From Ruania alba (GTDB taxonomy: Bacteria > Actinomycetota > Actinomycetes > Actinomycetales > Beutenbergiaceae): 64,000 bases of DNA. A program made the position numbers and the translations under genes. Location: assembly GCF_900105765.1 (NCBI RefSeq), contig NZ_FNTX01000001.1, positions 744,001-808,000 of the forward strand, written 5' to 3'. This document shows positions 1 to 64,000 of the stretch, one piece after another. How positions within the stretch are numbered: position 1 is the first letter of the stretch; the number at the start of each line of letters is the position of its first letter. The notes under the pieces were generated by a model that saw only the letters and a program-made list of their open reading frames with translations, searched no databases and was not told the origin of the DNA.

Positions 1-357
1 GAGGTCGCTCTGCGGGACCGGTTCGGCTATGACGCCTGGGTGCAGGTGGTCGAGCAGGACGAGCTGGCCCGGATCGCCGCCGACTACCCGTTCGACACCG
101 ACGAGTCCACGCACCATCCGTACGTGGTGTTCTGCCGGGACGCCGGCGCGCTCGCGGCGCTGCAGGAGACGGTCCACGGCCCGCCGGAGCGGGCCGACGA
201 CGTGGAGCGGGTTGCTGCAGGGGAGCGGGTGCTCTACTGGGAGACCCCCAAGGGGCGCAGCCTGGACACGCCGATCGCCAAGGTGCTGGCACGGAAGCGG
301 TTCAAGGCGGACACCACCACCCGCAACCTGCGCACCGTCCGCAAGCTCCTCAACTGA
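1..357 (+). CDS. DUF1697 family protein, 5' end outside window
   Basis: The frame is open from base 1 and ends in TGA at 355-357, so this is the C-terminal 118 residues of a protein that begins before the window. The ending, with WETPKGRS, a conserved-looking basic stretch and the closing TTRNLRTVRKLLN, is typical of DUF1697 proteins, whose C-terminus usually reads like 'ARNWNTVxKL'. DUF1697 has no established biochemical function. An ATG-like start inside the window (GTG at 40) is unlikely because the reading frame and family similarity continue upstream of it. It converges on the next gene with a 12-base gap. Confidence 0.7.
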   Translation, partial: EVALRDRFGYDAWVQVVEQDELARIAADYPFDTDESTHHPYVVFCRDAGALAALQETVHGPPERADDVERVAAGERVLYWETPKGRSLDTPIAKVLARKRFKADTTTRNLRTVRKLLN

Positions 358-369
358 GCCACCGGCGGA

Positions 370-1341
370 TCAGGAGCTGGGGGAGCGGGAGTCCCACCAG
401 TCCAGCACCCGGCGGGCGTAGAACGTCAGCCACTTGGACGATTCACCAGCCGGAACATCGATCTCGAACCACATCCGGCCCGGGTGTCGACCCGCCTGCA
501 CCCAGGTGCCGTCCGGTTGCTCGGCCGCCCGGATCATTTCGATCGCCTCGGCCATCCGCGGGTCCGGCCCGCGCTCCTCGGCGAGGCAGACCGCACGGAA
601 GTAGTCACATCCGCGGAGCACGTTGTAGGACCACCGCAGCGGATACCGGAACCGGGTGACCCAGTCGCCGACCGGTTCACCCGTGCTCAATCGCCGGAAC
701 AGGTTCCGCGTGAGCAGGTACTCCTCACCGGCATGCCGGGCGTCCCGGAGCGCATCAGCGCCGCCCGTGGTGTTCTCCCACTCGAGGATCCCGACCAGGC
801 TGTTCAAGGTGGAGTGGAAGGAGGACCGGGTCGAGCCTTCCACCCACTCACAATTCCAGCCGCCGTCGGGCAACTGCCGGGCGACGAACCACTCCGCGAC
901 CGGCGTGACATCCACTCCGAGCCAGGCGCCGTTGGCGAGCGTGAAAGCGTTGATGCAGGCATCCACCTCACCGCCCCAGTAGGGCAGGTCGTCGTACTCC
1001 CAGCGGCTGTTCGCCGCCAACCGGTCAGCGGTGTCGCCGAGTGCCGACGGCGGAACTCCCCACTCCCGGAGTGCGTTCAGACTCCATGTGGTCGCCGTCC
1101 ACGGCTGCCCCTCGGCGTCGAACAGCTCACTGGAGAAGTCGGCCGGGAAGTATGCCCCGCCGGCCCACTGGCCGTCGGCGTCCTGGTGGGCCAGCAGTCG
1201 GGCACCGAAACCCTCGGCCGCCACGCGAGCGCGGGTCGCCTGCCAGACCCGCTCCGGCTCGCCGGCGAGATCGCGCTCCACCTGCCAGCGCAGCGCCGGG
1301 TCGGAGTCGAGCAGCCAGTCGGTCAGGGACGACGCCGTCAT
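370..1341 (-). CDS. Squalene/terpene cyclase-fold (alpha-alpha toroid) hypothetical protein
   Basis: A 323-residue protein with repeated helical-toroid signatures: DGQWAGG near residue 56, PYWGGEVDACINAFTLANGAW in the middle (split here by eye into repeats), LPDGGWNCEWVEGS and a final QPDGTWVQAG. Such QW-like repeats occur in prenyltransferase and squalene-hopene cyclase alpha-alpha barrels. It is much shorter than real squalene-hopene cyclases (over 600 aa), and I do not see a DxDD protonation motif, so cyclase activity is not implied. It stands alone, with the ABC exporter genes further upstream on the same strand. Function unknown; fold assignment is inference from repeats. Confidence 0.65.
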   Translation of the reverse strand: MTASSLTDWLLDSDPALRWQVERDLAGEPERVWQATRARVAAEGFGARLLAHQDADGQWAGGAYFPADFSSELFDAEGQPWTATTWSLNALREWGVPPSALGDTADRLAANSRWEYDDLPYWGGEVDACINAFTLANGAWLGVDVTPVAEWFVARQLPDGGWNCEWVEGSTRSSFHSTLNSLVGILEWENTTGGADALRDARHAGEEYLLTRNLFRRLSTGEPVGDWVTRFRYPLRWSYNVLRGCDYFRAVCLAEERGPDPRMAEAIEMIRAAEQPDGTWVQAGRHPGRMWFEIDVPAGESSKWLTFYARRVLDWWDSRSPSS

Positions 1342-1405
1342 GGGCGCTCAGCGTACTCAGCCCCAGCGCGACGGCAAGGGCTGAGTACGCGGCGATGCTC
1401 CGCCG

Positions 1406-2257
1406 TCAGGACTTGCGGTTGTAGATGAACATCGAGATCGGGCCGAACACGGCCACCAGCACCACGCAGTAGATCAGCACGGTCACCAGCGAACCGGCGT
1501 CGTAGACCCCGGTCATCAGCTCGCGGACGGAGGTGACCACCACCGAGACCGGGTTGACCTCCACGACGCTCTCCAGCCAGCTGGGCATCGTCGTCGGGTC
1601 GACGAAGATGTTCGAGGCGAACGTCAGTGGCATCAGGATGAACATGGAGATCCCCATCGCCGCCTGCTCGCTGCGCACGGACAGGGACACCACCGTCCAG
1701 ATCCAGGAGACGGCGAACGAGAACACCAGCAGCAGCACGAACGCGGCCACCACACCGGGCAGACCGCCGTCGGGACGGAAACCCATCACAAACCCGACCG
1801 CCAGGATGATGATCCCGGCGAGGGTGTAGCGCACCTGGTCCCCGAGCAACGCACCCACCAGCTGGGCGGGCCGCCACGTGGGCAGCGAGCGGAACCGGTC
1901 GAAGACACCCTTGGAGATGTCCTTGTTCAGGGTCAGACCCGTGTACATCGTGATCATGATCAGTGTCTGCACGAAGATCCCCGGGATCAACCACTGCACG
2001 TACTCGCCCACCGAGCCGGCCAGTGCACCACCGAAGATGTAGGTGAACATCACGGTCATCATGATCGGGAAGACCGTCACATCGAAGAGTTGCTCCGGGA
2101 CGTGCTTGATCTTCAGCAGCGCACGCCAGCCGTAGGTGAGGGAGGCGCTCACCGGTCCGGCCCGATGCGGGCGGTCGGCTGCGCTGACCAGGATCTTGCG
2201 GATCTTCTCCGGTTCCGCGCTGGCCTCGACGGTCCGGGTGGACGTGGTGGCGGTCAT
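1406..2257 (-). CDS. ABC-2 type transporter permease, DrrB-like
   Basis: A 283-residue integral membrane protein of the ABC-2 (DrrB) family. An N-terminal cytoplasmic stretch of about 60 residues is followed by roughly six hydrophobic segments, with the family-typical GVFDRFRSLPTWRPAQLVGA loop after the second and FASNIFVDPTTMPSWLE before the last segments. It starts at an ATG that overlaps the TGA of the ATP-binding gene by one base (TGATG), so the two are translationally coupled and should form one exporter. DrrAB systems export hydrophobic drugs or lipids; the substrate here cannot be read from the sequence. Confidence 0.88.
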   Translation of the reverse strand: MTATTSTRTVEASAEPEKIRKILVSAADRPHRAGPVSASLTYGWRALLKIKHVPEQLFDVTVFPIMMTVMFTYIFGGALAGSVGEYVQWLIPGIFVQTLIMITMYTGLTLNKDISKGVFDRFRSLPTWRPAQLVGALLGDQVRYTLAGIIILAVGFVMGFRPDGGLPGVVAAFVLLLVFSFAVSWIWTVVSLSVRSEQAAMGISMFILMPLTFASNIFVDPTTMPSWLESVVEVNPVSVVVTSVRELMTGVYDAGSLVTVLIYCVVLVAVFGPISMFIYNRKS

Positions 2258-3270
2258 CAGGCGTTCACCTTCTCGTCGTCATTGCTGGTGCCCGAACCAG
2301 CAGAGTCCTCGGGGTCGTCATCGGTGCGCTTACCGGTCAGGGCCAGGAAGACCTCGTCGAGACTGGGGTGCCCGAGCGCGAACGTCTCGATCTCGATCTC
2401 CGCCTGCTCCAGCGCGGTCAGGGCCTCGGCAGCGCGGGAGTTCTCGTTCAGCCGCACCAGCAGGGACGCGTTGTCGGCCTCCCGAGTGACCTCGGCGTGG
2501 ATCGTGGTGCCGAGGATGTCGGCAGCCAGCTCGCGCTGGGCGGGGTCGGAGACCCGCACCTTCAACGCCCCGGACCCGACCTGCGCCTTGAGCTGGCCCG
2601 GTGTCCCTTCGGCGATCACCTTCCCGTGGTCGATCACGGCGAGCCGGTCGGCCAGCTGGTCCGCCTCCTCCAGGTACTGCGTGGTCAGCAGCACCGTGGT
2701 GCCGGATGCCACCAGCGTGCGGATGATGTCCCACACCTGGTTCCGGCTCCTCGGGTCGATCCCGGTGGTCGGTTCGTCGAGGAAGATCAGTTCCGGGGTC
2801 ACCAGCAGCGAGCCGGCGATGTCCAGGCGGCGGCGCATCCCGCCGGAGTACTTCTTCACCTGCCGGTTCGCGGCGTCCGACAGCCCGAATGCCTCCAGCA
2901 GCTCCATGCCTCGTGCACGGGCAGGCCGGGTCCGGAAGCCGAGCAGCTTGGCCAGCAGGATGAGGTTCTCGATCCCGGTCAGGTCCTCGTCCAGCGAGGC
3001 GAACTGGCCGGTGAGGGCGATCTTGCTGCGGATCGTCGCCGGCTCGGCGAAGACGTCGTGCCCGAGCACGTGCGCGTGTCCGGCGTCCGGGCGCAGCAGC
3101 GTGGCGAGCATGCGGATCGCGGTGGTCTTGCCGGCGCCGTTGGGTCCGAGGACGCCGTAGACACCTCCGCGTTTGATCGCCAGGTCGATGCCGTCGACGG
3201 CGACATTGTCGCCGAACTTCTTCACCAGCCCTTCGGTATGGATGGCGAGCTGGTCCGTGGGGGTGGTCAC
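2257..3270 (-). CDS. ABC transporter ATP-binding protein, DrrA-like
   Basis: A 337-residue ATPase of a DrrAB-type exporter. Walker A GPNGAGKTT lies near residue 43, the ABC signature is YSGGMRRRLDIA, Walker B is ELIFLDEPTTGID, and the family's C-terminal DUF4162-like tail is present (ALGHPSLDEVFLALTG). I place the start at GTG 3270 because a purine-rich AGAGAGGA sits just upstream and homologues begin near this point. The frame stays open a further 30 codons upstream but without family-like sequence. It is coupled to the permease downstream. Confidence 0.9.
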   Translation of the reverse strand: MTTPTDQLAIHTEGLVKKFGDNVAVDGIDLAIKRGGVYGVLGPNGAGKTTAIRMLATLLRPDAGHAHVLGHDVFAEPATIRSKIALTGQFASLDEDLTGIENLILLAKLLGFRTRPARARGMELLEAFGLSDAANRQVKKYSGGMRRRLDIAGSLLVTPELIFLDEPTTGIDPRSRNQVWDIIRTLVASGTTVLLTTQYLEEADQLADRLAVIDHGKVIAEGTPGQLKAQVGSGALKVRVSDPAQRELAADILGTTIHAEVTREADNASLLVRLNENSRAAEALTALEQAEIEIETFALGHPSLDEVFLALTGKRTDDDPEDSAGSGTSNDDEKVNA

Positions 3271-3516
3271 GGGGGTCCTCTCTGTTGGTCCGCGGGTGGC
3301 GGTTTTCTGACGGCGGGTCGTCTCGTTTCCATCTTCGATGGGGGAGCAGGTGTCGTCCAACCGTTTTCACCGTAGGCGGACGGTCTGACATTCCGGCCAT
3401 GGCCTACGTCGGGTGCCTGTGGCCCGGGTCAGCCGGCGGCCATGACGCCGACGTGCCTGGTGGTGGTGTATGGGCTGAACGCGGCCACCGCAGGCTGTGT
3501 CGCGCCTAGGTATATA

Positions 3517-3545
3517 CAAGTAAGAGTTTGCGCAAGTAAGAGTTT
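3517..3545 (+). promoter_or_regulatory. Direct repeats in the arsR promoter, probable operator
   Basis: CAAGTAAGAGTTT occurs twice, at 3517-3529 and 3533-3545, with a 16-base period, only 17 bases before the ArsR start codon at 3562. The repeats lie in an AT-rich island (TATATA at 3511-3516) within GC-rich DNA. Position and repetition suggest an autoregulatory operator for the adjacent ArsR repressor. The rest of the 291-base gap between the DrrA start and arsR shows no gene. Confidence 0.5.
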
Positions 3546-3561
3546 TCTGTACTGTGAGGGC

Positions 3562-3909
3562 ATGCGCTCGTCACTGGCCCATGTGGACCCGGCTCTCGAC
3601 GCCGCGTTTGCCGCTCTCGCTGACCCGGTGCGCCGGAGGCTGGTGAATCGCCTGGCTGCGGGCGCGGCCACCGTGAAGGAACTGGCCGAGCCGTTCGCGC
3701 TCACGCCACAGGCGATCTCACACCACGTGGCGGTCCTGCGCCGGGCAGGCTTGGTCGACCAGTCTCGTGACGGAACGCGCCGGCCGTGTCGGCTCAACGT
3801 CAGGGAGCTCGATCGATTGAGTACGTGGATCGACGATCAGCGCCGCGAGTGGAACGACCGGCTCGATGCGCTTGAAGCGCATCTTGAGCATTCGAAGGAG
3901 GGACAGTGA
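3562..3909 (+). CDS. ArsR/SmtB family winged-helix regulator
   Basis: A 115-residue HTH protein: ALADPVRRRLVNRLAAG begins the wHTH, and LTPQAISHHVAVLRRAGLV is the recognition helix region. I see no CxC metal site, as is usual for the ArsR subgroup paired with AHSA1/SRPBCC genes. The ATG at 3562 fits the family N-terminus; longer in-frame extension upstream runs through the promoter repeats and is not credible. The TGA overlaps the GTG of the next gene (GTGA), so the pair is co-translated. It probably represses its own two-gene operon through the direct repeats just upstream. Confidence 0.88.
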   Translation: MRSSLAHVDPALDAAFAALADPVRRRLVNRLAAGAATVKELAEPFALTPQAISHHVAVLRRAGLVDQSRDGTRRPCRLNVRELDRLSTWIDDQRREWNDRLDALEAHLEHSKEGQ

Positions 3910-4361
3910 CCGCGAGCACGACGCAGTTTCGCGATGGCGAGCTGATCGCCGAGCGTCGCCTACGAGCGACACCTGAACAAGTCTGGGAGGCGTTCACACG
4001 GCCGGCGAGTCTCGCAGCGTTCTGGGGTGGCACCCACGCTATGGTGCCGCCGGAGTCGGTGGAGGTGAACCTTCGCGCTGGAGGAGGATTCGCTCTCGAT
4101 ACCCAAGCGCCGGACGGCTCCAGACATCGACTCCGTTTCCTCTACCGACGGCTTGCCGCACCACAGGAGATGGTCTTCGACGAGCCACTGACCGGGATCA
4201 GGACGACCATCACGTTGCGTGGTGTGGGTGAAGACACGTGCGTCAGTGTCCATCAACGGGAGCTGCCACACGAGCTTCAGACTGAGCGTGCCGCCGAAGG
4301 CCTCGCCTCGACGTTGGACGCCCTGGCGACGTACCTCGAGATCACGCATCTACCCCGATAG
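3906..4361 (+). CDS. SRPBCC/AHSA1 domain protein
   Basis: A 151-residue START-like protein of the AHSA1 family: RRLRATPEQVWEAFTRPASL near the N-terminus, AFWGG, and the final helix with GLASTLDALATYLE. These hydrophobic-pocket proteins commonly sit behind an ArsR regulator, as here, with a 4-base GTGA overlap. The ligand or partner is unknown. Length fits the family. Confidence 0.82.
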   Translation: MTASTTQFRDGELIAERRLRATPEQVWEAFTRPASLAAFWGGTHAMVPPESVEVNLRAGGGFALDTQAPDGSRHRLRFLYRRLAAPQEMVFDEPLTGIRTTITLRGVGEDTCVSVHQRELPHELQTERAAEGLASTLDALATYLEITHLPR

Positions 4362-4396
4362 CCACGCACACGCATCAGGAGCACGGAAGAGTTCAT

Positions 4397-5041
4397 ATGG
4401 ATCAATTGCTCAGAGTCCATTGCTTCAACCTCTCGCGCGACGGATTCGGCGCCGGTGAGAACCAGTCCCTGGAGCGGCCGTTCGGCCATGCCGACCCCGG
4501 CGACATGTTCGCCTGGGCAGGGGCCACGGCCAGTTGGCCGAACCGGACCGACCCCGGCGGAACCCGCGGTCTTGACGATTACTTCACTCGCGACTTCGCT
4601 CGGAACATCGGTGCCGAGATCATGGGGCGCAACAAGTTCGGACCGCAGCGTGGGCCGTGGCGGGACCGCCAATGGCGCGGCTGGTGGGGCGACGAGCCGC
4701 CCTTCCACACCCCGGTGTTCGTGCTCACTCATCACGAGCGGCCGTCGTTCACCCTCTCCGACACCACCTTCCACTTCCTGGATGCTGGGCCCGAAGAAGC
4801 GCTGGAACGGGCCAAGGCTGCGGCCAAAGGCAAGGACGTCCGATTGGGGGGTGGCGCAACAACCATCCGCCAGTTCCTCGACGCCGATCTGGTCGACACG
4901 ATGCACATTGCGGTTTCGGACGTCGAACTCGGATCGGGCGTCCGACTATGGCAGTCACCCGAGGAGTTGCTCGACCGATTCCACCTCGAGGTGGTGCCGA
5001 GCCCAAGTGGTGTGAGGCACCACCTGTTCTGGAGGCGGTGA
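4397..5041 (+). CDS. RibD C-terminal / dihydrofolate reductase-like protein
   Basis: A 214-residue reductase-fold protein. Features are the N-terminal LLRVHCFNLSRDGFGAG segment, MGRNKFGP around residue 76, FVLTHHERPSF, the NADPH-loop region LGGGATTIRQFLDADLVDTMHIAVSDVELG, and a C-terminal strand VRHHLFWRR. These match the RibD-C/DHFR-like family (YyaP/YwjB type), often annotated as dihydrofolate reductase although folate reduction is rarely shown. GGAAGAG precedes the ATG. It stands 35 bases after the ArsR/AHSA1 pair and may share its transcript. Confidence 0.82.
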   Translation: MDQLLRVHCFNLSRDGFGAGENQSLERPFGHADPGDMFAWAGATASWPNRTDPGGTRGLDDYFTRDFARNIGAEIMGRNKFGPQRGPWRDRQWRGWWGDEPPFHTPVFVLTHHERPSFTLSDTTFHFLDAGPEEALERAKAAAKGKDVRLGGGATTIRQFLDADLVDTMHIAVSDVELGSGVRLWQSPEELLDRFHLEVVPSPSGVRHHLFWRR

Positions 5042-5076
5042 GCACCCGATACCAGGACAGCGTGGCCCGGCCTCCC

Positions 5077-5340
5077 CTGAATGTCCCGGCAGGGCCGTCG
5101 CTGCGCTCCTCCTCGTCCTGCGGGTGCACAGCTCCTTCGTCGCTGGTGCCCCCGGCAGGGCCGTCGCTGCGCTCCTCCTCGTCCTGTGGGTGCACAGCTC
5201 CTTCGTCGCTGGTGCCCCCGGCAGGGCCGTCGCTGCGCTCCTCCTCGTCCTGTGGGTGCACAGCTCCTTCGTCGCTGGTGCCCCCGGCAGGGCCGTCGCT
5301 GCGCTCCTCCTCGTCCTGTGGGTGCACAGCTCCTTCGTCG
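5077..5340 (-). repeat. Four 66-bp tandem repeats carrying the tRNA-Arg 3' end
   Basis: Four head-to-tail units of exactly 66 bp start at 5077, 5143, 5209 and 5275 and run directly into the tRNA-Arg 3' end at 5341. Units 2-4 begin with ctggtgcccccggcagg, which is the last 17 bases of the tRNA including the encoded CCA; the outermost unit has this part degraded. Units 2-4 look identical by eye and unit 1 differs by a C-for-T change at the base before GGGTGCAC. On the tRNA's strand the array lies immediately downstream, so it would be transcribed as a tRNA trailer. Each unit is 22 codons, so frames stay open on both strands, but no protein-like sequence results. Confidence 0.88.
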
Positions 5341-5341
5341 C

Positions 5342-5417
<76 letters not shown>

Positions 5418-5525
5418 GTCCACCTAGGATATCGGCGTGGTTCATGCACCGGTTCGCAGCGCCGTCAACGATCATGGGGTGAGCAAGAGTTGGCCCAGCG
5501 ACCTCCGAGACGGCAGGGTAGTCAC

Positions 5526-7199
5526 GTGACCCCGACCCCCGCGACTCCGCCGCACGATCCGAGCACGGAGGACCACGGCGCGCCGGAGGAGACCGCCGAG
5601 CACATCCAGTCCGATCTCGACGGGCCCGTGCCCATGGTCGAGGTGATCGAGCACCTGCTCGACAACCTGGATACCGCCTCGCTGCCCCTCGAGGTGCCCG
5701 GTGTGGCGGAGTGCCGCGTGCAGCGTGACCGGCTCGCCACCCAGGTGCGCCACCACCTGCTGCCCCGGCTGAAGCAGGTCGCGGCGCCGGTGATCGTCGT
5801 GGTCGGTGGGTCCACCGGGGCCGGCAAATCCACCATCGTCAACTCGGTGGTCGGCCGGGAGGTCACTGAGGCCGGGGTGCTGCGCCCCACCACCCGAGAA
5901 CCCATCCTCGTGGTGCACCCGCTCGATGCCGAGCTGATGGACACCCACCCGGTGACCGAGGTGGCTCGGGTGAATCCGAGCGAGGACGTCCCCCGGGGTA
6001 TGGCGCTCCTCGACGCGCCCGACCTGGACTCGGTGCACGCCGGGAACCGGAGCCTGGCCGATGAGCTCGTGGAGCTCGCGGACCTGTGGGTGTTCGTCAC
6101 CACCGGCTCCCGCTACGGCGACGCTGTGCCGTGGACCCGGCTGCAGGCCGCCTCCGAACGAGGCGTGTCCCTCTCGGTAATCCTCAACCGCGTGGATCCC
6201 GAGGCGCTCGCCACCGTGCGCAGGGACCTGTTCGAGCGCCTGGAAGCCCAAGGGTTCGGCTCGGTGCCGTTCTTCGTCATCCCCGACGTCGGCCCGCTCG
6301 AGGGGGCGCTACCGGACCATCGGATCCGGGAGTTCACGCAATGGCTCACCGTGCTCGGGGCGAAGAGCCAGTCGCGCAGTGTGATCGCGCGGACCGTGCG
6401 CGGAGCGTGGCCGGCTCTCCGCCAGGACGTGCAGGCAGTGGCCGTGGCGATGGAGGACCAGCGTCGCACCAACCTCTCCCTGCGCAATCAGCTCAACGCG
6501 GCCACCGCGGCCTCCGCCGACCAGGTCAGGACGGACTTGACCTCCGGCGCTGCCGCGACCGGCGCCCCGACCACCGCATGGCTCGCCGGTGCGAGCAGCG
6601 GTGGCATTCTCTCCCCACTGGTGGCCGCCCCGGCCAACCTGTTCGAGTCGTGGCGGGTCCGCCGCGCCAACGCCGCTCGCCTGGAGTCGGTGCGGTCGCT
6701 GCGCGAAGTGGCCATCAACGCCGCCCGCACCCTGATCCATGAGGCCGGCGAGCGCGCTGAGCGCGCCCTGCGGACGGCGGCCGAGGAGTCCCCGGCAGGG
6801 TGTCAGGTGACCGAGGCCGTCGCACCCGCCACGTGCACGGCCGGCCGAGCCGAGCGCCTGGCCATGCTGTTCTCCGAATGGGACGACGTGGTGGCCGAAC
6901 TGTGCGCCACGCTCACCTTCACCGCCGACGACGCCGGGCTGGACGAGGCAGGCAAGGTCGCCCTGGTGGAGGCGGCCGCCGTCGGCCTGGACGGCGCCTC
7001 CCGTGCCGTGACGCGTATGCTCGGCGAGCGAGGGGCCGCCGTCGTCGCTCGACTGAACGAGGATCTGGGATCCTGGGCGCACGTCGCTGTCGTGGCTGAG
7101 GCGGAACCGTTCATCGCCGCCCTGGAGGACCTCGGGGTGGACGAGCAAGCCGCACGTAGCCTGCGACTGCGTGCCTCAGAGTTGAAGGGATACTTGTGA
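5526..7199 (+). CDS. Dynamin-like/ribosome-binding-type GTPase, first of a pair
   Basis: About 557 residues with a G1 P-loop GGSTGAGKST near residue 95, a G3-like DAPDLDSVH, and a G4-like LNRVD, placing it among dynamin/Era-like P-loop GTPases. The C-terminal half is long, helical and Ala/Arg-rich, with GGILSPLVAAPANLFESW as its only moderately hydrophobic patch. Start GTG 5526 is chosen because further upstream the frame runs through the tRNA and the 66-bp repeats; ATG 5634 is another option. Its TGA overlaps the GTG of the second GTPase. Pairs of bacterial dynamin-like proteins act on membranes as partners; that role here is inference. Confidence 0.75.
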   Translation: MTPTPATPPHDPSTEDHGAPEETAEHIQSDLDGPVPMVEVIEHLLDNLDTASLPLEVPGVAECRVQRDRLATQVRHHLLPRLKQVAAPVIVVVGGSTGAGKSTIVNSVVGREVTEAGVLRPTTREPILVVHPLDAELMDTHPVTEVARVNPSEDVPRGMALLDAPDLDSVHAGNRSLADELVELADLWVFVTTGSRYGDAVPWTRLQAASERGVSLSVILNRVDPEALATVRRDLFERLEAQGFGSVPFFVIPDVGPLEGALPDHRIREFTQWLTVLGAKSQSRSVIARTVRGAWPALRQDVQAVAVAMEDQRRTNLSLRNQLNAATAASADQVRTDLTSGAAATGAPTTAWLAGASSGGILSPLVAAPANLFESWRVRRANAARLESVRSLREVAINAARTLIHEAGERAERALRTAAEESPAGCQVTEAVAPATCTAGRAERLAMLFSEWDDVVAELCATLTFTADDAGLDEAGKVALVEAAAVGLDGASRAVTRMLGERGAAVVARLNEDLGSWAHVAVVAEAEPFIAALEDLGVDEQAARSLRLRASELKGYL

Positions 7200-8683
7200 G
7201 CGAGACTCTCGCCGAGCTCGACACCGCGCGCCCGGCCGACGGTGTGGGAGTCAAGCTCGGCCAACGGGTGGACGAGATCTCCGATGCCCTGGACATCGCC
7301 GGTGATCGTGTCCCGGCCGACGTGGTCTCCGTGGCGCGCGAGGATCTCGCACGGGTCACGCGTCGCCTCGAGCTCGGCGTCGACTACACGGTCGTGGCGC
7401 TCGTGGGAGGAACCGGCTCCGGCAAGTCCAGTCTCTTCAACGCCGTCTCTCACCTGCAGTTCGCCGATGTCGGGGTGATCCGCCCCACGACCTCCCGTGC
7501 GGCCGCATGCGTGTGGGGGAGCAAGGCGACCGCCCTGCTCGACTTCCTGCAGGTGGTCCCGGACCGGCGGATCCAGCGGGAATCAGCACTGGACGGCGAC
7601 TCCGAGGACGCCTTGTCCGGGCTGGTGCTCCTGGACCTGCCCGACCACGACTCGGTGGAGTCCGGGCACGCCGAGCAGGTGAACCGCCTGCTCCCGCTCA
7701 TCGACCTGCTCATCTGGGTCGTCGACCCGCAGAAGTACGCCGACAACGTCCTGCACGAGAAGTACCTGCGCGCTCTCGCTGCCCGTCATGAGGCGATGAT
7801 CGTGGTGATCAATCAGGTGGACACGCTGCCGGAGTCCGCCCACGAACGAGTCCGTGACGACGTGCGGAGGCTGCTCGTCGACGACGGCCTGGCCGACGTG
7901 CGGATCGAGCTGGTCTCCGCACGTGAGGGCACTGGTGTGGATGGTCTGCGCGAGGCGCTCGCGGACGTGATCGCCGGCGAATCGGTCGCCGCACGCACTG
8001 CCCGCGCTGAGGTCGGTGCGATTACCAGGCGTCTCGCCGAGCACCTCGGCACCGAGGACAACTCCCCGCCCACAGCACCCGCCGCCGCCGAGCAGCTTGC
8101 GGTCGCCTCTGGGGTTCCATCGGTGGCTGAGTCGGTGCGGACTGCGGTCAGCTCACCGCGCCCGATCGCGCTGGCACCGGTGCAGGAGCCCGCCAACAGC
8201 CGGGTGCAGGCGATCCGCGACCGGTGGATCGCCGACGCGACGACCGGGATGCCCGGACCGTGGAAGGAGTCCGTGCTGGCCGACGTGCCGAGCGCTGCCG
8301 ACTTCAGCGCCCACGTTTGGCGTGCGCTCTCCGGCAGCACGCTGCCCTCGGGACGGGACCAGGGTGCGGCCACGTTCCGCATCCTCGGGCTCGTTGCCGG
8401 TGGCCTCGCACTGGGACTGCTGATCGCGGCCGGGGCAGTGTGGTCCGTATCCGGGGTCGCTGCCGCGTCGCTCGCCGGAGCAGCCCTCGCGCAGGTGTTC
8501 GTGTTGATCGCCTTCCTGGTGGCGGCACGCCGCCGCCGGCGGGCCACGGGAGACCAGCGCGCCGAGGACTACCTGAAGAGAACGACGGCGGCCCTCGCCC
8601 AGGTGGTCAGCGAGGACCTGGTCGAGCCCACCGCTGCTCCGCTGGCCGAGCACGCTCAGGTCCGCCGAGGGGTGCACGGGTAG
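7196..8683 (+). CDS. Dynamin-like GTPase with C-terminal membrane hairpin, second of a pair
   Basis: A 495-residue GTPase: P-loop GGTGSGKSS near residue 71, G3 LDLPDHDSVES, G4 INQVD. Two adjacent hydrophobic segments around residues 398-440 (GLVAGGLALGLLIAAGAVW and a second over ALAQVFVLIAFLVA) would form a membrane hairpin, and a basic AARRRRRA cluster follows. The GTGA overlap with the first GTPase shows coupled expression, so one soluble and one membrane-anchored GTPase probably work as a heteromeric pair. Exact role unknown; a membrane-remodelling function is inferred from the architecture. Confidence 0.75.
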   Translation: MSETLAELDTARPADGVGVKLGQRVDEISDALDIAGDRVPADVVSVAREDLARVTRRLELGVDYTVVALVGGTGSGKSSLFNAVSHLQFADVGVIRPTTSRAAACVWGSKATALLDFLQVVPDRRIQRESALDGDSEDALSGLVLLDLPDHDSVESGHAEQVNRLLPLIDLLIWVVDPQKYADNVLHEKYLRALAARHEAMIVVINQVDTLPESAHERVRDDVRRLLVDDGLADVRIELVSAREGTGVDGLREALADVIAGESVAARTARAEVGAITRRLAEHLGTEDNSPPTAPAAAEQLAVASGVPSVAESVRTAVSSPRPIALAPVQEPANSRVQAIRDRWIADATTGMPGPWKESVLADVPSAADFSAHVWRALSGSTLPSGRDQGAATFRILGLVAGGLALGLLIAAGAVWSVSGVAAASLAGAALAQVFVLIAFLVAARRRRRATGDQRAEDYLKRTTAALAQVVSEDLVEPTAAPLAEHAQVRRGVHG

Positions 8684-8823
8684 CACCCCGGTCGGCGCCC
8701 GTGCTGCGAGGTGGGGCCTCGCCATGCAGGGCTCGCTCCACAGGTGCATCGCCGATGACTCGGTGTCCACAGCCCGTCCTTGACGCGCCGACGCCTCAAT
8801 GCCCGAGCGCCCACGCTGAAGTC

Positions 8824-8846
8824 GTGCACCGGAGAGTCCGGTGCAC
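8824..8846. promoter_or_regulatory. Perfect inverted repeat before the ssb-like gene
   Basis: GTGCACCGGA and TCCGGTGCAC form perfect 10-bp arms around a GAG loop, ending 20 bases before the ssb-like start codon. It could be an RNA hairpin in the 5' untranslated region or a dimeric repressor site. No T-run follows, so a terminator is less likely. Confidence 0.6.
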
Positions 8847-8866
8847 GAGGACGCAAGGAGCGCACG

Positions 8867-9385
8867 ATGGCCAACGAGGTCGATGTGACAGTTCGCGGGT
8901 ACGTGGGGCACAACCCGACCCTGAACCAGCGGGAGGGGCGCCAGCCCTTCCTGCGCTTGAACGTGGCGAGCACGCCGCGGATCCGGGACCGCGACGGGGA
9001 GTGGAGCGACGGTACGACGCAGTGGTTCTCGGTGAAGTTCTTCGGCGACTTCGCCGAGAACGTGGCCGGGAGCGTGCGCAAGGGCGACGCTGTGCTGGTG
9101 CGCGGACGCCTCGAGCACGAGGAGTATCTCTCCCGCGACGGTGAGCCACGGTGGAGCGCAGTCATCGTCGCCCACGCCTTCGGCCCCGACCTGCACTTCG
9201 CCGAAGCGAACGTGCGTCGGGTCACCCGCAGGTCAGCGGCCGACGAGGATGACGGCCTCGCGGCGGACGGCGTCGACGTCTCCGGCCTGGAGGAGGTCCC
9301 CGAGGATGCCGATGGTACGCAGGATCTGAATTCCGACGACGACCACTCCGAGGACGGCTATCTGGTGGAGCAGATCGGCGCATGA
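8867..9385 (+). CDS. ssb: Single-stranded DNA-binding protein (OB fold)
   Basis: A 172-residue SSB-like protein. The OB fold covers about residues 1-110 (VTVRGYVGHNPTLNQ, WFSVKFFGDFAENVAGSVRKGD, VLVRGRLEHEEY), followed by an acidic, disordered tail. The tail ends YLVEQIGA rather than the canonical DDDIPF tip, so this is probably a secondary SSB paralogue like Rv2478c rather than the main replication SSB. AAGGAG is well placed before ATG 8867. It lies just upstream of ettA, a gene order I recall from M. tuberculosis. Confidence 0.88.
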   Translation: MANEVDVTVRGYVGHNPTLNQREGRQPFLRLNVASTPRIRDRDGEWSDGTTQWFSVKFFGDFAENVAGSVRKGDAVLVRGRLEHEEYLSRDGEPRWSAVIVAHAFGPDLHFAEANVRRVTRRSAADEDDGLAADGVDVSGLEEVPEDADGTQDLNSDDDHSEDGYLVEQIGA

Positions 9386-9471
9386 ACGGGTGGCTCGGCC
9401 ACAGGTACACCTGGGGGCCTCAAGGGCCGTAGTCTGGGTGGTTGATCCGCCCCTACCTTCTTGGGAGAACT

Positions 9472-11154
<1,683 letters not shown>

Positions 11155-11159
11155 CCCGC

Positions 11160-11612
11160 GTGCCTCGGGTACGCGTGCCGGTGCCGATGCGGTGGTCGGA
11201 CCTGGACGCCTACGGACATGTCAACAATGCCGCGATGCTGACTCTCTTGGAGGAGGCACGGATCGCGACGTTCTGGTCCGACGGAGGGTCGGCCGCGGGC
11301 ACGAAGGTGCTCACGGCCGGCCCGACCGCTACCAGCTTCACCCTGGTGGCGCGGCAGGAGATCGAGTACCTGGCGCCACTGGACTACAGCCAGGAGCCAG
11401 TCGCTGTCGACCTGTGGATCGGCCGGATCGGCGGTGCCAGCCTCGAGGTCTGTTATGAGCTGCGCTCACCCGCTGGGACGCTCTGTGCCAAGGCGGCCAC
11501 GTCGATCGTGATGGTGGAGGCGGCCTCCGGCCGGCCGCGCCGACTCACCGAGGACGAACGCACGGCGCTCGAGTCCCTGCTGGAGGACCCGATCGAGTTC
11601 CGCCGCCGCTAG
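11160..11612 (+). CDS. Acyl-CoA thioesterase, 4HBT hotdog family
   Basis: A 150-residue single hotdog-domain protein: MRWSDLDAYGHVNNAAMLTL contains the Asp and HVNN motif of the 4-hydroxybenzoyl-CoA thioesterase/YbgC branch, and the later strand EIEYLAPLDYSQEPVAVDLW fits the fold. Start is the GTG five bases after ettA, so it is very likely translated from the ettA message. Physiological acyl-CoA substrate unknown. Confidence 0.85.
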   Translation: MPRVRVPVPMRWSDLDAYGHVNNAAMLTLLEEARIATFWSDGGSAAGTKVLTAGPTATSFTLVARQEIEYLAPLDYSQEPVAVDLWIGRIGGASLEVCYELRSPAGTLCAKAATSIVMVEAASGRPRRLTEDERTALESLLEDPIEFRRR

Positions 11613-11628
11613 TCGACGCACAACATCG

Positions 11629-11660
11629 AACGGGTCGGTCCCCGCGGGGACCGACCCGTT
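11629..11660. terminator. Bidirectional terminator between thioesterase and ectD
   Basis: A perfect 15-bp inverted repeat (AACGGGTCGGTCCCC and its complement) with a 2-base GC loop lies between two convergent genes. The arms start with AA and end with TT on either strand, so it can serve both directions. Confidence 0.8.
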
Positions 11661-11676
11661 CTGTGTCGCTACCGGA

Positions 11677-12576
11677 TCAGCGCAGCGGGGTGAAGTCCCG
11701 GCTGGCGATGTGCTCCGGCCGCGGCGTGGGTGCCGCGTACGGGTCCTCGAGCGTGTTCTCGACGGAGTTGAACACCATGAACACGTTGGAGCGGGGGAAC
11801 GGGGTGATGTTGTTCCCCGACCCGTGCATGATGTTGGAGTCGAACCAGAGCGCGGACCCGGCCGGACCGGTGAACTGATCGATCCCGTACCGGTGTGCCA
11901 TCTCAGTGACAGCCTCCTGGCTCGGCACACCTACCGTCTGCTCCTTCAGCGACGAGGAGTGGTTGTCGGCTGGGGTCTCGCCAACGCCCGGAGCGTACGT
12001 CCTGTGCGATCCGGGCATCACCATGAGCCCGCCGTTGTACGGGTAGTTCGGCGTGAGCGCGATCGAGCAACTCACCGCTCGCGGGGCGGGCATGCCGTCC
12101 TCGGCGTGCCAGGTCTCGAAGTCCGAGTGCCAGTAGAAGCCGCTACCCTTGAACCCCGGCATGTAGTTCACCCGGGTCTGGTGCAGGTAGACGTCCGAGC
12201 CGAGCAGTTGCCGTGCCCGGTCCAGCACTCGTGGATCCCGGCTGAGCGCGTCGATCGCCTCACTGAGGGCGGTCACCTCGAAGACCGAGCGCACCGCGCC
12301 GGTGGACTTCTCGGTGATCACGCGCGGGTCTCCGGCCAGGCTCTGGTCGGCGGAGAGCCGGCGCAGCTCAGCCGAGTACAGGTCCACCTCGCTGGGCGTG
12401 ATGAAGTTCTCCAGGATGGTGAACCCGCGCTGCTCATGCGCCTCGAGAGCGGCGGCGTCGAACGGGCCATCGGCCTCGGAGCCCCAGACGGTGGGGTGCT
12501 CACGCTCGATCGCAGGTCCGGGAACCTCGCCCGTGCGGGTCGGATACAGATCCTGCTGGATGGTTGTGGTGGTCAT
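11677..12576 (-). CDS. ectD: Ectoine hydroxylase
   Basis: A 299-residue Fe(II)/2-oxoglutarate dioxygenase that hydroxylates ectoine to 5-hydroxyectoine. The diagnostic EctD stretch FYWHSDFETWHAEDGMP contains the HxD iron ligands, and the distal His lies in MPGSHRTYAPG. Start ATG 12576 has GGAGAAGGG upstream; the frame is open a little further but lacks family sequence. It is the last gene of ectABCD and is separated from ectC by a 145-base gap full of stem-loops, unlike the tighter ectA-B-C spacing. Confidence 0.95.
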   Translation of the reverse strand: MTTTTIQQDLYPTRTGEVPGPAIEREHPTVWGSEADGPFDAAALEAHEQRGFTILENFITPSEVDLYSAELRRLSADQSLAGDPRVITEKSTGAVRSVFEVTALSEAIDALSRDPRVLDRARQLLGSDVYLHQTRVNYMPGFKGSGFYWHSDFETWHAEDGMPAPRAVSCSIALTPNYPYNGGLMVMPGSHRTYAPGVGETPADNHSSSLKEQTVGVPSQEAVTEMAHRYGIDQFTGPAGSALWFDSNIMHGSGNNITPFPRSNVFMVFNSVENTLEDPYAAPTPRPEHIASRDFTPLR

Positions 12577-12721
12577 CGGTGAATTCCCTTCTCCCGGCTC
12601 GCGCCGGGTGTCGTGAACTTTCCTTGCCCGCTCAGCGCGGGCCCACCAACGACGAAAGCTGCGACTCTCCACTCAGATCACGTGGATCCGAGCGGGGATG
12701 TCGCAGCCCTCGCGGGAGGAA
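12577..12721 (-). other. Stem-loop-rich ectC-ectD intergenic segment
   Basis: Three inverted repeats sit here: CCCGGC/GCCGGG at 12593-12608, GCCCGC/GCGGGC at 12626-12642, and GCTGCGAC/GTCGCAGC with arms at 12658-12665 and 12700-12707. They could attenuate or process the transcript so that ectD is expressed differently from ectABC. No open frame with protein-like sequence is present. Confidence 0.6.
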
Positions 12722-13114
12722 TCAGGCCTCCTCTGTGACCAGCGGGTAGACCCCGTTCTCGTCGTGCACCTCCCGACCGGTCACCGGAGGGTTGAACACA
12801 CACACCGTACGCATATCGGTGCGCGGAAGTACACGGTGCTTGTCGTGATTGTTGAGCAGGTAGATCGAACCCGGCTTGAGCTCGTGCACCTCGTCGGTGG
12901 CCAGATCCACGATCTGCCCCTCACCCTCGACGATGAACACCGCTTCGATGTGGTTGGCGTACCAGAACTCGTTCTCGGTCCCCGCGTACAGGGTGGTCTC
13001 GTGCACCGAGAAGCCGGCCCCCTCCTTGGCGAGGATGATTCGCTTGCTGCGCCAGTTCGGGGTCTTGATGTCGGCGTCAGTGTCGTTGATCTCGTCGATG
13101 GAGCGAACGAGCAT
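12722..13114 (-). CDS. ectC: L-ectoine synthase
   Basis: A 130-residue cupin that cyclises N-gamma-acetyl-diaminobutyrate to ectoine. The start MLVRSIDEI, the segment [20 protein letters not shown] and the [11 protein letters not shown] and LNNHDKHRV blocks match the family at full length. ATG 13114 follows an AAAGGTAG-like purine run. It lies 65 bases after ectB in the same direction. Confidence 0.96.
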
Positions 13115-13179
13115 GGGGCATCTACCTTTCGACTCAGGTGGTGGTGGCCGGTGGTCGGCCGGAACTGGAGGGGAGTGGC

Positions 13180-14445
13180 TCAGCCGGCCAGGACCGCCGC
13201 GACCGAGTCGCGGATGATGTCCAGGCCCCGGTTCAGCTCGTCCTCGGTGAGGGTCAGCGGCGGCAGCAGCTTGATCACCTCGTCGTTCGGGCCCGAGGTC
13301 TCGATCAGCAGACCCCGGTTGAAGGCCTCCTTGGCCACGGCGCCGGCGTTGGCCGCCTCGCCGAACTGCAGGCCACGGGCCAGTCCACGGCCCTTGGAGA
13401 TCAGACCGGCATCGGGGTACTGGGCAACGAGGGCGTTGAACGCACCCTCGATGATCAGACCCTTCGCCTTGGTCGACTTCTCGAGCTCGTCGTCGGACCA
13501 GTACTGGCGGATCGACTCGCTGGCGGTCACGAACGCAGGAGCGAAACCACGGAAGGTGCCGTTGTGCTCGCCCGGCTCGAAGACGTCGTACTCCGGCCGC
13601 ACCAGGGTGAGCGCGAGCGGGAGCCCGTAGCCACTGATCGACTTCGAGAGGGTGATGATGTCCGGCACGATGCCGGCCTCCTCGAAGCTGAAGAAGCCTC
13701 CGGTGCGGCCGCAGCCCATCTGGATGTCGTCCACGATGAGCAGGATGCCGTGCTTCTTGCACAGCTCGGCGAGGGTCCGCAGCCATTCGGCGCGGGCGCT
13801 GTTGATGCCCCCCTCACCCTGCACGGTCTCCACGATCACGGCTGCCGGCTCGTTCAGACCGGAGCCCGCATCCTCGAGCAGCCGCTCGAGGTACATGAAG
13901 TCGGCCACGTCACCGTCGAAGTAGTCGTCGTACGGCATCGGGGTGGCGTGCACCAGCGGGATACCGGCACCGCCGCGCTTCATCGAGTTCCCGGTCACCG
14001 ACAGCGCGCCGAGCGTCATCCCGTGGAAGGCGTTGGTGAAGTTCACGATCGCTTCGCGGCCGGTGATCTTCCGGGCGAGCTTCAGGGCGGCTTCAACGGC
14101 GTTCGTGCCGCCAGGACCAGGGAACATCACCCGGTGGTCGAGGCCGCGGGGGCGCAGGATCTGCTCGGTGAAGGTGGTGAGGAACTCGTTGCGGGCGGTG
14201 GTGAGCATGTCGAGAGAGTGCACCACGCGGTCATCGCTGATGTAGTCCAGCAGCACCTTCTTCATCAGCGGGTTGTTGTGCCCGTAGTTGAGGCTGCCCG
14301 CACCGGCGAAGAAGTCGAGGTAGGCCTGGCCGTCCTCGGTGAACATCTCGGCACCCTTGGCCCTGTCGAACACCGCGGGCCAGGAGCGAGAGTAGCTCCG
14401 AACGTCGGATTCGAGCGCCGTCGTATCGTTCGTCATCAGACTCAT
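13180..14445 (-). CDS. ectB: Diaminobutyrate-2-oxoglutarate transaminase
   Basis: A 421-residue class-III PLP aminotransferase that makes L-2,4-diaminobutyrate from aspartate semialdehyde, the first step of ectoine synthesis. Visible landmarks: [20 protein letters not shown], the PLP lysine in [15 protein letters not shown], and [12 protein letters not shown]. Length is normal. Start could be either the first ATG (14445) or the fourth codon. Next to ectA and ectC it leaves no doubt about the pathway. Confidence 0.96.
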
Positions 14446-14518
14446 GCCATTCTTTCGTGGTCGCGGCTGGGAACAGCCTCAGGGTGGTCAGGAAGTCGTC
14501 GGAGGGTGCTGCGCGGGC

Positions 14519-15043
14519 TCAGGGAGCCTGCAATCCTCGGATCTCGAGGCGCGGCTCTCCGGCGTGGTCGTCGGGGAAGTCGGTAGCCCGCAGGCCCTCG
14601 GTCCAGGTCAGCTCGCCACCGCGGCGGCGAGCGATCGCAGCGAACAATGCGCGAGAAGCATCGTTGGTCTCCTCGACCGTCGCCTCCAGCACAGTCACGT
14701 CAGGGTTGGTGTCGAGGAGGTCGTGCAACATCCGGCCGGCGACTCCCCGGCCACGAGCCCGGGAACTCACCGCGACCTGCCAGACGAACAGGTGGTCGGG
14801 GCGGTCCTGCGGGCGGTATCCGAGCACGTACCCGACGGGCTCGGAGCCGAGGAGAGCCAGCCGGCAACTCGCGGAGAAGTCCCCAGCGAGGATCAGGTAG
14901 GCGTACGAAGAATTCAGATCCAGCCCGCACTCGCGGGCGAGTTCCCACATCGCACCACCGTCGGCAACGGTGGTGCTGCGGATGCTCAGATCGTCACGGG
15001 TCGGCGTCGGAGTGGTCGAGTCTGCACTTGTCGGCTTCGGCAT
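14519..15043 (-). CDS. ectA: Diaminobutyrate acetyltransferase
   Basis: A 174-residue GNAT acetyltransferase that acetylates diaminobutyrate. Family features are LSIRSTTVADGGAMWELARE, LDLNSSYAYLIL, and the acetyl-CoA loop VSSRARGRGVAGRML. ATG 15043 matches the family N-terminus; the frame remains open far upstream on this strand, but that is an antisense shadow of nagZ. It is the first gene of ectABCD, and its promoter must lie in the 298-base gap shared with nagZ. No aspartokinase (ask_ect) is linked. Confidence 0.94.
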   Translation of the reverse strand: MPKPTSADSTTPTPTRDDLSIRSTTVADGGAMWELARECGLDLNSSYAYLILAGDFSASCRLALLGSEPVGYVLGYRPQDRPDHLFVWQVAVSSRARGRGVAGRMLHDLLDTNPDVTVLEATVEETNDASRALFAAIARRRGGELTWTEGLRATDFPDDHAGEPRLEIRGLQAP

Positions 15044-15076
15044 ACGGCTTTCTACGGTAGCCACTCCGCGGGGCGA

Positions 15077-15111
15077 TGGGAACCTCGGATCCTGCTGCAC
15101 ACAGGTTCCCA
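15077..15111. promoter_or_regulatory. Inverted repeat upstream of ectA
   Basis: TGGGAACCT and AGGTTCCCA form 9-bp perfect arms around a 17-base spacer, 34 bases upstream of ectA. It may be a 5' untranslated-region hairpin or an operator for osmotic control. The surrounding 298-base ectA-nagZ gap holds no gene. Confidence 0.45.
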
Positions 15112-15190
15112 CGGCCCGACGACGTCCCGATCTCCGGCATGGTGATGCGGAAAGGTCACCCCTGGAGGAGACCTCGGTCACGCCGGCCCA

Positions 15191-15203
15191 ATTCGGTCCG
15201 AAT
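15191..15203. promoter_or_regulatory. Palindrome ATTCGG-T-CCGAAT in the ectA-nagZ promoter gap
   Basis: A perfect 6+1+6 palindrome lies midway in the divergent gap, about 150 bases from both start codons, in an AT-richer patch. It is well placed as a dimeric regulator site for either the ectoine or the nagZ-murQ transcript; I cannot tell which. Confidence 0.45.
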
Positions 15204-15341
15204 AGTGAGACTCTCTGCCGATGAAGCGCCGAATCGCGCGGAAGTGAGGCCTCCATCACACTGTCGATAAGGTGGGTCGGTGAGATTACGCAGCAGCAGC
15301 AGCAGCGGCGCCGCCAACCGCCCGAACCTCCGGAGACGTCG

Positions 15342-16778
15342 ATGATGGGGGCCCTGCGTCGGGCGGTGCACGCGGTCCTGCTCCCCGGGTTCTCCGGCAC
15401 CGAGGTGCCCGGCTGGGTGTCCGGCGCCGACGGCCTGGCCGGTGTGTTGTTGTTCGCCCAGAACACCCCTGACCTGGCCACCACCGCGCGACTGACCGCG
15501 GATCTGCGTCGGCAGCATCCGGACCTGCTGGTGGCCATCGATGAAGAGGGCGGGAACGTCACCCGGCTCCAGGCGGACACTGGCTCGTTGCTCCCAGCCC
15601 CGGCGGCACTAGGAGCGGTGGACGATGCGGACCTCACCGAGGCGTGCGCGCGTGCGATGGGGGGACTGATCGCCGCGTGCGGGATCGATCTGACCTTCGC
15701 CCCGGTGCTTGACGTCGCCGCTCGTGATGACAATCCGGTGATCGGTGCCCGCGCGTTCGGCGGGGATCCCGACCTGGTGTCCCGGCATGGCCGGGCCGTG
15801 GTGCGGGGGCTACGCAGCGCCGGAGTCCTCAGCGGCGGCAAGCACTTCCCCGGACACGGCGACACCAACGTCGACTCGCACCTGGCGCTGCCCCGGCTCG
15901 ACGTGTCCGAGCAGATTCTGCAAGCACGCGATCTGCCGCCGTTCCACGCCGCGATCGCTGAGGGCATCGACACCCTGATGGTGGGCCACCTGATGGTGCC
16001 CGCGCTCGACACCGAAGCACCTGCCTCGCTCTCGACGGCGATCCTCGCCCGGGCGCGCGAGCTCGGCTTCACCGGTCCGTTGGTCACCGACGCCCTGGAC
16101 ATGCAGGCGGTCGCCGCCGACGGGGTCGGCGCCGCCTGCGTGCGCGCGCTCGCCGCAGGGGCGGACCTGCTCTGCCTGGGCTCCACGGCCGAGATCGCCG
16201 ACGACGGAGCGCACTTTGCCCAGGTCGTCGCCACGGTCGAGGCTGCTGTGCGGGAAGGGCGCCTCAGCGAGGCACGACTGCAGGAGGCCGCCGCCCGGGT
16301 CGCCTCGCTGCGCCGACGTGGCCCGGCCGCCCCGGTGCCGGACCTGGAGACGGCGCGGGCCGCCGTCGAGACGATCGGAGCCGACGCAGCGCGCCGGGCG
16401 GTACGAACCCGAGGCGACGTGCAGCTACAGCCGGGGGACGTCGTCATCGACCTGGTCTCGCGTTGGGATCAGGCCGCAGGTGCTCGGTCCGGTCCGGTGA
16501 CGGACCAGCTGATCGAGGCGTGCGCCCTGGCGCGGGTGGAGCCAGGCGAGGTCGTGGCGGTCCCGACCGGGCGCCGACTCGCCGTCGTCTCCCGCGAACC
16601 GGACGCGCGCCTGGCTCAGGTGCTCGCCGCCCACCCCGACGCCGTCCTGGTGCACGTCGGGGTGGCAGGCGCGGCACCGGAGCACCCGCACCTCGTGTTC
16701 ACCGGCGGTATCGGGCTCGCCAGCGCCCGCGCCGCCGCGCAGACCTGCCGACTCGCCACTGGAGGAGAGCGTCCATGA
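15342..16778 (+). CDS. nagZ: Beta-N-acetylhexosaminidase, glycoside hydrolase family 3 (NagZ-like)
   Basis: A 478-residue GH3 enzyme expected to remove GlcNAc from muropeptides. The NagZ His/Asp loop motif KHFPGHGDT is present, as is the nucleophile region LVTDALDMQAV (Asp near residue 250) and AIDEEGGNVTRL. A C-terminal extension of about 130 residues beyond the catalytic barrel is present. I see no signal peptide, so a cytoplasmic role is favoured. The last codons overlap the murQ start (ATGA), giving a two-gene recycling operon. Start ATG 15342 or 15345; a GGAG lies about 8 bases upstream. Confidence 0.92.
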   Translation: MMGALRRAVHAVLLPGFSGTEVPGWVSGADGLAGVLLFAQNTPDLATTARLTADLRRQHPDLLVAIDEEGGNVTRLQADTGSLLPAPAALGAVDDADLTEACARAMGGLIAACGIDLTFAPVLDVAARDDNPVIGARAFGGDPDLVSRHGRAVVRGLRSAGVLSGGKHFPGHGDTNVDSHLALPRLDVSEQILQARDLPPFHAAIAEGIDTLMVGHLMVPALDTEAPASLSTAILARARELGFTGPLVTDALDMQAVAADGVGAACVRALAAGADLLCLGSTAEIADDGAHFAQVVATVEAAVREGRLSEARLQEAAARVASLRRRGPAAPVPDLETARAAVETIGADAARRAVRTRGDVQLQPGDVVIDLVSRWDQAAGARSGPVTDQLIEACALARVEPGEVVAVPTGRRLAVVSREPDARLAQVLAAHPDAVLVHVGVAGAAPEHPHLVFTGGIGLASARAAAQTCRLATGGERP

Positions 16779-17719
16779 CCACCGAGCCGAACGAGCTCCC
16801 GGTGCAGGTCCGTTCCCGCACCGAGGATCGCAACCCACGTACCGAAGCGATCGACACTGAAGACGCCGCAGGCATCGTGCGGCTCATCACCTCCGAGGAC
16901 GCGGCTGTCGCTGGTGCCGTGGCCGCGGCCGGTGACCGGATCGCAGCACTCGTGGAGCTCGGCGTGCACGCGTTGGCCGGTGGTGGACGGGTGATCTACG
17001 CCGGGTCCGGAACGTCCGGCCGGCTCGCCGTGCTGGACGCCGTCGAACTGCTCCCCACCTACCGGGTGGGCGAGGATCAGGTGACGGCGTTCCTCGCCGG
17101 TGGAGGTGAGGCGATGACCCGACCGGTGGAGGGTGCCGAGGACGACCCGGCGGCCGGTGCGTGCGCAGTGGCTGACGTGACCGGTGCTGACCTCGTGATC
17201 GGCCTTGCCGCCAGCGGCCGGACACCGTACGTGCGGGGCGCCTTGGTGGCTGCTGCGGAGCGGGGTGCGCGCACCGGGCTGATCGCGTGCAACCCCGGTG
17301 CCGAGCTGGCCACCCTGGTGGACGTGGCCGTGCTCGTGGACACCGGTCCCGAGGTGATCACCGGCAGCACCCGGATGAAGGCAGGAACCGCACAGAAGCT
17401 GGTGCTGAACACTTTCTCCACGGCCGTGATGGTGCGCTTGGGCAAGACGTACTCGAACCTGATGATCGACGTGCTGCCCACCAACGAGAAGCTGCACGGG
17501 CGGATCGTGCGGATGCTGGAGCAGGCCACCGGACGCTCGGCGCAGGAATGCGGGGCGGTGCTGGCCGAGGCGGAGGACCCGCGCACCGCGCTGGTCTGCC
17601 TTCTCGCCGACGTGGGCGTGGCGCAGGCGCGAGATGCGCTGGCCGACAACCCGCCGGATCCCGCCCGCAACGAGGATCCGTCGGGGATCCGGTCGGCGGT
17701 GATTGCAGCCCGGACGTAG
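16775..17719 (+). CDS. murQ: N-acetylmuramic acid 6-phosphate etherase
   Basis: A 314-residue SIS-domain lyase that splits MurNAc-6-phosphate into GlcNAc-6-phosphate and D-lactate. NPRTEAIDT near the N-terminus, YAGSGTSGRLAVLDAVEL and the ITGSTRMKAGTAQKLVLNT block are diagnostic. It overlaps nagZ by 4 bases, so glycosidase and etherase are made together. MurNAc-6-phosphate normally arises through a PTS importer or a kinase; the PTS genes nearby (ptsI, EIIB, EIIA) are candidates to supply it. It converges with tesB, one base apart. Confidence 0.95.
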   Translation: MTTEPNELPVQVRSRTEDRNPRTEAIDTEDAAGIVRLITSEDAAVAGAVAAAGDRIAALVELGVHALAGGGRVIYAGSGTSGRLAVLDAVELLPTYRVGEDQVTAFLAGGGEAMTRPVEGAEDDPAAGACAVADVTGADLVIGLAASGRTPYVRGALVAAAERGARTGLIACNPGAELATLVDVAVLVDTGPEVITGSTRMKAGTAQKLVLNTFSTAVMVRLGKTYSNLMIDVLPTNEKLHGRIVRMLEQATGRSAQECGAVLAEAEDPRTALVCLLADVGVAQARDALADNPPDPARNEDPSGIRSAVIAART

Positions 17720-17720
17720 C

Positions 17721-18617
17721 TCAGACGCCTGACCGGGGAACCCGGAGCATTCCTTCCTGCGCGATGCTGGCCACCAGCTCGCCGCCGCGGCTGAACACCT
17801 TCGCGGTGCCGAGCCCGCGACCTCCGCGGGCCGACGGGGAGGACTGGACGTAGAGCAGCCACTCGCCGGCGTCGACGTCCCGGTGCCACCACATGGCGTG
17901 GTCGAGGCTGGCCACGCTCGCCTCCCGGGTCATCCAGGACAGGCCGTGCCGACGCATGATCGGTTCCAGCATCACCTGGTCGCACGCGTAGGTGAGCATG
18001 GCGCGCTGCCGCAGCTGGTCACCGGGGATCGGGGCACGGGACCGCATCCACAGGCACTGCCGGTCGGTCTGCTCCGCGACCGGCCCGGTGAACAGGTTTC
18101 CGGCCGTGTGTCGCAGATCGAAGGCGCCGTTGCGGTAGAAGAACTGCGCCACCGGGTGGTCCAGCGAGTTGAACAGCTCCACCGAGCTGGGGAGTGACTC
18201 CGGGTCCGGAACGTCCGGCATCTCGTCGGCGTGCTCCAGGCCCTCCTGCTCCTCCTGGAAGGAGGTGATCATGGACAGGATCGGCACCCCGGACTGCAGT
18301 GCATGGGTGCGTCGGGCACTGAACGAGCGACCGTCCCGCAGGCGCTCGACGGCGAAGGTGATCGGTTCGTCCAGGGCACCCGGTCGAAGGAAGTAGCCGT
18401 GCACGGAGTGGGGGAGGCGGGCGTCGGCGACGGTGCGTCCGGCCGCCAGCAGCGACTGGGCGAGGACCTGCCCGCCGTACACGCGCCCGTGCAGCTGCGG
18501 GAGGGACGTACCGACGAAGGTGTCGGTCTCGGTCTGCTCCAGCTCGAGGGCGGCCAGGACGGCCGCGAGGGGCTCCGGTCCGTCACCCTGGGGGAGCGAG
18601 GCTGTCGGCTCGGACAT
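17721..18617 (-). CDS. tesB: Acyl-CoA thioesterase II
   Basis: A 298-residue double-hotdog thioesterase. HGRVYGGQVLAQSLLAAGRTV and HSVHGYFLRPGALDEPI in the first domain and SLDHAMWWHRDVDAGEWLLY in the second match TesB, including the Asp of the catalytic triad in SLDHAMW. Length is standard. It begins two bases after the globin stop, so both form one operon; the link to a globin is conserved synteny rather than a known functional tie. Confidence 0.93.
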   Translation of the reverse strand: MSEPTASLPQGDGPEPLAAVLAALELEQTETDTFVGTSLPQLHGRVYGGQVLAQSLLAAGRTVADARLPHSVHGYFLRPGALDEPITFAVERLRDGRSFSARRTHALQSGVPILSMITSFQEEQEGLEHADEMPDVPDPESLPSSVELFNSLDHPVAQFFYRNGAFDLRHTAGNLFTGPVAEQTDRQCLWMRSRAPIPGDQLRQRAMLTYACDQVMLEPIMRRHGLSWMTREASVASLDHAMWWHRDVDAGEWLLYVQSSPSARGGRGLGTAKVFSRGGELVASIAQEGMLRVPRSGV

Positions 18618-18619
18618 GG

Positions 18620-19081
18620 TTACTCCTCGTCGAAGGTGTTCACCATGGAGTACGCGGCGCGCTCCAGGTAGTCCCACAGGGTCGCGTGATACGCCGGCGC
18701 CAGCCCCGCCTCGTCCACGGCCACCCGCATGTGCGCCAACCAGCGGTCACGGGCGGCGGGGCTCACCCGGAACGGGGCGTGCCGCATCCGCAACCGGGGG
18801 TGCCCCCGGGTGTCGGAGTAGGTCGTCGGGCCACCCCAGTACTGCTCGAGGAACATCCGCAACCGGTCCTCGGCCGGCCCCAGGTCCTCCTCGGGGTACA
18901 TCGGGCGGAGCAGCTCGTCCTCGGCGACCAGTTCGTAGAACCGGTGCACGATGGCGCGGAACGTCTCCTCGCCGCCGATGGCCGCGTAGAAGGTGGCCTG
19001 CTGGTCGTTGCCGGGTGTACCGGCGCTGCGCAGACCCAGGGTGGGTCGCCGTCCGGCATTGCTCGCGGGATGGGTGCTCAC
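18620..19081 (-). CDS. glbO: Group II truncated haemoglobin (GlbO type)
   Basis: A 153-residue protein with about 20 extra N-terminal residues before the 2-over-2 globin fold. The group II features are [46 protein letters not shown] and RHAPFRVSP, with the proximal His in RMRHAPF. In actinobacteria this family binds oxygen tightly and is linked to oxidative and nitrosative protection. tesB follows immediately. Confidence 0.93.
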
Positions 19082-19137
19082 CTGCCCAGACTAGGCGGTC
19101 CGGGGCCGGTCCCGGTGCCGGGCAGCAGCGTCCGGGC

Positions 19138-20817
19138 TCAGAGGGCGAGGTCGGCCAGCACCGGGAGGGCCTCTCGCACCGCCCTGCGCGCTCCCTCGGC
19201 ACTCTCCGCCGCCACGGCCAACCCGGCGGCCGTGCGGCACTCATCGACGGTCACCGCACCGAGCAGCGCCGCCACGTCACCGAGTGCCCGCGGCGTCATG
19301 GACAGGCTCGTCACCCCGAGGCCCACCAGCACTGCGGCCAGCGCCGGATCAGCCGCTGCCTCACCACACACGCCGACCGGGCGGCCTTGCGCCCGCCCTC
19401 CAGCACAGGTGAGCTGGATGAGCTGGAGCACAGCCGGATCCCACGGCGTGGAGAGGGGGGCCAGGGCGCCCAGCAGGCGGTCGGCGGCCAACGTGTACTG
19501 GACCAGGTCGTTGGTGCCGATGGAGGCGAACGCTGCCCGCGCCAGCATCGGCCCAGCCAGCAGGGCCGCGCTCGGGACCTCCACCATCACACCCGCTGTG
19601 CGTAACCCGTGCGCCTCGCATGCGGCGACGAACGACTCCGCCTCCTCCACGCGGCTCACCATCGGCGCCATCACCCACACATCCGCCTGATGGGCGTCGG
19701 CGGCGGAGGCGATCGCAGCGAGCTGGTGGTTCAGCACGTCCGGGTTGTGCCACGCGGTGCGGTACCCCCGCACACCGAGCGCGGGGTTCACCTCGTCGCT
19801 GTCGGTGAGGAACGGCATCGGCTTGTCCGCACCGGCGTCCAGGGTGCGGATCACCACCTTCTTGCCGCCGAATGCGTCGAGCACCGCCGAGTAGGCCTCC
19901 ACCTGCTCGTCGATGGTCGGTTCGTCGTCGCGGTCCAGGAAGCAGAACTCGGTCCGGAACAAGCCCACCCCTTCGGCCCCGGAGGCCGCAGCAGGACCGG
20001 CCTCGGCCACCTCACCCACATTGGCCAGCAGCTCCACCCGATGACCGTCCTTGGTGGCACCCGGGGGTGTGAACGTGCGCGCGGTGGCCCGCTCGCGGGC
20101 CGCCTCGACCGCCTCGGGCGAGGGGTTCAGGTACACCCGGCCGGCGCCGCCGTCGACCAGCACCACCTCGTCCACGACGATCCGGTCCAGCGACTCGCCC
20201 ACACCGACCACGGCGGGGATCCCGATGGCCCGGGCGAGGATCGCGGTGTGTGAGGTGGGGCCACCCTCCTCGGTCACCAGGGCGCGCACCACACGCGGGT
20301 CGAGCTGCGCCGTATCCGCCGGAGCCAGGTCCCGGGCGATCAGGATGAACGGTTCCTCCCGTGCGGGCACCCCCGGGGTGGGAGCGCCGAGCAGGTGGGC
20401 AACGATCCGATCGCGGACGTCGATGACGTCCCGCGCGCGCTCGGCGAGGTATCCGCCGAGGGACTCGAACTGGTCGGCCACCGCTCCGGCGGCCTCCCAC
20501 ACGGCACGCTCCGGGCTCAGCCGGATCTCGCGAACCCGTCGCTGGGCGTCCTTGACCAGGGTGGGGTCCTGGGCGATCTGCGAGGTGGCGGCCAGCACGT
20601 CCCGCGCTGTTCCCTCGGTGGTCTGGGCGCGGGCGGCGAGATCCTGTGCCACCGCGGTGGCGGCGCTGGCGATCGCGGAGCACGCGGTGTCCGCATCGGT
20701 AGAGCTGCGTCGGCGCGGCGGCTCCCCAGCCCCGGTGGTCATGCGTACGGCCGGTCCTGCGGCCCGTCCGGGGGATACGCCCGCCCCGGTGACGACGTTC
20801 TGGTCGCCTTGCGTCAT
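19138..20817 (-). CDS. ptsI: PTS phosphoenolpyruvate-protein phosphotransferase (enzyme I)
   Basis: A 559-residue enzyme I that passes phosphate from PEP to HPr. The phospho-His is in EEGGPTSHTAILAR (His190), and the PEP-binding barrel has GLFRTEFCFLDRDDEPT and the catalytic region GVCGEAAADP, where the Cys lies in VCGE. Slightly shorter than the E. coli protein (575 aa). No ptsH is in the window. It is divergent from the EIIB gene across a 106-base gap. Confidence 0.95.
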   Translation of the reverse strand: MTQGDQNVVTGAGVSPGRAAGPAVRMTTGAGEPPRRRSSTDADTACSAIASAATAVAQDLAARAQTTEGTARDVLAATSQIAQDPTLVKDAQRRVREIRLSPERAVWEAAGAVADQFESLGGYLAERARDVIDVRDRIVAHLLGAPTPGVPAREEPFILIARDLAPADTAQLDPRVVRALVTEEGGPTSHTAILARAIGIPAVVGVGESLDRIVVDEVVLVDGGAGRVYLNPSPEAVEAARERATARTFTPPGATKDGHRVELLANVGEVAEAGPAAASGAEGVGLFRTEFCFLDRDDEPTIDEQVEAYSAVLDAFGGKKVVIRTLDAGADKPMPFLTDSDEVNPALGVRGYRTAWHNPDVLNHQLAAIASAADAHQADVWVMAPMVSRVEEAESFVAACEAHGLRTAGVMVEVPSAALLAGPMLARAAFASIGTNDLVQYTLAADRLLGALAPLSTPWDPAVLQLIQLTCAGGRAQGRPVGVCGEAAADPALAAVLVGLGVTSLSMTPRALGDVAALLGAVTVDECRTAAGLAVAAESAEGARRAVREALPVLADLAL

Positions 20818-20923
20818 TGCTCGCCTCCGGCTCGTCGGTTGCCGTTCATTCTGCTGGTGGGCACCGGTGGGGTCTACGCGGTTGTAGAGTGGGATGTATC
20901 ACAAGCGGCATGGAGGAGTGGAC

Positions 20924-21163
20924 GTGAGCAAGGCCGAAGACATCCTGGCGGCACTGGGTGGCGACTCGAACGTGGTCGACCTGGAGCCGTGCATCACACG
21001 TCTTCGCGTCGAGGTGACCGATCCGGCGCTGGTGGACGAGGACAACTTGCGCTCGAACGGTGCGTTCGGTGTCGTACGGTCCGGTCGGGTGGTGCAGGTG
21101 GTGGTCGGCCCGGAGGCGGACGACCTGGCCGCCGAGATCGAGGGGCTCCGCCCGAGTTCCTGA
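20924..21163 (+). CDS. PTS glucose/N-acetylglucosamine-family EIIB domain, stand-alone
   Basis: A 79-residue EIIB of the glucose superfamily. The phospho-Cys lies in LEPCITRLRV (Cys23), followed by the family's NGAFGVVRSGRVVQVVVG. GTG 20924 has a strong GGAGGAG. It is separate from any EIIC membrane domain; none is found in the window. The neighbouring EIIA and enzyme I suggest a split PTS whose permease (NagE/PtsG/MurP type) lies elsewhere. GlcNAc or MurNAc transport is inferred from nagZ-murQ nearby. Confidence 0.9.
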   Translation: MSKAEDILAALGGDSNVVDLEPCITRLRVEVTDPALVDEDNLRSNGAFGVVRSGRVVQVVVGPEADDLAAEIEGLRPSS

Positions 21164-21274
21164 CCGCCGACGACCCCCGCTTCAACGGTCGCGACGGCGG
21201 AGTCTCTGGCAGGATCGTGGGTGGCGGTTGTTGAGGGCCGCCGCACCGACCGATGGGGAGCGTTGAACCACGCC

Positions 21275-23437
21275 GTGACAGAGCAGAGCAATGACGCCTT
21301 GAGCGCCGACCTGCGCCGGCTTGCCGCTGCCCATGGGGTGGCGAGCGACTTCTGGGACTTCCACGGTGACCGTCGCGAGGTCTCACCCGCGACGGTCCGT
21401 GCCGTGCTGGCCGCGATGGGCGTGTCGGCCGACACGCCCGAGAACGTCGCAGCAGCCCTGGATGAGGCCGACCTCGCGCCGTGGCGGCGCACCCTTCCTC
21501 CGTGTGTGGTCGTGCGTAGCGGCACCGCGGGCTCGGTCGCCGTGCACGTGCCGGACGGGGCGGAGGTGCGGGCGCGGGTGGTGCTGGACGGGGGCGCTGC
21601 TCGCACCCTGACCCAGCAGGACGACTGGGTCGAGCCGCGGGACGTCGACGGGAAGCGGATCGGTCGCGCCTCGTTCGAGATCCCGGACGACCTGCCCCTG
21701 GGGTGGCACGAGATCGTCGCCGAGGTCGGTGATGTCGGGGCTCTCGCGGACGGTCGTGCCCGGGCTCCGCTCGCGGTCACCCCGGCCACGCTGGAGCTCC
21801 CGGAGCTGCGGGACCAGCTGGGCGGTCGTGCGTGGGGCCTGATGGCGCAGCTGTACTCGGTGCGATCGGCACGCTCGTGGGGGATCGGCGACTTCGCTGA
21901 CCTGACCGAGCTGACCGGGCTGGCCGGCGAAGTGGGAGCGGACTTCCTGCTGATCAACCCGGTGCACGCCGCCGAGCCGAGCCCGCCGGTCACGCCCTCG
22001 CCGTACCTGCCCGTGACGCGCCGGTTCGTCAGTCCGCTCTACATCCGCCCGGAGGAGATCCGAGAGGCGGCGTACCTGCCGAACACCCAGCGCACCCTGC
22101 TGGAGTGGGCGGCAGAGTCGGTGCAGCAGATGAATCTCGACTCCGGACCGTTGGACCGGGACGCTGCCTGGCAGGAGAAGAAGTCCGCGTTGGAGACCAT
22201 CTACGCGGCCGGGCGCTCGCGATCGCGCCAGCGCGAGCTCGACCGCTTCCGTGCCGAGCACGGCCAAGGCCTGGAGGACTTCGCCCTCTGGTGCGCCGTG
22301 AAAGAGACCTACGGCGACGATGAGCGACCCTGGCCGCTCACCGAGGACGCCACTCCGGCGGCACTGACCGCGCTGCGCCGCGAGCTCGCCGACCGGGTGA
22401 ACTTCCACTGCTGGTTGCAGTGGATCGCGGACGAGCAACTGGCCCGCGCCCAGCGGATCGCCCGCGCGTCGGGAATGCGGGTCGGGGTGATGCAGGATCT
22501 CGCCGTGGGTGTGCATCCGGCAGGCGCCGACTCGTGGTCGATGCGGCACGTGCTCGCCCGTGGGATCTGTGTGGGCGCCCCACCGGACATGTACAACCAG
22601 CAGGGGCAGAACTGGTCGCAGCCACCATGGCGACCGGACGCGCTGGCCGAAGCCGGGTACGCACCGCTGCGGGACCTGGTGCGGACCGTGCTGCGGCATG
22701 CCGGCGCGATCCGCGTCGACCACATCATCGGTCTGTTCCGGCTGTGGTGGATCCCTGATGGCGCAGGTGCCGACGAGGGCACCTATGTGACCTATGACCA
22801 CGAGGCGATGGTGGGAGTGCTGGCGCTGGAGGCCCACCTGGCGGGCGCCGTCGTGATCGGGGAGGACCTGGGCACCGTTGAGCCCTGGGTGCGCGACTAC
22901 CTCAGCGAGCGCGGTGTGCTCGGCACCTCGGTGCTCTGGTTCGAGCAGGCCGACGGCCGCCCACTGCCCGCCGAGGACTACCGCGAGCTGGTGCTGGCCA
23001 CGGTCACGACCCACGACTTGCCGCCGACCGCCGGGTACCTGGCCGAGGAGCACGTCGATCTCCGTGAACGCCTCGGCCTGCTCACCGAACCGGCCGCCCA
23101 GGTGCGCCTGGCTGCCAGGGTCGAGCGGGAACGGATGCTGGACGCCATGCGCGAGCGGTTCCTGCTGCCATCGGATCCCACCGAGCGGCAGATCGTCGAG
23201 GCGTTGCACCGCTACATCGCCCAGACGCCGTCGGTGCTCGTCGGTGTCTCGCTGGCCGACGCAGTGGGGGAGCGGCGCGCACAGAACCAGCCGGGCACCG
23301 ACACCGAGTACCCGAACTGGAAGATCCCGCTCGCCGACGGCGGTGAGCAGGTGGTGCTCGTGGAGGACCTGCCCGGGAATGCCCGGTTCGCGTCGTTGGT
23401 TACCGCGATCACCCACGAGCTGGCCGAACGGGCCTGA
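21275..23437 (+). CDS. malQ: 4-alpha-glucanotransferase (amylomaltase)
   Basis: A GH77 enzyme of about 720 residues that transfers maltodextrin segments. Visible GH77 landmarks include WGLMAQLYSVRSARSWGIGD, the acid/nucleophile regions IRVDHIIGLFRLWWIP and VIGEDLGTVEP, and TVTTHDLPPTAGY. The actinobacterial N-terminal extension of about 180 residues is present. Start is uncertain: GTG 21275, TTG 21263 (better spaced GGGGAG) or GTG 21221. It is followed 6 bases later by the EIIA gene. Confidence 0.92.
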   Translation: MTEQSNDALSADLRRLAAAHGVASDFWDFHGDRREVSPATVRAVLAAMGVSADTPENVAAALDEADLAPWRRTLPPCVVVRSGTAGSVAVHVPDGAEVRARVVLDGGAARTLTQQDDWVEPRDVDGKRIGRASFEIPDDLPLGWHEIVAEVGDVGALADGRARAPLAVTPATLELPELRDQLGGRAWGLMAQLYSVRSARSWGIGDFADLTELTGLAGEVGADFLLINPVHAAEPSPPVTPSPYLPVTRRFVSPLYIRPEEIREAAYLPNTQRTLLEWAAESVQQMNLDSGPLDRDAAWQEKKSALETIYAAGRSRSRQRELDRFRAEHGQGLEDFALWCAVKETYGDDERPWPLTEDATPAALTALRRELADRVNFHCWLQWIADEQLARAQRIARASGMRVGVMQDLAVGVHPAGADSWSMRHVLARGICVGAPPDMYNQQGQNWSQPPWRPDALAEAGYAPLRDLVRTVLRHAGAIRVDHIIGLFRLWWIPDGAGADEGTYVTYDHEAMVGVLALEAHLAGAVVIGEDLGTVEPWVRDYLSERGVLGTSVLWFEQADGRPLPAEDYRELVLATVTTHDLPPTAGYLAEEHVDLRERLGLLTEPAAQVRLAARVERERMLDAMRERFLLPSDPTERQIVEALHRYIAQTPSVLVGVSLADAVGERRAQNQPGTDTEYPNWKIPLADGGEQVVLVEDLPGNARFASLVTAITHELAERA

Positions 23438-23443
23438 ACAGCG

Positions 23444-23902
23444 ATGACTCTGCATGTGAGCGCTCCCGTGGCCGGAGCGGTGCTGCCGCTGAGCGAGGTA
23501 CCGGACCCGGTCTTCGCCCAGGAGATCGTCGGGCCCGGGGCCGCCATCGATCCTGCTGCCGGCCCGGACGTGGTGGATGTGGTGGCGCCGGTGCAGGGGC
23601 GCATCCTCAAGCTGCACCCGCACGCCTTTGTGGTGGTGAGCGGGTCCGGGCAGGGTGTGCTCGTCCACCTCGGCATCGACACGGTGCAGCTGGCCGGTGC
23701 CGGGTTCACCCTGCACGTGGCCGAGGGGGACCAGGTGGAGGTCGGGCAGCGGATGGTCACCTTCTCGCCCCGGGAGATTGCCGACGGCGGCCGCTCGCCC
23801 GTGTGCCCAGTGGTCGCCTTGGACGCCACGTCCGGTCAGGTTCGCGTCGTGGGAGCCGGTGTGCTGGACACCGGCGATCCGCTGCTGGAGTGGAAACCGT
23901 GA
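23444..23902 (+). CDS. crr: PTS glucose-family EIIA (Crr-like)
   Basis: A 152-residue IIA domain of the glucose superfamily. The phospho-His is in VLVHLGIDTV (His75) and the second active-site His is His60 in LHPHAFVV; the PVAGAVLPLSEVPDPVFAQ opening is characteristic. It lies directly after malQ and may be read from the same message, coupling glucan metabolism with PTS phosphorylation. Its EIIB partner is the small gene before malQ. Confidence 0.93.
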   Translation: MTLHVSAPVAGAVLPLSEVPDPVFAQEIVGPGAAIDPAAGPDVVDVVAPVQGRILKLHPHAFVVVSGSGQGVLVHLGIDTVQLAGAGFTLHVAEGDQVEVGQRMVTFSPREIADGGRSPVCPVVALDATSGQVRVVGAGVLDTGDPLLEWKP

Positions 23903-24039
23903 CGAACCTGTAACTCCGTATCAATGACAGCCTCGACGCGGCTAGATACATTGGAGTACAAGTTGAGTCGGCCGATGGCGGAGACCCCGCATTGGCGGCC
24001 CAAAGTCCAGCAGCGTTCCTCCAGCGAAGAAGGCACGAC

Positions 24040-25578
24040 GTGTCAGCACCACTCCTTGAGGTCGAGGGAATCAGCAAGAGTTTTCCCGGCGTCCGCGCAC
24101 TCCATGACGTGCAGTTCCACCTCGCCGCCGGCGAGGTCCTCGTGCTCGTCGGCGAGAACGGCGCCGGCAAGTCGACCCTGATGAAGATCCTCTCCGGGAT
24201 CTACCAGCGTGATACCGGCGCGATCCGAGTGGACGGCGAACCGGTCGAGATCTCCGGGCCTGCGATCGCGCAGCAACTCGGGATCAGCATCATCCACCAG
24301 GAGATGAACCTGATGGCCGACCTGACCGTGGCGCAGAACATCTTCATCGGTCGTGAACCCCGCGTGGCTGGGGTGCTGAACGAGCGTGCCCTGAACGCTC
24401 AGACGGGCGAACTGCTGGAGCAGCTGGGGATCGGCCTTGACCCGCGTGCGCGGGTCGGAGATCTCACCGTCGCCACTCAGCAGATGGTCGAGATCGCCAA
24501 GGCGCTCTCGTTCAATGCTCGAGTGCTGATCATGGACGAGCCCACCAGTGCCCTCACGGACACTGAGGTGGAGACCCTGTTCGGCCTCATCGAGAGCCTC
24601 AAAGAGGGCGGCACCGGGATCATCTACATCTCGCACCGGATGGAGGAGCTGAAGCGGCTCGCGGATCGCGTCACCGTGCTGCGCGACGGTGAGTACATCG
24701 GTGACCTGGAGCGTGCCGAGATCGACGTGCCAACCATCATCGAGATGATGGTCGGTCGCCAGATCGACGAGGGCGCCCGGCCTGTCTCGAGCGAGCACGC
24801 CCGCGACGAGGTGGTGCTCGACGTGCAGGGCCTGTCTACCAAGGCGTTGCTCGACGACGTCTCCTTCCAGCTGCACCGGGGCGAGATCCTCGGCTTCGCC
24901 GGGCTGATGGGCGCCGGCCGCACCGAGACGGCCCGTGCGATCATCGGCGCGGACCCGCGCTCCGCCGGAACGATCACGGTGCACGGGCGGCAGGTCCACA
25001 TCTCTCAACCCGCCGACGCGGTCCGGCACGGCATCGGCTACCTCTCCGAGGACCGCAAGGCGTACGGGCTGATGCTTGAGCAGGACGTCTCTTTCAACAC
25101 CGTGCTGGCGTCGATGAAGAATTTCACCGGCCCCTTGGGGTACTTCTTCGACGGGAAGGCGCGCCGGGTCGCGCAGACCTTCGTCGATCGCCTGCGAACG
25201 AAGACCCCCTCCACGTCGCAGCAGGTGAAACTGCTCTCGGGCGGCAACCAGCAGAAGGTGGTCATCGCCAAGTGGCTCGCCCGCGACTGCGACATCCTCA
25301 TCTTCGACGAACCCACCCGTGGGATCGACGTCGGCGCCAAGGAGGAGATCTACCGGCTCCTGCAGGGCCTGGCCGCGGACGGCAAGTCCATCATCGTCAT
25401 CTCCAGCGAACTGCCGGAGGTTCTCCGGCTCTCCCACCGGATCGTGGTGATGGCCGAGGGCCGGATCACCGGCACGCTCGCCAACGAGGACGCCAGCCAG
25501 GCCACGATCATGGACTACGCCACTCACCTGGCTGCGGATGTGACCGCCGCAGCCGATCACACGCGAGGAGCAGCATGA
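24040..25578 (+). CDS. Sugar ABC transporter ATP-binding protein, RbsA-like
   Basis: A 512-residue duplicated ATPase of the ribose/xylose/galactose importer family. The first domain has Walker A GENGAGKST and a degenerate signature, as usual for RbsA; the second has a degenerate P-loop region GLMGAGRTE and the signature LSGGNQQKVVIAKWL. GTG 24040 with AAGAAGG upstream fits the family start. The TGA overlaps the permease ATG (ATGA). The upstream 137-base gap carries a CCTGTAA half-site resembling the GntR operator candidate found near the catabolic genes. Confidence 0.92.
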   Translation: MSAPLLEVEGISKSFPGVRALHDVQFHLAAGEVLVLVGENGAGKSTLMKILSGIYQRDTGAIRVDGEPVEISGPAIAQQLGISIIHQEMNLMADLTVAQNIFIGREPRVAGVLNERALNAQTGELLEQLGIGLDPRARVGDLTVATQQMVEIAKALSFNARVLIMDEPTSALTDTEVETLFGLIESLKEGGTGIIYISHRMEELKRLADRVTVLRDGEYIGDLERAEIDVPTIIEMMVGRQIDEGARPVSSEHARDEVVLDVQGLSTKALLDDVSFQLHRGEILGFAGLMGAGRTETARAIIGADPRSAGTITVHGRQVHISQPADAVRHGIGYLSEDRKAYGLMLEQDVSFNTVLASMKNFTGPLGYFFDGKARRVAQTFVDRLRTKTPSTSQQVKLLSGGNQQKVVIAKWLARDCDILIFDEPTRGIDVGAKEEIYRLLQGLAADGKSIIVISSELPEVLRLSHRIVVMAEGRITGTLANEDASQATIMDYATHLAADVTAAADHTRGAA

Positions 25579-26579
25579 CTGACAGCACGCAGGTCGCGGT
25601 AGAGGAGCAGGACACCGCTCGTACCGGCCATGGCGCCACTGTGCGAGCATGGCTGCAGCAGGGGCTCGCATTCGGCAGCCTCCTCGTGCTTGTGGTGTTC
25701 TTCGCCATCGCCAGCGACAATTTCTTCACCTGGTCCAACATCTCCGGTGTGCTGCTCGCCACCGCGGTGATCGGCATCCTGGCCCTGGGCACCACCTTCG
25801 TGATCACCACTGCCGGCATCGACCTCTCCATCGGCACCGGGATGACCCTGTGCGCGGTGATGACGGCGGTGGTCGCGGTGAACTGGGGCCTCGGTCTGGT
25901 TCCTGGAGTGCTCGCCGGCCTCGCGATGGGTGCTCTGATGGGCTTTGTCAACGGTGTGAACGTGGCGTATTTCAAGCTTCCGCCGTTCATCGCCACGCTG
26001 GCGATGATGCAGGTGGCGCAAGGTCTCGCGCTGGTCATCTCCGACGTCTCCCCGATCTACTTCTCGGAGATCCCGGCCTTCAAGAACATCGCGCTCGGGA
26101 CGGCACTCGGTAGCCTGCCGAACGCGGTGCTCATCATGTTCGTCCTCGGTGGGATCGCCTATTTCATGCTCGGGAAGACCCAGTTCGGGCGCTTCACCGT
26201 GGCGATCGGGTCGAACGAGGAGGCCACCCGTCTTTCCGGCGTGAACACCCGCCGGTGGAAGGTGATCATCTACACCGTCGCCGGGATCTTCACCGGGATC
26301 GCCGGCGTGGTCATCGCCTCCCGGCTCGGGTCGGCCCAGCCCCAGCTCGGTGTCGGGTACGAGCTGCAGGCGATCGCCGCCGTCATCATCGGGGGCACCT
26401 CGCTCCTCGGCGGGCGCGGCACCATCGTCGGGACGCTGATTGGCGCCCTGATCATGAGTGTGCTGATCAACGGCCTGCGCATCATGTCCATCCAGACCGA
26501 GTGGCAATACGTCGTGCTGGGTGTGGTGATCGCGATTGCGGTGCTCGCCGACTCCTTGCGCAGTCGCAAGGGCAGATGA
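25575..26579 (+). CDS. Sugar ABC transporter permease, RbsC-like
   Basis: A 334-residue membrane protein with about 8-10 hydrophobic segments. GTTFVITTAGIDLSIGTGMT, the family-defining IDLSIG block, and the EAA-like loop AIGSNEEATRLSGVNTRRWK identify an RbsC/XylH-type permease. It overlaps rbsA by 4 bases and is followed after 160 bases by the binding-protein gene. Sugar specificity cannot be read from the permease. Confidence 0.93.
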   Translation: MTDSTQVAVEEQDTARTGHGATVRAWLQQGLAFGSLLVLVVFFAIASDNFFTWSNISGVLLATAVIGILALGTTFVITTAGIDLSIGTGMTLCAVMTAVVAVNWGLGLVPGVLAGLAMGALMGFVNGVNVAYFKLPPFIATLAMMQVAQGLALVISDVSPIYFSEIPAFKNIALGTALGSLPNAVLIMFVLGGIAYFMLGKTQFGRFTVAIGSNEEATRLSGVNTRRWKVIIYTVAGIFTGIAGVVIASRLGSAQPQLGVGYELQAIAAVIIGGTSLLGGRGTIVGTLIGALIMSVLINGLRIMSIQTEWQYVVLGVVIAIAVLADSLRSRKGR

Positions 26580-26739
26580 ACGCCGGCACTGCCATCCACG
26601 CAGACTCGGGCGCCGGTTCCTGTGCAGGACCGGCCTCGTCGTCGACCACGCGTCGACCCCTAGCGGTACCTGCGGGTATCGGGCACAGTCCGCAATCCAG
26701 CGGCCGGACCTACCGGCCGGAGAGCTATGGAGGCCTTGT
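26580..26739 (+). other. Stem-loops between permease and binding-protein genes
   Basis: This gap holds an imperfect hairpin at 26612-26634 (GCCGGTTCCTG with CAGGACCGGC) and a perfect GGCCGG/CCGGCC stem at 26702-26718, just before the ribosome-binding GGAGG. Such elements often stabilise the downstream part of importer messages and raise binding-protein levels; that role here is inference. Confidence 0.5.
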
Positions 26740-27744
26740 ATGAAACTGACCAGGAAGAAGTTCGGCGTCGCCGCAGCTTTGGCTGCCGCGCTGGCCGTCG
26801 CGGGCTGCTCCGACAGCGGTGACGGTGGCACCACCGACGGCGGTGACGGAGGCGGTGACGCCGGAGGAGACGCCCTGCAGATCGCGCTCGTCTCGAAGGG
26901 CTTCCAGCACCAGTTCTGGCAGGCCGTCGAGCAGGGCGCCCAGGAGGCCGCCGACGAGCTCGACGTGGAAGTGACCTTCGAGGGACCGGCCGCCGAGACC
27001 GAGGTGGACGCTCAGCTGCAGATGCTGCAGGCTGCTATCGACCGGAGTCCGGACGCGATCGGCTATGCCGCTCTCGACCCGGAGGCGTGCGTGCCGTTGT
27101 ACGAGGCGGCCGAAGCCGCCGAGATCCCGGTGGTCGAGTTCGACGCTGGCTGCGACAGTGACTACGGGCAGAACCTGGCCGCCACCGATGGTGTGGCCGC
27201 CGGCGCTATCGCCGCCGAGCACATGGCCGAGATCATCGGCGGTGAAGGGCAGGTCGGCATCGTCGGTCACAGCCAGATCAACTCCACCGGTGTCGAGCGC
27301 CGAGACGGGTTCGTCAACGAGATCGAGGAGAACTGGCCCGACATCGAGATCGTCGACATCCAGTACGGCGACGGTGACCACCTGCGTTCCTCCGACATCG
27401 CCAAGGCGATGATCGCGGCGAACCCGGACATCGCGGGCCTGTACGGCACCAACGAGGGCTCGGCGATCGGCATCGTGAACGCCGTCAACGAGCTCGGTCT
27501 GGCACCCGGGGAGATCACCATCGTCGGCTTCGACTCCGGCTCCGCCCAGGTGGGCGCGATCGAGAGCGGTGTGATGGCGGGTGCCATCACCCAGGACCCG
27601 ATCGGCATCGGCCGCACCGTGGTGGAGAACGCCGTGGCCGCGATCAACGGGGAAGAGCTCGAGGAGTTCACCGACACCGGTTCCTACTGGTACGACTCCT
27701 CCAACCTGGAGGACCCGGAGATCGCCCCGCTGCTGTACGAGTGA
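26740..27744 (+). CDS. Sugar ABC transporter substrate-binding lipoprotein, RbsB-like
   Basis: A 334-residue periplasmic-binding-protein family I member. The N-terminus MKLTRKKFG plus a hydrophobic stretch ends in the lipobox VAGC (Cys23), then a Gly/Asp-rich linker, so it is a membrane-tethered lipoprotein. The fold starts at LQIALVSKGFQHQFWQAVEQGAQ and carries ITIVGFDSG near the end, typical of RbsB/XylF. GGAGG precedes the ATG. With the two upstream genes it makes a complete importer; the adjacent catabolic cluster probably handles the imported sugar. Confidence 0.93.
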   Translation: MKLTRKKFGVAAALAAALAVAGCSDSGDGGTTDGGDGGGDAGGDALQIALVSKGFQHQFWQAVEQGAQEAADELDVEVTFEGPAAETEVDAQLQMLQAAIDRSPDAIGYAALDPEACVPLYEAAEAAEIPVVEFDAGCDSDYGQNLAATDGVAAGAIAAEHMAEIIGGEGQVGIVGHSQINSTGVERRDGFVNEIEENWPDIEIVDIQYGDGDHLRSSDIAKAMIAANPDIAGLYGTNEGSAIGIVNAVNELGLAPGEITIVGFDSGSAQVGAIESGVMAGAITQDPIGIGRTVVENAVAAINGEELEEFTDTGSYWYDSSNLEDPEIAPLLYE

Positions 27745-27764
27745 GGGTGAGCTGAGGCACCACG

Positions 27765-27805
27765 AGCGCCAGCCCTCCGCGACCCGATCGCGGAGGGCTG
27801 GCGCT
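27765..27805. terminator. Bidirectional terminator after the sugar importer
   Basis: A perfect 17-bp inverted repeat (AGCGCCAGCCCTCCGCG and complement) with a 7-base loop separates the binding-protein gene from the convergent phosphotriesterase-like gene. Confidence 0.85.
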
Positions 27806-28777
27806 TCAGTGTGCCCAGGTGAGGAGCTCGCGCGGGTTCTGCACCAGGATCTGGTGCACCGCATCCGCGCCGATGCGTGCTTCCAGGCGTGGCAGATACC
27901 GACGGCCGAGGTAGGCGAGACCGGGCATCCCGCCGTAGGCCAGGTAGCGGGAGGCCCGCGCCACATCTGCGCCGAGCACGATCCGCGTGCCCCCAGCGGC
28001 GAGCACTGCCTCGGTGAGGTCGATCAGGGCCGCGTCACTGTGGTTGCGCGCACGGGCCGCGCCGTCATAGCCCAGATATGCCCCGCGCGCGATCAGCTCG
28101 ACGTGCAATCCCGGATCGAGCAGCCGGTCCGCGTGCGCGAGCATCACCCGGTACGGGGCCACCCCGCACCGCACGAGCAGGTCGAGCAGCTCGTGCGCAG
28201 CAGTGCAGTGCTCCAGATGCACCATCACCGGCGCGCCCGTCTCGCGGTGCACTTCTCCCGCGGCCTCCAGGGTGCTCCGCTCGAATCCGGAGATGCTCCA
28301 GTACCCGATCCCGCACTTGATCAGCCCGGCCCGTACGTCGGCCCCCTGCGGGCCGACGGCCCGCTCGGTGGGGTGGGTGACGTCGTCGGAGATCGGCATC
28401 GCTTCGGTGAGGTCGCGCCGGAACAGGGCGGTACGCTTGGCGACGCTCACCGTGTGCATGGGGTGACCGGCAGGGTAGTGCGCCTCGCGGTGCACCCCGG
28501 TGGAGGCCACCACGGTGAGCCCGACGGCAGCGCTGATCCGAGCCACGTCGGCGGGCCGCCGGCCCAGGCCGATCGGGGTCGCGTCGATCATCGCGGTGAA
28601 GCCGCTCTCGACCAGGTCGGCTGCTTCGGCCTGGGACAGCTCCGGATCGTCCAGGTCGTCCCCGGGCAGCAGCGGTGAGACCTGGAACAGGTGCTCGTGC
28701 GTGTTCGTCGCGCCGAGCGTGGCCGGGTCGACGTCGCCCAGCACGGTACGGATGGTTCCGGCGGTCCCGTTCGTCAT
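27806..28777 (-). CDS. Phosphotriesterase-family amidohydrolase/lactonase
   Basis: A 323-residue PTE-family metal hydrolase. Metal ligands visible: HEH in GATNTHEHLF, the carbamylated-Lys candidate in RAGLIKCGIGYW, His in VMVHLEHCTA and LAHADR, and Asp in VLGADVAR. Several characterised PTE relatives in sugar clusters hydrolyse sugar (phospho)lactones, so lactonase is more plausible than true phosphotriesterase. It is the last gene of a same-strand run of five catabolic genes that starts at the GntR-type operator, and begins four bases after the AroE-like gene. Confidence 0.85.
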   Translation of the reverse strand: MTNGTAGTIRTVLGDVDPATLGATNTHEHLFQVSPLLPGDDLDDPELSQAEAADLVESGFTAMIDATPIGLGRRPADVARISAAVGLTVVASTGVHREAHYPAGHPMHTVSVAKRTALFRRDLTEAMPISDDVTHPTERAVGPQGADVRAGLIKCGIGYWSISGFERSTLEAAGEVHRETGAPVMVHLEHCTAAHELLDLLVRCGVAPYRVMLAHADRLLDPGLHVELIARGAYLGYDGAARARNHSDAALIDLTEAVLAAGGTRIVLGADVARASRYLAYGGMPGLAYLGRRYLPRLEARIGADAVHQILVQNPRELLTWAH

Positions 28778-28781
28778 GGCC

Positions 28782-29699
28782 TCAGCGTGCCTCGTGCGCC
28801 GCCCGGGAGAGCTCGGCCACCAGCTCCGGCGTCATCGGCACGCCGAAGACCTCACCGATCACCTGGGTCCAGCCGTGGATGAAGTAGCGCCACCCGTCCA
28901 CCACCGTCAATGCCCGGGTTTCCTCCTGGGCCTGCGCCTGGGCGAGGAACTCGAGGCTGCCGCGGTAGTTGAACTCCCACACGGAACCACCCTCGGGGAA
29001 GGCAGCGCCGTCCGGGACCGGTGAGCCGGGCCGATCCTTGCCCAACCCGGAGGCGTTCACCACCAGGCTCCCGGGCGCGGCGGAGGCGAGCACGGTCGCC
29101 GTCGTCTCCGCCGACGCGACCCGCAGGTCCAGCAGGTCGCCCGGGGTACCGCGGGTGGCGTGCACCTGAGCCAGGTGCTCCAGACGTTCGGCACTGGTGT
29201 CGGTCACCACGATGCGGCGTGGAGCGTCGCTGCGCTCGGCCAGGGCCCAGGTCAGCGCCAGGCCGGCGCCTCCGGCGCCCAGCACGACGGCGTCCCGCAC
29301 TGAGGAGAAGCCGTCACCCGGCCAGAACTCCTCCAGGGCGAGCCGCGCGGTCAGCGGGTCCTTGGCGTGCCCGAGCAGCTGTCCGTCTCGCTTGGAGATG
29401 CTCGAGATCTCCCCGCACGCCCGGGCGAAGTCGTCGAGGTCGTCGAACAGGTCGGCAGCGGCTGCGTGCAGGCGTACCTTGTGCGTGGTCACCAGGGCGC
29501 CGAGATGACCGGGGTCCGCGGCGATCTCGGTCACCAATTCCCGGTACGCCTGGATGGAGGCGTCCATCGGCAGGTCGTGGCCCTCGAGATGGCGGGTGGG
29601 CAGGCCCAGCAGGTCCGCCCACACCGGGAAGATCCGCATGATCGACGACTCCGCCGTGGAGACGCCCACGAAGCCCATGTGTCCGGACGTGCTGGTCAT
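28782..29699 (-). CDS. AroE-like shikimate dehydrogenase family oxidoreductase
   Basis: A 305-residue AroE-fold enzyme. The N-terminal substrate domain has VSTAESSIMRIFPVWADLLG and the catalytic-Lys position in ALVTTHKVRLH; the NAD(P) domain starts with VVLGAGGAGLALTWAL. It differs from housekeeping AroE in its long insertion and in sitting in a sugar cluster, so it probably oxidises a polyol or sugar acid rather than shikimate. ATG 29699 overlaps the previous stop by one base (TGATG); a GTG one codon earlier is also possible. Confidence 0.8.
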   Translation of the reverse strand: MTSTSGHMGFVGVSTAESSIMRIFPVWADLLGLPTRHLEGHDLPMDASIQAYRELVTEIAADPGHLGALVTTHKVRLHAAAADLFDDLDDFARACGEISSISKRDGQLLGHAKDPLTARLALEEFWPGDGFSSVRDAVVLGAGGAGLALTWALAERSDAPRRIVVTDTSAERLEHLAQVHATRGTPGDLLDLRVASAETTATVLASAAPGSLVVNASGLGKDRPGSPVPDGAAFPEGGSVWEFNYRGSLEFLAQAQAQEETRALTVVDGWRYFIHGWTQVIGEVFGVPMTPELVAELSRAAHEAR

Positions 29700-30694
29700 C
29701 ACCTGCTCCGTTCTGTGTGCCCCTCGTCGGGGTCGAAGGTGTTGAGGGGGTGCGGCGGGACCGTGCCGGTCAGCACAGCGAGGGTGTTGTCGACGGCCAT
29801 CGTGCCCATCGCGTCCACGGCCTCGACGGTCTGGGCGCCCACGTGGGCCGTGACGGTCACCTGGTTCGCGAGTGCGGGGTCCAGCAGGGGCGAGGCGGTC
29901 GCGGCGGTGTCTCCCACGAGGGAGTCCGCGGCGTAGGCGCGCACCCGCCCGTCCCGCAGGGCCGCGGCGAGGGCGGGCTCATCCACCAGGTCGGCCCTGG
30001 CCGTGTTCACCAGCACCATCGGCCCGGGCACCGTAGCCAGCCACGCGGCGTCGACCAGGGTCTGACCGCCAGGAGCGTGCAGTGAGAGCACGTCGCACCG
30101 GGTGGCCATCTCCTCGAACGTGCAGGACTGCGCATCAGCGCTGGTCAGTTCATTGAGGTCGCTGTCGGTGAGGAATGGGTCGACGACGAGCACTCGGGAG
30201 CCGAAACCGCTGAGCCGGTCGGCCACACCGCGGCCGATCCGGCCGAAGCCGACGATCCCGACCGTCGCGGTGCCCAGTTGGCTGCCGCGGTCGGTCCGCC
30301 AGTCCCCGCCCCGCACCCGTCGGTCGCTCGCCGCGGTTCCCCGCAGAGCCGCGAGCATGAGACCGACGGCATGGTCGGCCACGGCGGCGGAGTTCGCGCC
30401 CGGGGTGTTGGTGACCGTGATCCCGCGTGCAGTGGCCGCTTCGATATCCACCGACTCCGCACCGACGCCATAACGCGCCACCACGCGCAGGTGCGGGGCG
30501 GCATCCAGGTGCGCGGCGGTGACGGGGCCGGTGCCGGCGATCCACGCGTCCGCGTGGGCGAGGTGGCCGGTGAGGGCGTCCAGGTCGTGGTCGCTACCGG
30601 CGCGGACGATCCGGTGCCCGGCGGCGGTGAGCTCGTCCGCAAGGGCACGGTTCCCGGAGCCGAAGGACCGGCTGGTGACGAGGATGGTTGCCAT
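29699..30694 (-). CDS. D-2-hydroxyacid dehydrogenase (SerA-like)
   Basis: A 331-residue NAD-dependent 2-hydroxyacid dehydrogenase. The Rossmann motif is VGIVGFGRIGRGVADRL, the substrate Arg is in VNTARADLVDEPAL, and the catalytic His lies in VTVTAHVGAQT. It resembles phosphoglycerate dehydrogenase but lacks the C-terminal ACT domain, which fits a catabolic role on a sugar acid. The TGATG overlaps at both ends show tight coupling with the kinase before and the AroE-like gene after. Confidence 0.87.
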   Translation of the reverse strand: MATILVTSRSFGSGNRALADELTAAGHRIVRAGSDHDLDALTGHLAHADAWIAGTGPVTAAHLDAAPHLRVVARYGVGAESVDIEAATARGITVTNTPGANSAAVADHAVGLMLAALRGTAASDRRVRGGDWRTDRGSQLGTATVGIVGFGRIGRGVADRLSGFGSRVLVVDPFLTDSDLNELTSADAQSCTFEEMATRCDVLSLHAPGGQTLVDAAWLATVPGPMVLVNTARADLVDEPALAAALRDGRVRAYAADSLVGDTAATASPLLDPALANQVTVTAHVGAQTVEAVDAMGTMAVDNTLAVLTGTVPPHPLNTFDPDEGHTERSR

Positions 30695-32184
30695 CAGCGT
30701 GCTTCCTTTCCCCACGGGGCCAGCTGCGCGTAGGCGGCCTCGAACCTGCCCAGGCGCTCGCGGTACTCGCCGTGTCGGGTCCCGTGCGGCGTGAACTCCG
30801 CGGTCACCGTGGACAGCCTCGCGGCGACGTCGAAGTCGTCGGCCAGGCCGAGCCCGACGGCACCGACCACAGCGGCGCCAAGGCTGTTCGCCTCTTCCAC
30901 CACGGTGTGTCGACGTACCGGCACGCCCCACACGTCGGCCAGGATCTGCAACCAGGTATCGCTCGCCGCGCCGCCCCCGACAGCGTCGATGCTCTCGATC
31001 GTGGCACCGGCGGTGCGGAACGCCTCGAGGCACACGGCGAGGTTGAACGCGACTCCTTCGAGCACAGCGCGCACCAGGTGCTCCCGGCCGTGGTGGCGAC
31101 CCAGGCCGATGAAGGCACCGCGCGCGTCCGGGTCCCAGCGCGGGGAGCGTTCGCCGAGCAGGTAGGGCAGGAAGTACAGGTCACCGGTGGGGTGGGAGGT
31201 ATCGGCGGCGGCGACCAGGTCGGTCAGCGTCCGCCCCGACGGGGTGGGGGAGAGCACCTCGTTGATCCACTGCACCGATGCGCCGGCCGATTGCATGGTG
31301 GCGGTGGGCACGTACCGGCCCGGCACCACGTGGTCGAAGGTGAAGGTACGCATGCTCGGGTCGAGCACGGGCGTGTCGGCGGCGAACGAGATCCAGCTGG
31401 ACGTGCCCAGGCATACGTACGCGCCGTCGTCGGGCCCGCACACTGCGGCACCGACGGCGGCGATCGGACCGTCACCTCCGCCCATCACCACCCGGGTGCC
31501 GGCCGGCAAGCCGGTCGCGGTCGCGGCCGAGGCGGTGAGCGTGCCCACGACCTCGGTCGAGGACACGATCTCGGGGAAGAGTGCGGCGTCCAGACCGGCT
31601 GCCTCGAGCACTGCGGCCGACCAGGTGCCGGCACGCTGGTCGTAGGCGTTCGTCGCGGACGCGTCGCTGGGGTCAGTGGCCAACCGTCCGGTGAGGCGAT
31701 GCACCACGAAGTCCTTCGCCACACAGAAATGACGGACCCGGGCGAAGACGTCCGGCTCGTTGTCGCGCACCCACATCACCTTCGCGACCGAGTAGGTCGG
31801 GTTCAGGCGATGCCCGAGCAGCGCGTAGGCCTCCTGAGCGCCGATCCGCTCGATGAGCTGGTCGGTCTGCGCACCCGCCCTCGTGTCGGCCCAGATGATC
31901 GCCGGGCGGACGGGCTCGTACTGCTCGTCCAGCAGCACGGCGCCCATCATCTGGCCGCTCACCACGAGCCCGCTGATGGCGTCCGGCGCCGTGCCGGTGG
32001 ACGTCAGCAGGGACCGGGTTGCCTCGACGACGGCGCGCTCCCAGTCCCGGGGGTCCTGCTCCGCCAGCCCGCCCTCGCCGAAGTGTGCGGGGTAGCCGAC
32101 GGTGACGCTGCTGAGCATCCGACCGTCGTCGGCGTGCAGGGATGCCTTATTGCCGGTGGTGCCGAGGTCGTGCGCGATGAGCAT
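30694..32184 (-). CDS. FGGY-family carbohydrate kinase (xylulokinase-like)
   Basis: A 496-residue FGGY kinase. It opens LIAHDLGTTGNKASL (phosphate-1 loop), has the substrate/catalytic region MGGGDGPIAAVGAAV, and the adenosine motif AVGGGAASDTWLQILADV. It is nearest XylB-type kinases in length and layout, but FGGY substrate ranges are wide and the true sugar or polyol is unknown. ATG 32184 begins one base after the cupin gene's stop. Confidence 0.87.
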   Translation of the reverse strand: MLIAHDLGTTGNKASLHADDGRMLSSVTVGYPAHFGEGGLAEQDPRDWERAVVEATRSLLTSTGTAPDAISGLVVSGQMMGAVLLDEQYEPVRPAIIWADTRAGAQTDQLIERIGAQEAYALLGHRLNPTYSVAKVMWVRDNEPDVFARVRHFCVAKDFVVHRLTGRLATDPSDASATNAYDQRAGTWSAAVLEAAGLDAALFPEIVSSTEVVGTLTASAATATGLPAGTRVVMGGGDGPIAAVGAAVCGPDDGAYVCLGTSSWISFAADTPVLDPSMRTFTFDHVVPGRYVPTATMQSAGASVQWINEVLSPTPSGRTLTDLVAAADTSHPTGDLYFLPYLLGERSPRWDPDARGAFIGLGRHHGREHLVRAVLEGVAFNLAVCLEAFRTAGATIESIDAVGGGAASDTWLQILADVWGVPVRRHTVVEEANSLGAAVVGAVGLGLADDFDVAARLSTVTAEFTPHGTRHGEYRERLGRFEAAYAQLAPWGKEAR

Positions 32185-32185
32185 G

Positions 32186-32662
32186 TCAGCCGCCGTAGGG
32201 CCGCAACTCGAAGGCATCGCCGGTGCGGTAGGCGCGCGCGCCCATCCCGTGCTCCAGCACCCAGCCATAATCATGCCCGGCGCTGCCCGGGTAGACCGCG
32301 AGGAAAGAGTAGGCATCGTCGCCGACGTTGACCGAGCGGTGCGCCCAGCCCGGTGGGATGTAACCGATGGTGCCCGGGGTCATGTCGAGCCACCGGTGCT
32401 CGTCGCCGTCGAACATCAGCAGCCCGCCGGTGCCGTGCAGGGCTAGATAGATCTCGCCTTGCGGGTCCGGGTGTTGGTGCCCCTTGGTCATCCACAGCTC
32501 GCCACCGGTGGCACCGGCGGAGATCGTGGTGATCGACTGCGGCAGCTCCCGCGGCGTCTCCGGAACCGGTGAGGACTGCACCCGGTACACCACCGGGTCG
32601 CCGTCGGCAACGGCTGCCTCCCAGGCGGCGTGGTCGAGGAACAGGCCCTCCAGGTCACTCAT
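32186..32662 (-). CDS. Cupin-type glucose-6-phosphate isomerase-like protein
   Basis: A 158-residue cupin resembling the archaeal-type phosphoglucose isomerase. TKGHQHPDPQGEIYLAL supplies the HxH and Glu metal ligands, PGTIGYIPPGWAHRSVNVGD the last His, and the tail YPGSAGHDYG is characteristic. Homologues have about 30 more N-terminal residues; these are encoded just upstream in another frame, so the gene looks frameshifted. ATG 32662 overlaps the upstream fragment's TGA (ATGA) and could still give a nearly complete cupin. Substrate in this cluster may be a pentose or other aldose phosphate rather than glucose-6-phosphate. Confidence 0.82.
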   Translation of the reverse strand: MSDLEGLFLDHAAWEAAVADGDPVVYRVQSSPVPETPRELPQSITTISAGATGGELWMTKGHQHPDPQGEIYLALHGTGGLLMFDGDEHRWLDMTPGTIGYIPPGWAHRSVNVGDDAYSFLAVYPGSAGHDYGWVLEHGMGARAYRTGDAFELRPYGG

Positions 32663-32760
32663 CCGCCGTTCCAGGGTCGGACCCTCGGGGTCAGCGTGGC
32701 GGCGTCATGGTCGAAGGTGATGGCGAACGGGGCCAGCGGGGTGGGGGCGAAATCAGGCAC
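32659..32760 (-). pseudogene. Frameshifted N-terminal segment of the cupin isomerase
   Basis: A 33-codon frame starts at GTG 32760 with GAGGAG upstream and reads PLAPFAITFDHDAATLTPR before diverging; this matches the N-terminal strand of archaeal-type phosphoglucose isomerases as I remember them. After about position 32680 the family sequence continues in the frame of the downstream cupin, where GPTLERRMSDLEGLF can be read. One missing G in the GGG run at minus-strand AGGGTCC would join the two. So this is probably the true start of the cupin gene, split by a one-base deletion or a sequencing error. Confidence 0.65.
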
Positions 32761-32814
32761 GGGGGCTCCTCGCAATGGTGACGTGCTCGTCGTCGAGCGG
32801 CTCCTGTCACCGTA

Positions 32815-32828
32815 CCTGTAATTACAGG
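32815..32828. promoter_or_regulatory. Perfect palindrome CCTGTAATTACAGG, probable GntR operator
   Basis: A 14-bp perfect palindrome lies between the gntR gene's 3' end and the start of the catabolic gene run, 55 bases upstream of GTG 32760. Its AT-rich core and position suit a GntR/HutC dimer, and the linked GntR-UTRA regulator is the obvious binder. A degenerate copy sits at 35030-35043. Confidence 0.65.
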
Positions 32829-32842
32829 CTGTTGCTAGCGTT

Positions 32843-33628
32843 TCAGTGCGTTCCGGAGGTGTGCAAGATCGTGCTGCGCGGCTCGCTGGCCCGCAGCTCG
32901 AACTCGAAGCGGCTGCGATCACCGCGGTGCAGGGCACGGAAGTACTCGATCGGCCGCCCGGCTGCGTCGAATGTCACCGAGCCCAGGCTGAGCACCGCCT
33001 TGCTCGGGCCGGTGCCGAGCAGCTGCCCCTCACGCGCGTCCGTGACCGTCGCCTCGACGGACCGGACTCCCGACGTGGGGCGCACGCCGCGCTCGCCGAG
33101 GGCGGCGTACAGGGACGATTCGGTGAAGTCGACCTCGGCGACCAGTTCACCGATGGATTCGGGCATCCAGGTGATGGTCAACGACCACGGCTCATCATCG
33201 ACGAAGCGCAACCGCTCGAGCACCACCACGGGGGTACCGGGGGCGCACAGCAGATGGTCGGCCACATCGGTATCGGCGGGCACGGTCTCCAGGCGCAGCA
33301 CTCGGCTGCGCACCTGGCCGCCACGTGCGGTGACCTCCTCGTGCAGACCGGTGAGCCGATGGGCCAGGGCCTCCGCGGTTTTGCCCCGTGCCACGAAGGT
33401 GCCCTTGCCCTTCACCCGGGTGATCATGCCGTCGTGCTCGAGCTGGCCGAGAGCCTGGCGCACGACCGTGCGCGACACGCCGTACATCTCGCACATCTGC
33501 ATCTCGCCGGGCAGCCGGTCACCGGGACCGAGGGACTCGGAGTCGATGGTGGCCAGGATCGCGCGACGGAGCTGGTCGTACATCGGCAGGGCGGACTCAC
33601 GGGTGATGGCTGAGCTGCGGTCACTCAT
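32843..33628 (-). CDS. GntR-family regulator with UTRA ligand domain
   Basis: A 261-residue HutC-type repressor. The wHTH covers about residues 15-85 (LPMYDQLRRAILATI, MCEMYGVSRTVVRQALGQLEHDGMI, GKGTFVAR), and the UTRA effector domain follows, with WSLTITWMPESI and RPIEYFRALHRGDRSRFEF. UTRA domains usually bind the pathway sugar or a phosphorylated intermediate. It overlaps rbsD by one base as the third gene of rbsK-rbsD-gntR, and palindromes flank this block on both sides. Confidence 0.9.
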   Translation of the reverse strand: MSDRSSAITRESALPMYDQLRRAILATIDSESLGPGDRLPGEMQMCEMYGVSRTVVRQALGQLEHDGMITRVKGKGTFVARGKTAEALAHRLTGLHEEVTARGGQVRSRVLRLETVPADTDVADHLLCAPGTPVVVLERLRFVDDEPWSLTITWMPESIGELVAEVDFTESSLYAALGERGVRPTSGVRSVEATVTDAREGQLLGTGPSKAVLSLGSVTFDAAGRPIEYFRALHRGDRSRFEFELRASEPRSTILHTSGTH

Positions 33629-34032
33629 CAGTAGTCGACTCCGGCGATCAGGGCCACGTTCGCGTATGGCGTGTACTCGCCGGTCCGGACGAACGCGCGC
33701 GCCCCGGTCGAGCGCTGTTTGTACTGCACGTGCGGGATCAGTTGGACCTCGATGCCGTGCGGGTCCAACCGGTCCTGGACGGCGCGCAGCATCTGCGGGC
33801 TCACCTCGGCCACCTCGGCAGGCATCACTGCCCCTTCGATGACAATCTCGGCGAGGATCACGTCCAGCACGTCCAGGAACGGAGGCTGGCCTTGGCGGTA
33901 GGCGAGGTCGACCCGTTCCGCACGGGGTGGGATCGGCAGCCCGGCGTCGGCGACGAACAGTTCGTCGGTGTGGCCCAGCTCGGAGATGATCCGGCTCAGC
34001 TGCGGGTGGATGGTGGTGCGGCTCTTGCGCAT
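33628..34032 (-). CDS. rbsD: D-ribose pyranase (RbsD family)
   Basis: A 134-residue mutarotase-like protein. The catalytic-type His lies in ISELGHTDELFVADAGLPIP and the C-terminus IAGVDY is diagnostic for RbsD/FucU. It interconverts pyranose and furanose forms of the sugar, feeding the kinase. ATG 34032 with GGGAGA upstream overlaps the rbsK stop by one base; its own stop overlaps the GntR start. Confidence 0.92.
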   Translation of the reverse strand: MRKSRTTIHPQLSRIISELGHTDELFVADAGLPIPPRAERVDLAYRQGQPPFLDVLDVILAEIVIEGAVMPAEVAEVSPQMLRAVQDRLDPHGIEVQLIPHVQYKQRSTGARAFVRTGEYTPYANVALIAGVDY

Positions 34033-34988
34033 CAGATCTCCCTGTTCTGTCGGTCCAGGAGGGCGTCGACCTCGCTCGCCGCCGGCAGGCTGGGTGAGGC
34101 GCCGCGCTTGGTGACGGCCAGAGCGCCGGCCGCGGCCGCTCGTCGGATTGCAGTGTCCCGGTCGTGTCCTGCCGCGATCGCCGCCGCGAGGTGCCCCGCG
34201 AATGCGTCGCCGGCAGCGGTGGTGTCCACCACCTCCACCCGGATCGGTGGGTGCAGGCGGGTCTCGTCGGCGCTCACCAGGACGCTTCCGGCGCCGGCGA
34301 GGGTGATCAGGGCGGCGCCGACCCCACGGTCGACGAACCATCGCCCGGCAGCTTCGGCGGACTCAGGGCCATTGACCTCGATGCCGGTGAGGAGGGCGGC
34401 CTCGGTCTCGTTCGGTGTCACCAGGTTGACCAATGGCCAGATGTCCTCGGGCAGTGGTTGTGCGGGAGCAGGATCGAGCACCACGGTCAGGCCCTCGGCG
34501 TGCGCGCGCCGGATGGCGTGCAGGGTCAGCGCGATCGGTATCTCCAGCTGGGTCAGCAGCACGGCACTGCTGGCGGCGTGCTCGGTGAAGGCCTGGTCGA
34601 TCTGCGCGGTGTCCAGGGCGGCGTTCGCCAGCGGAACCATCACGATGTCGTTCTCACCCGAGGCGTCCACCCGGATGTGCGCCACCCCGGTCTGGCCCGG
34701 GACGGAGCGGACGTGGCTGATGTCCACGCCGGCGTCCCGTAGACCGTCGGTGACCAGGTGCTGGAACAGGTCCGAGCCGACGCATCCGACCATCCGTGCG
34801 GCCGCCCCGGCGCGGCCGGCAGCCACGGCCTGATTCGCACCCTTGCCCCCCAGGACCAAGGTGAACGCATCGCCGAGGAAAGTCTCCCCAGGGCGTGGCA
34901 GTCTGCTGGAGAAGGTCGTGACGTCCGCCGTGATCGAGCCGACGATGAGCACACCGCCCTGGGCCGCCGGTGTCGGGTTCTCGGTCAT
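34032..34988 (-). CDS. rbsK: Ribokinase-like PfkB carbohydrate kinase
   Basis: A 318-residue PfkB kinase. LVLGGKGANQAVAAGRAGA near residue 46 and the anion-hole/catalytic-base motif VDTTAAGDAFAGHLAAAIA fit ribokinase, as does the monovalent-cation region near the C-terminus. ATG 34988 is the family start. Together with RbsD and the importer it suggests ribose or a ribose-like sugar, although the FGGY kinase in the other arm leaves open two substrates or two phosphorylation steps. Confidence 0.9.
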   Translation of the reverse strand: MTENPTPAAQGGVLIVGSITADVTTFSSRLPRPGETFLGDAFTLVLGGKGANQAVAAGRAGAAARMVGCVGSDLFQHLVTDGLRDAGVDISHVRSVPGQTGVAHIRVDASGENDIVMVPLANAALDTAQIDQAFTEHAASSAVLLTQLEIPIALTLHAIRRAHAEGLTVVLDPAPAQPLPEDIWPLVNLVTPNETEAALLTGIEVNGPESAEAAGRWFVDRGVGAALITLAGAGSVLVSADETRLHPPIRVEVVDTTAAGDAFAGHLAAAIAAGHDRDTAIRRAAAAGALAVTKRGASPSLPAASEVDALLDRQNREI

Positions 34989-35029
34989 CTGGCTCCTCGC
35001 GGGATGGTCGTCGTTGACTGGGGCATGCA

Positions 35030-35043
35030 CCTGTCATTACATT
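35030..35043. promoter_or_regulatory. Degenerate second copy of the GntR operator palindrome
   Basis: CCTGTCATTACATT matches 11 of 14 positions of the perfect palindrome at 32815-32828, keeping CCTGT.ATTACA. It lies between the divergent rbsK (start 34988) and aldolase (start 35098) genes, so one site could control both transcripts. Confidence 0.55.
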
Positions 35044-35097
35044 ACCCGGGCCTGGCCCCATCCCCCACCCCGTCCCCCACCCCGTGAGAGGGAATCC

Positions 35098-35748
35098 ATG
35101 AGCGCACCGCGCCTGTACGTCGACTCCGCCGACCCGGAGGCCGCCGCCCCGTTGCTCGCCAGTTCACTGGTGTACGGCGTGACGACGAACCCCACGATCC
35201 TCGACCGTGCCGGCCGCACGGCCGGGGAGATCCCCACGCTGTACGAGACCTGGGCCGCTGCCGGTGCGCGGGAGATCTACTTCCAGGCCTGGGGTGGCGC
35301 CGAGGACCTGCTTGAGCAACGTGCTCGGGACATCCTCGCCCTGGGGGACTTGGCCGTGGTGAAGGTACCCGCCACCCGGGCGGGCTTCGCCGTCGGGGCC
35401 CGTTTGGCGCGGGAGGGCGCACCGGTGCTGCTGACCGCGGTGACCACCCCCGCGCAGGCGCTGGCCGCCGTCAGTGTGGGCATCCGATACCTGGCGGCCT
35501 ACCTGGGCCGGATGCGGGACGCGGGTTTCGACGCGCTCACCGAGATCGCCCGGATGCAGGCCATCTGCGCCGGCACCGACACGAACGTGCTCGCGGCCAG
35601 CCTGCGCACCCCCGAGGACGCGGTCGCGCTCGCGGAGGCAGGGGTGCCGTACGTGACCGCGGCGCCGGAGATCCTCTGGGGCATGCTCGACCACGAGGCT
35701 ACCGACGCCGCGGCAGCCGCCTTCGAGGCGGCCGATTCCGTCCAGTAG
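35098..35748 (+). CDS. Transaldolase/fructose-6-phosphate aldolase-like (FSA/TalC)
   Basis: A 216-residue class I aldolase of the short transaldolase family. LYVDSADPE at the N-terminus, GVTTNPTILDRAG, the Schiff-base Lys in LAVVKVPATRAG and NVLAASLRTPEDAVALAEAG are family signatures. FSA-type enzymes join or split dihydroxyacetone and aldehydes, suggesting a final C-C cleavage for the cluster's sugar; this is inference. It is divergent from rbsK and shares the second operator candidate. Its stop lies 7 bases from the convergent pepN stop. Confidence 0.87.
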   Translation: MSAPRLYVDSADPEAAAPLLASSLVYGVTTNPTILDRAGRTAGEIPTLYETWAAAGAREIYFQAWGGAEDLLEQRARDILALGDLAVVKVPATRAGFAVGARLAREGAPVLLTAVTTPAQALAAVSVGIRYLAAYLGRMRDAGFDALTEIARMQAICAGTDTNVLAASLRTPEDAVALAEAGVPYVTAAPEILWGMLDHEATDAAAAAFEAADSVQ

Positions 35749-35755
35749 CGGCAGT

Positions 35756-38335
35756 TCAGCCGGCCGCGCGATCGGCCTCCTGGGCCGTCAGGGCCCGTCG
35801 CGCCGAGTCCCGGTTCTCCACGATCAGCCTGCGCAACGCGGGTGCGCGGTCGCCGAGCTCGGCCAGGAAGGCATCGGTCCGGGCGAGGAGATCCACCCCG
35901 GTGGAGCCGTCGATGTCAGCCAGGCGGGCCGGGTACAGGCCGATCACGATGTTCTGCGCGATCTCGTTCGTGCGCTCGGCCCAGATCGTCTCGATCGAGG
36001 CGAAGTAGCGCTCCACGAACGGGGCGAGCAGGGCACGTCCTGACGCGCCCACCCGGCTGAAGCCGCCGATCAGTGCACCCTGCACCGCGTTCGGCAGCTC
36101 ACCGTCCTCCACGACTGACGCCCACACGGCCTCCTTGGCCTCCGCCGTCGGCAAGGACGCACGAGCAGCGGCTGCGGCGCGCCGGCCGGCCGCAGTGGAG
36201 TCGCGCTGCTCCTCGGCGGCGATCTCTTCCGCACCCGCACCGCCGGCCGCGGCAAGGCCTCCGAGGAGGTCCCACCGCAGGTCGGTGTCCACGGTCAGCC
36301 CGGCCAGGGTTCGCTCGCCGGAGAGCAAACCGCGCAGCACGTCCTGGTGCGCGGCGGTGCTCGCCCGTGCGGCGAACGCCTTCACGAGCTGAAGCTGACT
36401 GTCCGAGTCCGGCGCGGCCTGCTCCACGAGGGCCCAGAGCCGGTCCGCCACGTCGGAGCCGACCCGTTCCTGAGCGGCAGGGTCGGTGTAGAAGGACACG
36501 GCGGTGCCGAGCTGGCGCAACAGCACCAGCAGCACGGTGGAGTCGGTTTCGGCGCCGATGTTCTCGAGCACCAGGTCGATGAACCGGCGTGCCGGCCACT
36601 CGCCGTCGCGCGTCATGTCCCACGCGGCGCTGAGCACCAGCGCCCGGGGGAGAGAGTCGGTGAAGGACCTCAGGTGCGCGGTCGCCGTCGCCAGGGACTC
36701 GGGGTCCAGCCGGATCTTGGCATAGGCGAGGTCGTCGTCGTTGACCAGGATGAGCTGCGGGCGGAGGATCCCCACGAAGTCCGGGACGGGGGTGACCGCT
36801 CCGTCGACGTCCAGCTCGGCCCGGTGGGTCCGGACCAGGGTGCCCTCGGCGTCCACGTTGTAGCCACCGACGGCGATGCGGTGCGGACGCAGCACCGGGT
36901 GTGCCTCGGGCGCCTCCTGAGTGATCTGGAAGGAGGTGATCCGTCCCGTGGAGTCGACCTCGACGGCGGGGCGCAGCAGGGTGACGCCGGCCTCCTCGAG
37001 CCACAGGGACGACCAGGCGCTCAGGTCTCGTCCGCTGGTCGCCTCCAGCTCCACGAGCAGGTCCCGCAGCTCAGTGTTGCCCCGCGCGTGCTTGCGGAAG
37101 TAGCGCTGCACGCCGGCGAGGAACTTCTCCTGCCCCACCCACGCGACGAGCTGCCTCAGCACCGAAGCGCCTTTGGCGTAGGTGATGCCGTCGAAGTTCA
37201 CCTCCACGTCCTCGAGGTCGTTGATCTCGGCCACGATCGGGTGGGTGGACGGCAGCTGGTCCTGCCGGTACGCCCAGGACTTCTCCAGCGAGTTGAACGT
37301 CGTCCATGCCTGCGTCCACCGGGTCGCCTCGGCGGTGGCGAGGGTGGAGGCATACTCGGCGAAAGACTCGTTCAGCCACAGGTCGTTCCACCAGCGCATC
37401 GTCACCAGGTCGCCGAACCACATGTGGGCCAGCTCGTGCAGGATCGTCACCGCGCGACGCTCCACCGTCGCCTCGGCCACCTTGGAGCGGAAGACGTAGT
37501 TCTCCACGAAGGTGACGCAGCCGGCGTTCTCCATCGCTCCGGCGTTGAACTCGGGGACGAAGAGCTGGTCGTACTTGCCGAACGGGTAGGCCATGTCGAA
37601 CGCCTGCTCGTAGAAGGCGAACCCGGCGCGGGTGATGTCGAGGATGTTCTCCGCATCAAGATGGTCAGCGAGCGAGGCCCGGCAGAACACGCCCAGCGGA
37701 ATGGTCCGACCGTCGCGGGAGGTGAGCTCGCCGTCGACCCGGTGGTAGGGCCCGGCGACCAGTGCGGTGACGTAGCAGGGCAGCACTCCGGTGGGGTCGA
37801 AGGCCCAGGTCGCTGTGCCGTCGTGGGCTCGGGTCGGCTCGGGAGTGGGGGCGTTCGAGACCACCTGCCAGTGCTCCGGGGCGGTCACCGTGAACTGGAA
37901 GGTGGCCTTGAGGTCGGGCTGCTCGAAAACGGCGAACATGCGGCGGGTGTCAGCCACCTCGAACTGGGAGTAGAGGTACACCTCCCCGTCCACCGGGTCC
38001 ACGAACCGGTGCAGACCTTCACCGGTGTTCATGTAGGCGCAGTCGGCCACGACGCGCAGCGTGTTCTCGCCCGCGAGGTCGGTGAGCTGGATACGGGAGT
38101 CGGTGAACACGTGTGCCGGGTCCAGGGCCACCCCGTTGAGCTCGATCTCGTGCACGCCAGGCGCGATCAGGTCGATGAACGTGCTCGCGCCTGGCGTGGC
38201 GGTGAAGTGCACCTGTGTGACTGAGCGGTACGTCTGCTCGGAGCCGGTGAGGTCCAGCTGCACCTGGTAGGTGGTGGGCTGCACGACCGCTGCACGATCG
38301 GCGGCTTCGCTGCGGGTGAGATTCTCTCCGGGCAC
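35756..38335 (-). CDS. pepN: Aminopeptidase N (M1 family)
   Basis: An 859-residue zinc aminopeptidase. The exopeptidase motif is NAGAMENAGCVTF and the zinc site HELAHMWFGD with the third ligand in NESFAEY. The long C-terminal helical ERAP1-like domain is present, giving the standard actinobacterial PepN length. No signal peptide is evident. It is a backbone gene of the conserved block also containing glbO and the nitroreductase homologue. Confidence 0.96.
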   Translation of the reverse strand: MPGENLTRSEAADRAAVVQPTTYQVQLDLTGSEQTYRSVTQVHFTATPGASTFIDLIAPGVHEIELNGVALDPAHVFTDSRIQLTDLAGENTLRVVADCAYMNTGEGLHRFVDPVDGEVYLYSQFEVADTRRMFAVFEQPDLKATFQFTVTAPEHWQVVSNAPTPEPTRAHDGTATWAFDPTGVLPCYVTALVAGPYHRVDGELTSRDGRTIPLGVFCRASLADHLDAENILDITRAGFAFYEQAFDMAYPFGKYDQLFVPEFNAGAMENAGCVTFVENYVFRSKVAEATVERRAVTILHELAHMWFGDLVTMRWWNDLWLNESFAEYASTLATAEATRWTQAWTTFNSLEKSWAYRQDQLPSTHPIVAEINDLEDVEVNFDGITYAKGASVLRQLVAWVGQEKFLAGVQRYFRKHARGNTELRDLLVELEATSGRDLSAWSSLWLEEAGVTLLRPAVEVDSTGRITSFQITQEAPEAHPVLRPHRIAVGGYNVDAEGTLVRTHRAELDVDGAVTPVPDFVGILRPQLILVNDDDLAYAKIRLDPESLATATAHLRSFTDSLPRALVLSAAWDMTRDGEWPARRFIDLVLENIGAETDSTVLLVLLRQLGTAVSFYTDPAAQERVGSDVADRLWALVEQAAPDSDSQLQLVKAFAARASTAAHQDVLRGLLSGERTLAGLTVDTDLRWDLLGGLAAAGGAGAEEIAAEEQRDSTAAGRRAAAAARASLPTAEAKEAVWASVVEDGELPNAVQGALIGGFSRVGASGRALLAPFVERYFASIETIWAERTNEIAQNIVIGLYPARLADIDGSTGVDLLARTDAFLAELGDRAPALRRLIVENRDSARRALTAQEADRAAG

Positions 38336-38454
38336 GGACGTGGCTCCTTAGATCTGGTGGATCGACGGTGATTCCCGGCGGTGGGCCGTGCGCATGATCC
38401 TGCCATCAACACCCGCGACCAGGGGAGCTGCGCCCTGGGCCGTAGGGTGGGCAC

Positions 38455-38787
38455 ATGATCGATCAACGGTGGATCTTTCGCGACGATGTCGAGGCGACGG
38501 TGGCAGGAGAGGGCGTCACGCGACGGGTGCTCGCCTACGACCAGAACGTGATGTGTGTGGAGAACAGCTTCGAGGCCGGGGCGGTCGGGCCACTGCACCA
38601 TCACCCGCACACGCAGATCACCTATGTGGTCAGCGGCGTCTTCGAGTTCGAGATCGACGGAGTCGTCAAGACCGTCACCGCTGGCGACTCGATGCTCAAG
38701 TCCAGCAACGTCGAGCACGGGTGCGTCTGCCGCGAGGCGGGGGTGCTGCTCGACCTGTTCACCCCGATGCGGGAGGATTTCGTCTGA
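38455..38787 (+). CDS. Small cupin-domain protein
   Basis: A 110-residue single-domain cupin: GPLHHHPHTQITYVVSGVFEF holds the His-rich metal site and GDSMLKSSNVEHGC the second cupin motif. Small cupins of this type bind diverse ligands, sometimes in pectin or sugar metabolism; no function can be assigned. The 3' end overlaps the convergent acetyltransferase by 29 bases. Confidence 0.82.
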   Translation: MIDQRWIFRDDVEATVAGEGVTRRVLAYDQNVMCVENSFEAGAVGPLHHHPHTQITYVVSGVFEFEIDGVVKTVTAGDSMLKSSNVEHGCVCREAGVLLDLFTPMREDFV

Positions 38788-39352
38788 GCGCGCCCTGATC
38801 GGCTGGCGCCCTTGGTGGGAGCGCGGCGTAGAGCACCATGTCGCGACGCACGCCGTTGATCTCCTGGTGTGAGCGGAGCAGACCCTCCCGCAGGTAGCCG
38901 GCACGTTCGGCGGTCCGGATGGAGGCGACGTTCCACGGTTCGATGTACAGCTCGATGCGGTGCAGGCCTGGGACGGTCCAGGCAAAGGCGGTCAGAGCGA
39001 CTAGTGCGTCCGTGGCGTATCCGCGTCCGCGACATTGCGGCGAGATCGCGTAGCCGCCTACGGCCCGGCCGCTGTCGAGGGCTCGCAGAGAGAGGCCGGC
39101 ATTGCCGACCGCACGATCGGTGTGCCTGTCGGCCACGGCGAACGAGTAGCCCGTCCCTCGCTTGGCCCGAGAGAGCTGGCGTGAGATCCACGCCGCCGCC
39201 CCGTCGCCGTCGACCTGAGCGGGCACGGACCCGATGGTGGGGATGTAGGAGTCGGCGGCGAGCTCCGCCACCAGGTGGGCGTCGTTCGCACTCAAGGGGC
39301 GCAGCAGGACAGAACCGGCGGAGGGCGCCTCAGACGGCCACGCGAGACTCAT
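38759..39352 (-). CDS. GNAT family N-acetyltransferase (RimJ/RimL-like)
   Basis: A 197-residue GNAT protein. The N-terminus VLLRPLSANDAHLVAELAAD and the acetyl-CoA loop SPQCRGRGYATDALVALTAFAW, followed by HRIELYIEPWNVASIRTAERAGYLREG (quoted in parts here), follow the RimJ/RimL pattern. Substrate unknown; family members acetylate ribosomal-protein N-termini or small molecules. It overlaps the cupin gene tail to tail. Confidence 0.85.
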   Translation of the reverse strand: MSLAWPSEAPSAGSVLLRPLSANDAHLVAELAADSYIPTIGSVPAQVDGDGAAAWISRQLSRAKRGTGYSFAVADRHTDRAVGNAGLSLRALDSGRAVGGYAISPQCRGRGYATDALVALTAFAWTVPGLHRIELYIEPWNVASIRTAERAGYLREGLLRSHQEINGVRRDMVLYAALPPRAPADQGALRRNPPASG

Positions 39353-39450
39353 CCGCCCATCGTGTCAGCCGCCCGCCGGCCGGCGGAATGTCGGACGCCT
39401 GTTCTCGGTTGGCGACAATGGACCTGTCTCGACCTGACGAAGGAGATTCC

Positions 39451-40104
39451 GTGAGCACTGCCACCCAGACCGCTACCGACTCGACCGAGGCTGCGGGCAC
39501 CGACGTCGCCGACTTCTGGTTCGACCCGGCGTGCCCCTGGGCATGGATGACCTCCCGGTGGATCACCGAGGTGGAGAAGGTCCGCGACATCACGGTGCGC
39601 TGGCACATCATGAGCCTCTCGGTACTCAACGAAGGGCGCGAGGAGTTGCCGGAGAACTACAAGGCCATGCTCGCCAAGGGCTGGGGCCCGGTCCGGGTGA
39701 TCAACGCGGCCCGGGTGCTGCACGGTGAGGAATGGGTCAAGCCGCTCTACGACGCGATCGGCACCCGGTTCCACCCGGGCGGTCGTGGCGACGAGCGGCA
39801 CGAGGTGCTCGTGGAGGCGCTCGCCGAGGTCGGCCTGCCGGCGGAGCTGATCGATTTCGAAGATTCCGACGAGCACGATGAGTCGCTGCGCGCCTCGCAC
39901 GCCGAAGGAATCTCCCTGGTGGGCGAGGACGTCGGCACCCCGGTGGTGGCGTTCAACGGCACCGCGTTCTTCGGTCCGGTGATCACGCCCGCGCCGAAGG
40001 GCGAGGAGGCCGGCAAGCTGTGGGACGGTGTGGTGGCCGTGGCGAGCTACCCCGGCTTCTACGAGATCAAGCGCACCCGGACCCAGGGGCCGATCTTCGA
40101 CTGA
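39451..40104 (+). CDS. Mycothiol-dependent nitroreductase-like DsbA-fold protein (Rv2466c family)
   Basis: A 217-residue thioredoxin/DsbA-fold protein. VADFWFDPACPWAWMTSRWI, ENYKAMLAKGWGPVRVINAA, and the C-terminal EEAGKLWDGVVAVASYPGFYEIKRTRT-like ending (given here in part) match the mycobacterial Rv2466c family, which uses a CPWC site with mycothiol. Here the second Cys is Ala (Cys28, Ala31), so a one-Cys mechanism would be needed. GTG 39451 has a good GAAGGAG. Genome context next to pepN matches the M. tuberculosis order as I recall it. Confidence 0.87.
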   Translation: MSTATQTATDSTEAAGTDVADFWFDPACPWAWMTSRWITEVEKVRDITVRWHIMSLSVLNEGREELPENYKAMLAKGWGPVRVINAARVLHGEEWVKPLYDAIGTRFHPGGRGDERHEVLVEALAEVGLPAELIDFEDSDEHDESLRASHAEGISLVGEDVGTPVVAFNGTAFFGPVITPAPKGEEAGKLWDGVVAVASYPGFYEIKRTRTQGPIFD

Positions 40105-40168
40105 TTCGGCGTCATGTGCCGAGACCGCTACCGTAGTGGGGCACAAGACGGCGAACGACGGAGGATCG

Positions 40169-40753
40169 ATGGCTCAGCGAGGCGGACTGGGGCCTGGCGC
40201 GATCGCGCTGATCGTGCTCGACTCGCTCCTGATCATCGCTCTGGTGGTCATCCTGGTGACCTGGCCGGACAGCGGCACACCGGACGGGTCGCGGTCGGAG
40301 GACGAGGCCACGGCCGCCGAGGAAGCGGCTGGCGACGCTGACAGCGATGCGAGCGAAGAGTCCACCGAGGGTGAGACGGACGCCGCCGAGGTGGAGGTGC
40401 CCGAGGACGCTCTCGACGTGGCCGACTTCGTGCTGCCGAGCGGCAACATCTGGTGCGAGATCACCGGTGACGCCGCGACCTGCGTGATCGAGTCTTTCGG
40501 GTTCTCACCCCCGTCGATCGACGACTGTGCGGCCGCCGAGTCTGGTTACCGCTGGCGGGTGACAGCTGACGGCGCCACACCGGTCTGTGGCGAGGCCCCC
40601 AACCAGCCCGGCGATCTCACCGAGCTCGGCTACGGCGAGGCAACGGCCGTGGGCGACTTCCTCTGCGAGAGCACGGAGGACGGGGCGATCTGCCGTTCCA
40701 TCAGCACCGGGTCCGGGTTCCAGATCGCCCGGGGCGGCACCCGCACCTTCTGA
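40169..40753 (+). CDS. Membrane-anchored Cys-rich extracytoplasmic protein, unknown function
   Basis: A 194-residue protein with one N-terminal transmembrane helix (about residues 10-32, ALIVLDSLLIIALVVILVTW), an Asp/Glu/Ser-rich linker of about 50 residues and a C-terminal domain with six Cys, including PSGNIWCEI and FLCES, that could be disulfide-bonded outside the cell. The SGNIxC pattern recalls DUF6636-type proteins, but that is tentative. ATG 40169 has GGAGGATC upstream. Confidence 0.78.
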   Translation: MAQRGGLGPGAIALIVLDSLLIIALVVILVTWPDSGTPDGSRSEDEATAAEEAAGDADSDASEESTEGETDAAEVEVPEDALDVADFVLPSGNIWCEITGDAATCVIESFGFSPPSIDDCAAAESGYRWRVTADGATPVCGEAPNQPGDLTELGYGEATAVGDFLCESTEDGAICRSISTGSGFQIARGGTRTF

Positions 40754-40833
40754 TCCACCACACCCAATCTCAGTCGGTGAGATGGTGCGTCGGTGCTCCC
40801 TGGAGGCACGCGCGATGTGGTGGAGTACTTCTC

Positions 40834-40965
40834 ATGTTCTCTGTCGACCCCGTCACCACCGGTGCGCGGGTCGAGCACGCCCTGATGTGGGCACCGGTGC
40901 GAATGCCGGGGCGGATGCGCTGTTCGGACAGCGCCGCGATGTGCGACTGCTGTCGCTCTCGCTGA
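40834..40965 (+). CDS. Short Cys-rich leader peptide before the rhodanese gene
   Basis: A 43-codon frame, or a 16-codon version from ATG 40915, ends MCDCCRSR with four Cys codons (TGT, TGC, TGC, TGT) in the last 15 codons, and stops 43 bases before the rhodanese ATG. Poly-Cys leader frames act as cysteine-responsive attenuators of sulfur genes in mycobacteria. GGTGGAG stands before ATG 40834; the shorter form could be leaderless. Regulation is inferred; no terminator/antiterminator was worked out. Confidence 0.5.
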   Translation: MFSVDPVTTGARVEHALMWAPVRMPGRMRCSDSAAMCDCCRSR

Positions 40966-41008
40966 TCCCGCCCGGCACGTCACCCCTCACCACATCAGGA
41001 GCACGATC

Positions 41009-41401
41009 ATGGCCGTTACCACCGGCACCGCCTGGGATGTCATCCTTTCCGCCCGCCCCGTCGCACCCGAGCCGGGCAGCACCGCACTCAGCGTCCGGGC
41101 CACCTATCAGCAAGCTCTCTACGAGCGCGCCCTGCTGGTGGACCTGCGCGCCGAACAGACGCGCCGTGACGGCGCCGTTCACCCCGATCTGGCAGCAGTG
41201 ACGGTCAGCCCGCAGGAGCTGGTCTCGTGGTTGGTAAACAACCCGGACACGCGCCCGGTGGTGCTGCTCAGTGAGGACGGTGAGCAGGCCCGGGAGGCGG
41301 CCGAGACGCTGGGTGAGCTGGGGCTCGCCCAGGTGAGCTACGCCGTCGGGGGTTTCCACGCCTGGCTGCAGGCCGGCCTGCCGGCCCGGTCGGCCGCCTA
41401 G
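41009..41401 (+). CDS. Rhodanese-like domain protein lacking cysteine
   Basis: A 130-residue rhodanese-fold protein: LYERALLVDLRAEQTRRDGAV at the start of the domain and VSYAVGGFHAWLQAGLP at its end. The active-site loop where rhodaneses have CxxGxR reads LLSEDGEQAREA, and there is no Cys anywhere in the protein, so it cannot carry a persulfide by the usual route. AGGAG lies before the ATG. A Cys-rich leader frame precedes it. Confidence 0.82.
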   Translation: MAVTTGTAWDVILSARPVAPEPGSTALSVRATYQQALYERALLVDLRAEQTRRDGAVHPDLAAVTVSPQELVSWLVNNPDTRPVVLLSEDGEQAREAAETLGELGLAQVSYAVGGFHAWLQAGLPARSAA

Positions 41402-41423
41402 CGCGACCGACCGGACCCGTTCG

Positions 41424-43395
41424 TTACCAGATCCTCACCCGCTCGGCCGGGTCCAGCCACAGCCCGTCGCCCGGCTGCACGTCGAACGCGTCGACGAACT
41501 CGTCCAGGTTCCGCACGGTGGCGTTGCACCGGATCTCGTCGGGGGAGTGTGGGTCGATCGAGAGCAGCCGCACCGCCTCCTCGTCCCGAGCCTTCATCCG
41601 CCAGCAGCGTGCCCACGCGGTGAACAGCCGCTGCAGGTCCTCGGCGGTGACCTCCTCGCCGCGGCGCTCCTTGGCGATCCGGTACGCCTTGATCCCGATC
41701 CCGAGGCCCCCGAGGTCGCCGATGTTCTCGCCGACTGTCAGGGCGCCGTTGACGGTGTGATTCTCGTCCAGCTGGGCGGGGGAGAGCAGGTCATACTGGG
41801 CGATCAGGGCCTGGGTGCGGGTGTCGAACTCCGCACGATCGGACTCGGTCCACCAGTCGCGCAACCGACCCGTGCCGTCGAACCGGCTGCCCTGATCATC
41901 GAACCCGTGCCCGATCTCGTGCCCGATCACCGCACCGATCGCGCCATAGTTCGTGGCGTCGTCGGCGTCGGCGTCGAAGAACGGTGGTTGGAGGATCGCG
42001 GCCGGGAACACGATCTCGTTCATCGACGGGTTGTAGTAGGCGTTCACCGTCTGCGGGGACATGAACCACTCGTCACGATCGATCGGTCCGCCGAGCTTGT
42101 TCAACTCGTAGTCGGTCTCGAAAGCCTGCGCGGCGCGGACATTGCCGAGCAGGTCGTCCGAGCTCACCTGCAGGCCGGAGTAGTCCCGCCACTTGTCCGG
42201 GTAGCCGATCTTCGGGGTGAACGCGGCGAGCTTCTCCAGGGCCAACTCCTGAGTAGCCGGGCTCATCCAGTCCAGCGTGGAGATGGACCGGCGGTATGCC
42301 TCCACCAGGTCGGCGACGAGGATGTCCATCGCCTCCTTGTGCGCGGGCGGGAAGTGCCGCGCCACGTACAGCTTGCCGACGGCCTCACCGAGCACGCCCT
42401 GGACGAGCGTGACGCCACGCTTCCAGCGTTCCCGGATCTCCGGAGCACCGGTGAGCGTGCGGCCGACGAAATCGAAGTTCTCCTCCACGATCTCGCTGCC
42501 CAGGTACGGCGCGCGCCCGCGGATCACCCGCCAGGTCAACCACAGTCGCCACACCTCCACGCTCTCGGACTCCCAGGCCCGGGACAGCTCGGCGAGGAAG
42601 TCGGGCTGGCGGACCACCACCTCGGCCAGCGCCTCCTCCGACGCACCCAGGGACTCGGCCCAGGCCCGCCAGTCGAAGCTCGGTGCCAGCTCGACGAGCT
42701 CGTCGAAGCTCATCCGGTTGTACGTGGCCTGCGCATCCCGGCACCGCACCTGGTCCCAGTGCCCGCCGGCCAGGCGCGTCTCCAGCGCCATCACCCGCTC
42801 GGCGGCGGCGTGCGCCTCTACCTCGCTCACCACACCAGCGAGCGCGAGCATCGCGGCCACGTGCGGGACGTAGGCGGCCCGGACGTTCGCGTGCTCGTCC
42901 TTGCGGTAGTACGCCTCGTCCGGCATGCCGAGGCCGGCCTGTTCCAGGTAGACGATGTAGCGGGTCGGGTCGTCGGAGTCGACGTCCACGAACGGCGCCA
43001 CTGCGCCGCCCACCCCGGTGCGCTGGAGGGTGCCGAGGGCCCGAGCCAGTTGCGCTCGGGTGTGCGCCGCCGTCACGAGCTCCAGATCGGCAGCCAACGG
43101 CAGCGTGCCCAGCCCGTCCACGCGCTCGGTGGCCATGAACGAGGCATAGACGGCAGCGATCTTGGCGGCCTCGGCTCCCGCCGGGTCGTCCTCGGGACGT
43201 CCGCTGCTTCGGTGATGAGCGTGCGCACCTGTTCCTCGGCCTGGTCGTGGAGCTGGTGGAAGGTGCCGTCCCGGCCCCGATCGGCGGGAATCTCGTGACT
43301 GGCCAACCAGGCACCGTTGACGTGGCGGAAGAGGTCGTCCTGCGGGCGGACTCCGTGGTCCATCGCGGCGGCGTCGGTATCGGAGAGAGTGCTCA
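41424..43395 (-). pseudogene. M13 family metallopeptidase (PepO/Zmp1-like), interrupted by a frameshift
   Basis: A neprilysin-family zinc endopeptidase of about 656 residues if restored. The start MSTLSDTDAAAMDHG and PQDDLFRHVNGAWLASHEIP are in one frame up to LITEAADVP, and the rest (EDDPAGAEAAKIAAVYASF onward) in another, with the switch at 43194-43196. A CCC run there would restore the frame if it were CCCC. Downstream the protein is intact: NAYYNPSMNEIVFPAAI, zinc site VIGHEIGHGFDDQG and the C-terminal RVRIW. Actinobacterial homologues include M. tuberculosis Zmp1. Either a real null mutation or a homopolymer sequencing error. Confidence 0.8.
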
Positions 43396-43447
43396 TGCCC
43401 CGAACATACCTGCGCCGGAACACCCGTCGTGCGGCACAATGTCGGCC

Positions 43448-43894
43448 ATGCGAATTCACGTTGCCGCCGACCATGCCGGATTCGAGCTGAAGGCTGCGCT
43501 CATCGAGCATCTGCGCGCGAGCGGCCACGACATCACCGACCACGGTGCTGTTGCCTACGACGCCTTGGACGACTATCCGCCGGTGTGCCTTGCCGCCGGT
43601 GAGGCTGTGGTGGCCGATGCCGGATCGCTCGGTGTGGTGATCGGAGGCAGCGGCAACGGCGAGCAGATCGCCGCGAACAAGGTGACCGGGGTACGTGCGG
43701 CCCTGGCCTGGAACGTGGAGACCGCGCGCCTGGGCCGGCAGCACAACGATGCCAACGTGGTCGCCGTCGGGGCTCGCATGCACAGCACCTCCGAGGCCCT
43801 GGCGATCGTGGACGCCTTCGTCGCCGAGCCGTTCTCGGGCAACGAGCGTCACCAGCGCCGGATCGACCAGATGGCCGCGTACGAGACTCGCTGA
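43448..43894 (+). CDS. rpiB: Ribose-5-phosphate isomerase B
   Basis: A 148-residue RpiB/LacAB-family isomerase converting ribose-5-phosphate and ribulose-5-phosphate. VAADHAGFELKAALIEHL, the GSGNGEQIAANK phosphate loop and NDANVVAVGARM are diagnostic; actinobacterial RpiB uses a Glu in place of the E. coli Cys base, consistent with GNGEQ. It is divergent from the M13 gene and converges on the membrane protein gene with a 5-base gap. It could finish a ribose-5-phosphate pathway started by rbsK. Confidence 0.93.
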   Translation: MRIHVAADHAGFELKAALIEHLRASGHDITDHGAVAYDALDDYPPVCLAAGEAVVADAGSLGVVIGGSGNGEQIAANKVTGVRAALAWNVETARLGRQHNDANVVAVGARMHSTSEALAIVDAFVAEPFSGNERHQRRIDQMAAYETR

Positions 43895-43899
43895 GTTCC

Positions 43900-44643
43900 T
43901 CAGGCCGGGGGTAGCGGGTTCCGCTGGTGCCAGCGGCCGGTGAGGGCGGCCACGGCCACGTGCAGCGGGATCAGAACCACCACGATCACCGGCAACCACA
44001 GGCACAGCAGCACTTCGGCCCCGACCACGACGGCGGTGGCCAGCACGGTGATCAGGAGCCGGATCTCGTGGGTGCGCTCGCGGAGCCGGACGGCGTTCTC
44101 ACGCGCCACCTCGCCGACGCGGGTGTCGGTGGCGAGCAGACGGCGCAGGCGGAGCTCGGCGATCACCTCGGCGCCCGCCGCGCCGGCGAACCAGCCGGCG
44201 GCGACGGCCAGTGCCCAGGGCAGCGGGATCAGCCCGGCCGGGGCGAGCAGAGCCAGGCCGAGCGCGACCAGCGGGGTGAGCGCGGCACCGGTCAGCACCG
44301 AGACGAGCACAAAGCGACGCTCCTCGGGGTGGGACCGTGCGCCGGCGGGAACCCGGCGCCGTGCCAGGTCGACGGTGGCCGCTCCCATCCCCGCAGCGGT
44401 GGCCACCCCCCAGCCCAGTGCCGCTCCACCCGCGGCCAGCAGCAGCACGGGGTTGATGAGCAGCACTGCGGCCACGGCGAGGATCGCCACGGCGAGCCGG
44501 GTCGCCGCCACGGTCAGCAGCGTCTGTCGATAGGCCTCGACCACCGCCCGCTCGTCCACGTGCTCATGCTCGTGGGTGGCGTCGCAGTGCGGGCACAGGT
44601 ACGTGTCGGGGGAGTCGGCGTCGGCCGGGGAGGTGTCCGTCAT
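43900..44643 (-). CDS. Multi-pass membrane protein with N-terminal CPHC motif, unknown function
   Basis: About 247 residues. TYLCPHCDATHEHEHVDE at the N-terminus contains CxxC and a His-rich segment, a possible metal-binding site, followed by about six hydrophobic segments in two halves separated by a charged stretch (RRVPAGARSHPEERR). I do not recognise a family. Start may be ATG 44643 or ATG 44658; neither has a clear ribosome-binding site. It is divergent from the alkyltransferase-like gene with almost no room for separate promoters. Confidence 0.65.
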   Translation of the reverse strand: MTDTSPADADSPDTYLCPHCDATHEHEHVDERAVVEAYRQTLLTVAATRLAVAILAVAAVLLINPVLLLAAGGAALGWGVATAAGMGAATVDLARRRVPAGARSHPEERRFVLVSVLTGAALTPLVALGLALLAPAGLIPLPWALAVAAGWFAGAAGAEVIAELRLRRLLATDTRVGEVARENAVRLRERTHEIRLLITVLATAVVVGAEVLLCLWLPVIVVVLIPLHVAVAALTGRWHQRNPLPPA

Positions 44644-44664
44644 GTCATGGGAGATCATAGGTGG

Positions 44665-45003
44665 GTGCGAGAGGTGGCTGAGGACTACGTGGAGGTCGTG
44701 CTCGACCTGGTGCAGCGGATCCCGCCTGGGCGCGCCACCACCTACGGCGTGCTTGCCGAGGCGGCGAGGGAGCGCACCGGGAAAGGGAGTGCGCGCACCG
44801 TCGGCACGGTGATGGCGCAGTACGGCGGCGGGGTGCCCTGGTGGCGCGTGGTCACGGCGAGTGGCGCGGCTGCCGAGCGGGTGGCCGGCCGGGCGATCGA
44901 GCTGCTCCGCTCCGAGGGGGTGGCGATGACGCGGCACGACCCGCCACGGGTTGACCTCACCGAGGCGGGCTGGGAGCCGTGGGAGGACGGGTCTCAGATG
45001 TAG
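44665..45003 (+). CDS. Alkyltransferase-like protein (ATL, MGMT family)
   Basis: A 112-residue protein matching the DNA-binding domain of O6-alkylguanine-DNA alkyltransferases: [20 protein letters not shown] and [18 protein letters not shown]. The reactive PCHR site is replaced by PWWR (residues 58-61), which marks alkyltransferase-like proteins that bind alkylated guanine and hand it to nucleotide excision repair instead of repairing it. Start GTG 44665 is tentative; ATG 44647 is possible. It overlaps cysE tail to tail by 10 bases. Confidence 0.82.
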
Positions 45004-45593
45004 ATGGCCGGGTCCAGGTAGTAGGCCGGATCGACGGAGTCCTCGGCCCCGGCTACCTTGCGGGTCTGGCCCGGGACACCGACCACCACGGAATCATCCT
45101 GAACGTCCTTGACCACCACGGCGTTCGCGCCGATCCGGACGTCGTCGCCGATCGTGATCGGACCCAGCACCTTGGCGCCGGCCCCGATCACCACCCGGTC
45201 GCCGATGGTGGGGTGGCGCTTGCCCTTGCTCATCGAGCGGCCGCCGAGGGTGGAGCCGTGGAACATCAGGACGTCGTCGCCCACCTCGGCGGTCTCGCCG
45301 ATCACCACGCCCATCCCGTGATCAATGAAGAAGCGCCTACCCAGCACGGCGCCGGGGTGGATCTCCACCCCGGTGACGGCGCGCGCCAGCTGGGAGATCA
45401 ACCGTGCTGGCAGGCGCAGGAGCAGACTCGTGTGCCACAGCCGGTTCGCCAGTCGATGCAGCCAGAGGGCGTGCACGCCGGGGTAGAGCAGCGCGACCTC
45501 GAGACCGGTCCGGGCCGCGGGGTCGCGACGCCGGGCGGTCTCGAGGTCCTCTGCGATCAGCTCACGCAGCCGCAGGTGCTTGGTGGGGCTCAC
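44994..45593 (-). CDS. cysE: Serine O-acetyltransferase
   Basis: A 199-residue left-handed beta-helix acetyltransferase making O-acetylserine. The hexapeptide repeats and catalytic elements [23 protein letters not shown] (given in part), [16 protein letters not shown] and [10 protein letters not shown] are standard for the short CysE form. GTG 45593 lies 7 bases after the cysK stop, so both are one operon supplying cysteine. In M. tuberculosis the same pairing exists. Confidence 0.94.
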
Positions 45594-45600
45594 GCGTGAG

Positions 45601-46536
45601 TCACTCCGCCAGGTCGGCGTACAGAATGGTGGACAGGTAGCGCTCACCGAAGGACGGGATGATCACCACGATGGTCTTGCCCGCGTTCTCCGGGCGCTGG
45701 GCCACCTGAGTGGCCGCGTGCAGCGCCGCACCGGAGGAGATCCCCACGAGCAGGCCCTCTTCGCGGGCCGCGCGGCGCGCCACCTGCACGGCGGTCTCGG
45801 CGTTGACGTCGATGACCTCGTCGTAGACGGAGGTGTCCAGGATCTCCGGCACGAAGTTGGCGCCGATGCCCTGGATCTTGTGCGGGCCGGGTGCACCGCC
45901 GTTGAGGATCGCGGACTCTTCCGGCTCCACGGCGATGATCTGGATGTCCGGCTTGCGCTCCTTGAGCACCTGGCCCACACCGGTGATGGTGCCGCCGGTG
46001 CCGATGCCGGCCACCACGATGTCGACGTTGCCGTCGGTGTCGGCCCAGATCTCCTCGGCCGTGGTCTTGCGGTGGATCTCCGGGTTCGCCTCGTTCGCGA
46101 ACTGGCGGGCCAGCACAGCGCCCGGGCGCTCAGCAGCGATCTCCTCGGCGCGGTTCACCGCACCCTTCATCCCCTCCGAGCCCGGGGTGAGCACCAGCTC
46201 GGCACCGAAGGCGCGCAGCAGCATCTTGCGCTCGTTGGACATGGTCTCGGGCATGGTGAGCACGACGTCGTAGCCCCGAGCCGCGCCCACGAAAGCCAGC
46301 GCGATACCCGTGTTGCCGCTGGTGGCCTCCACGATGGTGCCGCCGGCGGGCAGTTGCCCGGACGCCTCGGCGGCGTCGACGATGGCAACGCCGATACGGT
46401 CCTTGACGCTGTTCGCCGGGTTGTAGAACTCGAGCTTGGCGAGCACCGTGGCGTCGGCGCCATCGGTGACCTTGTTGACGCGGACCAGCGGGGTGTTGCC
46501 GATCAGCGCAGTGGCATTGTCGTAGATGCGGGCCAT
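45601..46536 (-). CDS. cysK: Cysteine synthase A (O-acetylserine sulfhydrylase)
   Basis: A 311-residue fold-type II PLP enzyme that makes cysteine from O-acetylserine and sulfide. The PLP Lys is in [14 protein letters not shown], the substrate loop is [13 protein letters not shown] and the phosphate loop [17 protein letters not shown] 46536 begins with [17 protein letters not shown], a typical CysK start, preceded by a GAAGGACGAG purine stretch. It is the first gene of cysK-cysE. Confidence 0.96.
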
Positions 46537-47025
46537 GGTGTCTCGTCCTTCGTTGGCTTGTCGGATGGCGAGCGGACGCCGACAGGCCGAACGGCCGGCC
46601 TGCCGGACGGCGTGGCCCCACCTGGCTGGGAGCCGTACGCGTCACGCTCGCTCATCCTCGCAGTCGTGGCCAGAGGCCCAGGCTCCCGACGGCGACCGTC
46701 CCACTATGCGGTCACGTCACCCGGGCGTAGGGTGGGTGGGGCCTTGAGGGATTCGTCACACTCGCCTCGACCAGCCCCGTGACCTGGGGGTCTGCGCGGC
46801 CGGTGGAGCGGCGTCGGGTAGGCGTGGCGTGCCGAATGTGGGTATCATCTCCGGGGCGCACCGTGGCTCGCCTGTGGTGCTGCGCGGACGACGCGTTCGA
46901 GTCACTGGGTACATCGGGCCTGCGATCCGCACCGTTGTCGTGAGATGCGAGAGCGCGGCGATGAGCACCCAGTGACCACCAACCACCCGGCAATCGCGTG
47001 AGCAGAAGTAGGTAGGAAGCGAAAC
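46537..47025. other. 489-base gap between divergent cysK and rpmE2
   Basis: No credible gene: the open frames seen here are low-complexity and lack ribosome-binding sites. The right part holds a structured leader before rpmE2 (inverted repeat 46901-46976), and TATCAT at 46845-46850 could be a -10 box for rpmE2. I find no Zur-like box by eye. The left part should contain the cysK promoter, which I cannot place. Confidence 0.5.
46901..46976 (+). promoter_or_regulatory. Long-range inverted repeat in the rpmE2 leader, possible r-protein leader
   Basis: GTCACTGGGT (46901-46910) and ACCCAGTGAC (46967-46976) are perfect 10-bp arms enclosing 56 bases, 49 bases before the L31 start. A transcript would close this as a multi-branched hairpin. 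Autoregulatory leaders are known for L31 genes in several bacteria, including actinobacteria; identity with a known class has not been tested. Confidence 0.5.
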
Positions 47026-47283
47026 ATGAAGAAGGACATCCACCCGGAGTACGGGCCGGTCGTGTTCCGAGACATCTCCGCGAACTTCGCGATCCTGACG
47101 AAGTCGACGATCTCGTCGGAGAACACGGTCGAGTGGGAGGACGGCAACACCTATCCGGTGGTCGACGTCGACATCTCCTCCGAGTCGCACCCCTTCTACA
47201 CGGGTAAGCAGAAGATCATGGACACCGCGGGCCGTGTGGAGAAGTTCCGCCAGCGGTACGCGAAGGCCGGCGACAAGGCCTGA
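47026..47283 (+). CDS. rpmE2: 50S ribosomal protein L31 type B
   Basis: An 85-residue L31 of the zinc-free type [19 protein letters not shown] and the C-terminal [20 protein letters not shown] are typical, and the CxxC zinc pairs of type A L31 are absent. TAGGAAG stands before the ATG. Type B copies often replace zinc-binding L31 when zinc is short; whether a type A copy exists elsewhere is not visible here. rpmF follows after 92 bases. Confidence 0.95.
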
Positions 47284-47375
47284 GTCGTGAGGCCCCGGTC
47301 CGCCGGTGCCACCCGTACGTCCCGCAGCAGCCTGCTCGCGGGGAGAGAACCAGCACAGAAGGGGAGGTAGGGCCC

Positions 47376-47546
47376 ATGGCAGTTCCCAAGCGCAAGATGT
47401 CGCGCAGCAACACTCGCTCGCGTCGTTCGCAGTGGAAGACCAAGGCGGCTGACCTCGTCCCGGTCCGCTCCGGTGGGCGCGAGGTCAAGGTGCCGCGGCG
47501 CCTGGCGCGCGCCGTCGAGCGCGGCCTGGTCGACGTCGAGAGCTGA
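47376..47546 (+). CDS. rpmF: 50S ribosomal protein L32
   Basis: A 56-residue L32: [20 protein letters not shown] is the universal N-terminus. No Cys is present, so this is the zinc-free form, as for the L31 before it. GGGGAGG lies upstream of ATG 47376. The two genes are probably co-transcribed, and a terminator hairpin follows within 30 bases. Confidence 0.95.
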
Positions 47547-47574
47547 GCGTCGACACCTGAACCGCAGATCGAAG

Positions 47575-47603
47575 CGGCCGTCCCCATGGGGGCGGCCGTT
47601 TCG
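47575..47603 (+). terminator. Terminator after rpmF
   Basis: A 10-bp GC-rich stem (CGGCCG-T-CCCC with GGGG-C-GGCCG around ATG) is followed by a short TTT run, 29 bases past the rpmF stop. Confidence 0.6.
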
Positions 47604-47679
47604 TCGTGCGGGGCTGCGAGACACCTATCGGGGAGGTGCCCATTCGCGAGGCACCCATCGGCGAGGCGCCCACACGTCG

Positions 47680-47759
47680 CATTGGAACGGGGTTTGGTCA
47701 CTCGAACGGGGTTTCGTGCGCGCGGAAGTCCGTTCGTATGGCGGAAGTCCGTTCCAATG
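47680..47759. repeat. Nested inverted/direct repeat element after rpmF
   Basis: Outer arms CATTGGAACGG (47680-47690) and CCGTTCCAATG (47749-47759), and inner arms CGAACGG (47703-47709) and CCGTTCG (47730-47736), form a nested palindrome. Each half is itself duplicated: GAACGGGGTTT twice on the left, GCGGAAGTCCGTTC twice on the right. To its left, 47620-47670 holds three imperfect 15-bp repeats like CCCATCGGCGAGGCG. The segment has no coding frame of note and lies between rpmF and tRNA-Pro. Confidence 0.7.
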
Positions 47760-47817
47760 GATCGCAGACGCACTGTCGATCGCGGCCGCCGCCCGCTCGG
47801 GCGACCGGCTCTGCTCA

Positions 47818-47894
47818 TGGTCGGGATGACAGGATTTGAACCTGCGACCTTCCGCTCCCAAAGCGGACGCGCTACCAACCTGCGCCACATCCCG
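47818..47894 (-). tRNA. tRNA-Pro (anticodon TGG)
   Basis: Minus-strand cloverleaf of 77 bases: acceptor CGGGATG/CATCCCG, anticodon stem-loop TCCGC TTTGGGA GCGGA (anticodon TGG), T-loop TTCAAAT and encoded CCA. Confidence 0.96.
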
Positions 47895-47994
47895 GTGCGA
47901 CCAGGGTGACGGCCGCAGAGATGAGTCTACGGCGTCAGGTGGGGTGTTCTTGTCCCGGGCAGTCCGCTCGAGCGGGTAGGCTAGGTGGCGCCTC

Positions 47995-48068
47995 GCGGGT
48001 GTAGCTCAATGGTAGAGCCTCTGCCTTCCAAGCAGATGGTGCGGGTTCGATTCCCGTCACCCGCTCCA
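47995..48068 (+). tRNA. tRNA-Gly (anticodon TCC)
   Basis: A 74-base cloverleaf: acceptor GCGGGTG/CACCCGC, anticodon loop CTTCCAA (anticodon TCC), T-loop TTCGATT and encoded CCA. A TAGGCT -10-like box lies at 47977-47982. It sits 185 bases before tig. Confidence 0.96.
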
Positions 48069-48253
48069 TTCGTGTGAATTGTCCGAGCGGCCCCATCGCC
48101 GTGGCGTTCTCGGCCTGTCCGACCGTGCCGTACGATGGGTGGCTGCGTCTATTCCCGCATGCCGCTGCCGATTCTGCGGCTGGTGGACGCACCCAGTCCT
48201 TGCCCGCGGGCCTTCCCGGCGTGGCACGAGCAATCATGAGTGGAGAGCACGTA

Positions 48254-49711
48254 GTGAAGAGCGACGTCGAGAACCTCGAGCCCACGCGGGCGAAGCTGAC
48301 CGTGGAGGTGCCTCTGGCCGAGCTTCAGCCGAGCGTGGACCACGCGTACTCCCAGATCGCCACCCAGGTGAACATCCCTGGCTTCCGCCGTGGCAAGGTG
48401 CCGCCCCGGATCATCGACCAGCGGGTCGGTAAGGGTGCCGTCATGGAGCAGGCCATCAACGAAGCCTTGCCCGGCCTGTACCGCCAGGCGGTCACCGAGG
48501 CCGAGCTCAAGCCGCTTGGTCAGCCGCAGGTCGAGGTCACCGCGGTGCCGGGAGTCAGCGACGACGCCGAGAACCTGATCTTCACGGCGGAGCTCGACGT
48601 CCGCCCCGAGTTCGAGCTTCCTGAGCTCGACGGCCTCAGCATCACCGTGGAGAGCAGCGACGTCACCGATGACGACGTCGAAGAGCGCCTTACCTCGCTG
48701 CGCGAGCGTCACGCCACGCTCGTCGGGGTGGACCGTGCAGCCGTCGACGGCGACTTCGTCACCCTCGACCTCAAGGCCGCCATCGGTGACGAGGAGATCG
48801 ACTCGGTCTCCGGCGTGTCCTACCAGATTGGCTCCGGCAACATGCTGGAAGGGATGGACGAGGCGCTCATCGGTCTCTCCGCCGATGAGACGGCGACCTT
48901 CACCGCACCGCTCGCCGGGGGTGACCGCGCCGGCCAGGAGGCTGAGGTCACCGTGACCCCGACCGCCGTCAAGGTGCAGGAGCTGCCCGAGGTGGACGAC
49001 GAGTTCGCCCAGACCGCCTCCGAGTTCGACACCGTGGACGAGTTGCGCGAGAGCCTGCGCAGCCAGGTGGCCGACGACAAGGAGAACAACCGGGCTGTCG
49101 CCGCACGCGACCAGCTCCTCGAGCAGCTCCTCGAGGCCACCGACTTCCCGCTGCCCTCCGGCGTCATCGAGTCCGAGGTGCACCAGCACCTGGAGAACGA
49201 GGGGCGCCTGGAGGACGACGAGCACCGCGCCGAGGTCACCGAGGAGACGAAGACGGCGCTCAAGCGTCAGCTTGTGCTCGACACCCTCGCCGAGAAGGTG
49301 TCAGTGTCCGTCGGGCAGAACGAGCTGCTGGAGTTCCTGCTCCGCACCGCACAGCAGTACCAGCAGGACCCGAACGAGTTCATCCAGCAGGCCGACCAGA
49401 ACGGCCAGATCCCGCTGTTCGTGGCCGAGCTGACCAGGAACAAGTCCCTGGCCGTGGCGCTGCGCCAGGTGAAGGTGGTCGACCCGGCCGGCGAGGCCGT
49501 CGACCTGACCGCCTACATCGGCTCGGACGAGGAAGACGCCGTCCAGGCAGCGATGGCCGAGGCCGAGGCAGCCGGTGTCGAGGTGGCCGATGTGGACACC
49601 GAGGCATCTGAGGACGCTGAGTCCGCCGAGAGCAGCGAGTCCGCCGAGAGTGCTGAGTCCTCCGAGTCCGCCGATTCACCCGAGGACGCTGACGAGGCTG
49701 AGAAAGCCTGA
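48254..49711 (+). CDS. tig: Trigger factor (ribosome-associated chaperone, PPIase)
   Basis: A 485-residue trigger factor. The ribosome-docking signature is PGFRRGKVPPRIID in the N-terminal domain; the FKBP-type PPIase domain is in the middle (DGDFVTLDLKA) and the C-terminal chaperone arms follow. The end is a long acidic Ser/Glu tail, common in actinobacteria. GTG 48254 with GGAGAG at good spacing is preferred over ATG 48236. It precedes clpP1-clpP2-clpX, as in other actinobacteria. Confidence 0.94.
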   Translation: MKSDVENLEPTRAKLTVEVPLAELQPSVDHAYSQIATQVNIPGFRRGKVPPRIIDQRVGKGAVMEQAINEALPGLYRQAVTEAELKPLGQPQVEVTAVPGVSDDAENLIFTAELDVRPEFELPELDGLSITVESSDVTDDDVEERLTSLRERHATLVGVDRAAVDGDFVTLDLKAAIGDEEIDSVSGVSYQIGSGNMLEGMDEALIGLSADETATFTAPLAGGDRAGQEAEVTVTPTAVKVQELPEVDDEFAQTASEFDTVDELRESLRSQVADDKENNRAVAARDQLLEQLLEATDFPLPSGVIESEVHQHLENEGRLEDDEHRAEVTEETKTALKRQLVLDTLAEKVSVSVGQNELLEFLLRTAQQYQQDPNEFIQQADQNGQIPLFVAELTRNKSLAVALRQVKVVDPAGEAVDLTAYIGSDEEDAVQAAMAEAEAAGVEVADVDTEASEDAESAESSESAESAESSESADSPEDADEAEKA

Positions 49712-49733
49712 TCGTCAGACGTGACAGGAGAAG

Positions 49734-49763
49734 CCCCCGCACCACCCGTGGTGCGGGGGTTTC
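49734..49763 (+). terminator. Rho-independent terminator after tig
   Basis: CCCCCGCACC and GGTGCGGGGG form a perfect 10-bp stem with a 6-base loop followed by TTT, 23 bases after the tig stop. It separates tig from the clpP promoter. Confidence 0.8.
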
Positions 49764-49774
49764 CTCGTCTCGTG

Positions 49775-49785
49775 CGCCATCAGCG
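49775..49785. promoter_or_regulatory. ClgR-like operator before clpP1
   Basis: CGCCATCAGCG, which reads CGCTGATGGCG on the other strand, fits the CGCYNANRGCG core I recall for the Clp-gene activator ClgR. It lies about 90 bases upstream of clpP1, where ClgR is expected to activate. The clgR gene itself is not in the window. Confidence 0.55.
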
Positions 49786-49876
49786 AAATAGGCCCGGTGG
49801 CGGGCAGGTCTGACGCCGCAGCAGCGTTAGTGTCATCGCAGACCCCGACCACGACCCGACGATCAGGAGCAGGCAC

Positions 49877-50485
49877 GTGAGCGACTACCCGCAGGCCGCC
49901 AGCAGCGACACCCCAGGGTTCGCACTGGGCGACCACATCTACAACCGTCTCCTCCGGGAACGGATCATCTGGCTCGGTTCCGAGGTCCGGGACGAGAACG
50001 CGAACCAGATCTGTGCACAGATGCTGCTGCTGGCTGCCGAGGACCAGGAGAAGGACATCTCGCTGTACATCAACTCCCCGGGCGGCTCGGTCACCGCGGG
50101 GATGGCGATCTACGACACCATGCAGTACGTGAAGCCGGACGTCGCGACCGTGGCGATGGGGATGGCGGCCTCGATGGGGCAGTTCCTGCTCGCCTCCGGC
50201 GCGAAGGGGAAGCGGTATGCCACCCCGCACGCCCGCGTGATGATGCACCAGCCGTCCGGCGGTATCGGTGGCACGGCCTCGGACATCAAGATCAATGCCG
50301 AACTCATCCTGCACATGAAGCGCGTGATGGCCGAACTGACGGCCGAGCAGACCGGGCGCACCGTGGAGGAGATCAACCGCGACGCTGACCGGGACCGGTG
50401 GTTCACCGCCGACCAGGCCCTCGAGTACGGCTTCATCGACCACGTCGTGACCGACTCGGACGCCGTTACGGCCGCCCAGTCCTGA
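49877..50485 (+). CDS. clpP1: ATP-dependent Clp protease proteolytic subunit ClpP1
   Basis: A 202-residue serine protease subunit. Active-site Ser in [13 protein letters not shown], His in [11 protein letters not shown], and the handle [20 protein letters not shown]. The N-terminus [21 protein letters not shown] groups it with actinobacterial ClpP1. Start GTG 49877 follows AGGAGCAGGCAC. clpP2 follows after 35 bases; both subunits form a mixed ClpP1P2 complex. Confidence 0.96.
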
Positions 50486-50520
50486 CCGTCGGTCCACCAC
50501 TGACAAGGAGCGAGAAAGAC

Positions 50521-51189
50521 GTGAACTTTTCCCCCCAAGCCTTCGGTGGCCGGGCCCCGCAGTCCCCGGGCGCGCGCTACGTGCTTCCCCAGTTCGAGGA
50601 GCGCACCGCCTACGGGTTCAAGCGCCAGGACCCCTACACCAAGCTCTTCGAGGACCGCATCATCTTCCTCGGTGTGCAGGTGGACGATGCCTCGGCCGAC
50701 GACATCATGGCCCAGCTCCTGGTGCTGGAGAGCCAGGACCCGGATCAGGACATCATCCTGTACATCAACTCCCCGGGCGGCTCGTTCACCGCGATGACCG
50801 CGATCTACGACACCATGCAGTACATCCGGCCGCAGATCCAGACTGTCTGCCTCGGCCAGGCGGCCTCCGCCGCCGCCGTGCTGCTCGCCGCCGGCACTCC
50901 CGGTAAGCGCCTCGCGCTGCCGAACGCCCGCGTGCTGATCCACCAGCCGGCACTCGAGGGCGGGTTCGGTCAGGCCTCGGACATCGAGATCCACGCCAAC
51001 GAGGTGATGCGCATGCGCGAGTGGCTCGAGACCACGATCGCCGGGCACAGCGGCACCGAGGTGGAGAAGGTCCGACGCGACATCGAGCGGGACAAGATCC
51101 TCTCTGCTCAGCAGGCGCTCGAGTACGGCCTGGTCGACCAGGTGCTGGACAGCCGCAAGGCCCAGGCGCTTCCTGCAGGCAAGAACTGA
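50521..51189 (+). CDS. clpP2: ATP-dependent Clp protease proteolytic subunit ClpP2
   Basis: A 222-residue ClpP. Active site residues in [15 protein letters not shown] (Ser) and [12 protein letters not shown] (His); [15 protein letters not shown] and [20 protein letters not shown] mark ClpP2. GTG 50521 has AAGGAG about 9 bases upstream. In mycobacteria ClpP2 is the ring that docks ClpX or ClpC1, so this pairing fits the clpX gene downstream. Confidence 0.96.
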
Positions 51190-51204
51190 TCAGAGATCGC
51201 TCTG

Positions 51205-51239
51205 GCGGCCCGTCGCGTGGACGACACGCGGCGGGCCGC
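51205..51239 (+). terminator. Terminator-like hairpin after clpP2
   Basis: GCGGCCCGTCGCGTG and CACGCGGCGGGCCGC form a 15-bp stem (one T-G pair) around a 5-base loop, 16 bases past the clpP2 stop. No T-run follows, so termination may be partial. clpX, 145 bases on, then likely has its own promoter. Confidence 0.6.
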
Positions 51240-51383
51240 TGCGATATCCACGTGACGCGCCCCGTATCGTGGACAGTGGTCGGTGACGATCCGGATACAC
51301 GGGTGGTCGCCCACGCATCGATAGCGCAGAATGAACACGACGACCGTGCGGTCGGCCCCACGACGGCAGAGAGGTGAGGAGAG

Positions 51384-52667
51384 ATGGCGCGAGTAGGTGA
51401 AGGCGCCGATCTGCTCAAGTGCTCCTTCTGCGGGAAGAGCCAGAAGCAGGTCGTCAAGCTCATCGCAGGTCCCGGTGTGTACATCTGTGACGAGTGCATC
51501 GACCTGTGCAACGAGATCATCGAGGAAGAGCTCGCCGAGGCGAACGAGCTGGGTCTGGTCGACCTGCCGAAGCCGCGCGAGATCTTCGACTTCCTCGAGG
51601 AGTACATCATCGGCCAGGAGGACGCCAAGAAGTCCCTCGCCGTCGCGGTGTACAACCACTACAAGCGAGTGCAAGCCGGCCCCTCTGCGGCCTCGACCAC
51701 CGGCGACGACGCTGACGTCGAACTGTCGAAGTCGAACATCCTGCTCATCGGCCCCACCGGCTGCGGGAAGACCTACCTCGCCCAGACCCTGGCGAAGATG
51801 CTGAACGTCCCGTTCGCGCTCGCCGATGCCACCGCGCTCACCGAGGCCGGCTACGTGGGTGAGGACGTCGAGAACATCCTGCTCAAGCTCATCCAGGCCG
51901 CCGACTTCGACGTGAAGAAGGCCGAGACCGGGATCATCTACATCGACGAGATCGACAAGATCGCCCGCAAGAGCGAGAACCCGTCGATCACCCGCGACGT
52001 CTCCGGCGAGGGAGTGCAGCAGGCGCTGCTGAAGATCCTCGAAGGTACGCAGGCGTCTGTGCCGCCCCAGGGGGGCCGCAAGCACCCGCACCAGGAGTTC
52101 ATCACGATCGACACCTCGAACGTGCTGTTCATCGTGGCCGGTGCGTTCGCAGGTCTGGACGAGATCATCACCAGTCGCTCCGGTCGGCGCGGAATCGGAT
52201 TCGGCGCTCCCTTGCGCGACGCCGAGCAGGCCGATGTGATCGGCGACGTGATGCCCGAGGATCTGCTCAAGTTCGGACTCATCCCGGAGTTCATCGGCCG
52301 GCTTCCCGTGCTGACCACGGTGACGCCGTTGGACGCCCCCGCGCTCACTCGCATCCTCACCGAGCCGAAGAACGCGCTGATCAAGCAGTACGAGCGCATG
52401 TTCGAGATCGACGGCGTGGAGCTGGAGTTCACCGAGGACGCCATCGAGGCCGTCGCCGAGCAGGCGATCTTGCGCGGCACCGGCGCTCGTGGCCTGCGCG
52501 CCATCATGGAGGAGGTGCTCCAGCCGGTGATGTTCGACGTGCCCAGCCGCGAGGACATCGCCCGCGTGGTCATCACCCGCGAGGTCGTGCTCGAGAACGT
52601 GAACCCGACCCTGGTGCCACGGGATGCGTCCCGGCCGAAGCGATCTCCGCGGGAGAAGAGCGCCTGA
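51384..52667 (+). CDS. clpX: ATP-dependent Clp protease ATP-binding subunit ClpX
   Basis: A 427-residue AAA+ unfoldase. The N-terminal zinc-binding domain has Cys13, Cys16, Cys35 and Cys38 (CSFCGK..YICDEC). Walker A is GPTGCGKT, Walker [11 protein letters not shown], the RKH-like loop and the C-terminal small domain with [15 protein letters not shown] follow. The ATG is preceded by GAGGAGAG. It feeds tagged substrates to ClpP1P2. Confidence 0.97.
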
Positions 52668-52761
52668 CCTCGCCGTAGCGTGGCCGCTGCGGTCGCGAGC
52701 CTCCGGGTGAGCAGGCACAGTGGGAGAGGACCAGCACCCGAGAAGGAAGTGGTGGTTCCGC

Positions 52762-53964
52762 ATGCAACTGCCAGCCCTGACGTGGCCGACTGGGGCACCG
52801 GTCCTGACCGTGATTCTCGACGCCACACGTTCCGAGGGCGCGCACAACGACGTGATCCTGGACCGCTGGGCGGATCTGCGCCGTTCGTGCGACCTGCAGG
52901 GAGTGGATGAGGTACCGAGCACGGATGCCGAGGCGGTCACCGACGCATTGGAGCGGCCCACCTGGGCCGCCGGCCCGCACGGGCGGGTACTCGTGGCGGC
53001 GTCCGGACGCATCCTGCTCGACCGGGTCCTGCCCGAGCCGCCTGCCGTGGGCCGTGCCGTGGTCGCCGATCGGCCGCACGCCTTCGCTCTCGCGCGCGTC
53101 GCCGACGCCGCCGTCCAGTACCTGCTGATCGAGTCCGATCGCGCCGGTGCACGCCTGTCGCTGCGCGAGGCGTCAGCCGCCGCGGCGGACCACATGATCG
53201 AGGTGCAGGAGGTGGACGGCGGGCACGAGGACCTGACGAAGGTACGCCCCGGCGGAATGCTGGCCCGGGACCGCGTGGACAATCGCGCCGAGGACTCCTG
53301 GGAGCGCAACGCAGAGGCCGTGGCCGCCGAGGTCGACCGGATCGTCGCCGATCGGCGACCTGATCTCGTATTGCTCACCGGTGACGTTCGCTCGTGCCCG
53401 TTGGTGACTGCGGCGCTCGACGCGCACGCTCGAGAGGTGCTCGTGGAGGTCCCCGGGGGTTCGCGTTCCGAGGGCGTGAACGCGCGGGCGTTCGCCGCAG
53501 CCGTCGACGATGCCGTGGCCGACTTCCGCGCCAGGCGTCGCGAGGTGGTGGTCGCTCGGTTCCGCCAGGAGGTGGGCCGTGACGGTGAGGCCGTGTTGGG
53601 CATCGCCGATGCGCTCGATGTGCTCCGCCGAGGCCAGGTCGCGGAGCTGGTCCTGGACGCCGGGACAGTGGGCCCGCCGAGCCGATTGTCGGAGCGCACC
53701 CTCTGGATCGGCGCGGATGCGCTGACCCTGGGCACAACGCCGGACGAGCTCGCCGACCTAGGTGTGTCGGACGCCAGCGAAGTGCGTGCCGATCTCGCCA
53801 TCGGTCGAGCGGTGCTCGACCAGGCCGCCGGCATCACCATCACCGACCTGCAGGACGTGCCGGACGGGCTCGGAGCCGTGCTGCGGTGGAGCGATGCCGC
53901 GACCCCGGCCGAGACAGCCTTCAGCCAGAGCGGCGACACCGCACGTGCCCGAGGTGCCGTCTGA
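52762..53964 (+). CDS. Rv2629-like protein (baeRF2-type eRF1-fold)
   Basis: About 400 residues. The N-terminal half with [20 protein letters not shown], and the C-terminal half with [19 protein letters not shown] and [17 protein letters not shown], fit the bacterial/archaeal eRF1-like (baeRF2) family represented by Rv2629. The eRF1-type middle and C-terminal domains suggest action on ribosomes or tRNA, but no function is proven here. Start ATG 52762 is chosen on family length. Its last bases lie inside a large inverted repeat. Confidence 0.7.
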
Positions 53965-54001
53965 GCACAGCAGTGGACGCCGCGGACACCTCGGGCACGT
54001 G
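53942..54001. repeat. 15-bp perfect inverted repeat across the stop of the Rv2629-like gene
   Basis: CACGTGCCCGAGGTG (53942-53956) and its exact complement CACCTCGGGCACGTG (53987-54001) enclose 30 bases that contain the stop codon. As RNA it is a strong hairpin that could terminate or stabilise the message just before the chorismate mutase gene. Confidence 0.7.
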
Positions 54002-54021
54002 AGGCCTTAGGATGGGCGACC

Positions 54022-54357
54022 ATGAGCGAGGCGACCGGTACCGGATCCACAGAGCTACCGGAGCAGTTGCTCAGCCTGCGGGGGAGCATCGACAACATCG
54101 ATGCCGCGCTCATCCACCTGCTGGCGGAGCGATTCAAGTGCACTCAAGCGGTGGGGCGCCTCAAAGCGCATCAGGGCCTTCCGCCGTCGGACCTCTCACG
54201 CGAGGAGCAGCAGATCGCACGACTGCGCTCGCTGGCTGAGGATGCCGGGCTCGACCCCGTCTTCGCCGAGAAGTTCCTGGCGTTCATCATCGCCGAGGTC
54301 ATCCGGCACCACGAGGACATCGCGTCCGAACGACCGGAGCGGGCCGAACACGCCTGA
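54022..54357 (+). CDS. Chorismate mutase (AroQ type)
   Basis: A 111-residue all-helical chorismate mutase converting chorismate to prephenate. SLRGSIDNIDAALIHLLAERF with the catalytic Arg and Lys region KCTQAVGRLKAHQGLP is typical, and there is no prephenate dehydratase fusion or signal peptide. In actinobacteria this form often needs DAHP synthase for full activity. ATG 54022 is the family start. Confidence 0.9.
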   Translation: MSEATGTGSTELPEQLLSLRGSIDNIDAALIHLLAERFKCTQAVGRLKAHQGLPPSDLSREEQQIARLRSLAEDAGLDPVFAEKFLAFIIAEVIRHHEDIASERPERAEHA

Positions 54358-54364
54358 CCTCTCA

Positions 54365-54386
54365 CACAGGCGGCGCGGCCCCTGTG
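54365..54386 (+). terminator. Weak hairpin after chorismate mutase
   Basis: CACAGG and CCTGTG arms with a GC-rich loop lie 8 bases after the stop; a possible terminator before the nitrate operon, with no T-run. Confidence 0.35.
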
Positions 54387-54395
54387 CGATAAACC

Positions 54396-54409
54396 TTACG
54401 GCTGCGTAA
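54396..54409. promoter_or_regulatory. TTAC-N6-GTAA inverted repeat upstream of narK
   Basis: A perfect TTAC/GTAA inverted repeat with a 6-base spacer lies 77 bases before the narK start, in an AT-richer stretch. GlnR-type sites in actinobacteria contain spaced GTNAC elements, so nitrogen control by GlnR or a nitrate regulator is possible. The match is loose. Confidence 0.4.
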
Positions 54410-54485
54410 CTGCCCGGACCCGTCCGCCGAACACGCCCTCCCTAGCGTCGTACCCACTGATCGGTACGTCACCAGGAGAGGCCAC

Positions 54486-55865
54486 ATGTCTGTACCCGCG
54501 CCGTCGTCCGTCACCGACGAACCCACCGCCACCGCCGCACCGGCCGGTTCGGCCACCACCGCGCAGCGCCGGACCCGCCGGTGGATCGAGCACTGGGACC
54601 CCGAGGACCATGCGTCCTGGGAGGGCGGCGGCCGACGGGTTGCTCGCCGGAACCTGTGGATCTCCATCCTCGCCGAGTTTCTCGGGTTCGGGGTCTGGGC
54701 GTTGTGGTCGATCGTGGTGCCGCAGCTCGCCTCGGCCGGTTTCACCCTCACCGTGGACCAGCAGTTCTGGCTGATCGCGGTGCCCAGTCTGGTCGGCGCC
54801 ACCCTGCGCATCCCGTACACCTTCGCCGTCCCGATCTTCGGCGGCCGGAACTGGACGATCGTCTCCGCGCTCCTGCTGCTCCTGCCGACGGCGGCCCTCG
54901 CCTTCGCGGTGCAGCGTCCCGATCTGCCGTTCGAGACGCTCCTGCTCATCGCCGCGCTCGCCGGCGTGGGCGGGGGGAACTTTGCCTCGTCCATGGCCAA
55001 CATCTCCTTCTTCTACCCGGAGAAGGAGAAGGGGCGCGCACTGGGGATGAACGCCGCCGGGGGCAATGTGGGCACGGCGGCTGTGCAACTCGCTGTTCCG
55101 CTGGTGATCGTGGCCGGAGCAGGAGTGGCCCTAGAGCGAGCCGGGCTGATGTTCATCCCGCTGGCAATCCTGGCCGCGTTCCTCGCCTGGCGGTTCATGG
55201 ACAACCTGGGCACTGCCAAGGCCGACGTGCGCTCCTTCGCCGTGGCCGCCCGGAAGAAGCACACCTGGATCATCTCCTTCCTCTACATCGGCACCTTCGG
55301 CTCGTTCATCGGCTACTCGGGTGCCTTCCCCATGTTGATGCAGGGCGAGTTCCCGGAGATGACCCTCTCGATCGCGTTCGTCGGGGCCCTGGTCGGCTCC
55401 GTGGCTCGCCCGCTCGGCGGGATCATCGCCGACAAGGTCGGTGGGGCGTGGGTGTCGATCGTCTCCTATGCGGTGATGGCCCTCGGCGCGATCGGGGTGA
55501 TCCATGCCCTGGAAGGTCACCAGTTCGGCCTCTTCTTCGCCTCCTTCATGGTGCTGTTCATCGCCTCCGGGGTGGGGAACGGCTCGATCTATCGGATGAT
55601 CCCGGCGGTGTTCCGGGCCGAGGCCAGCACCTCCGAAGACGCCTCACGCGCCCGCCGTGCCGCGGCGGGATGCATCGGTATCGCCGGAGCCGTCGGTGCG
55701 TTCGGCGGGTTCCTCATTCCCCGCGGGTTCGCCGTCTCGACCGACCTGGCCGGCTCGCTGGTGCCCGCCTTGTGGCTGTTCATCGGTTGCTATGGGGCGA
55801 TGGCGATCGTCACGTGGGCCGTGTACCTGCGCCGCGGTTCGGCGATCTCCGCCGCCGGCATCTGA
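54486..55865 (+). CDS. narK: Nitrate/nitrite MFS transporter NarK
   Basis: A 459-residue MFS protein with 12 predicted hydrophobic segments. The nitrate-transporter signatures GNFASSMANISFFYPEKEKG and GVGNGSIYRMIPAVF are present, and the N-terminal WIEHWDPEDHASWEGGGRRV extension matches the NarK2-like actinobacterial group. ATG 54486 has AGGAGAGG upstream. It is the first gene of a nitrate assimilation operon, with the reductase seven bases downstream. Confidence 0.93.
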   Translation: MSVPAPSSVTDEPTATAAPAGSATTAQRRTRRWIEHWDPEDHASWEGGGRRVARRNLWISILAEFLGFGVWALWSIVVPQLASAGFTLTVDQQFWLIAVPSLVGATLRIPYTFAVPIFGGRNWTIVSALLLLLPTAALAFAVQRPDLPFETLLLIAALAGVGGGNFASSMANISFFYPEKEKGRALGMNAAGGNVGTAAVQLAVPLVIVAGAGVALERAGLMFIPLAILAAFLAWRFMDNLGTAKADVRSFAVAARKKHTWIISFLYIGTFGSFIGYSGAFPMLMQGEFPEMTLSIAFVGALVGSVARPLGGIIADKVGGAWVSIVSYAVMALGAIGVIHALEGHQFGLFFASFMVLFIASGVGNGSIYRMIPAVFRAEASTSEDASRARRAAAGCIGIAGAVGAFGGFLIPRGFAVSTDLAGSLVPALWLFIGCYGAMAIVTWAVYLRRGSAISAAGI

Positions 55866-55872
55866 GGGCCCG

Positions 55873-58035
55873 ATGAGCACTGCGACGCACTGCCCGTACT
55901 GCGCGCTGCAGTGCGGGATGAACCTGGATCCTGCTGAGGGCACGACCGGTGTCTCGGTGACCCCTCGGCAGTTCCCCACCAACGCCGGGGGCCTGTGCCA
56001 GAAGGGCTGGACCAGCGCCGAACTGCTGCGTACCCCGGACCGGATCACCACGCCGCTGCTGCGCGGCCGCGACGGCGAGCTGCATCCGGTCGGCTGGGAC
56101 GAAGCCCTGGCCACGATCACCGACCGGGTGCAGCGGATCCAGGCCGAGCACGGCCACGACGCGGTGGCCGTGTTCGGTGGCGGTGGTCTCACCAACGAGA
56201 AGGCCTACACCCTCGGCAAGTTCGCCCGGACCGTGCTGCGCACCCCGAACATCGACTACAACGGCCGCTTCTGCATGTCCAGTGCCGCGGCGGCGACCAA
56301 CCGTGCGCTCGGCATGGATCGTGGTCTGCCGTTCCCGCTGACCGACCTGTCCGGTGCCGATGTGGTGGTGCTGCTCGGGTCGAACCTCGCCGAGACGATG
56401 CCCCCGGCCGTGCAGCACCTCGCACCGGTCCGTGACCGTGGTGGGCTCGTGGTGGTCGATCCACGCAGGAGCAGGACGGCGGCCCTCACCGGTGAGCCCG
56501 GTGGCACCCAGGGAGAGGGGAGCCAGGGCGTCCACGTCCAACCGGTCCCGGGCACCGACCTGGTGGTACTGCTCGCTGTGACGCACGTGGTGATCGCCGA
56601 GAACCTCCTGGACCAGGACTACCTGGCCGAGCGCACCACCGGGTTCGAGGAGGTCCGCAGATCGGTCGCCCCCTGGTGGCCCGAACGGGCCGAGACGGTC
56701 TGCGGAGTGCCGGCGGGCACCCTACGCCGCCTGGCCCGGATGCTCGCCGCCGCATCACCCGCCCGAGGCGGTCGGGGCGCCTACCTGCTCACCGGGCGGG
56801 GAGTCGAGCAGTCCACCCAGGGCACCGCCACGGTCACCGCCACGATCAACCTCTCCTTAGTGCTGGGACTCCCGGGCCGGACGGGCAGCGGATATGGGGC
56901 GATCACCGGCCAGGGCAACGGCCAGGGCGGCCGGGAGCACGGCCAGAAGGCCGACCAGCTCCCCGGCTATCGCTCGATCACCGACCCCGCCGCCCGTGCG
57001 CACGTCGCCGCCGTCTGGGGCGTTGACGAGGCGACCATCCCGGGGCCCGGGCGGCCCGCCGTCGAGCTGCTCACCTCGCTCGGCCGACCCGCCACGGACG
57101 AGGTGCCCGGTGGGCCGCGAGCCCTGTTCGTGCACGGGGCGAACGTGGTGGTGAGTGCCCCGAACGTGCACCGGGTGGCCGAGGCGCTGCGGCGGTTGGA
57201 CCTGCTGGTGGTGTGCGACTTCGTGCCCTCGGAGACGGCGTTGCTGGCGGACGTGGTGCTCCCGGTGACCCAGTGGGCCGAGGAGGAGGGCACGATGACC
57301 TCCCTGGAAGGCCGGGTGATTCGGCGCCGTCGGGCGGTGGACCCATCGGGCCGGGCCCGCTCGGAGCTGTGGATCCTCGCCGAGCTGGCGCGGCGGTTCG
57401 GCTCAGTGGTCCGTTTCGATACGGACCCGGCCGAGGTGTTCGACGAGCTCGCCCGCGCCTCGGCCGGGGGAGTGGCGGACTACTCCGGACTCAGTCACGC
57501 CCGGTTGGATGCCGACGAGGCCGCGAAGGGCCCGGGCTATTTCTGGCCGGTACCTGCTGGAGATCATCCCGGTACCCCGCGGCCGTTCCAGGACCGGTTC
57601 CCGAGCGTGGACGGGCGCGCCCGGATGGTCCCGGTGGACCACTACGGGCCTGCGGACGATGTGCGGCCCGACGCACCGGTGTACCTGGTCACCGGCCGGG
57701 TGCTGCAGCACTACCAGTCGGGAGCCCAGACCCGCCGGGTGGCGGAACTGAACCGGATCGCGGCCGAAGCGCACGTGGAGCTACACCCGCTGCTGGCCAC
57801 CCGGTTGGGCATCGACGACGGTTCCCTGATCCGACTGCGCACCTCCCGTGGGGAGGCGCTCGCCCGCGCGCGCTGGTCGGAGTCCATCCGCACCGACACG
57901 GTCTTCATGCCGTTCCATTTCAGCGGCACCGGGAGCGTCAATCTCCTCACCAGCGACGCCACCGACCCGATCTCCGGGATGCCCGAGTTCAAGGTGTGCG
58001 CCACCGATCTCCGACCGGCAGGAGCAGTGCGATGA
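55873..58035 (+). CDS. nasA: Assimilatory nitrate reductase catalytic subunit (molybdopterin oxidoreductase)
   Basis: A 720-residue Mo-bisMGD enzyme reducing nitrate to nitrite. The N-terminal [4Fe-4S] site uses Cys7, Cys10, Cys14 and Cys42, and the Mo ligand Cys134 is in [10 protein letters not shown]. The middle has [12 protein letters not shown] and a C-terminal dinucleotide-binding domain [15 protein letters not shown]. No C-terminal [2Fe-2S] domain is fused; electron transfer probably comes from the adjacent FAD protein. Its TGA overlaps the next ATG (ATGA). Confidence 0.93.
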
Positions 58036-59681
58036 ACGCCCCACGCCGGATCGTCGTCGTCGGCCACGGGATGGTCGGCTCCCGGTTCGCCGACGACCTG
58101 ATCGCCCGCGCCGACCCAGGCAGCGTCACCGTGCAGGTGCTGGGTGCCGAGGAGTACGAGCCCTACAACCGGGTGCTGCTCAGCGAGGTGGTGGCCGGCC
58201 GCGCTGACCTGAGCTCGCTCACCTTGCCCACCACGGCGTCCGAGGCGCTGCAGGTGCGCCGTGGAACCACGGTGCGTTCGATCGACCTCGGTGCTCGGCA
58301 GGTGCGAATCGACGGCGGCCGATACCCCTACGACCACCTCGTCCTGGCGACCGGTTCGGCCGCCCGGGTCCCCGTCATCGACGGCCTGCATCCGGACCTG
58401 CCGGCCGGGGTGCATGCCCTGCGCACGCTCGACGACGCCCGCGAGATCGTGGCGGCCACCGCCAACGCGCGGCGGGCGACAGTCATCGGAGCAGGAGTGC
58501 TCGGACTCGAGGCGGCCTGCGGGCTGATCCGCCGCGGGCTCGAGGTGACCGTGCTGCACACCGGGACCGGGCCGATGGACCGCCAGCTCGACCCGTCCGC
58601 CGCTGCCGTGGTCACCGGTGAGCTACGCCGGCTTGGCGCCCGGGTGATCACCGGAGCACGCACGACGGCGGTCCGCACCCAGGGTGGGCACCTCACCGGA
58701 GTGGTCGCTCGCCTGGGCGAGGGGGAGGAGCACGTGCCCACCGACCTGCTGGTGCTTGCCTGTGGGACAGAGCCGGAGACGAGGCTCGCCCGGCAGGCCG
58801 GTCTGCCGGTGGATCGCGGAGTGCTGGTCGGGCCGGACCTGACCAGCCCTGCCGATCCTCGCGTGCATGCGATCGGGGACTGCGCCCAGCCGCCCGAGGG
58901 TGGGACCGGGCTGATCGCTCAGGGATGGGACCAGGCCCGCCGGCTCGCGGAGATCCTCACCGGACAGGAGCATCTGCCTCCCGCGGCCTGGCCCGACGGC
59001 GGAGAACGCCCCAGCATGGCACTCCGGCTCAGCCTCGCCGTGGTGTCCCGCCCGGCCCCGGCCCCAGAGCCCCACCAGACCCCGGTACCTGCGGCCGGCA
59101 CGGACGTGGTGCGGCTCAAGGCAGCAGGGCTGGACGTGGTCACCATGGGCCGGTCCGACGACGGCAGCACACCGGGGGCGCGCACCGTCACCCTCTCCGA
59201 CCCTGACGACGGACGGCACCTGGCCGCGACCGTGTGCGAGGGCGTGCTCGTGGCTGCCACCTGCGTCGGCGCTGCGGATGTGGGCGCCGATCTGGTCGCG
59301 AGCTACACCCGCCGGCTGCCGGTGCCCGCTGATCCTGCTCATCTGCTGCTGCGCCCGCTCACTCACGCGCCCGCGCCGGCGGCCGACCCGTCCCGGATGC
59401 CCGAGAGCACCACCGTGTGCACGTGCAACGGCGTCAGCAAGGGCGACATCGTGTCGGCCTGGGGCGGCGGCGCTCGGACCATCGAGGACATCGCACGCAC
59501 GACGCGGGCCACCACCGGCTGCGGTGGCTGCACGGACGCCGTCTGCGGTCTCGCCCAGTGGCTCGCGGAGTGCGAGCCTGCGGCCAGTCCGGCCGTCTCT
59601 CACGGCGAACGAGCCGACGGTGAGAAAGCCGTGACGGCGGCGCAACGCACCGCGCACACGTGCGAAATCGCCGCCGAATAG
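58032..59681 (+). CDS. FAD-dependent oxidoreductase with BFD-like [2Fe-2S] domain, nitrate reductase electron-transfer subunit (NasB/NirB-like)
   Basis: A 549-residue protein. The NADH/FAD part resembles NirB and NasB (IVVVGHGMVGSRFADDL, VIGAGVLGLEAACGL, IGDCAQPP). After a spacer, a BFD-like [2Fe-2S] site with CTCNGVSKGDI and TGCGGCTDAVCG ends the protein. It lacks the sirohaem domains of NirB, so it cannot reduce nitrite and most likely feeds electrons from NADH to the nitrate reductase it overlaps. Confidence 0.85.
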   Translation: MNAPRRIVVVGHGMVGSRFADDLIARADPGSVTVQVLGAEEYEPYNRVLLSEVVAGRADLSSLTLPTTASEALQVRRGTTVRSIDLGARQVRIDGGRYPYDHLVLATGSAARVPVIDGLHPDLPAGVHALRTLDDAREIVAATANARRATVIGAGVLGLEAACGLIRRGLEVTVLHTGTGPMDRQLDPSAAAVVTGELRRLGARVITGARTTAVRTQGGHLTGVVARLGEGEEHVPTDLLVLACGTEPETRLARQAGLPVDRGVLVGPDLTSPADPRVHAIGDCAQPPEGGTGLIAQGWDQARRLAEILTGQEHLPPAAWPDGGERPSMALRLSLAVVSRPAPAPEPHQTPVPAAGTDVVRLKAAGLDVVTMGRSDDGSTPGARTVTLSDPDDGRHLAATVCEGVLVAATCVGAADVGADLVASYTRRLPVPADPAHLLLRPLTHAPAPAADPSRMPESTTVCTCNGVSKGDIVSAWGGGARTIEDIARTTRATTGCGGCTDAVCGLAQWLAECEPAASPAVSHGERADGEKAVTAAQRTAHTCEIAAE

Positions 59682-59745
59682 CGTGCACAGACATAGCCGA
59701 TGGATCCGAGAGGACCGACGTGATCGACCCCCAGGAGCGCACCTC

Positions 59746-62391
59746 ATGACCGGAGCCACGCAGAGGCACCTCGTCGTCGTCGGAGGCGGCATGGTGGCCC
59801 AGCGCCTCGTGGAGGCGCTCGTCGCGCGGGACACCGCAGAGACCTGGCGCGTCTCGGTGTTCGCCGAGGAACCGCTGAAGCCGTACGACCGCGTTGCACT
59901 GACGTCCTACTTCTCCGCGCGTGACGCCGACGAGCTCACCCTCGGTGACCCAGCACTGTGGGACGACCCGAGAGTGAGCCTGCACCGCGACCGCGGGATC
60001 ATCGAGATCGACCGCGAGGCCAAGCAGGTGACCGACCGGCTCGGTCAGGTGTGGGACTACGACGAGCTGGTCCTCGCCACCGGCTCCAGCGCCGCGATGC
60101 CACCGATCCTGGGCAACGACCTGCCGGGCGTATTCGTCTACCGGACCATCGATGACGTCGCCGCACTGCGCGGCTGGGTGGAGGCCAAGCGAGCCGATGG
60201 TGCGGGTGCCCGCTTCGATCGTCCAGTGCGGGGCGCCGTCATCGGCGGTGGTCTGCTCGGACTGGAGGCCGCCGGGGCACTCAAGGCCCTCGACGCCCAG
60301 GCCACGGTGATCCAGTTCGGCACCCACCTGATGGACGCCCAGATCGACCTCGGCGGCGGTCAGGCGCTGACCCGACTCATCAACGATCTGGGCATCGCGG
60401 TGCGCACCGACACCGCGACCCAGCAGATGCGTCCTTCGAAGCGCACCGGTCACGTCGGCCGGCTCGACTTTGCCGACGGTGGCCGACTCGATGTGGACGT
60501 CGTGGTGGTGGCCACCGGGGTGCGGCCACGCGACGAGCTTGCCCGCGCGGCCGGGCTGCCGATCGGCGAGCGTGGCGGCGTCGTGGTCGATCTGGCGTGC
60601 CACACCGAGGACCCGCACGTCTGGGCGGTCGGCGAGGTCGCATGCATCGAGGGGCGATGCATCGGGCTGGTCGCCCCCGGGTACGCGATGGCCGAAGTGG
60701 TCGCCGACCGGCTGCTCGGTGGCGACGCCACCTTCCCCGGCGCGGACACCGCCACCAAGCTGAAGCTGCAAGGGGTGGACGTGGCCAGCTTCGGGGATGC
60801 TTTCGGACGCACCGAGGGTGCGATGGAGGTGGTCTTCGCAGACCCGGTGGCCGGGATCTACAAGAAGCTGGTGCTATCCGACGACGGCCGCACGTTGCTT
60901 GGCGGAGTGTTCGTCGGCGATGCATCGCCGTATGCCAGCTTGCGTCCGCTGCTCGGCTCCGAGCTGCCGGGGGACCCGTCCGCATATCTGGTGCCCGACG
61001 GTGGCGGGGGCGGTGGTCTCGCCGGCCTGGAGCTGCCCGACGACGCGGCCGTGTGCTCGTGCAACAACGTCTTGGCCGGCACCATCCGGGGTGCGGTGAC
61101 AGAGCACGGGTGCACGGACCTGGCTGGGGTGAAGGGATGCACGAAGGCCGGCACCAGTTGCGGCTCCTGCCTGCCCCTGGTCAAGAAGATCACCACTACC
61201 GAGCTCGAGAAGGCCGGCGTGGAGGTCTCCGACGCGCTCTGCGAGCACTTCGAGCTCTCGCGTGCGCAGCTCTTCGACGCCGTCCGGGTGGCGGACCTGC
61301 ACACCTTCAGCGAGATCATCGACCGGTTCGGCCACATCACCGACCCGACCGCCGGCCCGGGGCGCGGGTGCGACATCTGCAAACCGGTGATCGGCTCGAT
61401 CCTCGCCTCGCTCGGCAACGGGCACATCCTCGAGGGTGAGCAGGCCACCCTGCAGGACACCAACGACCACGTGATGGCGAACATGCAGAAGGACGGCACC
61501 TACTCCGTGGTGCCGCGTATCCCGGGTGGCGAGATCACCCCGGACGGACTTCTCGTGATCGGCCAGGTGGCGAAGGACTTCGGCCTCTACACGAAGATCA
61601 CCGGCGGGCAGCGGATCGACATGTTCGGTGCGCGGATCGAGCAGCTGCCCCAGATCTGGAAGCGGTTGGTCGAGCGCGGGTTCGAGTCCGGGCACGCCTA
61701 CGGCAAGTCGTTACGCACCGTGAAATCCTGTGTGGGTTCCACCTGGTGCCGGTACGGGGTACAGGACTCGGTCGCGATGGCCGTGGAGCTGGAGCTGCGG
61801 TACCGAGGGCTGCGGTCACCGCACAAGCTCAAGCTCGGCGTCTCCGGGTGCGCCCGCGAGTGCGCGGAGGCGCGGGGCAAGGATGTCGGCGTGATCGCCA
61901 CCGACAAGGGCTGGAACGTCTATGTGGGCGGCAACGGCGGGTTTACCCCGCGGCACGCGAAGCTGCTCGCCGAGGACCTCAGCTCCGAGGAGCTGATTCG
62001 CACGATCGACCGGTTCCTCATGTACTACATCCGCACCGCGGACCGGCTGCAACGCACAGCGCCGTGGATCGAGGACGTCGAGGGCGGCCTCGACGGGGTG
62101 CGCGACGTGATCATGTCCGACAGTCTCGGTATCGCGGCGGACCTGGACGCGGCGATGGCCGAGCACGTGGGCGCCTACCGGGACGAGTGGGCGGCCGTGC
62201 TCGAGGACCCGGAGAAGTTGCGTCGGTTCGGCTCCTTCGTGAACGCTCCCGAGACGCCCGACCCTGACCTGGCCTACGTCAATGAACGCGGCCAGATCCG
62301 CCCGGCGACCCCCGCCGAACGGGACGAGGAGGCTGCGGACCTGATCCGCCCGGTCGTGATTGCCGGCGCCACCTTGGAGGTACGTTCATGA
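59746..62391 (+). CDS. nirB: Nitrite reductase [NAD(P)H] large subunit
   Basis: An 881-residue sirohaem nitrite reductase. The N-terminal NADH/FAD module (LVVVGGGMVAQRLVEAL) is followed by a BFD-like [2Fe-2S] domain (CSCNNVLAGTI, TSCGSCLP) and the sulfite/nitrite reductase part, with sirohaem-[4Fe-4S] Cys in SCVGSTWCRYG and GVSGCARECAEA. ATG 59746 with CAGGAG is the family start. It reduces nitrite to ammonia with NirD; the ATG of nirD overlaps its stop. Confidence 0.96.
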   Translation: MTGATQRHLVVVGGGMVAQRLVEALVARDTAETWRVSVFAEEPLKPYDRVALTSYFSARDADELTLGDPALWDDPRVSLHRDRGIIEIDREAKQVTDRLGQVWDYDELVLATGSSAAMPPILGNDLPGVFVYRTIDDVAALRGWVEAKRADGAGARFDRPVRGAVIGGGLLGLEAAGALKALDAQATVIQFGTHLMDAQIDLGGGQALTRLINDLGIAVRTDTATQQMRPSKRTGHVGRLDFADGGRLDVDVVVVATGVRPRDELARAAGLPIGERGGVVVDLACHTEDPHVWAVGEVACIEGRCIGLVAPGYAMAEVVADRLLGGDATFPGADTATKLKLQGVDVASFGDAFGRTEGAMEVVFADPVAGIYKKLVLSDDGRTLLGGVFVGDASPYASLRPLLGSELPGDPSAYLVPDGGGGGGLAGLELPDDAAVCSCNNVLAGTIRGAVTEHGCTDLAGVKGCTKAGTSCGSCLPLVKKITTTELEKAGVEVSDALCEHFELSRAQLFDAVRVADLHTFSEIIDRFGHITDPTAGPGRGCDICKPVIGSILASLGNGHILEGEQATLQDTNDHVMANMQKDGTYSVVPRIPGGEITPDGLLVIGQVAKDFGLYTKITGGQRIDMFGARIEQLPQIWKRLVERGFESGHAYGKSLRTVKSCVGSTWCRYGVQDSVAMAVELELRYRGLRSPHKLKLGVSGCARECAEARGKDVGVIATDKGWNVYVGGNGGFTPRHAKLLAEDLSSEELIRTIDRFLMYYIRTADRLQRTAPWIEDVEGGLDGVRDVIMSDSLGIAADLDAAMAEHVGAYRDEWAAVLEDPEKLRRFGSFVNAPETPDPDLAYVNERGQIRPATPAERDEEAADLIRPVVIAGATLEVRS

Positions 62392-62786
62392 GCGAGACCA
62401 CGACTGCATCAGGGACCTGGAACGCCGTGTGCAGCCTTGAGGAGCTGACGGTCGAACGCGGCGCCGCCGCCCTGGTGGACGGCGTGCAGATGGCGCTATT
62501 CCGCATGCCCGACGACGCGGTGTACGCCGTGGCACAGCGGGACCCGTTCAGTGGGTCGAACGTGATGTCCCGCGGGATCGTCGGCACCCGGCAGGGGGAG
62601 CCCACGGTGGCCGGGCCGCTGTACAAGCAGGTCTTCTCCCTGCGCACCGGCGCCTGCCTGGAGCGCGCCGGGTACGAGCCGGTCGACGGGGACGGCGATC
62701 TGCCCACCTGGCCTGTCCAGGTGGTGGACGCTGAAGTGCGGGTGCAGACTTCTCACACCCGACAGGCGCAGGATGTGAAGTCATGA
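62388..62786 (+). CDS. nirD: Nitrite reductase small subunit
   Basis: A 132-residue Rieske-fold protein lacking Rieske Cys/His ligands, as is normal for NirD. Family features: LEELTVERGAAALVDGVQMA, YAVAQRDPFSGSNVMSRGI and YKQVFSLRTGACLE. It overlaps nirB and the sirohaem synthase gene by 4 bases each (ATGA). Confidence 0.93.
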   Translation: MSETTTASGTWNAVCSLEELTVERGAAALVDGVQMALFRMPDDAVYAVAQRDPFSGSNVMSRGIVGTRQGEPTVAGPLYKQVFSLRTGACLERAGYEPVDGDGDLPTWPVQVVDAEVRVQTSHTRQAQDVKS

Positions 62787-64000
62787 CTTCCCTGTTCGGC
62801 CTCGATCTGGCGGGGCGCACCGTGCTGATCGCCGGTGGCGGCCCCGTCGCGGCGCGGCGTGCCCAGACGTTGTTCGACGACGGCGCCCGGCTGTGTGTGG
62901 TGGCACCCTATGTGTGCGAGGACCTCGCCGACCTGCTGCTGATCGCCCCCGACCGCACCGACTGGCACGAACGCGAGGTGGCCGAGACGGATCTGGACGG
63001 CGCGTGGTTGGTGCTCGCCGCGACCGACTCCGCGCGGGCGAACAGCGAGGTGGCCGGCTGGGCCGAGGCCCGCCGGATCTTCTGCATCAACGCCGGCGCC
63101 GCGGATCAGGGCACGGCCCGGACACCAGCGACGACCCGGTCCGGCGACCTGCTCGTGGGTGTGGTCACCGACGTCTCGCGCAGCACCGCCGGCGCCGACC
63201 CGCGCCGGGTCGCCGCCGTGCGGGACCAGATCGGTGACCTGCTGCGAGCCGGGAGCGATCAACGCCGGCACCGCCCGGCCCATGGTCAGGTGACGCTCGT
63301 GGGCGGGGGACCGGGCGCCGTCGACCTGCTCACCGTGCGCGGACGGCGCGCGATCGCGGAGGCGGACGTGGTGGTGGCCGACCGGCTCGGACCGGTGGAT
63401 GTGCTCAGTGACCTCGCCCCCGGGGTGGAGGTCATCAACGTGGGCAAGACGCCGGGGCACCACCCGGTGCCGCAGCACGAGATCAACCACATCCTCGTGG
63501 AGCAGGCGCAGCGGGGCCGGCAGGTGGTGCGACTCAAGGGCGGCGACCCGTTTGTGTTCGGCCGTGGCGGCGAAGAGATGATCGCGTGCCGCGAGGCCGG
63601 GGTGCCGGTGCACGTGGTGCCTGGGATCTCCAGCGCACTCTCGGTGCCCGCACTGGCCGGGATCCCGCTCACGCACCGCGGCACGTCCGTCTCGTTCCAC
63701 GTGACCAGCGGGCATGACGGACTCGATTCCTCGGCGCTGGTGGCCGTGGCCGAGCGCAGCGCCACCTTGGTGATCCTGATGGGCGTGTCCAAGCTGGCGT
63801 CGATCACTGACCAGGCGCTCGCGGCAGGGGCCGCCCCGGAGACGCCGGCTGCGGTGATCGAACGGGGATCGACACCGACCGAGCGGATCACTCGCAGCAC
63901 GCTGGGCGATCTGACCGAGGACGCGCACCGCCTCGGGATCGCGGCGCCGGCCATCATCGTGATCGGTGATGTGGCCGCCGACGATCGGCTCGGGCCCACA
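62783..64000 (+). CDS. cysG: Sirohaem synthase / uroporphyrinogen-III C-methyltransferase, CysG-like fusion, 3' end outside window
   Basis: At least 406 residues, open to the window end. The N-terminal precorrin-2 dehydrogenase/ferrochelatase domain has the NAD motif GGGPVAARRA near residue 20 and INAGAADQGTA. The methyltransferase domain starts near residue 170 with LVGGGPGAVDLLTVRG and contains VVRLKGGDPFVFGRGGEE and the PGISSALSVPALAGIP block. The fusion makes sirohaem for NirB, explaining its position at the operon's end. The serine region homologous to the CysG active loop is shortened. Confidence 0.93.
   Translation, partial: MTSLFGLDLAGRTVLIAGGGPVAARRAQTLFDDGARLCVVAPYVCEDLADLLLIAPDRTDWHEREVAETDLDGAWLVLAATDSARANSEVAGWAEARRIFCINAGAADQGTARTPATTRSGDLLVGVVTDVSRSTAGADPRRVAAVRDQIGDLLRAGSDQRRHRPAHGQVTLVGGGPGAVDLLTVRGRRAIAEADVVVADRLGPVDVLSDLAPGVEVINVGKTPGHHPVPQHEINHILVEQAQRGRQVVRLKGGDPFVFGRGGEEMIACREAGVPVHVVPGISSALSVPALAGIPLTHRGTSVSFHVTSGHDGLDSSALVAVAERSATLVILMGVSKLASITDQALAAGAAPETPAAVIERGSTPTERITRSTLGDLTEDAHRLGIAAPAIIVIGDVAADDRLGPT

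Follow-up and report, generated by a model that had tools for sequence, protein, structure and literature searches.

A five-gene run in Ruania alba, encoding a cupin isomerase, an FGGY kinase, a 2-hydroxyacid dehydrogenase (2-HADH), an AroE-like dehydrogenase and a PTE-family hydrolase, is a conserved unit whose gene linkage far exceeds chance. Many soil bacteria have the kit, and rhizobia have a version with one enzyme exchanged. We tentatively propose, at a little short of an even chance, that in the window (the whole stretch of 64,000 nucleotides analysed) this arm belongs to one GntR-controlled regulon, in which import by a CUT2 ABC transporter would be followed by phosphorylating, oxidising sugar breakdown in the step order set out below. 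With somewhat less confidence, we suggest an undescribed route present in two phyla. It would apply the logic of the upper oxidative pentose-phosphate/Entner-Doudoroff pathways to a non-glucose sugar phosphate through unrelated enzyme families, including an AroE-type sugar-phosphate dehydrogenase and, in one and the same step, PTE (Actinomycetota) and metallo-beta-lactamase (MBL)-fold (Pseudomonadota) lactonases. Literature searches returned no description of such a route, in agreement with the initial annotation, which knew of no described pathway with exactly this set.

If the proposal is correct, a gene set that recurs in soil and plant-associated bacteria, and is annotated in part as shikimate dehydrogenase and phosphoglycerate dehydrogenase, would be one uncharacterised catabolic pathway. 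AroE-type enzymes would gain a role in sugar oxidation, two unrelated lactonases would replace each other, and annotation in many genomes would be corrected. The regulator site, the lactone phosphate substrates and the step order are directly testable predictions.

Layout of the locus

Every gene named in the initial annotation was found between positions 23903 and 35748:

24040..25578, plus strand: rbsA, ATPase of the RbsA-type (CUT2) importer; best NCBIfam model RbsA, 575.6 bits, below the cut-off of 745
25575..26579, plus strand: rbsC, RbsC-type permease; PF02653, 149 bits
26740..27744, plus strand: rbsB, RbsB-type solute-binding protein; PF13407, 175 bits; L-fucose-type by gene context
27761..27811, no strand: hairpin between the convergent rbsB and PTE ends; 22 pairs (19 unbroken), -44.9 kcal/mol, z -9.5
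27806..28777, minus strand: PTE-family metal hydrolase; PF02126, 107 bits; nearest PDB sequence 3pnz
28782..29702, minus strand: AroE-like NAD(P) dehydrogenase; shikimate dehydrogenase models at most 46.2 bits
29699..30694, minus strand: D-2-hydroxyacid dehydrogenase (2-HADH), PGDH-like; PF02826, 134 bits; nearest PDB sequence PGDH 1ygy
30694..32184, minus strand: FGGY sugar kinase, xylulokinase family; TIGR01312, 395.2 bits, above the cut-off of 380.25
32186..32662, minus strand: GPI-type cupin isomerase; PF06560, 65.7 bits; archaeal phosphoglucose isomerase 1j3p, 137 bits
32815..32828, no strand: likely operator CCTGTAATTACAGG of the GntR regulon; perfect 14-bp palindrome
32843..33628, minus strand: gntR, GntR/HutC-type regulator with UTRA domain; PF00392 and PF07702 above gathering scores
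33628..34032, minus strand: rbsD, RbsD pyranase (mutarotase); NF008761, 140.6 bits, above the cut-off of 93
34032..35030, minus strand: rbsK, RbsK-type PfkB kinase; TIGR02152, 297.3 bits against a cut-off of 299.65
35030..35043, no strand: CCTGTCATTACATT, a further operator-like site, at the promoters of rbsK and FSA; differs from the 14-mer at 3 positions
35098..35748, plus strand: FSA/transaldolase-family aldolase; PF00923, 92 bits; TIGR00875, 89.9 bits, below the cut-off of 245.95

Neighbours among the five arm genes overlap or are separated by 1-4 bp, and the perfect palindrome stands inside the 180-bp gap between the cupin ATG and gntR. The two arms had been described as divergent, but rbsACB and the operon ending in PTE converge, and the sole divergent pair in the locus is FSA and rbsK. 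The hairpin is likely a two-way terminator for the rbsB and PTE ends.

Conservation, linkage and the likely operator

We surveyed 80 loci, the closest of 128 relatives (AroE 49-73% identity), which are non-independent, many coming from Microbacterium species. In the 66 untruncated actinobacterial loci that surround close relatives of the AroE-like gene, counted with identity cut-offs fixed after the results of an earlier 96-locus survey were in view, all five arm genes occur in 63, and arm and rbsACB importer stand together in 53. (In the earlier survey, matches covering less than 30% of the query were dropped and those of at least 28% identity reported.) The order GPI-FGGY-HADH-(Eda)-AroE-PTE, in one of three variants, is kept in 59, and 2-HADH is linked in 64, the loci having been chosen by the AroE-like gene. 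The initial annotation had suggested such a gene-neighbourhood comparison; its result, together with the shared likely operator described below, bears out the view of the two arms as one system, which is well supported.

Arm and importer also occur apart. The arm lacks this importer in 10 of the 66 loci, and class searches, whose counts are lower bounds because at most seven candidates were scored per genome, found each separately, including importer loci without the arm. Among 16 class-search stretches (AroE 34-70%), all five arm genes are present at good identity in L039, L040 and L041 alone; L045 has all five, but with a weak 2-HADH, and L047-L054 carry the AroE-like gene and no arm. The arm is accessory, since the AroE-like gene occurs in just 1 of 24 genomes of Beutenbergiaceae, the window's family, that one being the window's own. 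FGGY kinases of other subfamilies (29-38% identity) stand beside the AroE-like gene in other loci, and polyol-dehydrogenase-like genes are linked in some arm variants. An ABM-domain protein, to our mind reminiscent of LsrG, accompanies 24 of 96 loci in the earlier survey and 19 of the 66 untruncated ones. An AI-2 (Lsr) system was considered and rejected, as the kinase scores higher to XylB (395 bits) than to LsrK (182 bits) and the binding protein matches LsrB weakly.

In Pseudomonadota, an unrelated MBL-fold hydrolase takes the place of PTE in all nine plasmid loci examined (of 15 records), so a hydrolase seems to be needed. Six of the nine encode a HAD phosphatase and six a glycerol-dehydrogenase-type enzyme, which would suit a two-carbon phosphate product.

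The palindrome CTGTAATTACAG, which stands before the cupin operon in the window, is likely the operator of a GntR regulon. It recurs before the cupin, importer or rbsK/FSA genes of relatives (140 of 148 matches, where control palindromes average 0.7), lying upstream of the GPI gene in 64 of the 71 loci that have one and at the importer in 34 of 57. By coordinates, 20 of 27 perfect sites in 25 chosen genomes fall inside arm loci, and the backwards control gave 4 sites; of the seven outside, the three inspected (L206-L208) lie among unrelated genes. Such placement speaks for a single GntR regulon rather than a pair of ordinary modules. At the window's rbsK/FSA promoters, CTGTCATTACA matches CTGTMATTACA exactly, and 6 of 100 shuffles give two 3-mismatch matches per window of the kind seen in CCTGTCATTACATT; the rbsA promoter has half sites only. 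Save the two in the window, operator-like sites in the same genome (at most one mismatch, n = 7, equal to the backwards control) were put down to chance.

Importer, proposed route and alternatives

The importer is probably not for ribose, because its company in the absence of the arm is of L-fucose type: 11 of 13 such loci place its RbsB orthologue beside a fuconate-type dehydratase (8) or a GH29 alpha-L-fucosidase (3 more). GH29 exceeds its Pfam score; the dehydratase, mutarotase and FAH hydrolase fall below every curated NCBIfam cut-off, so that their L-fucose names are interpretation. Fuconate-type dehydratase genes are also linked in 40 of the 66 arm loci. RbsB scores 79.7 bits against a ribose cut-off of 337, and the allose and rhamnose models outscore the ribose model while also staying below cut-off. 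Ribose was rejected as the substrate on these scores and this context, and the earlier statement that ribose use alone does not account for the locus is supported. D-arabinose has the L-fucose configuration. It was set aside as a less likely sole substrate: Microbacterium arabinogalactanolyticum, an arm-bearing species (locus L114), carries a D-arabinan locus that supplies an isomerase and a kinase of its own (PMC10509167), so the arm appears not to be needed for D-arabinose there. A pentose, ketopentose or pentitol that uses the same importer as L-fucose is the probable substrate.

As had been anticipated, this combination of enzymes suggests an oxidative route. We infer the order of steps, the sugar 5-phosphate and the products from families, catalytic residues, linkage and the likely operator. 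The FGGY kinase, or RbsK, would make a sugar 5-phosphate; at the motif position the former has GQMM where xylulokinases usually have GQMH. The cupin would then interconvert ketose and aldose phosphates. Its PF06560 score lies well above the gathering score of 20.7 bits, and GHQH at residue 61 fits the GHxH metal motif. At least 42 of 59 relatives carry, in frame, an N-terminal stretch that the window's listed cupin lacks; in the window this stretch sits just upstream in another frame, so the gene is frameshifted (or misread) or starts at an internal ATG, and the window's cupin may be impaired.

The AroE-like enzyme would use NAD to oxidise the furanose form, giving a 1,4-lactone phosphate. K75 and D115, which we take to be the catalytic Lys-Asp pair of shikimate dehydrogenase, are kept in 20 of 20 aligned relatives, but the enzyme's shikimate dehydrogenase equivalog scores stay below the cut-offs, which are 200 or higher; we know of no AroE enzyme that makes lactones. 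The PTE-family hydrolase, a proposed phospho-lactonase, would open the lactone to an aldonate phosphate. H27, H29, K154, H187, H215 and D271, presumably the binuclear metal site of the PTE family, are kept in 22 of 22 aligned orthologues, as are the basic residues R/K242 and R274 (R/K244 in 20), which align with positions that are also basic in 3pnz, a phosphofuranose-lactonase relative; the model NF045706 gives 109.1 bits against a cut-off of 630. Oxidation at C2 by 2-HADH would follow. In the AroE-like enzyme and 2-HADH alike, the second strand of the nucleotide fold is followed by an acidic residue (AroE-like D168, 16 of 20 relatives; a D in the GxGxxG motif region of 2-HADH, window protein only), which suits NAD and oxidation.

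An aldolase would cleave the product: a KDPG-type one where linked, otherwise a housekeeping one. KDPG-type aldolases are linked in 23 of the 66 loci and recur in both phyla; the window has none, and distant copies lie elsewhere in the genome (39% and 32%). Such aldolases normally require a 3-deoxy acid, and the core gene set has no dehydratase. The FSA-like protein has VKVP and TTNPT motifs and the Schiff-base lysine region; linked in just 18 of 66 loci, it was dropped as a general closing step, contrary to the earlier suggestion that the route might end in FSA cleavage, and is optional.

Alternatively, the locus might consist of two ordinary modules that happen to be neighbours, with rbsACB, rbsK and rbsD serving ribose and the five-gene operon unrelated to them. 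RbsD above its ribose pyranase cut-off, RbsK just short of its own, the occurrence of arm and importer apart and the lack of a good operator at the window's rbsA promoter are all consistent with this reading, but we consider it highly improbable given the joint retention of arm and importer, their common operator in relatives, the low ribose score of RbsB and the L-fucose-type company of the importer. A second L-fucose route, in which the cupin would yield L-fuculose, the FGGY kinase fuculose 1-phosphate and an FSA-like enzyme the cleavage, agrees with the importer's context and the linked dehydratase genes. It is nonetheless quite unlikely: the AroE-like enzyme, PTE and 2-HADH would have no function in it, and a ketose 1-phosphate cannot yield a lactone. 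Moreover, FSA is seldom linked, fucose-gene queries found no match in arms with other importers (L096, L106, L123, L124, L126, L134), and the kinase, at 395 bits to xylulokinase, reaches 121 against the L-fuculokinase cut-off of 471.

A further reading, which we think doubtful, couples the two dehydrogenases: one would oxidise and the other reduce an aldonate phosphate, so that the configuration at a single carbon is inverted. An unusual sugar would in this way become a pentose-phosphate intermediate, and the aldolase would be a side enzyme. The near-constant linkage of 2-HADH beside a KDPG-type aldolase in only about a third of loci would fit, but the acid residues suggest oxidation by both enzymes, and the aldolases recur across phyla.

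Comparison with known systems

The locus resembles the ribose operon rbsDACBK in its CUT2 importer and its RbsD and RbsK families. It differs in that RbsB and RbsA fall below ribose cut-offs, and in its GntR-UTRA regulator (that of the ribose operon is the LacI-type RbsR), five extra enzymes and L-fucose-type importer context. The importer, and often the locus, is shared with non-phosphorylated L-fucose oxidation (dehydrogenase, lactonase, fuconate dehydratase, SDR, FAH hydrolase), but that pathway acts on unphosphorylated acids and is a separate gene set; a similar set lies on another contig (C2) of the window's genome. D-threitol and small-polyol pathways use the DthD dehydrogenase and FGGY kinases, and a Sinorhizobium locus likewise combines an FGGY kinase with a dehydrogenase of the GolD/DthD family that exceeds its cut-off; a tetrose 4-phosphate is unable to form a 1,4-lactone, and we know of no tetritol pathway with a GPI cupin, AroE-like enzyme, 2-HADH and lactonase.

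Phosphofuranose lactonases (Lmo2620-type, Mycoplasma Ms0025/Mag6390) share the PTE family, metal-site residues and aligned basic residues, whereas the window's PTE reaches 135.7 bits to its best PDB relative and is far below the NF045706 cut-off. The upper part of the oxidative pentose-phosphate/Entner-Doudoroff pathways is similar in its proposed logic (isomerase, dehydrogenase, lactonase, acid oxidation) and in the KDPG-type aldolase of some loci, but here the families are AroE, PTE (or MBL) and D-2-HADH, with no dehydratase, and the G6PDH, 6PGL, 6PGDH and EDD models matched none of the window's arm proteins. We propose that the arm mirrors the upper oxidative pentose-phosphate pathway (GPI, G6PDH, 6PGL, acid oxidation) with enzymes of other families.

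Gene layout and conservation of the five-gene arm

All 12 genes of the sugar import and catabolism system described in the initial annotation were found in place in the window, and its picture of two divergent arms was replaced by another arrangement. The GPI-type cupin, FGGY kinase, 2-hydroxyacid dehydrogenase (2-HADH), AroE-like dehydrogenase and PTE-family hydrolase genes (the arm) lie on the minus strand, overlapping or 1-4 bp apart. The rbsACB importer runs on the opposite strand and ends towards the PTE gene; importer and five-gene operon are therefore convergent, with a hairpin at their facing ends (-44.9 kcal/mol, z -9.5), and the only divergent pair is FSA/rbsK. The rbsK, rbsD and gntR genes, also on the minus strand, overlap one another by 1 base, and 180 bp separate gntR from the cupin gene. 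Directly upstream of the system, 19138-23902 carries genes resembling ptsI, malQ and a PTS EIIA gene, as judged by eye; the matches listed for arm loci include neither the malQ nor the EIIA query.

The gene neighborhood proved to be conserved. A scan of GTDB genomes recovered 128 AroE-like relatives, the best 80 of which were kept (AroE identity 49-73%), and linkage was counted in the 66 loci with at least 7 kb on either side. All five genes occur in 63 of the 66, the importer as well in 53, and the order GPI-FGGY-HADH-(Eda)-AroE-PTE, in one of three variants, in 59. Many of the 80 loci come from related Microbacterium species; Micrococcaceae, Micromonosporaceae, Thermomonosporaceae, Nocardioidaceae and Geodermatophilaceae are also represented. 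A divergent GPI cupin (~34% to that of the window) replaces the usual one in 19 of the 80 (e.g., L071, L091, L128), often on the opposite strand and with an operator-like site before it in 15 loci. Where PTE and an ABM-domain protein are both present (22 loci), the latter follows within 400 bp in 19 (e.g., L080, L083, L105); it occurs without a linked KDPG-type aldolase in 20 of the 80 loci and together with one in 3.

Across the class, the AroE-like protein was detected in at least 34 of 296 genomes; for 16, counting the window's own, E was <1e-20. Sixteen stretches fetched from this search contain the complete five genes in L039, L040 and L041; the five genes with a weak 2-HADH in L045; AroE-like and PTE in L042 and L043; everything except the kinase, at low identity, in L046; and an AroE-like gene without the arm in L047-L054. 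The wider AroE-like family can thus occur without the arm; the linkage is a property of the close relatives. Within L046 (163-12943), the PTE/AroE-like/2-HADH/GPI set sits amid DUF2620 (YhfU), YhfX-like and other genes that resemble the E. coli yhf operon. Among 24 genomes of the window's family, only its own was positive. In a tree, the window's AroE-like protein falls inside an Agrococcus and Microcella clade (support 100/99), although Microbacterium belongs to a family other than that of the window's genome. This placement, together with absence from the 23 other family members, suggests that the gene was acquired horizontally.

A candidate operator shared across loci

Two related sequences were identified in the window:
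32815-32828, candidate operator CCTGTAATTACAGG, in the gap upstream of the cupin gene
35031-35041, operator-like sequence CTGTCATTACA, at the rbsK/FSA promoters

Taken by itself, the window gives mixed evidence, and the comparison across loci carries the case. Allowing up to 3 mismatches, the 14-mer matches twice, a number that 6 of 100 shuffles also reach; allowing 1 at most, CTGTMATTACA matches three times (the palindrome counted twice), which none of 100 shuffles does. In the 80 loci, CTGTAATTACAG at up to 2 mismatches gave 148 matches. Of these, 140 precede the cupin gene, rbsK/FSA, or the importer or the gene diverging from it; 30 shuffled-half palindromes averaged 7.6 matches (max 55), and 0.7 in those upstream places (max 10). 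By target, such a site is present before GPI in 64 of 71 loci; for the importer the count is 34 of 57, and for rbsK/FSA 10 of 17. No site precedes the importer in the 13 importer loci that lack the arm. In 25 chosen genomes there are 27 perfect sites (18 genomes), 20 inside arm loci by coordinates; the backwards control gave 4. We regard the palindrome as a putative operator of the window's GntR. Only half sites occur at the window's rbsA promoter, and this counts against a simple reading for the window itself. In another compared genome (G211, L205:3869-10613), the operator precedes a CUT1-like sugar importer adjoining genes of Gfo/Idh, zinc dehydrogenase, aldo-keto reductase and GH1 type; most of these families were assigned by eye.

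Importer specificity

The view that the system does more than use ribose was supported. RbsB scores far under the ribose model. Among 296 genomes of the class, at least 20 encode an RbsB orthologue (E <=1e-60). Thirteen importer loci lacking the arm were fetched: 8 contain a fuconate-type dehydratase (7 with an aldo-keto reductase too), 3 others a GH29 alpha-L-fucosidase, and 2 neither by these queries. The importer is therefore most likely L-fucose-type, judging from these neighbors. The GH29 assignment exceeds its Pfam score; dehydratase, mutarotase, reductase and FAH hydrolase score under curated NCBIfam cut-offs, so their names are our reading, and the isomerase-like gene is under the Pfam fucose isomerase scores. 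The window's own genome encodes an AKR, SDR, FAH and fuconate-type dehydratase set on another contig (L165, G000:C2:1281600-1286500; dehydratase 71-72%); the 20 kb examined there contain no orthologue of the importer. The window's rbsACB may serve this set.

A proposed phosphorylating and oxidizing route

With somewhat less than even confidence, we propose a single GntR-controlled regulon for a phosphorylating and oxidizing sugar route. The kinase would phosphorylate the sugar, followed by the GPI-type isomerase, AroE-like dehydrogenase, phospho-lactonase, 2-HADH and, finally, an aldolase. The FGGY kinase exceeds the xylulokinase model cut-off, the cupin is nearest to archaeal phosphoglucose isomerase (137 bits), and the 2-HADH is PGDH-like. 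The AroE-like protein is far from all shikimate dehydrogenase models tested (<=46 bits), with K75 and D115 conserved in 20 of 20 relatives.

Among the weak points of the route, a dehydratase for the KDPG-type aldolase is missing, that aldolase is optional, and the window's cupin has a frame change. At least 42 of 59 cupin relatives carry more than 25 extra in-frame residues before the conserved start motif; the matching stretch in the window (32663-32766) lies just upstream in a different frame, its stop overlapping the cupin ATG. A frameshift, a sequencing misread or a start at the internal ATG could each account for this. No description of this gene set was found in the open-access literature searched.

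The arm also varies in its partners, in ways that bear on the sequence of steps. It accompanies other CUT2 importers in L096, L106, L123, L124, L126 and L134, SDR genes in L045, L067 and L118, and a zinc dehydrogenase gene in L041 (arm complete) and L130 (arm partial). The AroE-like protein occurs in 15 plasmid records, all Pseudomonadota by name (44-49% identity among the 10 matches listed). Nine Pseudomonadota loci examined all link a GPI cupin with an MBL-fold hydrolase and contain no PTE; 2-HADH, FGGY and CUT2 permease are each present in 8, a KDPG-type aldolase in 7, and HAD phosphatase and glycerol-dehydrogenase-type genes in 6 each. The MBL protein is under the cut-off of the one NCBIfam model matched (60.7 of 144 bits), and its lactonase role is putative. 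The Microbacterium locus L103 combines a complete PTE-type arm with an adjoining additional AroE-like gene and an MBL hydrolase of the rhizobial type (11900-13631).

The combination of kinase, dehydrogenase and exchangeable metal hydrolase fits a scheme in which a sugar phosphate is oxidized by a dehydrogenase and the lactone is then opened by a lactonase. For a 1,4-lactone carrying a 5-phosphate the sugar would have to be a pentose, in agreement with a xylulokinase-like enzyme. The PTE protein, nearest to 3pnz, conserves six residues of the metal site in all 22 aligned orthologues, with basic residues at R/K242 (22/22), R/K244 (20/22), R274 (22/22) and R277 (20/22). The 3pnz residues aligned to 242, 244 and 274 are likewise basic, and the one aligned to 277 is a tyrosine. 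In the phosphofuranose lactonase Lmo2620, residues at such positions bind the phosphate.
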